Shown here one piece after another: positions 1 through 29,641 of a DNA stretch of 29,641 nt; the first letter of the stretch is position 1; every line of letters begins with the position of its first letter. The position numbers were made by a program, and so were the translations under genes. The stretch is taken from positions 1-29,641 of the IMG/VR virus record IMGVR_UViG_3300031518_000007; one strand, 5' to 3'. The notes below the pieces were generated by a model. It was not told the DNA's origin. It saw only the letters and a program-made list of their open reading frames with translations, and did no database searches. This DNA is from a virus.

Positions 1-2
1 TT

Positions 3-2051
3 GATGCATCCAATTCACCTGAAATTGAATATGTAAAGTGTTCATCAGAAAAACATTTGTTGCTGACTTTCTTAAAATTATGGACACAACGATATCCAGA
101 TATCATTAGTGGATGGTTTATTTCCACTTTTGATATGCCTTACATATATCAAAGAATATGTAATGTTCTTGGTGAAGAATTTGCTCAAAAACTTAGCCCG
201 TTTGAAGCAGTTTATCTGAAAAAAGATCTTGATCCTATTAATAAAAACATTTATGAAGACAGACAAGTATTGCATATTGTAGGCATTCAGGAACTGGATT
301 ATGTCAGATTGTATAAAAAGTTTGCTTCAAGAGGAGAAACAGAGAGTAACGCGTTAAATTATATTGCTGAACTTGAACTTGGGGAAAAGAAAGTTGAGTA
401 TGAAGGTAGTCTTTTCAGATTATATGAAACAGATTTTCAAAAATTTGTAGAATATAACGTTCATGACGTCAGATTGGTTGAAAAACTGGATGAGAAACTT
501 AATTTGATGTTTCTGGCGGCGAATTTAGCTTATTTTTCAAAAACAATTTTTCGGGATGTGTTTTTCCAAGTAAGAATGTGGGATGCAATTATTTACAATT
601 TTCTGAAAAAGAGAGGAATTATAGTTCCATTTTCCAAGCGGGTTGGGGATTCCATGAGAGATTCTTATGAAGGAGCTTATGTAAAATCTCCTTTAACAGG
701 AATGAAGGATTGGGTAGTCAGTTTTGACGTAACTTCACTTTATCCTCATCTTATTCTACAATTCAATATTTCTCCTGACACTTACAAGAAAATTGATGAT
801 ATTGGTACAGGATATTCTGTTGATATGTTTCTAGAAAAGAAAATTCCTGAATATGTTATTGAAAGTCTTAAAAAACATAATGTCTGTCTTGCTGCTAACG
901 GAGCAACTTATACAAATGAATTTACAGGATTTCTTCCAGAACTGATTCAGATTTTGTTTGAAGAGCGAAAACATTACAAAAAGCTTTATTTGGAGAATAT
1001 GAACAACTATGAGAAGACAAAAGATGAGAAATATAAGGAAACAGCAAAGGTTTATGACATTCTTCAGAATGTGAAGAAAATTTGTTTAAATTCTGCCTAT
1101 GGAGCAATGGGCAATGTTTACTTCCGTTTCTATAATATAATTTTGGCCAGTTCAGTCACTTTAAGTGGACAACTTGTTATTCGGTATATTGAAAAAATTT
1201 GTAATGAAATTTTAAATGAAAAATTTGGAACAAGCGGAGTTGATTACTGTATTGCCAGTGATACAGATTCAGTTTATCTGGATTATTCTCCTTTAAAAAA
1301 TAAAGTAAAGAGTGTTGAAGATATTGATGCATTTAACAAGGAAGTTCTTCGGCATATTGACAAAAGTTTGAAAGATCTTGCCCAATATCTTAATTGTCGG
1401 GAAAACAAAATTTTTCTAAAGCGTGAAGTGATTGCTGACAGAGGAATTTTCTTGGCGAAGAAGAGGTATTGTCTTAATGTCTTGAACTCTGAGGGAATTC
1501 AGTATAAGGAACCAAAAATCAAAATGATGGGTGTTGAAGCAATCAAATCATCAACTCCCAAAATTTGCAGGGAAATTCTCAAGAATTCAATTAAAACTAT
1601 TTTGCAGGAAAATAATGATAAATTGATTGAAAATCTGGAAAAATATCGTGAACAATTTATACAATCGTCTATTTACGATATTGCTTTCCCAAGAAATGTT
1701 AACAATCTTGAAAAATATTCATTGACATCAAAATCTGTTCCTGTTCATGTTCGTGGAGCGTTGGTGTTCAACAAATTAATTAAGGACAGAAAATTAATGG
1801 AAATTCATCCAATTATTAGTGGAGACAAGATCAAGTTTCTGTATCTAAAAGAACCAAATCCTTTTGAAAGTTATGTTATCTCATTTCCGGCAAATGTTAC
1901 GCTTCCAAAGGAAATTATTGATGATATTACAAAATATGTGGATTATGAAAAGATGATCGAAAAAGCTGTTATTGATCCGTTAAAAATTCTTACTGAGCCG
2001 ATTAATTGGAAAATTGAGCGTTCATTCAATCTTCTTGATTTGTTCGCTTGA
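3..2051 (+). CDS. 43: DNA polymerase, family B, T4 gp43 type (5' end cut off by window edge)
   Basis: Replicative DNA polymerase with 3'-5' proofreading. The frame is open back to base 3, so the true start lies outside the window; about 682 residues are visible against roughly 900 in T4 gp43, and the Exo I region is missing. Visible motifs are Exo II (GWFISTFDMPYI, bases 111-146), Exo III (YNVHDVRLVEK, about 451-485), polymerase motif A (DVTSLYP, about 726-746), motif B (KKICLNSAYG, about 1075-1104) and motif C (DTDS, about 1259-1270), followed by KKRY. The C-terminus FNLLDLFA resembles the clamp-binding tail of T4 gp43, which fits the clamp gene downstream. uvsX follows after 39 bases. In T4 gene 43 lies downstream of regA; here it leads the replication cluster. 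Family assignment is secure. Confidence 0.97.
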   Translation, partial: DASNSPEIEYVKCSSEKHLLLTFLKLWTQRYPDIISGWFISTFDMPYIYQRICNVLGEEFAQKLSPFEAVYLKKDLDPINKNIYEDRQVLHIVGIQELDYVRLYKKFASRGETESNALNYIAELELGEKKVEYEGSLFRLYETDFQKFVEYNVHDVRLVEKLDEKLNLMFLAANLAYFSKTIFRDVFFQVRMWDAIIYNFLKKRGIIVPFSKRVGDSMRDSYEGAYVKSPLTGMKDWVVSFDVTSLYPHLILQFNISPDTYKKIDDIGTGYSVDMFLEKKIPEYVIESLKKHNVCLAANGATYTNEFTGFLPELIQILFEERKHYKKLYLENMNNYEKTKDEKYKETAKVYDILQNVKKICLNSAYGAMGNVYFRFYNIILASSVTLSGQLVIRYIEKICNEILNEKFGTSGVDYCIASDTDSVYLDYSPLKNKVKSVEDIDAFNKEVLRHIDKSLKDLAQYLNCRENKIFLKREVIADRGIFLAKKRYCLNVLNSEGIQYKEPKIKMMGVEAIKSSTPKICREILKNSIKTILQENNDKLIENLEKYREQFIQSSIYDIAFPRNVNNLEKYSLTSKSVPVHVRGALVFNKLIKDRKLMEIHPIISGDKIKFLYLKEPNPFESYVISFPANVTLPKEIIDDITKYVDYEKMIEKAVIDPLKILTEPINWKIERSFNLLDLFA

Positions 2052-2074
2052 TTGTGGTAACATAGTTGTATACA
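2048..2074 (+). promoter_or_regulatory. Possible weak sigma70 promoter for uvsX
   Basis: TTGATT at 2048-2053 and TATACA at 2069-2074 are separated by 15 bp, which is short. If used, transcription would begin near 2081 and give a leader of about 10 nt made mostly of the uvsX Shine-Dalgarno. The spacing is poor, so this is tentative. Confidence 0.3.
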
Positions 2075-2090
2075 GACAGGAGGTCATTTA

Positions 2091-3155
2091 ATGCCTACAA
2101 ATTTTTTGAAGAAAATTAAAGATTCTTTGGTAAAAGAAAACCCGTTTGTTTCTATTGTTGACGAAGGAATTATTTCCGATGTTGATACATATACCGACAC
2201 AGGTTCGTATATGCTCAACGCTGTTTTGTCCGGTGATTTGTTTGGCGGTTTGCCAAACAAGAAGATTACCGTTTTTGCCGGGGAAACGACGGTAGGAAAG
2301 ACGTACCTTTGTTTCTCAATAATGAAGAATTTTCTTGATTCTGATCCTGATGCTCAAGTCATTTATATGGAAAGTGAAGGTGCGTTGACAAAGGAAATGT
2401 TTGTTGACAGAAAAATTGATTCTTCGCGCGTTCTTGTTGTTCCAATTCAAACTGTTCAGGATTTTAGAAAAACTTCTTTGCAGGTTCTGGAAGAATACAT
2501 TGCTCAGGGAAAAAAAGGCAAGTTATTAATGATTCTTGATTCTTTAGGAAATCTTTCAACATCGAAAGAAATGGAAGATTCTCTCGCTGGAAAAGAAACT
2601 CAGGATATGACCCGTTCGCGCTTGATCAAGAGTGCGTTCAGAACAATTACTTTGAAACTCAGTGTCGCTGATGTTTCCATGATTGTTACAAATCATGTTT
2701 ATGATGAACAGGGTCTTTATCCGCGCAAGATAATGTCTGGTGGCAGTGGTATTCATTATAATGCAGCAGTAACTATTTTCTTGTCGAAAAAGAAGGATAA
2801 GGATTCTTCAGGGGATATTGTTGGTAATATTTTGACAGCTAAAGTGATGAAGTCTCGTTTTATTAGAGAAAACAAGACAGCAGAAATTTATCTTGATTAT
2901 GTCAAAGGATTGAACAAGTATTATGGTCTTCTTGATCTTGGTATTGAAGCCGGATTGTTTACCAAGGTCGGCCATAAATATCAAATTGGAGAAACTAAAG
3001 CTTTCGAAAAGGCTATTTACAAGAATCCTGAAAAATATTTTACTGATGAGGTTCTTCAGGAATTGAATGAATATGTAAAGAAGTCATTCCGGTATGGAAC
3101 AGGTGAAAGTCTTCAAATTGAAGACGATGATGTTTTTGAAGAAAGTGAGGATTAA
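2091..3155 (+). CDS. uvsX: UvsX-type RecA-like recombinase
   Basis: Strand-exchange ATPase for phage recombination-dependent replication and repair. The 354-residue length is slightly under T4 UvsX (about 390). The N-terminus is UvsX-like, with TGSYMLNAVLSGDLFGGLP before the ATPase core. Walker A is GETTVGKT at residues 64-71 and Walker B is LLMILDS with D150; ATNHVY-type sequence near residue 200 and SGGSGIHYNA near 217 are typical of the DNA-binding loop side of the core. The C-terminus is strongly acidic (QIEDDDVFEESED). The start has a strong ribosome binding site (ACAGGAGGTC, 6 nt before ATG). UvsY, its loading mediator, is at 27608. The Walker A is closer to cellular RecA (GxxxxGKT) than the T4 version. 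The next gene starts 2 nt after the stop. Confidence 0.95.
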   Translation: MPTNFLKKIKDSLVKENPFVSIVDEGIISDVDTYTDTGSYMLNAVLSGDLFGGLPNKKITVFAGETTVGKTYLCFSIMKNFLDSDPDAQVIYMESEGALTKEMFVDRKIDSSRVLVVPIQTVQDFRKTSLQVLEEYIAQGKKGKLLMILDSLGNLSTSKEMEDSLAGKETQDMTRSRLIKSAFRTITLKLSVADVSMIVTNHVYDEQGLYPRKIMSGGSGIHYNAAVTIFLSKKKDKDSSGDIVGNILTAKVMKSRFIRENKTAEIYLDYVKGLNKYYGLLDLGIEAGLFTKVGHKYQIGETKAFEKAIYKNPEKYFTDEVLQELNEYVKKSFRYGTGESLQIEDDDVFEESED

Positions 3156-3157
3156 TC

Positions 3158-4054
3158 ATGTCACTTAAAAACGCATTTAATCCGTACGAATTGGGAACTT
3201 TATTTAATAAATTGTATAGAATATCAACAAATTCAAAATTGTTCAGAAACTTGTTTAGAAATCTTGAAAAAGAGAAGTTTTCCTTTGATTTTTGTAATGA
3301 AATCTATTTTTCAGATTTTTCTTTAATCTCTTATGAGAAATATGTAATTTATAATATTCTTACAAAGAATTCTTTTGAAAAAGTATTTGGAAATGATTAT
3401 CAAAAAGAAATGTCCAAGTACAATATGAAGTTTTTGTACTTTTTAGAAAAAAATTTAAGCAAAATTTATACGATTGTTGGTACAATTTATACCAAACCAA
3501 AAAATACTGTGGTTGGATATTATGTTTATAGTTATTATGGAAAAGTAATAGATATAAATGCGGAACAACTTAAGAAATTTTGGTTTATGGAAATTGATAA
3601 TTCTGAAATAAAGAAAATTTGCAAAGATTTTGAAAATAGTAAAAATTTTGTTGATGATGTTTTTATAGTGCCTGCGGTATACGTTTCTGATGAAACAAAG
3701 TTTTTTGGTAAAAATGATATTGGAATTCATTATGAACATACAGAAATTGATTCTGCAACTAAAGATAGTCTTGAAAAGATGATTCTTGATTTTGGCCGAA
3801 AGAGGTTTTCTGATAATTTGAAAAAGATGAAAAAGGCTGCTCGCAAATCACATACAACGAATAGTATTGCTTATCCGGTTTGGATTAATGATGAGTATAC
3901 TTTTTTGGGTTCTCTTCCAATGAAGTACAAGGAAGAAATTGACAGAACTCTCTTTTATATAATAAAGAAAAATGTAGATAAAATAAATGAAAATAAAGAA
4001 AGTCAGTTTTTGATACTTCCTCCAAATGATGGTAAAACTCCTACAATTCATTAA
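3158..4054 (+). CDS. Unknown protein between uvsX and the helicase gene
   Basis: I do not recognise this 298-residue protein. It is rich in Lys, Phe, Tyr and Asn, has no obvious signal peptide or membrane segment, and has a basic patch near residues 213-232 (GRKRFSDNLKKMKKAARK) that could contact nucleic acid. It lies 2 nt after uvsX and 2 nt before the helicase gene, so it is co-transcribed with the replication core. A GAGG ribosome binding site precedes the ATG. In T4 the small gene 40 sits between uvsX and 41, but this protein is far larger and shows no resemblance that I can see. A role in replication or recombination is inferred from position only. Confidence 0.85.
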   Translation: MSLKNAFNPYELGTLFNKLYRISTNSKLFRNLFRNLEKEKFSFDFCNEIYFSDFSLISYEKYVIYNILTKNSFEKVFGNDYQKEMSKYNMKFLYFLEKNLSKIYTIVGTIYTKPKNTVVGYYVYSYYGKVIDINAEQLKKFWFMEIDNSEIKKICKDFENSKNFVDDVFIVPAVYVSDETKFFGKNDIGIHYEHTEIDSATKDSLEKMILDFGRKRFSDNLKKMKKAARKSHTTNSIAYPVWINDEYTFLGSLPMKYKEEIDRTLFYIIKKNVDKINENKESQFLILPPNDGKTPTIH

Positions 4055-4056
4055 AT

Positions 4057-5439
4057 ATGTTTCAAAAAATAATTATCAAGAATTTGCTATTTAATGAAGA
4101 GTACATCAGAGAAGTTTCTCCATTTCTGAAAAAAGAATATTTTACTTCTCCTTATCAGGAATTGTATTCTACTATTGAACAGTTCTTCTCAAAATTTAAT
4201 GAGCGACCATCACTGGATGTAATTGAAATCCGAATCGGGATGTTACAACAAAAACTTCCTGAGAGGATTTTCAAAGAACTTGTTGGTTTTTATGAAGAAT
4301 TAAAAAAATATTCTTCGGCAGAACAACCCAATCTTGAATGGTTAATTCAAGAAACGGAAAAGTTTTGCCGGGATTCTGCCATTGAAAATGCGCTTAGAAA
4401 ATCTATCAAAATTATCAATGGAGAAGATAAACAACAATCAAAAGACGCTATCCCAGAACTTTTAAAAGAAGCAGTTTCAATTACTTTTGACAGATCTGTA
4501 GGACACGATTATTTTGAAGATGCTGAAAAAAGATATGATTATTATACTCGTATTGAAGAAAAAATACCTTTTGATATAGATTTTTTGAATAAAATTACAA
4601 ATGGAGGCATAACAAGAAAGACTTTAAATATTTTTGTTGGCGGTGTTAATGTTGGCAAAACACTCACGCTTTGTCATTTTGCGTCACATTATTTGAAAAG
4701 TTTTTATAATGTTCTTTATATCACAATGGAAATGTCTGAAGAAGAAATTGTTAAACGGATTGACGCAAATCTGTTGGATATTTCTATTGATTATTTGAAA
4801 AATTTGAACAAAAATGATTATCTTGAACGGGTGGAAAGATTAAGAAAAACAGTCCCAAAAGGGAAATTGATTGTAAAAGAATACCCTACAGCTGTACCGA
4901 ATATTAATCATTTCAGAAAACTGTTATTGGAATTGAAGACAAAAAAGGATTTTGTTCCTGATGTTGTAATAATTGATTATATGAATATCTGTTCTTCAGC
5001 CAGAATTGTTAATGACGGGAAGAATAATACGTACGTAATTGTTAAAGCAATTGCTGAAGAATTGCGTGGATTTGCTATGGAAAACCGGGTTCCTGTGATT
5101 ACAGCTACCCAGTTGAATAGAACCGGATTTTCAGCATCTGATGTTGATATGACGGCAATTTCAGATTCTTTTGGAACTGCTATGACAGCGGATTTGATTG
5201 TTACTCTGATAAATAATGAAACGCTTGAGTCATCAAACGTTATTATTATGAAACAATTGAAAAACAGGTATGGTGACGCCACAAAGTATAAAAAATCTTA
5301 TGTTGGTATAGACAGAACCAGAATGAGATTGTACAATGTGGAAAACGATAAAATCGACATTGATCAAAGCCTTGCAGATGGAATAGATATGGAGGATCTT
5401 AATTTTGATAATCTTTCAAAGCTGTCTTCCCTGTTTTAA
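4057..5439 (+). CDS. 41: Replicative DNA helicase, DnaB/gp41 type
   Basis: Hexameric 5'-3' fork helicase of the RecA-like SF4 class. The 460 residues comprise an N-terminal DnaB-like helical domain (about 1-165) and an ATPase core. Walker A is GGVNVGKT at residues 195-202. The conserved YITMEMSEEEIVKRI follows, then Walker B (VVIIDYMN, Asp near 306), then ITATQLNRTG (the H3-type Gln loop) and VIIMKQLKNRYG near the C-terminus, typical of the arginine-finger/DNA-loop end of DnaB proteins. Length is close to T4 gp41 (475). No good Shine-Dalgarno precedes the ATG 2 nt after the upstream stop, so translational coupling is likely. No gp61-type primase is in the window. Confidence 0.95.
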   Translation: MFQKIIIKNLLFNEEYIREVSPFLKKEYFTSPYQELYSTIEQFFSKFNERPSLDVIEIRIGMLQQKLPERIFKELVGFYEELKKYSSAEQPNLEWLIQETEKFCRDSAIENALRKSIKIINGEDKQQSKDAIPELLKEAVSITFDRSVGHDYFEDAEKRYDYYTRIEEKIPFDIDFLNKITNGGITRKTLNIFVGGVNVGKTLTLCHFASHYLKSFYNVLYITMEMSEEEIVKRIDANLLDISIDYLKNLNKNDYLERVERLRKTVPKGKLIVKEYPTAVPNINHFRKLLLELKTKKDFVPDVVIIDYMNICSSARIVNDGKNNTYVIVKAIAEELRGFAMENRVPVITATQLNRTGFSASDVDMTAISDSFGTAMTADLIVTLINNETLESSNVIIMKQLKNRYGDATKYKKSYVGIDRTRMRLYNVENDKIDIDQSLADGIDMEDLNFDNLSKLSSLF

Positions 5440-5453
5440 CGGGAGCGTGTTAT

Positions 5454-6326
5454 ATGATTATTATAGATTTGAACAGTTTGGTTATTTCCAACATTTTACA
5501 ATCATCCAGAATTGATATTGATTCTGTAAGAAATATTGTATTGAATATGATCAGAATTAATGTAAAAAAGTTTCGTTATGAATTTTCGCAAAATTTTGGA
5601 ATTGTTTTGGTTGATGACGGGAAATGGCCTTGGCGCAGGGATTATTTTTCCTTTTATAAAGCAAACAGACGCCGTAAAAAGAAGTTTTCATCTTTTAACT
5701 GGGAAATGATCTATACATATTTGGATCAAATTAAAAATGAAATTTTTGAAAATCTGCCGATGGTATATATGAGGCATGAAAAGTGTGAAGCAGATGATAT
5801 TATTGCTACTTTGGCACAATTTGCGGCACTCAATCATGATGAAGTTTTGATTATCAGTTCAGATACTGATTTTTCTCAACTTTATTCAATAAATATCAGG
5901 CAATATTGTCCTGTAAAGAAGAAATTTCTGAATTTTCATGTTTCACCAACATATGATTTGTTGTTCAAAATACTCTATGGCGACAAAACAGACGGTATAC
6001 CAAATTATCTGACAGATGATGATTATTTTGTAAATAATGAAAAAAATGAAGTTGAAGTTTCTATAGACAGATTCAATGAATTGGTTAATATACCTTATGG
6101 GGAGATTGAAAGTGTTTTAAGTGAAGAAGAACGGCCCGGATTTGTTCGTAACAGAACGCTTATTGATTTTTTCTATATTCCAAAAAATATTCAGATGGAA
6201 ATTTTCAACCTTTACAAAGAATCTTTGAAACAAAAGAAGGGGAAAGGTTTGGAAATAACTAATAAATACTTTAGAGAACACAATTTGAAAACATTACTTT
6301 TTAGTATAGGAGATTTTGAAGCATGA
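5454..6326 (+). CDS. rnh: T4-type RNase H (FEN-1 family 5'-3' exonuclease)
   Basis: Removes RNA primers and adjacent DNA from lagging-strand fragments. The 290 residues match the T4 Rnh layout (305 residues). The N-terminal IIIDLNSL carries the first acidic metal ligand (D5). VDDGKWPWRRDYFSFYKANR contains the second acidic cluster and the arch lysine/arginine, EKCEADDIIATLA the third, and ISSDTDFSQL the fourth. YGDKTDGIPNYL corresponds to the helix-hairpin-helix-like part and LIDFFYIPKNIQ matches LIDFDYIPDNI of T4. It starts 14 nt after the helicase stop with a GGGAG ribosome binding site, and its stop overlaps the next start as ATGA. Confidence 0.93.
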   Translation: MIIIDLNSLVISNILQSSRIDIDSVRNIVLNMIRINVKKFRYEFSQNFGIVLVDDGKWPWRRDYFSFYKANRRRKKKFSSFNWEMIYTYLDQIKNEIFENLPMVYMRHEKCEADDIIATLAQFAALNHDEVLIISSDTDFSQLYSINIRQYCPVKKKFLNFHVSPTYDLLFKILYGDKTDGIPNYLTDDDYFVNNEKNEVEVSIDRFNELVNIPYGEIESVLSEEERPGFVRNRTLIDFFYIPKNIQMEIFNLYKESLKQKKGKGLEITNKYFREHNLKTLLFSIGDFEA

Positions 6327-6760
6327 GTTATAGTATTCTTAATATTTTACGAAAAGCCAATGAAATGGAAGATAAGGATAAAATGGTTGATTATTTGAAA
6401 GAAAATTTGAAATACCCGCTGGAACTTTATTTTGCAGCAGTGTATAATCCCAGTATTGAATTTGAAAATTTCAAGAAGCTGGAATATAAGAAATCGCGGG
6501 CAAACAAGCCGGGATTTGCTGATTCATATATTGAACATCAAATCAAGCGGCTGTATGTCTATCAACCATCTTATCCTATTCCATATGAAAAGAAGCGCGA
6601 AATTTTGATTAAATCCATTGAGTTGATGTGTGAAGAAGAACAGGAACTTTTCTTACATATTTTAAGAAAAGAAAATGTTTTTCGAAACATCACCAAACCA
6701 ATTGTCAAAAAGGTGTGTCCACACGCATTGTCTCCCGATTATGTTTTGAGGAGACCATAG
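6323..6760 (+). CDS. Small unknown phage protein, possibly DUF6433-like
   Basis: A 145-residue, mostly helical soluble protein, translationally coupled to rnh through an ATGA overlap. The ending (ENVFRNITKPIVKKVCPHALSPD) recalls a family of small T4-type phage proteins (DUF6433) whose C-terminus reads like GLTRKLVEKAFPGL; that link comes from memory of the family pattern and is weak. It sits between the primer-removal nuclease and the clamp, so a replication or repair role is possible. No catalytic motif is visible. Confidence 0.8.
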   Translation: MSYSILNILRKANEMEDKDKMVDYLKENLKYPLELYFAAVYNPSIEFENFKKLEYKKSRANKPGFADSYIEHQIKRLYVYQPSYPIPYEKKREILIKSIELMCEEEQELFLHILRKENVFRNITKPIVKKVCPHALSPDYVLRRP

Positions 6761-6761
6761 G

Positions 6762-6790
6762 TTGATTTTGACATCAGAATGTGTTATCAT
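6762..6790 (+). promoter_or_regulatory. Sigma70-like promoter for the clamp and loader operon
   Basis: TTGATT (6762-6767) and TATCAT (6785-6790) are separated by 17 bp. The predicted +1 is at 6797, so the mRNA would begin GUGAGG and the leader before the clamp ATG would be only 11 nt, holding the GAGGG ribosome binding site. It probably drives 45, 44, 62 and regA. Confidence 0.7.
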
Positions 6791-6807
6791 AGTGTTGTGA
6801 GGGCATT

Positions 6808-7569
6808 ATGTTTAATCTAAAACTTTCGTCAGAAACAACAAAAATTCTTTCTGCTTTGGCAAATATTAATCAATATGTTTGTCTAAAGAAGAATGTTCCA
6901 TATATCACACTTTTTAATGATAATTATACAATAAAAGCCAAAGCAAACATCACGGAGACTCCACCAGAAACAATTGCTTTTTCTTTGCAAAAGTTTCTGG
7001 GAATGATTCAACTGATGAGCAAAGAGCCTGAATACGTCAATATTTCCTATGACGATAAACAGATTCGGTTTTCTGTACCGAATTCTGAAACATCTCTAAA
7101 GACAGAGACAATGTTAGTTCCGATCAACCATTTTAATATCAAATTTTTTGAAGATGTTGATTTTAAATGTACTACTGAAAATAAGGTGTTTTCTCTTAAT
7201 TTTACAAATGAAATGTTAAAGAAAATCAAGCAAGCATCAAACGTTCTTAATATGGGAACGCTTTTGTTTAATTTTACAAATTCTTCTTCTCCAACTCTTG
7301 TTTTGTCTGATGCAACATTTACTGATAACAAGACCAGTGATGAATTTACAATTTTTCTTGAAGAAGTTTCACAAAACATGGAAGAACTTGTTGCATTAAA
7401 TGTAGTTAATTTGACAAAAATTGTTAGCGGAGACTATCAAGTAAGTTGCTATTATGTAGGAACTTATAGAAAAGGAGATCCTGCAAACAAATTTCTGATG
7501 CATTTTGTTCCTGAAGCAGCAACAACACCAAAAATTGAGTATTATATGTCAACAATTTTCAAGAAATAG
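6808..7569 (+). CDS. 45: Sliding clamp, T4 gp45 type
   Basis: Trimeric ring that tethers the polymerase to DNA. The 253-residue protein has the gp45 opening (LKLSSETTKILSALANINQ against T4 LSKDTTALLKNFATINS) and a similar block around LQKFLGMIQLMSKEPEYVNISYDD, which matches LNGFLGILSLVNDDAEI. It ends with the extended-strand pattern of clamp domain 2. It is about 25 residues longer than T4 gp45 (228). It begins the clamp-loader operon in T4 gene order and follows its own promoter; the GAGGG ribosome binding site lies 5 nt from the ATG. The next gene starts 11 nt after the stop. Confidence 0.93.
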   Translation: MFNLKLSSETTKILSALANINQYVCLKKNVPYITLFNDNYTIKAKANITETPPETIAFSLQKFLGMIQLMSKEPEYVNISYDDKQIRFSVPNSETSLKTETMLVPINHFNIKFFEDVDFKCTTENKVFSLNFTNEMLKKIKQASNVLNMGTLLFNFTNSSSPTLVLSDATFTDNKTSDEFTIFLEEVSQNMEELVALNVVNLTKIVSGDYQVSCYYVGTYRKGDPANKFLMHFVPEAATTPKIEYYMSTIFKK

Positions 7570-7580
7570 GAGATCATGAG

Positions 7581-8540
7581 ATGAATAAAGACATTGAAAT
7601 TTGGGCTGAAAAGTACAGACCGACTTCACTTAAGGGAGTGATTCTTCCAAAGCGTTTGAAATCTTATTTTCAGGATATTCTCAAAACAGAGAATGTTCCG
7701 AATCTTCTGTTGTGTGGAAAGCCGGGTGTCGGAAAGACAACCGTTGCCAAGGCTATTTGTAATGATTTGTCTTGTAATTATTTGCTGATTAATGGATCAG
7801 ACGAGTCTGGAATTGATACTTTTAGAAGCAAAATCAAGGATTTTGCAACAACTGTTTCATTGACCGGAACACAGTTGAAAGTGGTAATTATTGATGAAGC
7901 GGATTATTTGAATCCTTCCAGCACTCAACCTGCGCTAAGAAGCTTCATGGAAGAGTATTCTTCCAATTGCCGATTTATTTTTACTGCCAATTATAAACAA
8001 AAGATTATTCATGCTCTTCAGTCTCGCATGGCAGTTGTTGATTTTTCCTTTACAAAAGAGGAAAAAGAAACAATGCTGGCAGAATTTTCAAATAAAGTTT
8101 TTAAAATTCTCAAGACTGAAGGAGTTCCTTTTGAGTCCGAAGAGGTTGTTATTTATCATGTTAAGAGGCTTTTTCCAGATTTCAGGAAAATTCTTGTAGA
8201 ATTGCAAAAATATGCATCAATCAATGGAAAGATTGATGAGGGTATTCTTGGGCAATCAAAAAGTGTTGAACGCGAAATTCTTGAAGTTTACAAATACATG
8301 AAAGAGATGAATTTTGATTTGATGAGGGAATGGGTTGCCCGGCATATCCAGATGTCAACCGATCCATATTCAATCATTCGTTCTATTTATGATGTGATTA
8401 TTCCAAAGCTTGATTCTGTAAAGAAGAAAGAAAACGTTATTGTTATTCTTGCAAATTATCAGGCAAAATTGCCTTACGTTGTTGATTATGAAATTCACAT
8501 GATGGCCATGCTGGTTGAAATTTCTCTGGAGATTCGGTAA
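7581..8540 (+). CDS. 44: Clamp loader ATPase subunit, T4 gp44 type
   Basis: AAA+ ATPase that opens and loads the gp45 clamp together with gp62. At 319 residues it has the same length as T4 gp44. The N-terminal WAEKYRPTSL is the clamp-loader signature. Walker A is GKPGVGKTT (residues 46-54), Walker B is VVIIDEAD (101-108), sensor 1 is FTANY, and QSRM (147-150) is the SRC-like arginine finger with R149. A helical collar domain follows from about residue 230. The ribosome binding site is AGGAG before ATGAAT. It overlaps nothing and is followed at once by the small loader subunit. Confidence 0.96.
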   Translation: MNKDIEIWAEKYRPTSLKGVILPKRLKSYFQDILKTENVPNLLLCGKPGVGKTTVAKAICNDLSCNYLLINGSDESGIDTFRSKIKDFATTVSLTGTQLKVVIIDEADYLNPSSTQPALRSFMEEYSSNCRFIFTANYKQKIIHALQSRMAVVDFSFTKEEKETMLAEFSNKVFKILKTEGVPFESEEVVIYHVKRLFPDFRKILVELQKYASINGKIDEGILGQSKSVEREILEVYKYMKEMNFDLMREWVARHIQMSTDPYSIIRSIYDVIIPKLDSVKKKENVIVILANYQAKLPYVVDYEIHMMAMLVEISLEIR

Positions 8541-8541
8541 T

Positions 8542-8901
8542 ATGGAAGAGAACAATACTGCGTTGAAGCTTGGAGATATTTTGAAAGCAATAAATTTCAA
8601 GCTTGATGAAAATCTGATTAATCAGGATAATTTACAGGAATATCCATCTTTTGTTGTAAACAGAATTTATTCCAATTTTCCTGATACTTTGTTTATATCT
8701 AATACTTTAAATCAGTTTCCTTACATTGACAAGGATGTTCATTATAAATACTTGTACTTGGCAATACCAAAAAGAAAAAGATTCTCCCCCTTGAAAAAGG
8801 TAGAGAAGGATGTTGAATTTGTTGAGGAAATTTCCAGTAAATATGGAATTTCCAAAAAGAGTGTGTTAAAACATTATAATTCATTGAAAAAAGGAGTGTA
8901 A
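8542..8901 (+). CDS. 62: Short clamp loader small subunit, T4 gp62 type
   Basis: Non-ATPase partner of gp44 in the clamp loader. I place the start at ATG 8542 (GGAG upstream, 2 nt after the gp44 stop), giving 119 residues; an earlier in-frame ATG at 8515 lies inside gene 44. TLNQFPYIDKDVHYKYLYLA and PKRKRF match the T4 gp62 block ALSQFPE...NYLMAAVPRGKRY, and the following helix (EEISSKYGISKKSVLKHYNSL) matches the LLAKRYQVNTNDAINY region. T4 gp62 has 187 residues, so the C-terminal part is missing here. Position between 44 and regA is the T4 order and supports the call. Confidence 0.85.
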   Translation: MEENNTALKLGDILKAINFKLDENLINQDNLQEYPSFVVNRIYSNFPDTLFISNTLNQFPYIDKDVHYKYLYLAIPKRKRFSPLKKVEKDVEFVEEISSKYGISKKSVLKHYNSLKKGV

Positions 8902-8902
8902 T

Positions 8903-9487
8903 ATGGAAAAGACAACTACAATGAAGCAAACACAGACACAACCAATGACTGAAAACTTCAGGGATGAATTGATCAAGAACTTTATTGAAGTAAAGATTGA
9001 TCCTTCGAAGTTTCTGATTATTACAGAAACATTGACAAGAATTGGAATTTATTCCAGAAAGAACAGGACGCTGTATCAGACTTGCCATCTTCTGCACAAG
9101 AAGGGCAAGTATTACATTGTTCATTTTAAGGAATTGTTTATGCTGGATAACAAGCTACGAAGGCCGATGACAAGGACAGATTATCGCAGGAGAAATTATA
9201 TTGCAAAACTGCTTGAATCATGGGGTCTGGTTGAAATTGTGAACAGAGATCTTGTTGAAGAGAGCGGAAGAAATTTGAAGATTAGTGTAATTCCATATTC
9301 GAAGAAGGGGGTTATTCATACTGAACCGAAGTATATTATGTTGAGTGTAAAGAATCAAAATGCTCAGGATGATGAAGACGAATATTATGATGATGAAGAC
9401 GAATATTATGATGATGAAGACGAATATTATGATGATGAGGAATATTATGATGAAGATGATGAGGAAAATTATAAAAAGGAGAATTAG
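8903..9487 (+). CDS. regA: RegA-type translational repressor with an acidic repeat tail
   Basis: RNA-binding protein that in T4 represses translation of early and replication mRNAs. Residues about 32-145 match T4 RegA: ITETLTRIGIYSRKNRTLYQ and the adjoining CHLLHKKGKYYIVHFKE against VKETLTRMGI...LYQSCHILQKKGLYYIVHFKE, and YIAKLLESWGLVEIV against SIAWLLEDWGLIEIV. The 194-residue protein has an N-terminal extension of about 27 residues and a C-terminal tail of about 40 residues built from DDEDEYY repeats; T4 RegA has 122 residues and no such tail. The ribosome binding site is AAGGAGTGTA before ATG. It starts 1 nt after gene 62. Confidence 0.94.
   Translation: MEKTTTMKQTQTQPMTENFRDELIKNFIEVKIDPSKFLIITETLTRIGIYSRKNRTLYQTCHLLHKKGKYYIVHFKELFMLDNKLRRPMTRTDYRRRNYIAKLLESWGLVEIVNRDLVEESGRNLKISVIPYSKKGVIHTEPKYIMLSVKNQNAQDDEDEYYDDEDEYYDDEDEYYDDEEYYDEDDEENYKKEN
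9368..9430 (+). repeat. Three perfect 21-bp tandem repeats in the regA tail
   Basis: Three identical in-frame copies of a 21-bp unit (9368-9388, 9389-9409, 9410-9430) each encode DDEDEYY. A degenerate 18-bp copy follows at 9431-9448. Such arrays can change copy number by slippage without breaking the frame. Confidence 0.95.
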
Positions 9488-9507
9488 TAGTGATGGAGGT
9501 TATTCAA

Positions 9508-9927
9508 ATGCAACCACAAAATCAGAGTTTTGACAAAATTTCAATGACTTATCTTGAGTTGAGAGCTTCACTTCCTGCTCTTCAGAAGCTTTTCAGTCAG
9601 GAATTTTCATCAATGAAATTTCTCATCAAGCTTAAAAAGCTGCTTGATGAGTGTGACAGAGAGTTGAAATATTTTGAAGATGTTCGGTATCAACTGATAC
9701 AAAGATATGGTGAAGAATCTACTGATGAAAATGGTAATCCTATCTGGAAAGTAAAAGAAGAAAATACAAATACATTTATGCAGGAAATTGATAAAACTTT
9801 ACAAGAAACGGTAACTCTTAATGCAGAGCCGTTGTTTTATGATGAACTTGTAAAATATTCTGAAAATACTGATTTGAAATTGACAGCTATGGATATAAAG
9901 GCACTGGAAAAGTTCATAAAATATTAA
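9508..9927 (+). CDS. Small helical unknown protein
   Basis: From ATG 9508 the protein has 139 residues. This start has GGAGGT 7 nt upstream; ATG 9493 or GTG 9490 would add five or six residues and use a weaker AGGAG site. The protein is helical and charged, with a coiled-coil-like stretch (LIKLKKLLDECDRELKYFEDVRYQLIQRYG written as two helices, about residues 38-68) followed by DENGNPIWKV. Small coiled proteins with a YGEE...DENGN turn are frequent in tailed phages, but I know no function. It ends 4 nt before the next gene. Confidence 0.8.
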   Translation: MQPQNQSFDKISMTYLELRASLPALQKLFSQEFSSMKFLIKLKKLLDECDRELKYFEDVRYQLIQRYGEESTDENGNPIWKVKEENTNTFMQEIDKTLQETVTLNAEPLFYDELVKYSENTDLKLTAMDIKALEKFIKY

Positions 9928-9931
9928 TTAA

Positions 9932-10618
9932 ATGAAAGAAAAGGAACTTTTCCGAATTATTTCCAAAGTGACAATGTATTCAATGGGTAGTCCGATTGAA
10001 TTCGATTCAGAGGAAACAGAAACACTGTTAAATGAGTATATGAATGATAAAAATTCATCAACAATTAGAGAACTGATAACGTTATATATTTCCAATGTAT
10101 ATCCTCTGGAAGGAAAATTAAATTATGATGGTTATGATAATTATGGAAATTTTTATGAGGTAAAGCCTATTAATATTGTAGTAAATGGTAATGAAACTGT
10201 GAAAAAGAAACTGGATGGTAGCGGATATTATACTGATTTGACTTGGGCAAGGCATAGAAAATATATGCTTGAAAATCCAAAAATTCTGGTATCCGGTTTC
10301 GTAAACGGCAGGATTTGTTATGTTTTTGAATTTCCCTATCATATTCTTTGTCAGGATGTAGAAAAGGCGTTGATGAAACATTTGGGTGAGTGTGATGCGG
10401 CGAACAGATATATGAGAAAGTACAAATTTACATACCGAAATTGGATGCATTGCTGTATAACTAAATATATTACTGATAACAATGAAATTCTAAGTCCTCG
10501 GTATTTTGTAAAGGATTTTTTGGAGAATATTTTTGAAAAGAAAATCAACGCCGCGAAAGAAACAAAAAACAAATGTATCTTCCCAGATATTGGAGTACCA
10601 GAACCCTTGGTTGTTTGA
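9932..10618 (+). CDS. Unknown protein with a possible PD-(D/E)XK nuclease core
   Basis: A 228-residue soluble protein. The segment around residues 60-80 (EGKLNYDGYDNYGNFYEVKP) has the spacing of a PD-(D/E)XK nuclease core: an acidic residue (D66 or D69) followed by E76-x-K78 on a predicted strand. GSGYYTDLTWARHRKYMLEN and ILVSGFVNGRICYVFEFPY could be the supporting helix and strands. That reading is inference from pattern only. No Shine-Dalgarno precedes the ATG. The last 86 nt overlap the next gene in another frame, which is unusually long for this window. Confidence 0.8.
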   Translation: MKEKELFRIISKVTMYSMGSPIEFDSEETETLLNEYMNDKNSSTIRELITLYISNVYPLEGKLNYDGYDNYGNFYEVKPINIVVNGNETVKKKLDGSGYYTDLTWARHRKYMLENPKILVSGFVNGRICYVFEFPYHILCQDVEKALMKHLGECDAANRYMRKYKFTYRNWMHCCITKYITDNNEILSPRYFVKDFLENIFEKKINAAKETKNKCIFPDIGVPEPLVV

Positions 10619-11036
10619 GGGTAAACCTTTTACTTCTGATATGATTGGAAATTATTATGGGTTTGTATATTGTATTACAAATTTGAAAACCGGAAAACGA
10701 TATATAGGAAGAAAATATTTTTACAAAACTGTAAAAAAAGGAAAAAGGAGAATAAAAGTTGAGTCTGATTGGAAAGATTATTGGTCGTCTTCTGAGTTGG
10801 TTAAAAAAGATGTTGATCTTCTTGGAAAAGATTCTTTCAAGCGCGAAATCATATCCCTTCATGTAACAAAGGGTGATACAAATTATTTTGAAAATTATAT
10901 GTTATTTAAAATGGGAGTTTTGGAAGAGCCTGAAGATAACAGAACATTTTATAATGACAATATAATGAACAGATATTATTATAAATCTATGAAAAATGTT
11001 GGAAAGAAAAGAAAAATTTCTTCAACTTTTTGTTAA
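10533..11036 (+). CDS. GIY-YIG-like nuclease-fold protein
   Basis: A 167-residue protein with GFVYCITN (residues 43-50) and RYIGR (56-60), the two halves of a GIY-YIG-type signature in the diverged form seen in T4-like phages (GFVYxITN...GKxYIGRK). VESDWKDYWSSS and FKREIISLH follow as in those proteins, with glutamates downstream (E120 region) as candidate metal ligands. The start is TTG 10533, with GGAG 7 nt upstream; no ATG is suitable, because the conserved part already begins near residue 25 (NPWLFEGKPF). It overlaps the preceding gene by 86 nt. It could be a Seg-like homing endonuclease or a domesticated relative. Confidence 0.82.
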   Translation: MKRKSTPRKKQKTNVSSQILEYQNPWLFEGKPFTSDMIGNYYGFVYCITNLKTGKRYIGRKYFYKTVKKGKRRIKVESDWKDYWSSSELVKKDVDLLGKDSFKREIISLHVTKGDTNYFENYMLFKMGVLEEPEDNRTFYNDNIMNRYYYKSMKNVGKKRKISSTFC

Positions 11037-11042
11037 TAAATA
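11035..11042 (+). promoter_or_regulatory. Late-like promoter box AATAAATA
   Basis: AATAAATA differs from the T4 late promoter box TATAAATA at one base. It lies 6 nt before the ATG of the tail-protein gene, which has no Shine-Dalgarno. A structural gene is where a late promoter is expected. Confidence 0.55.
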
Positions 11043-11048
11043 ATTTAT

Positions 11049-11582
11049 ATGAGCACCGCACAATCAAATCTTGTTGTTCCAAAAGGATTGACTTCGCTTG
11101 ATAATTCAAATGCAAGTCTTTTCAGGCTTACTTTTACCCGGTTTCCTAATGTAGAATATAATGTTTTTCAAGTTGTTTTGCCAAATATTACTTTTGGTGA
11201 AACTTTGCTTCCAAATCCTGTAAAAGATTTACCTGTTCCCGGTGATAAGATAACATTTGACCCTGTAGTAGTTTCATTTTTGGTGCAAGAAGATTTTGAA
11301 AATTATTTTGAACTTGCAAGATGGATGTATGGACTTGGATATCCTATTACAACAGAACAGCGAAGAAAACTTGAAAGTAAAAATGAGCGTTATAGTGATG
11401 CTATTTTACACATTCTTACAAATAAAAGAAATTCAATGTTTACAATTCGTTTTGTTAGTTGTTTTCCTATTTCGTTGTCTTCATTAACATTGGATGCTTC
11501 TGTTGCTGATGGATCTCCTTTGACAGCAGACGTAATGCTTCAATTCCATTATATGGAAACAGAAAGGATTCCTGTTCCATGA
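11049..11582 (+). CDS. Tail-tube-like structural protein (gp19/gp54 family)
   Basis: Virion protein of the myovirus tail-tube family. The 177 residues show the family pattern: an N-terminal strand FRLTFTRFPNVEYNVFQVVLP, then DLPVPGDKITFDPVVVSFLV, EDFENYFELARWMYGLGYP, a YSDAILHILTN strand, and FVSCFPISLSSLTLD near the end. This layout (PGDK, F.V.ED..NY.E...W) is shared with tail proteins of T4-like cyanophages. It has no Shine-Dalgarno, and a late-like box lies 6 nt upstream. Its stop overlaps the next small gene as ATGA. I cannot tell the main tube protein from a tube-initiator paralogue. Confidence 0.85.
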   Translation: MSTAQSNLVVPKGLTSLDNSNASLFRLTFTRFPNVEYNVFQVVLPNITFGETLLPNPVKDLPVPGDKITFDPVVVSFLVQEDFENYFELARWMYGLGYPITTEQRRKLESKNERYSDAILHILTNKRNSMFTIRFVSCFPISLSSLTLDASVADGSPLTADVMLQFHYMETERIPVP

Positions 11583-11734
11583 AAAAGTTTTCTTTTAAAA
11601 TTAAAGACAAATATAAGCCAAGAGTGAAAACTATTATAAACAGATCATCCGGGCCAATTATTCCAAAAACAAAAAGAAAAGAGAAATATAATAAATCCGG
11701 GAAAGGAGAATGGTATGATGACGAAGAAGTTTAG
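11579..11734 (+). CDS. 51-residue basic protein
   Basis: A short gene coupled to the tail-protein gene by an ATGA overlap and overlapping the following gene by 20 nt. The product is very basic at the N-terminus (MKKFSFKIKDKYKPRVK) and ends acidic and aromatic (GEWYDDEEV). The tight packing between two good genes, with no other explanation for this stretch, supports its reality. Function unknown; a small virion or assembly protein is possible given the upstream neighbour. Confidence 0.7.
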   Translation: MKKFSFKIKDKYKPRVKTIINRSSGPIIPKTKRKEKYNKSGKGEWYDDEEV

Positions 11735-11906
11735 AGGAAATGATCTTGAAGTGTTACTGGATGAATTGGAAAAAAAATTTCCAGAACTAAAAAAGGAACT
11801 TAAACAAATGATCATTCGACAAAAGCAACGGTATTCTGTTAATACATTGACTGAAGAGTATGAATTGATTTTTTCTTTAAGTATCAAGAAACAGAGGAAG
11901 AGATAA
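11715..11906 (+). CDS. Small helical protein, 63 residues
   Basis: Begins with ATGATG after a good AAGGAG site. It is a charged helix (LEVLLDELEKKFPELKKELK) with a basic C-terminus (KKQRKR), likely a coiled coil or small adaptor. It ends 13 nt before thyX. No family is recognised. Confidence 0.75.
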   Translation: MMTKKFRGNDLEVLLDELEKKFPELKKELKQMIIRQKQRYSVNTLTEEYELIFSLSIKKQRKR

Positions 11907-11919
11907 AGGAGATTATAAA

Positions 11920-12879
11920 ATGATTGACGCAAAAATTCTTGCACACACAAAAAACAGTTATACTGGTGATGAGCTTGTTACTTTTCAATGTACATATCAC
12001 AGATTTATTTTACCAGAAGTCAACACATACAGGATGTTATCAAAAAACTCTGGATCTTCCAGAGCCATTCCTGTAAAGACTCGTATTGAGAGTATTTTGA
12101 CAGATCCTGCCGGTCCTGTTGAATGGGGAGAAAATTGTAAAGGAATGGTTGCACAAAATCTTCTTGATGGAGAAAAAACAGAACAAGCAAAGATTATCTG
12201 GATGGAAGCGTGTCAATATGCAATTGAATGTGCAAAAAAATTATCAGAACTTGGTGTTCACAAGCAGATTGTGAACCGTCTTCTGGAACCTTTTTCTTGG
12301 CAAACATCTGTAATTACCGGAAACAGGGAATGGTTTGAGCATATGTTTGCTCAAAGAATCCATAAGGATGCTCAACCGGAATTTCGTGAACTTTGCAAGA
12401 AAATGAAAGAAGTTTTGGACAATTCAGTGCCAAAATTAGATGTCCCGCATCAACCATATATAACAGATAAAGAGGTTGAAAATGAACAAGGACTTTATTA
12501 CCTCTTGGCAAGATATTCTGTCGCCAGATGTGCACGGGTATCATACACGCCGTTTGACTCCAATAGACCAGACTGGGAAAAAGACATGGCTTTATACTAT
12601 AGGCTTTTGTATTCTGATCCTCCTCATATGTCTCCTTTTGAGCATTATGCCTTCCCCTACAAACATAATACTAATGCGGAAGATATTGGGCAAAAAGGAG
12701 AAGTACAAAGAGGAGACGTAAAAGAAAAGAAATTTAATAATTTAAAAGGATTTGTTAATTTAAGATATATTATTGAACACACACAATGTGAAGATCCAGA
12801 CCAAGAAATTGAAGATATTGATGAAAATCTTGAAAATGGTTTTGTAACTGAAAAGTTGTTGGAGAGGTTAAAGCCATGA
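11920..12879 (+). CDS. thyX: Flavin-dependent thymidylate synthase ThyX, permuted phage form
   Basis: Makes dTMP from dUMP using methylenetetrahydrofolate and reduced FAD. The 319-residue protein carries R-x-x-S-x-N-x-x-S-x-R (R38 MLSKNSGSSR48), the core of the ThyX motif RHRxxSxNxxSxR with the leading RH replaced by TY. LGVHKQIVNRLLEPF and AQPEF follow, matching the C-terminal half of canonical ThyX. ARCARVSY (residues 203-209) and SPFEH (238-242), which come first in canonical ThyX, come last here. The same order is known from a group of long phage ThyX proteins. The ribosome binding site is AAAGGAGA. The stop overlaps the next start as ATGA. It pairs functionally with the reductase at 14333. 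Confidence 0.9.
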   Translation: MIDAKILAHTKNSYTGDELVTFQCTYHRFILPEVNTYRMLSKNSGSSRAIPVKTRIESILTDPAGPVEWGENCKGMVAQNLLDGEKTEQAKIIWMEACQYAIECAKKLSELGVHKQIVNRLLEPFSWQTSVITGNREWFEHMFAQRIHKDAQPEFRELCKKMKEVLDNSVPKLDVPHQPYITDKEVENEQGLYYLLARYSVARCARVSYTPFDSNRPDWEKDMALYYRLLYSDPPHMSPFEHYAFPYKHNTNAEDIGQKGEVQRGDVKEKKFNNLKGFVNLRYIIEHTQCEDPDQEIEDIDENLENGFVTEKLLERLKP

Positions 12880-13289
12880 TATATGTTCATAAAGATATGT
12901 TAATTATAGGCCCTCAAACCAAAAACATAATTACTTTATCAGGATTGACAGAGGGGTCTGAAATTATTGATGGGTCAGTAAAGATAAAAGTTAATAGTAT
13001 TTTAAAGTGTAATCAATGCTATCGGGCATTTTTTTGTACAAAGAATAATATGTTTTATACTTTTATTCTTCATAAAAATAATATTATTCATTTTCAATAT
13101 GATACATTACCAAAAACTAATGTTGATACACTTTATAAGAAATGGCAATCTGGAGTTATGTTTCCAATTATAAAGAATGGTCTTATGTTGAGAAATCTAG
13201 AAAAAATTACTTCAGATGAAATTTTTTTCAAAATAGAAGCAGAAGAATATTCTTCTGTTCTTGTAAATAATATTCTCCTCCTTTCTTAG
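12876..13289 (+). CDS. Unknown 137-residue protein
   Basis: Translationally coupled to thyX by an ATGA overlap, with GGAGAGG upstream. The product looks like a beta-rich soluble protein (alternating hydrophobic strands such as KNIITLSGL and FYTFILHKNNIIHF). The pair CNQCYRAFFC at residues 45-54 holds three cysteines but is not a full zinc site. It ends in a hydrophobic LLLS. I recognise no family. It closes the operon, as a new promoter follows. Confidence 0.75.
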   Translation: MIYVHKDMLIIGPQTKNIITLSGLTEGSEIIDGSVKIKVNSILKCNQCYRAFFCTKNNMFYTFILHKNNIIHFQYDTLPKTNVDTLYKKWQSGVMFPIIKNGLMLRNLEKITSDEIFFKIEAEEYSSVLVNNILLLS

Positions 13290-13301
13290 TTTCATTTATC
13301 C

Positions 13302-13330
13302 TTGACAATGGTTTTGTAGTTTGATATCCT
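13302..13330 (+). promoter_or_regulatory. Sigma70-like promoter
   Basis: TTGACA (13302-13307), 17 bp, TATCCT (13325-13330). The predicted +1 near 13337 gives a leader of about 29 nt that includes the AAAAAGGAGA site of the gene at 13366. Confidence 0.75.
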
Positions 13331-13365
13331 GTATGTGAATATTGTCAATAAAAAGGAGAATTATT

Positions 13366-14250
13366 ATGGAAAGAACAATGATGTTCAAATATCCAAACTT
13401 GATTTGGGAAAAAACTGAAAGTCTTGATATAAAGAAGCATATTATTTTTAATATAGAAAATATTTGTTTTGTTCAGTTTTATTGTCCAGCAAGTTCTCAA
13501 GAGTCAGCAATAATTTCAACAAATTCAGAAAAAATTATTTTGTCTGGAAGAAATAATTATAATGATAAAACGAGCAAGTGGCTTAAAAATTTGTTTTTGA
13601 ATAATAAAGCAACGGACATTATTGATATTCTTGATGGAGAAAAGGCTTTTTATGGATGGTTTGAAGGGTGGGATCATTTAGGTTATATTATGTTACCATT
13701 AAAATATAATAATTCAGGTTCAGATAAAGTATCTGCGTCATGCTTTTTTCTCAGACATATCAATGCTGTAAGATATATTAAATGTGATAATGGATATAAA
13801 ATTATTATTTATTATCCTAACAGTACTATTACATTTCAGTTTGCATCATCTGAAGATTCTTGTTACAAAAATATTTCAAAAATTCTTGCAAAATATCACA
13901 TATCAAAACATAATTCATTTTATGAATCTACAAAAAATATTTATAGTCATATTAAATATTTTGATGCTAATCGAAATTGGATTCGTCTGATTGGAGATAA
14001 TTCTTATGGTGATGATACTGTAATGTTGGACATTAATGTTACTCAAATTTCACAAATTGACTTTGGTTCAGAGACTTATTTTCATTATTACAAGAGAGAA
14101 AATAATCCTGATAAACACAATCATACTCGCAAAATGGCAGAAATTTATATTGCAAAAAATATAATTAAGATTAAAGGTAAACCTGCCGAATGTCTTGAGA
14201 AATTTTTCAAAAACAAATATAAAACCCATTTCTATGGAGATGAAAATTAA
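13366..14250 (+). CDS. Unknown 294-residue protein
   Basis: The start is ATG 13366, which has AAGGAGA 7 nt upstream; an in-frame TTG at 13342 would precede the ribosome binding site and is rejected. The protein is soluble, rich in Asn, Ile, Lys and Tyr, with no signal peptide. GEKAFYGWFEGWDHLGYIMLPL near residues 82-103 is aromatic-rich, and several strand-like stretches (YKIIIYYPNSTITFQF) suggest a beta-rich fold. No motif is recognised. It has its own sigma70 promoter. Confidence 0.8.
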   Translation: MERTMMFKYPNLIWEKTESLDIKKHIIFNIENICFVQFYCPASSQESAIISTNSEKIILSGRNNYNDKTSKWLKNLFLNNKATDIIDILDGEKAFYGWFEGWDHLGYIMLPLKYNNSGSDKVSASCFFLRHINAVRYIKCDNGYKIIIYYPNSTITFQFASSEDSCYKNISKILAKYHISKHNSFYESTKNIYSHIKYFDANRNWIRLIGDNSYGDDTVMLDINVTQISQIDFGSETYFHYYKRENNPDKHNHTRKMAEIYIAKNIIKIKGKPAECLEKFFKNKYKTHFYGDEN

Positions 14251-14280
14251 GGAGATATTTTCATCCTTATTATAGTCATA

Positions 14281-14312
14281 TTGACTAAATAACGTGGTGA
14301 TCAGTATATAAT
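14281..14312 (+). promoter_or_regulatory. Probable sigma70 promoter for the ribonucleotide reductase gene
   Basis: TTGACT at 14281-14286 is followed by TATATA at 14305 (18 bp spacer) or TATAAT at 14307-14312 (20 bp spacer). The predicted +1 near 14317-14319 leaves a leader of about 14-16 nt carrying GAGGAGG. Confidence 0.55.
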
Positions 14313-14332
14313 TCAATTCTAGAGGAGGAAAA

Positions 14333-16342
14333 ATGCCTTCAATTATTCAGCAAGACCGATCTTCTTTTGTCTCATCGAGTGAAAATTCAGATAAAATTAA
14401 TAATATCAATAATATAGTTGAACCTTTTGAAAAGTTTTCTGAAGAATTTATAGAAAAATACAAAAATAAAACCCCGGATTGGGGGTTTAATGGTCTTGGA
14501 TATATTGTTTACAAGAGAACATATGCAAGACGAAAAGAAAATGGAGAAACTGAAGAATGGCATGAAACGCTCAGACGATGTATTGAGGGAGCACAAAGAA
14601 TTGGAGCAAATTATACCAAAGAAGAAGCAGAGCGTCTTTTTGATTATATGTTTAATTTGAAGGGACTATATGCTGGCAGAATGTTGTGGCAATTGGGAAC
14701 CCCGATGGTTGACAGGTTTAAAGCTGATAGTTGTTTGAATTGTTGGTTTGTTTCTATGAAAAGTATTGACGCATTTTGTTTTTTGTTTGAAAAGCTGATG
14801 CTTGGTGGTGGAGTAGGGTTCAGTATCAGAAGGGAGCATATTTATCAATTACCAAAAATAAAGAAGGGTGTTGATATTCGTCATGAATTATCGAAAGACG
14901 CAGACTTTATTGTTCCAGATTCTCGTGAAGGTTGGATTAAACTGTTATATAATGTTTTAAATTCATATTTTAATACAGGAGAATCTTTTACATATTCAAC
15001 AATTCTGGTTCGCGGAGCCGGGGAACCAATCAAATCATTTGGCGGTACAGCTTCCGGCCCAAAGATTCTTATTGAAGGTATTCAGAAAATTTGTGAGATT
15101 CTGAAAAGGAGAGAAAATAAAAAGCTTCGTTCTATTGATGTTTTGGACATTTGCAACGTAATCGGGAGTATTGTTGTTGCTGGTAATGTCAGAAGGAGTG
15201 CAGAAATTGCTCTTGGTGATGCAGATGATTATTTGTTTTTGAGGGCAAAAAGATGGGATTTGGGAAACATTCCAAATTGGCGAGCAATGAGTAACAACAC
15301 AATTTATGTTGATGATTTTTCCTATATTAATGATTCTGTTTGGGAAGGATATCAAGGAAATGGAGAACCATATGGATTTTTTAATCTTCCACTATCTCAA
15401 AAATATGGCCGTCTTGGTGAGGCTGTGGAAGATAACTGTGAAGGCTTGAATCCTTGCGGGGAGATTACGCTGGCTGATTATGAATGTTGCAATTTGTCAG
15501 AAATTTTCTTGAACAGAATTTCCAGTAAGGAAGAATTTCTTGATCTTGCGAAACTTTTGTATAAGACCCAGAAAGCCATTGCTGCAATGAATTATTTGAC
15601 CAAACAGACAAATGAAATTGTACGTAAGAATATGAGATTGGGGCTGAGTGTTTCTGGTATTTGCCAGTCCAAAGAAAAGTTGGAGTGGCTTGATTTTGTG
15701 TATAGAGAACTGAAAAAGTTTGACAAAGAATGGTCTCGTTTGCGTGGCTGGAACAAATCTATCAAGCTGACCACAGTAAAACCAAGCGGAACGCTTTCAA
15801 TTTTGGCCGGAGCATCGCCCGGTGTTCATCCCGGATATGCAAAGTATTTCATTCGCCGTGTAAGAATGTCCAGCAATGATCCTTTGGTTGAGTGGTGTAA
15901 GAAAATGGGATATAAGACTGAATATCAAATTAATTTTGATGGAACTTTAAATTATGATACAAGCGTGGTAGAATTTCCTTGTGAATATGCTTCTGGCACC
16001 ATTCTTTCCAAAGATATGTCTGCTGTTGAACAACTGGAATTGGTGAAATTTATGCAAAAAAATTGGGCTGATAATGCTGTATCAGTTACAGTTTATTACA
16101 GAAAAGAAGAATTACCAGAAATTAAAGAATGGTTAAAGAAAAATTATGATAATTCAGTTAAATCAGTATCATTCTTGCTTCATTCCGATCATGGATTTGT
16201 TCAGGCACCGTATGAAGAGATTGATGAACAGACTTATCGGAAAATGTTGAAGAAAATAGGAAAACTTGAAAAGATTGAAAATATAGGGGATGATGATCTA
16301 GAGTCTATGGAGTGTTCTTCAGGAGTTTGTCCAATAAAGTGA
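14333..16342 (+). CDS. nrdJ: Adenosylcobalamin-dependent (class II) ribonucleoside-triphosphate reductase
   Basis: Reduces NTPs to dNTPs with a thiyl radical formed from coenzyme B12, needing neither oxygen nor a separate small subunit. The 669-residue protein is of the monomeric Lactobacillus RTPR type (about 740 residues). Key residues are C134/C137 in CLNCWF (one being the substrate-reducing cysteine), the thiyl cysteine C375 and E377 in NPCGE, C386 eleven residues later as the disulphide partner, and the C-terminal redox pair C661 and C666 in CSSGVCPIK. VVAGNVRRSAEIALGD and KPSGTLSILAGASPGVHP are typical reductase segments. A strong GAGGAGG site precedes the ATG. T4 uses an oxygen-dependent NrdAB instead, so this phage relies on host or environmental B12. 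Confidence 0.96.
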   Translation: MPSIIQQDRSSFVSSSENSDKINNINNIVEPFEKFSEEFIEKYKNKTPDWGFNGLGYIVYKRTYARRKENGETEEWHETLRRCIEGAQRIGANYTKEEAERLFDYMFNLKGLYAGRMLWQLGTPMVDRFKADSCLNCWFVSMKSIDAFCFLFEKLMLGGGVGFSIRREHIYQLPKIKKGVDIRHELSKDADFIVPDSREGWIKLLYNVLNSYFNTGESFTYSTILVRGAGEPIKSFGGTASGPKILIEGIQKICEILKRRENKKLRSIDVLDICNVIGSIVVAGNVRRSAEIALGDADDYLFLRAKRWDLGNIPNWRAMSNNTIYVDDFSYINDSVWEGYQGNGEPYGFFNLPLSQKYGRLGEAVEDNCEGLNPCGEITLADYECCNLSEIFLNRISSKEEFLDLAKLLYKTQKAIAAMNYLTKQTNEIVRKNMRLGLSVSGICQSKEKLEWLDFVYRELKKFDKEWSRLRGWNKSIKLTTVKPSGTLSILAGASPGVHPGYAKYFIRRVRMSSNDPLVEWCKKMGYKTEYQINFDGTLNYDTSVVEFPCEYASGTILSKDMSAVEQLELVKFMQKNWADNAVSVTVYYRKEELPEIKEWLKKNYDNSVKSVSFLLHSDHGFVQAPYEEIDEQTYRKMLKKIGKLEKIENIGDDDLESMECSSGVCPIK

Positions 16343-16367
16343 TAAAAAAAATTTAATGAATCTTCTA

Positions 16368-16396
16368 TTGACAATTTGACGTCTATGAGGTATATT
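16368..16396 (+). promoter_or_regulatory. Sigma70 promoter placed directly on a start codon
   Basis: TTGACA (16368-16373), 17 bp, TATATT (16391-16396). The ATG at 16403 starts exactly 6 nt after the -10 box, at the expected +1, so the mRNA should be leaderless. Confidence 0.8.
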
Positions 16397-16402
16397 CAGA
16401 GT

Positions 16403-23088: not shown

Positions 23089-24515
23089 TATCTGTAATTA
23101 AAAAGAACATTACCATTTCTATCATAAGCGGTCAAAACACCATTTTCATAAGTAGCGCTGGCAACATTATACATCTCTGAATAATATCTATAGGCAACAG
23201 AAAATCCGTTGAATGAAGTATCATTATTTTTTCTACCTTCTTCAGCCAAAGTTAATCCTATAGAAAATAGAGCTTCTGTAGAATTTGAGAATGTTTTTTC
23301 ACCTTTAATAACCAAACTATCTGCAACAACAGCTTCATGTATTGGTCTAAGCATTTCCGGGAACATTACTCTATCTTCCCATTCTCTTATTCTTCTCCAA
23401 TTTTCAGGGCCAATTTCTCTTTCAATTACAGCTTTAAATTGTCGATTAACCATTTTAACACCATCGTGATCATCTCCCATATACATTCTATAATAAAAGA
23501 AGGCATACATTGATAAATATTGGAATATACTATAATATATTTCTGTAGGTAAATTTCTTGGCCGGGCCAGAAATTCAGGAATTCTTACCCTGTCAGGAAG
23601 AGAATCTGTTTTGACCAATTGAACAAAATCTCTGGCGTATTGAATCATAACTTTTTTCATTCCAGTTTCAAACATTGTCATTAAAACTTCTTTTGCTGCC
23701 GGAAATTTTTTATCATTATTAATATCTGGAACATCATCAACAACATCACGATAATCAATTGGAAAAGGCCCGGCAGTAAGAACCATATAGTAACTGTGTG
23801 GAACAGCAACATATTTAAATTGTCTTCCTTCTTCATCTTTTAAATCTTCAAAGACAGCATAGAAAAAGTGTTTATTGCCCATATCATGATACCATTCTGT
23901 CGTGTTATATTTTTCTCCACCTAAACACCATTTAGTACCTTTACCGATGATACAATTATCTTTTTGATCTGTTGTATGATAAAAGGTTATTGGATGTCCA
24001 TCAATAGTTTTTTGAAGATAAGCCTTGCTTCTAAATTCTTTCTTTATATCTTCAATAGCTTTTTTTCCTTTTTGACGCTCTTCAAATTTTTTTACAACAT
24101 TTTCCAAAACGTTTTCAATAATATCAAGATCACCTTCTCCCAAAATATCAAGACCAATGAAATCTTCCATAATGTCAGTGTCTTTATATTTTGATAAAGC
24201 TTCAGAAAATTGCTCCCCATACTTTTTCAAAAGGTCAATAAATTTGTCATAATCTTCCGGCAAATTTGTAAGATTTTTGAACCAATTGAAAAAATATGTA
24301 GCACCGTTCTTTTTTATAGTTGGATCAAAAGTCATCAGGTATTCAACATATTCTTTATCTGTTCCAGAGAACAAATTGGCTTGTCTTAATTTTTCTACAT
24401 TTGCAGAAAACTTCTTTCCAAATTGGCCACTTTTCAGAAGACCTTGGATGGAGACTGCTTCTGCTAAAGGCGTATTCAAATTAATTAGAAAAAGATTAGA
24501 ATGTTTATTTGTCAT
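23085..24515 (-). CDS. Unknown minus-strand protein with a GTKWC motif
   Basis: 476 residues and the only good gene on this strand. GKGTKWCLGG (residues 191-200), then aromatic WYHDMGNKHFFYAVFEDL and RQFKYVAV, resemble a segment found in various phage proteins of unknown role, in which GxGTxWCT is followed by a beta strand, a Lys/Asp turn and a Tyr-rich strand. The N-terminal 160 residues are helical and charged; the C-terminus ends in a strand NGNVLFNYRY. No Shine-Dalgarno precedes the ATG; an AATAAATA box lies 7 nt upstream. A virion or late protein would fit that box. Function unknown. Confidence 0.88.
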   Translation of the reverse strand: MTNKHSNLFLINLNTPLAEAVSIQGLLKSGQFGKKFSANVEKLRQANLFSGTDKEYVEYLMTFDPTIKKNGATYFFNWFKNLTNLPEDYDKFIDLLKKYGEQFSEALSKYKDTDIMEDFIGLDILGEGDLDIIENVLENVVKKFEERQKGKKAIEDIKKEFRSKAYLQKTIDGHPITFYHTTDQKDNCIIGKGTKWCLGGEKYNTTEWYHDMGNKHFFYAVFEDLKDEEGRQFKYVAVPHSYYMVLTAGPFPIDYRDVVDDVPDINNDKKFPAAKEVLMTMFETGMKKVMIQYARDFVQLVKTDSLPDRVRIPEFLARPRNLPTEIYYSIFQYLSMYAFFYYRMYMGDDHDGVKMVNRQFKAVIEREIGPENWRRIREWEDRVMFPEMLRPIHEAVVADSLVIKGEKTFSNSTEALFSIGLTLAEEGRKNNDTSFNGFSVAYRYYSEMYNVASATYENGVLTAYDRNGNVLFNYRY

Positions 24516-24522
24516 ATGTAAC

Positions 24523-24530
24523 TATTTATT
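24523..24530 (-). promoter_or_regulatory. Late-like promoter box AATAAATA, minus strand
   Basis: Reads AATAAATA on the minus strand, 7 nt before the ATG of the minus-strand gene. It shares a 44-bp divergent region with the promoter of the gene at 24560. Confidence 0.5.
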
Positions 24531-24544
24531 CTAGAAAGATTTTG

Positions 24545-24553
24545 TGGTATAAT
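24545..24553 (+). promoter_or_regulatory. Extended -10 promoter placed directly on a start codon
   Basis: TGGTATAAT is a full extended -10 element. The -35 (TTTATT 17 bp upstream) is poor. The ATG at 24560 starts 6 nt after the -10 box, at the expected +1. Confidence 0.75.
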
Positions 24554-24559
24554 ATAGCT

Positions 24560-25243
24560 ATGAACGACTTTTTCAAAAACGCCAAAGATTTTTCTTTAAA
24601 TTTGAAGAAAATTGATACACCTTCCGGTAGATTTTATATTTGCGGAAAGAAAATGTATCCAAGTATTACAACCATTCTCTCGCTGAATAATAAAACGGCG
24701 ATTGAAAAATGGAAAAACAATATTGGGGAAGCTGAAGCCAAACGAATACAAGACAGGGCAACAAATACGGGGACAGAAGTTCATACTTTAATGTATGAAG
24801 CTATTATGAACCGTAATTATGATGAATTTATGAAAAAATACCCAAAAATTTTCAAGGCGGTTTTTCCTTGGATTGAAAAAATGGAACCATTCAAAATGGA
24901 AACTCCGCTTTATTCTGATTATCTTGGGGTTGCCGGAACTCCTGACTTTATTGGTACATATAATGATATTCCGTATATTGTTGATTTTAAAACAGAAACA
25001 AAAGAAAAAGATATTATTTACATTGAAAATTACTTTCTTCAATTAAATGCATATTCTGTGATGGTTTATGAGTGTTACGGACTTGAAATTAAATCTTTGA
25101 AGATTCTGATGATGAATGTAAGCCGTTTACAACAGGGGCATGTGCATGAATTTGATTTTAAAACAAGTTCAAAACAAATAGTAAAAATACATAAATTGGC
25201 TCAAGAATTTATGGAACAATTTGTACATAAAGTTGAACAATAA
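24560..25243 (+). CDS. PD-(D/E)XK exonuclease, RecB/Cas4-like
   Basis: The start is ATG 24560 (227 residues); an in-frame ATG at 24509 lies upstream of the promoter. The nuclease motifs appear in order: GTEVH with H75, a METPLYS strand with E114, GVAGTPDF with D129, and IVDFKTE with D142 and K144, followed by YFLQLNAYSVM as in RecB-like and Cas4-like exonucleases. It probably processes DNA ends for phage recombination or host DNA breakdown. The fold call is good; the substrate is not readable. A T4 46/47 pair is not in the window. Predicted leaderless. Confidence 0.92.
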   Translation: MNDFFKNAKDFSLNLKKIDTPSGRFYICGKKMYPSITTILSLNNKTAIEKWKNNIGEAEAKRIQDRATNTGTEVHTLMYEAIMNRNYDEFMKKYPKIFKAVFPWIEKMEPFKMETPLYSDYLGVAGTPDFIGTYNDIPYIVDFKTETKEKDIIYIENYFLQLNAYSVMVYECYGLEIKSLKILMMNVSRLQQGHVHEFDFKTSSKQIVKIHKLAQEFMEQFVHKVEQ

Positions 25244-25246
25244 ATA
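25239..25246 (+). promoter_or_regulatory. Late-like promoter box AATAAATA
   Basis: It overlaps the stop codon of the nuclease gene and lies 5 nt before the ATG of the zinc-ribbon gene. A weak GAGG is adjacent, so a ribosome binding site may overlap it. Confidence 0.45.
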
Positions 25247-25251
25247 GAGGC

Positions 25252-25515
25252 ATGAAAAGATATTTGGACTTTCAGTGTAAATCCTGTAGTCATCAAGTTG
25301 ATGACTGCTTTACTCCAGAAAATATTCTTCCATGTCCTGTATGTGGAGGAGAAATGGTAATTGTTTGGAAACGTGCCCCCCGATTCGGTGATCCGGTCAC
25401 GCTTGGAATAACAAAACCTCCCTCAGACTTCCAAAAATATGTTCTTGGCAAGATTAAAAGTAAATATAAAAATAGCACTCTTGAAAAGACACATGCAATT
25501 CCAAAAGAAGTCTGA
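25252..25515 (+). CDS. Zinc-ribbon protein, FmdB-like
   Basis: 87 residues with CKSC (C9, C12) and CPVC (C28, C31), a classic four-cysteine zinc ribbon of the FmdB type, followed by a GGEMVIVWKRAP strand and a basic tail. Such small proteins are common in phage genomes, often as nucleic-acid-binding or structural-assembly factors. The next gene starts 13 nt downstream. Confidence 0.85.
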   Translation: MKRYLDFQCKSCSHQVDDCFTPENILPCPVCGGEMVIVWKRAPRFGDPVTLGITKPPSDFQKYVLGKIKSKYKNSTLEKTHAIPKEV

Positions 25516-25528
25516 GTTGAGGTAATTA

Positions 25529-26251
25529 ATGTCCAGAACAAAGAAAAAGTCAAACAACGGCAACAATAATCATCTAGTTTCATTTGGTCTTGAACTTGCA
25601 AATATACAACCATTAACTGAAAATCAAAAAATTGTTTTTGAGAATTTTGAACAAAATTATCATCAAGTTTTGATTGGTGTAGCAGGAACAGGAAAGTCTT
25701 TTATTTCCTTATATTTAGCATTTAAATATGCAATGGAACAATGGAATCATTATATTCCTGTAAAAATTTTAATTATCAAGAGTGCTGTGCCCACCAGAGA
25801 TATCGGGTTCCTTCCCGGAACATTAGACGACAAGATCAAATATTATGAAGATGTTTATAAAGTATTGATAAATAAACTATTTCACCGTGATGATGCATTT
25901 TCTATTTTGAGTGATAAAGGTGTTCTTGAATTTACTACCACCTCTTTTCTGAGAGGAACGACTTTTGAAAATTGTGTTGTGATAGCAGATGAAATTCAAA
26001 ATATGTCTTTTCATGAGTTGGATACTATTATTACCAGAGTGGGAAAGGGGTGTAAACTCTTTTTTGTAGGTGATGAAGAACAATGTGATCTTGATCAGAA
26101 AAAAAGTGGATTTACTAAATTTATTAATATTTTGGAAAAAATGAAGTCTTTTTCTATTGTCCGGTTTCAATTAGAAGATATTGTTCGGGACGATGTTGTC
26201 AAAGAATATTTGATTGCTAAATATTTCAATACTTCGAATAAATGTACATAG
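25529..26251 (+). CDS. phoH: PhoH-like ATPase
   Basis: 240 residues. Walker A is GVAGTGKS (50-57), Walker B is VVIADEIQNM (D154, E155), and the PhoH signature VGDEEQCDLD is at 180-189, followed by LEDIVRDDVVKEYL. TRDIGFLPGTLDDKI is the conserved PhoH loop. PhoH proteins are widespread in phages; in bacteria they are associated with RNA handling and phosphate starvation, and the phage role is unsettled. TGAGG precedes the ATG. The stop overlaps the next start by 10 nt. Confidence 0.95.
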   Translation: MSRTKKKSNNGNNNHLVSFGLELANIQPLTENQKIVFENFEQNYHQVLIGVAGTGKSFISLYLAFKYAMEQWNHYIPVKILIIKSAVPTRDIGFLPGTLDDKIKYYEDVYKVLINKLFHRDDAFSILSDKGVLEFTTTSFLRGTTFENCVVIADEIQNMSFHELDTIITRVGKGCKLFFVGDEEQCDLDQKKSGFTKFINILEKMKSFSIVRFQLEDIVRDDVVKEYLIAKYFNTSNKCT

Positions 26252-26598
26252 CGAAGAAAAAGCACATTATTATTGATTATGTATATTATAACCGTAAGAT
26301 TTTCAATGATTTTCTTCCCCACCCAAAAGATCTGAAAATCGGATTTAGACCCCCCTATAAAAATATTATTGCTGAAGTAGAATATAATAAGTCCAAAAAA
26401 ACCATTGGTTTATATTTCAGATACCGTAAATTTAGTTCCCGAAAAGTTTATATTCATGTTCTTATTCATGAAATGGTTCATATTGCAGATCTTTTGGAAC
26501 ATGGTATTTTGACAGGACACGGAAAACACTTTTTCAAACATAAGAAACGGCTTCAACATTTGGGTAATATTCCACTTAATCTTGAATACAAAATTTAA
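26242..26598 (+). CDS. SprT-like small metalloprotease
   Basis: 118 residues with HEMVH (H76, E77, H80) and a downstream GHGKHF offering the third zinc ligand (H93 likely), the SprT-like arrangement. SprT/Spartan proteases act on DNA-protein crosslinks in cells; small phage versions are common but uncharacterised. The N-terminus has a beta-rich region leading to the IHVLIHEMVH helix. It overlaps phoH by 10 nt and lacks a clear Shine-Dalgarno, so coupling is likely. Confidence 0.9.
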   Translation: MYIAKKKHIIIDYVYYNRKIFNDFLPHPKDLKIGFRPPYKNIIAEVEYNKSKKTIGLYFRYRKFSSRKVYIHVLIHEMVHIADLLEHGILTGHGKHFFKHKKRLQHLGNIPLNLEYKI

Positions 26599-26604
26599 TA
26601 AATA
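26597..26604 (+). promoter_or_regulatory. Late-like promoter box AATAAATA
   Basis: It overlaps the stop codon of the SprT-like gene and lies exactly 6 nt before the ATG at 26611, which has no Shine-Dalgarno. Confidence 0.55.
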
Positions 26605-26610
26605 TTTGAT

Positions 26611-27600
26611 ATGAAACTATTAAAAGAAGATTCTGAAGACTTTTTTAAAAAACAAGAACTAAATTTACGAGCTTCAAATATCGGGAAAATTGTACAGGGA
26701 TATAAAATTATCAATGAAGAGACTTTTGATGCATTAATTATGGAATATTATGAAAAAAATATATTTGAATTAAAGGATGAAATTGTATTGATTTATAGAG
26801 GCATTCGTATTTCAGATCCAGAAGCAAATTTTATGTTTTATGATTCAAGTAAATTTTTGTCCCGGTTGCCGGAAGTAGGGGTTCCTCCAATTATTGAATA
26901 TGTTATGTCTTCTGGTATGTCAGGATGGAGCAATTTTCCTCCCCGGCATAAATCACTTGTTTGTTCGTTTTCCAAAGAAGTTGCTTCCAGATTTACTTAT
27001 AGTGAAGACGATTTATATGTTGTAATTCCTTTGGCTAGACAGTATGTTGGTATAGCTCCGGCAGAAGATATTGTACATTCATTTGAAATTGGTTTATCTG
27101 AAGCCGGATTTGATGATGTGAATGAATTTTATGATGTAGTTGTTGAGTTTATGTCAAAAATGTTAAATATGCCAAAATCTGCTATTCATAGAGATTTTTT
27201 TGTTGTATCTTCTTTAACATCTTGGTCTCAAGCTGATTTTCAAACTATAAACAAACATTTTGATGAAATTGATTTCAAATATTTTGGGCCATTTCTTTAT
27301 AGTGAAGATGAATATAATGATGAAAAGTTGAAAAAAATTCCTGATGACAAAATAAAGATAATGGAAGAGTTTCGTGACAAGTATCCTGAATTTTTCAAAA
27401 TTTGTAAAAAATATGGCGGACTGCTTCATGGTATTGATGAAATTTTACGTCCAGAAAAAAATGGTTTTGTTCGATTAAAGTATGAAGATCTCAAGGCACA
27501 TGGTTTTGAAAATGATGATAAAGAATGTTGGCTGGCCGGATTAAGTGTATTGGTAAGATACAAGAAATTCATGAAACTCATTTCCGGTTCTATGGTATAA
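26611..27600 (+). CDS. ADP-ribosyltransferase-like protein (tentative)
   Basis: 329 residues. IYRGIRI (R63), then PPRHKSLVCSFSKEVASRF (residues 110-128) and DLYVVIPLARQYVGIAP with EDI and a following SFE, follow the R...S-T-S-like...E order of R-S-E ADP-ribosyltransferases and resemble a family of T4-like phage proteins with PxRSxSLICST. The catalytic glutamate is not certain. If correct, it could be a virion-injected host modifier like T4 Alt, which agrees with the late-like box upstream. The C-terminal 100 residues are unrelated and helical. The stop TAA is part of the next promoter's -10 box. Confidence 0.75.
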   Translation: MKLLKEDSEDFFKKQELNLRASNIGKIVQGYKIINEETFDALIMEYYEKNIFELKDEIVLIYRGIRISDPEANFMFYDSSKFLSRLPEVGVPPIIEYVMSSGMSGWSNFPPRHKSLVCSFSKEVASRFTYSEDDLYVVIPLARQYVGIAPAEDIVHSFEIGLSEAGFDDVNEFYDVVVEFMSKMLNMPKSAIHRDFFVVSSLTSWSQADFQTINKHFDEIDFKYFGPFLYSEDEYNDEKLKKIPDDKIKIMEEFRDKYPEFFKICKKYGGLLHGIDEILRPEKNGFVRLKYEDLKAHGFENDDKECWLAGLSVLVRYKKFMKLISGSMV

Positions 27601-27601
27601 T
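27593..27601 (+). promoter_or_regulatory. Extended -10 promoter for uvsY, overlapping the upstream stop codon
   Basis: TGGTATAAT contains the upstream gene's stop codon TAA (27598-27600). The uvsY ATG at 27608 starts 6 nt after the -10 box. No good -35 is visible (GAAACT at 17 bp). Confidence 0.75.
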
Positions 27602-27607
27602 GATCTT

Positions 27608-28066
27608 ATGAACAATTCTGAACTGGAACAAAAGCTGGAAACGTATATTAAAAAATTTGAAGATGAAGTAAAGGTAACAAGTTTATCTCATGGATTGGAT
27701 CTTCACAATGAAGCCCTCAAAACTGCTGATTTGTTAGTACAATGGACAAATATATACATAGTTGAAAAGAAAGCTCTTAAGAAGATGTATCAACAACGAG
27801 ATAAATTGTTATTGAAACTGAAACAATATTATTCAGGCAAGGGTTCTCCAGAAGAATATGAAAAAGCTCCACTTAACGACAAAGTGTTAAGAACAGAACT
27901 GGATGTTTGGATACGCGCAAATGATAACTGGATATCGCTTCAAACAGACATAGATTGTCAGGAATCTGTTGTGGAACTGGCAGAACGTGCTTGTGAAGTA
28001 TTGAAAACCCGAGGATTTTTGATTCGGGATGCTTTGCGATATCTAGAGTTTATTAACGGTATGTAA
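27608..28066 (+). CDS. uvsY: UvsY recombination mediator
   Basis: Loads UvsX on single-stranded DNA coated by SSB. The 152 residues (T4: 137) match at LKLKQYYSGKGSPEEYEKAP against LDYYSGRGDGDEFSMDRYEKSE, and at ACEVLKTRGFLIRDALRYLEF against ALDAIKSRGFAIKHIQDMRAF of T4. The rest is helical, as expected for a hexameric UvsY. It is predicted leaderless, starting 6 nt after an extended -10 box. Its partner uvsX lies at 2091. Confidence 0.94.
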   Translation: MNNSELEQKLETYIKKFEDEVKVTSLSHGLDLHNEALKTADLLVQWTNIYIVEKKALKKMYQQRDKLLLKLKQYYSGKGSPEEYEKAPLNDKVLRTELDVWIRANDNWISLQTDIDCQESVVELAERACEVLKTRGFLIRDALRYLEFINGM

Positions 28067-28094
28067 AGATTAAAAAAATTTATTGAAAAACTTG

Positions 28095-28123
28095 TTGACT
28101 ATGTGGTTCAAAAGTGATATAGT
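28095..28123 (+). promoter_or_regulatory. Sigma70 promoter
   Basis: TTGACT (28095-28100), 17 bp, TATAGT (28118-28123). The predicted +1 is 28130, so the mRNA begins GUGAGG, as predicted for the clamp mRNA. Confidence 0.85.
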
Positions 28124-28144
28124 GGAAGTGTGAGGACACAGACA

Positions 28145-29041
28145 ATGACCAAACGAATTCGTGATGATGTTCATTCGCCTAAAAATCTCATTCCTGAAAA
28201 TTATGAATTTGTGGGCATCCAGCTGTTCAATGATGAAGTTCCTGATGATCGTAACATTATCATTGAACATATTAATCATACTGGTGGAAAATTTTCTACC
28301 CATGATCATGGTGGATTTTGTGATGTTTGTGGAAACCCAAATGTTTTGAATTATGCAGTATTTTATCACAAACCAACCAATACCTATATCAAAACCGGGC
28401 TTGAATGTGCGGATACTATTTCTACGTTTGCTTCAGCCGCGTTGAAAGACGCAATTCAGGAAGTCAATCGTAAAAAATATTTGGAGACTCGTCAAAAAAA
28501 GGCAGAAGCTCGGAAAAAGTATATTAAAGATGTGTTTTTAACTTCTCTGAAAGGTACGGTTTTGGAATTGTATGCGTCTCTTCTTGATACTCCCCCGTCA
28601 ACGAATGAGAGTTATGAACAAGCAACGTTGCGCAATATTCTGTCTCACGGGGCGCAGTATGGCAGTCTGACAAATCGCCAGTGGGCATATGCGGAGAAGC
28701 TAGCCAAGGCCATTGAGAATCCTCTCGCTCCTCCTGCCCCTTCTGCTCCAGAAACCAAAGTTCCTGTGTCTGAAGGAAAATATGAAATCACTGGCAAGAT
28801 TCTTTCAATCAAATACAAAAATATTGAAGAAACCCCTTATCCCGGTTATCGTATGTTGGTAGAAGACGCTGAGGGACGCAAATATTATGGTTCTGCTCCT
28901 GCTGCTCTTCTGGAATCGGTTGGGGATGTGGAGTCTTTGATTGGCCGGGAAATTATCTTTTCTGCTACAGTTAATCGTTCATCCAATGATCCTTATTTCG
29001 GATTTTTCAAGAGACCCAAATTGGTAAAAATTAATCAATAG
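28145..29041 (+). CDS. Zn-binding and OB-fold-like unknown protein
   Basis: 298 residues from ATG 28145, which has GAGGA 8 nt upstream. A leaderless start at GTG 28130 (five more residues) is also possible. An N-terminal CDVC (C59, C62) with GLECA (C88) and a nearby HKPTNTYIKTG strand forms a compact zinc-site pattern found in phage and plasmid proteins (CxxCG...GxxC). After a charged helix and a Pro/Ala linker (APPAPSAP), residues about 206-298 form a beta-rich domain ending in SNDPYFGFFKRPKLVKI, typical of an OB-like fold. A single-stranded nucleic-acid-binding role is inferred. Confidence 0.85.
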   Translation: MTKRIRDDVHSPKNLIPENYEFVGIQLFNDEVPDDRNIIIEHINHTGGKFSTHDHGGFCDVCGNPNVLNYAVFYHKPTNTYIKTGLECADTISTFASAALKDAIQEVNRKKYLETRQKKAEARKKYIKDVFLTSLKGTVLELYASLLDTPPSTNESYEQATLRNILSHGAQYGSLTNRQWAYAEKLAKAIENPLAPPAPSAPETKVPVSEGKYEITGKILSIKYKNIEETPYPGYRMLVEDAEGRKYYGSAPAALLESVGDVESLIGREIIFSATVNRSSNDPYFGFFKRPKLVKINQ

Positions 29042-29049
29042 AAATAAAA

Positions 29050-29078
29050 TTGACGAATTAACAACTTCTTGATATAGT
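29050..29078 (+). promoter_or_regulatory. Sigma70 promoter
   Basis: TTGACG (29050-29055), 17 bp, TATAGT (29073-29078). Predicted +1 near 29085 leaves a leader of about 14 nt with AAGGAG. Confidence 0.8.
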
Positions 29079-29098
29079 ATAAGAGAGCAAGGAGAATA

Positions 29099-29311
29099 AT
29101 GATGACCTATATTAAAGTTAAAAACAGACACAATTTTTTTACTATCACTACAACAAGTCAATTTCTTCCTGAACCTGCTCCAAATGAATGGACTGTTTGT
29201 CATTATGATGCTGATGGTGAACCGTGGAGTTGGTATCGTAAAGCAACAGATCAGGAAGTTGAAGAGTGGATGGAGTGGGGATATCAATTTGGAGACTGGA
29301 TTGAAGGATAA
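29099..29311 (+). CDS. Small acidic tryptophan-rich protein
   Basis: 70 residues starting ATGATG after AAGGAGAATA. It holds six tryptophans, mostly in a C-terminal acidic half (PWSWYRKATDQEVEEWMEWG and on to DWIEG). Own promoter and good start make it real. No family is recognised; acidic small phage proteins often bind host factors or mimic DNA, but nothing here proves that. Confidence 0.85.
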   Translation: MMTYIKVKNRHNFFTITTTSQFLPEPAPNEWTVCHYDADGEPWSWYRKATDQEVEEWMEWGYQFGDWIEG

Positions 29312-29347
29312 AAATGATATTGATTTTTTTTTTAAAGGAAAATCTAT

Positions 29348-29641
29348 ATGAGTAATAACATTACAGAAAAAGTTATTGATATTTTTAAAAATAATATTGT
29401 TGGTCAAAAACAAGCCAAAGAAAAGATTTTAAAAACTGTAAAACATATTAAATATGGTCTTACACTTAAAGACAACAAACCAATAGCCACTACATTTTTA
29501 TGTGGCCCTACTGGGGTTGGAAAAACCTATATTGTACAATGTTTGGCATTAGCAATGCATGATAATAAAAATTTTTATTTAAAAATTGATTGTGGGTCTA
29601 TACAAGCAGACCATGAAATTGCACGGCTTATTGGGGCACCT
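29348..29641 (+). CDS. AAA+ ATPase, Clp/ClpX-like (3' end cut off)
   Basis: The first 98 residues of a longer protein. NIVGQKQAKEKILKTV is the N-terminal VGQ box of Clp/Hsp100 and ClpX-type ATPases, and FLCGPTGVGKTYIVQCLA holds the Walker A (GPTGVGKT). KIDCGSI follows where Clp proteins have a conserved D-C/M-S stretch. AAAGGAAA precedes the ATG. It could be a ClpX-like unfoldase or a ClpB/C D2-like ATPase; the missing C-terminus would decide. Confidence 0.88.
   Translation, partial: MSNNITEKVIDIFKNNIVGQKQAKEKILKTVKHIKYGLTLKDNKPIATTFLCGPTGVGKTYIVQCLALAMHDNKNFYLKIDCGSIQADHEIARLIGAP

Follow-up and report, generated by a model that had tools for sequence, protein, structure and literature searches.

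How are genes expressed that lack a Shine-Dalgarno (SD) sequence and instead carry the same octamer, AATAAATA, 5-7 nt before their start codons? Four such genes lie in the window, the 29,641-nt viral sequence analyzed here (IMG/VR record IMGVR_UViG_3300031518_000007, positions 1 to 29,641), which is a genome fragment without capsid genes. An earlier note had listed these boxes as a leaderless class of late promoters, and its positions and spacings are confirmed for all four (Table). Its remark that most of the genes lack an SD also holds; the GAGG at 25252 ends just 1 nt 5′ of the ATG, too near for an ordinary SD. A fifth proposed member, 21626, has a genuine CATAAATA upstream but falls outside the class on both distance and SD. 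The note further counted a structural protein and a candidate injected protein among the box-led genes. The former is borne out by the gp3-like tail protein at 11049, the only known virion gene of the four, while the ART-like label of 26611 is unsupported: there is no Pfam match, the only family is an uncharacterized PHROG, and the best PDB match has an E value of 0.16. No −35 element accompanies the four boxes, which show 2-3/6 matches to TTGACA at spacers of 15-19; in the same scan, the background share with at least 4/6 matches was 0.37.

Table. Boxes, box-led genes and other features of the window.
Feature	Coordinates	Strand	Distance to start codon	Remarks
Box AATAAATA	11035-11042	+	6 nt before 11049	best −35 match 2/6
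Box AATAAATA	24530-24523	-	7 nt before 24515	in a 44-nt divergent intergenic region
Box AATAAATA	25239-25246	+	5 nt before 25252	contains TAA stop of preceding ORF
Box AATAAATA	26597-26604	+	6 nt before 26611	overlaps TAA stop of preceding ORF
Box CATAAATA	21602-21609	+	16 nt before 21626	outside the leaderless class; good SD AAAGGAGA between box and start
gp3-like tail completion / tail tube family protein	11049-11582	+		phrog_45, 9e-33; no SD
476-aa protein, no known function	23085-24515	-		box-led; no family, no phage match
87-aa protein, weak zinc-ribbon similarity	25252-25515	+		match below Pfam cut-offs
329-aa protein	26611-27600	+		phrog_12810, without known function
gp45-like sliding clamp	6808-7569	+		phrog_223, 5.6e-16
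Extended −10 TGGTATAAT	24548-24553 (TATAAT)	+	6 nt before ATG 24560 (exonuclease)	sigma70-type leaderless candidate
Extended −10 TGGTATAAT	27596-27601 (TATAAT)	+	6 nt before ATG 27608 (UvsY)	sigma70-type leaderless candidate
TATAGT, with TTGACT 17 nt upstream	28118-28123	+	6 nt before GTG 28130	

The octamer conforms to the T4-type 8-bp box TATAAATA with its variable first base. In the accessible part of PMC2988020, the T4 late box is described as 8 bp numbered from −13, with A(−13) at nine T4 sites. T4 late promoters (gp55-gp33-gp45) share with the window the octamer, including the A(−13) variant, and the absence of a −35 element. In T4, gp45 is an activator of late transcription. Of the proteins of the T4 late system, the window encodes a gp45-like clamp, and a sister contig encodes gp55; no window protein matched a family named gp33 in PHROG scans, which did not include a targeted search.

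Because the window lacks capsid genes, the two conditions that the earlier note named as refuting, absence of the motif before virion genes and absence of gp55, were checked in the sister contigs G004 and G005. The former is linked to the window by one gene (78%) and one small ORF (53%), the latter only via G004. Relatives of the four box-led genes themselves came from the same genome (G001, G002), were absent, or were too distant. In both sisters, NATAAATA lies 6-9 nt before the same four virion genes, which encode a phrog_350 tail protein, gp25, a DUF4815 protein and a tail-fiber protein; the box-led genes of the two contigs are ~96% alike, so the four shared boxes are not independent. Before gene 13834/2365 of the sisters, CTCACATAAATA..GTGAGTAATG is kept although the DNA upstream differs. 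The search for gp55 proposed in the earlier note succeeded in G005 (phrog_234, 2e-45), and the gene is also present in G003; the window, G002 and G004 have no copy, but each of them is a fragment.

We consider it likely that NATAAATA, placed 5-7 nt before start codons, is the −10-like box of gp55-type late promoters, with transcription starting from or near the ATG. By inference, RNA polymerase carrying gp55 would start at, or 1-2 nt from, the A of the start codon; a 5-nt gap would set +1 on that A, and gaps of 6-7 nt would leave a leader of 1-2 nt. Such a late mRNA would lack an SD and practically any leader, and ribosomes may initiate on its leaderless end, at a 5′-terminal AUG. The components observed directly are the box, its position, the lack of SD and −35 elements, the recurrence of this arrangement at the virion genes of relatives, and a gp55 gene in one sister. 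That box-led genes are late is presumed from gene identity alone (gp3 in the window, virion genes in the sisters and in the 80 contigs described below), without timing data.

The boxes might be leaderless promoters read by a host sigma factor rather than by gp55. The phage does carry sigma70-like leaderless candidates before 24560, 27608 and 28130, and the TTGACT-N17-TATAGT-N6-GTG arrangement of the last is conserved at G004 7808. A test for TATAAT in the window gave P 0.027 for the exact hexamer, and was weak with ±1 nt allowed (P 0.36 with one mismatch). Leaderless host-sigma70 promoters (TATAAT-N6-ATG) are probably also used by this phage. However, all five sigma70-like boxes, of which the window has three and G004 and G005 one each, show a −35 of at least 5/6 and/or an extended −10, whereas the nine NATAAATA sites tested reach at most 4/6 at −35 and fit TATAAT poorly. 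Moreover, relatives that encode gp55 have NATAAATA before virion genes. Reading of these boxes by a host sigma factor is therefore unlikely, if not ruled out. Two scans of genome contigs for the host found no relative.

The gp55-type reading was followed into a wider set of T4-like sequences. ATAAATA does not occur 1-11 nt before a first ATG in any of 94 loci, of which 93 were retrieved through polymerase or RNR and the other is G003; as nearly all of these are replication regions, structural regions were sought next. In the resulting 80 T4-like structural contigs, the 7-mer found most often 3-9 nt upstream of starts is ATAAATA, which precedes 74 of 639 genes; the 20 other permutations of its letters average 4.65. 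The gaps between box and ATG that fall within 0-45 nt (n=136) include 65 at 4-6 nt, while the control 7-mer ATAATAA occurs once at 4-9 nt. The box-led genes cluster as gp25, gp8 and gp2, and 49 of the 72 gp25 genes carry the box 3-9 nt before the ATG. An SD was found in none of the 74 genes with a leaderless box vs 26 of the 47 with a leadered one, with the caveat that a leaderless box leaves scant room for an SD.

A cultured marine phage shows the same arrangement. In Pelagibacter phage HTVC008M, only distantly related to the window phage, NATAAATA precedes nine annotated ATGs by exactly 5 nt, including those of gp25, gp2, the tail tube cap and the tape measure. On T4 coordinates, this gap puts +1 on the A of the ATG. 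Measured from annotated starts, three more boxes lie at 7-8 nt and no others until 18 nt; leadered late genes with an SD coexist with leaderless ones in this phage. It is annotated with a late sigma factor (gp55) as well as a putative transcription factor for late promoters, and first-base variants T, A, G and C are all seen across HTVC008M and the sister contigs. A leaderless promoter should have its −10-like box roughly one helical turn upstream of the start codon, and boxes occupy that position in both the window (5-7 nt) and HTVC008M (5 nt). By contrast, 40 kb of T4 sequence contained 12 boxes within 60 nt of gene starts, every one of them 14-35 nt upstream, while the window genes have no SD and would have essentially no leader. 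With the motif found before virion genes in the sisters, the 80 contigs and HTVC008M, and gp55 present by annotation in the last, the late-promoter class put forward in the earlier note is supported in silico through relatives, though without measured transcript 5′ ends.

The box could alternatively act in translation, as an unstructured A/U-rich stretch with overlapping stops that permits re-initiation within a polycistronic mRNA, with no promoter involved. No RNA structure is predicted around the four box-led window starts (z 0.46 to 1.37), and an upstream stop falls between the box and the ATG, inclusive, in 34 of 86 box-led genes drawn from the 80 loci, the window and the two sisters. Yet 17 of the 86 have no same-strand upstream ORF of at least 50 aa ending within 40 nt. 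The scan missed an overlapping 167-aa ORF that ends 12 nt from 11049, so at most 16 of these stand; they include 24515(-), where the divergent 44-nt gap means that no upstream gene could supply ribosomes. In T4 and HTVC008M, moreover, the same octamer also serves leadered genes, mostly with an SD, from 14-49 nt upstream, as a promoter would and a re-initiation element would not. We consider this account improbable.

Chance is similarly hard to sustain. The genome is AT-rich, with TAA stops and A/T-rich starts that could occasionally combine into AATAAATA, a motif picked out by the reader behind the earlier note, and three of the four window boxes overlap the TAA stop of an upstream ORF. Across the whole window AATAAATA is not over-represented (7 copies vs a mean of 6.2 in shuffles), and the other three copies (5888, 6261 and 13806 on the minus strand) precede no gene start. 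The octamer does occur in −20..−1 of 4 of 36 window starts, against 0.15 expected from per-leader dinucleotide shuffles, none of 2000 of which reached four; some 8-mer matches at least four starts in 54 of 1000 shuffles, and the positional enrichment is only borderline after allowing for all 8-mers. ATAAATA lies 4-9 nt before 4 of 34 window genes vs a mean of 0.6 for 20 other permutations of its composition, the best of which, AATAAAT, also precedes four genes and overlaps the same sites. The window by itself is weak proof, and the relatives decide: in all data sets examined, permutations of the same composition occur far less often at this position, the box is retained before the sisters' virion genes and most gp25 genes, and the exact spacing in HTVC008M leaves coincidence very little room.

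Comparison with known systems places the gp55-type leaderless promoters apart. In what could be consulted of PMC2984593, the cyanomyoviruses S-PM2 and Syn9 have NATAAATA late promoters, with the same degenerate first base and in the same gp55-bearing phage group as the window. Unlike the window, the named cyanophages examined have the gp25 box 17-25 nt upstream or lack it (that of S-PM2 was read by eye from a printed sequence), and no gp25 box was found in the enteric, Vibrio, Aeromonas and Stenotrophomonas phages examined. T4-like phages therefore do not share the leaderless class throughout: T4 and these cyanophages have leadered late boxes or none. TA-led leaderless genes of bacteria, according to the available portion of PMC3160421, have a −10-like box ~12 nt before the start codon and no SD; they resemble the window genes in these features and in the leaderless reading, but use the host-sigma TANNNT Pribnow box where the window has a phage late box. 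No report of leaderless T4-type late genes was found in the open-access literature, as far as its texts were available, and subscription journals were mostly outside the search. The class is a novel form of T4-type late promoter that is well supported in silico, although without mapped transcript starts.

Late transcription in T4 is a textbook case, with mRNAs understood to carry a leader and an SD. On balance, we think it probable that a T4-like branch has merged promoter and translation start in part of its late genes, with leaderless gp25, gp8, gp2 and gp3; this proposed branch comprises the lineage of the window, at least one pelagiphage in culture and the majority of the gp25-bearing contigs recovered. 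Leaderless late genes would there stand beside SD-led late genes in one genome. Recognizing the class would aid late-promoter calling and start correction in T4-like metagenome genomes, and it may account for the unsuccessful late-promoter prediction, by the cyanophage method, that is noted in the consulted part of a pelagimyophage study (PMC7029224). If the reading is true, late expression in these phages would rely on leaderless initiation plus replication-coupled transcription, and a position-fixed leaderless class would couple promoter choice to the mode of translation.

By gene content the window, a single virus record of 29,641 bases, is a fragment of a T4-like phage: it encodes gp43 polymerase, UvsX, a gp41-like helicase, an exonuclease and UvsY, the gp45 clamp with the gp44 and gp62 loaders, RegA, thymidylate synthase, ribonucleotide reductase and PhoH (table). 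A contig overlapping part of this region (G002) adds ~4.9 kb upstream, among whose ORFs no virion genes were recognised by eye.

Features of the window and of related contigs, with their positions
Sequence	Position (strand)	Feature	Observation
Window	11049	gp3-like tail completion protein	AATAAATA 6 nt before start
Window	25252	start codon	AATAAATA 5 nt before
Window	26611	start codon	AATAAATA 6 nt before
Window	24515 (-)	start codon	AATAAATA 7 nt before
Window	21626	start codon	CATAAATA 16 nt upstream, Shine-Dalgarno (SD) in between
Window	24560	ATG	TGGTATAAT exactly 6 nt before
Window	27608	ATG	TGGTATAAT exactly 6 nt before
Window	28130	GTG	TTGACT-N17-TATAGT exactly 6 nt before
Window	24516-24559	44-nt divergent intergenic region	two -10-like boxes facing outward, at 6-7 nt from their start codons; no room for SD on either side
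Window	8903-9487	RegA homologue	acidic DDEDEYY-like repeats in tandem at the C-terminus
Window	17198-18433, 18436-19599	tandem paralogue pair, function unknown	29% identity
Window	22254-22676, 22690-23088	tandem paralogue pair, function unknown	66% identity
Window	21266	tRNA-Arg(tct)	adjoins the tRNA-like gene
Window	21499-21584	tRNA-like gene	unusual two-base anticodon entry (ARAGORN)
Window	23085-24515 (-)	large protein, function unknown	one copy of a short W-C-containing motif, by eye
G005 (L112)	864-4349	large protein, function unknown	two copies of the same motif, by eye
G004 (L108)	just upstream of 13834	inverted repeat CTCACAT-AAAT-ATGTGAG before phrog_350 tail gene	holds the late-type box; kept in G005 with loop one base longer and different DNA upstream
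G003	31291-31815 (-)	gp55 homologue	match over 161 positions, one in-frame TGA counted inside

An earlier note had proposed that a box close before four start codons marks a leaderless late-promoter class, and AATAAATA was found at all four. It had also counted 21626, which does not belong: the distance of its box and the intervening SD make this another kind of start. Across the window the octamer is not in excess (7 seen, 6.2 expected by chance); its position is unusual, at 4 of 36 starts with 0.15 expected, with the caveat that some 8-mer equals this in 54 of 1000 shuffles. From the window alone, the claim is only suggestive. In the favoured mechanism, RNA polymerase carrying gp55, the T4-type late sigma factor, would recognise NATAAATA and initiate on the start codon itself, so that late mRNAs would have no leader; no transcript ends have been mapped. 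The boxes might instead be a re-initiation signal, a possibility most serious for operon genes, and three of the four window boxes share bases with the upstream ORF's stop codon. Against this, for up to 16 of the 86 genes led by a box, no ORF on the same strand ends within 40 nt (11049, where an overlapping upstream ORF ends 12 nt away, was left out of the count), and the minus-strand gene at 24515 lies in a divergent gap.

The proposed gp55-dependent initiation at the start codon can be compared with relatives. In the cultured Pelagibacter phage HTVC008M (198 annotated genes, gaps taken to the annotated ATG), NATAAATA stands exactly 5 nt before nine genes, including tape measure, gp2, tail tube cap, gp25 and baseplate wedge initiator, and at 7-8 nt before three more. 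The next gaps are at least 18 nt, and an SD is present in most of those leaders (by a loose rule, 7/8 versus 2/12 in the close group). T4 differs: by the same measure all 12 of its boxes, two of them AATAAATA, lie 14-35 nt upstream. One T4 study places the box one helical turn before +1, counts its first base as -13 and records nine sites out of fifty with A(-13) (PMC2988020); on that numbering a 5-nt gap would put +1 on the A of ATG. Two sister contigs were also found, G004 by a scan with the 28130 protein (78% identity) and G005 with the G004 gp6 (97%). In G004 the box stands 8 nt before a phrog_350 tail protein gene, 6 nt before gp25, 7 nt before the gene of a 1804-aa DUF4815 protein, whose homologue in cyanophage S-RIM2 carries a structural annotation, and 6 nt before a phrog_9942 tail-fibre gene. 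All four are kept in G005, at 9, 6, 7 and 6 nt, and there AATAAATA-N6-ATG also lies ahead of a 410-aa gene; the DNA leading up to this gene, AATAAATAGTTA..T ATG, is similar to that before 24515 (-) in the window. G005 encodes gp55 (phrog_234, 2e-45), its gene itself preceded by TATAAT-N8-ATG.

A host sigma factor could also read the boxes, and the window does hold sigma70-like -10 boxes close to starts (table); at 28130 the -35, -10, 6-nt gap and GTG are all kept in G004, with a different spacer. With one mismatch allowed, TATAAT stands exactly 6 nt before 4 of 42 starts, compared with 1.0 by chance (P 0.02); with gaps of 5-7 nt allowed the test is not significant. For sigma70, transcription across a 6-nt gap begins at the start codon's first base. 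In PMC3160421, a TA-like signal ~12 bp before the start is taken to identify a leaderless gene. The NATAAATA sites lack a -35 of the sigma70-like kind, whereas the sigma70-like sites carry at least one of a -35 and an extended -10; from this difference we infer two promoter types, which seem, as far as sequence can tell, to share one leaderless geometry.

Surveys of T4-like contigs used the core ATAAATA. Contigs for the structural side were fetched by gp6 alignment and the best 80 of at least 597 analysed. Each start was set mechanically at the first in-frame ATG of the ORF, which may misplace it in individual cases. Within this set, 65 of the 136 box-to-ATG gaps within 0-45 nt fall at 4-6 nt, and chance is a poor account of boxes whose core outnumbers every other 7-mer at 3-9 nt (74 of 639 genes), when the mean for the 20 other arrangements of the same letters is 4.65 at 4-9 nt. 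Box-led genes form mainly three clusters, of 49, 11 and 9; three scanned members of the second match phrog_438 baseplate wedge (gp8), and the one scanned member of the third matches phrog_429 DNA end protector (gp2); the first supplied queries for gp25. Seventy-five gp25 homologues were recovered, 72 with at least 40 nt upstream: the box stands 3-9 nt before the start in 49 and at other distances in 9, and 14 lack it, several of the latter showing, by eye, the one-base variant CTAAATA at a similar place. On the replication side, 94 loci (contig G003 and 93 others recovered through their DNA polymerase or RNR; 1.13 Mb) gave no ATAAATA 1-11 nt before a first ATG; in G003, TATAAATA lies mostly 20-36 nt before gene starts.

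Comparison with relatives thus supports the leaderless late-promoter reading. The support is strong for the class as a whole and moderate for the four sites in the window, where the reading is probably correct; it remains a prediction, with transcript ends unmapped. In published work, NATAAATA is already known as a cyanophage late promoter (PMC2984593), late-promoter prediction was unsuccessful in pelagimyophages (PMC7029224) and phage transcripts are called 'often leaderless' in passing (PMC5312081). No report of leaderless T4-type late genes was found in the open-access literature searched, which left subscription journals mostly outside its scope.

Among named phages the arrangement varies. 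Three cyanophages have a box upstream of gp25 at 24 nt (S-RIM32), 17 nt (ACG-2014g) and 25 nt (ACG-2014c), and P-TIM68 has one at 21 nt; none was seen before gp25 in cyanophages S-RIM44, ACG-2014d, ACG-2014f and S-RIM2, or in the Stenotrophomonas, Salmonella, Vibrio, Aeromonas and RB49-like phages examined. P-HM2 has a box at 5 nt in 1 of 53 genes. In Melnitz-1 the gp25 box is followed by an SD, and in Mosig the gp25 box lies at 8 nt. From this mixed distribution we infer that the close box, as a predicted promoter, is a feature of only part of the T4-like phages, where it is mixed with leadered promoters.
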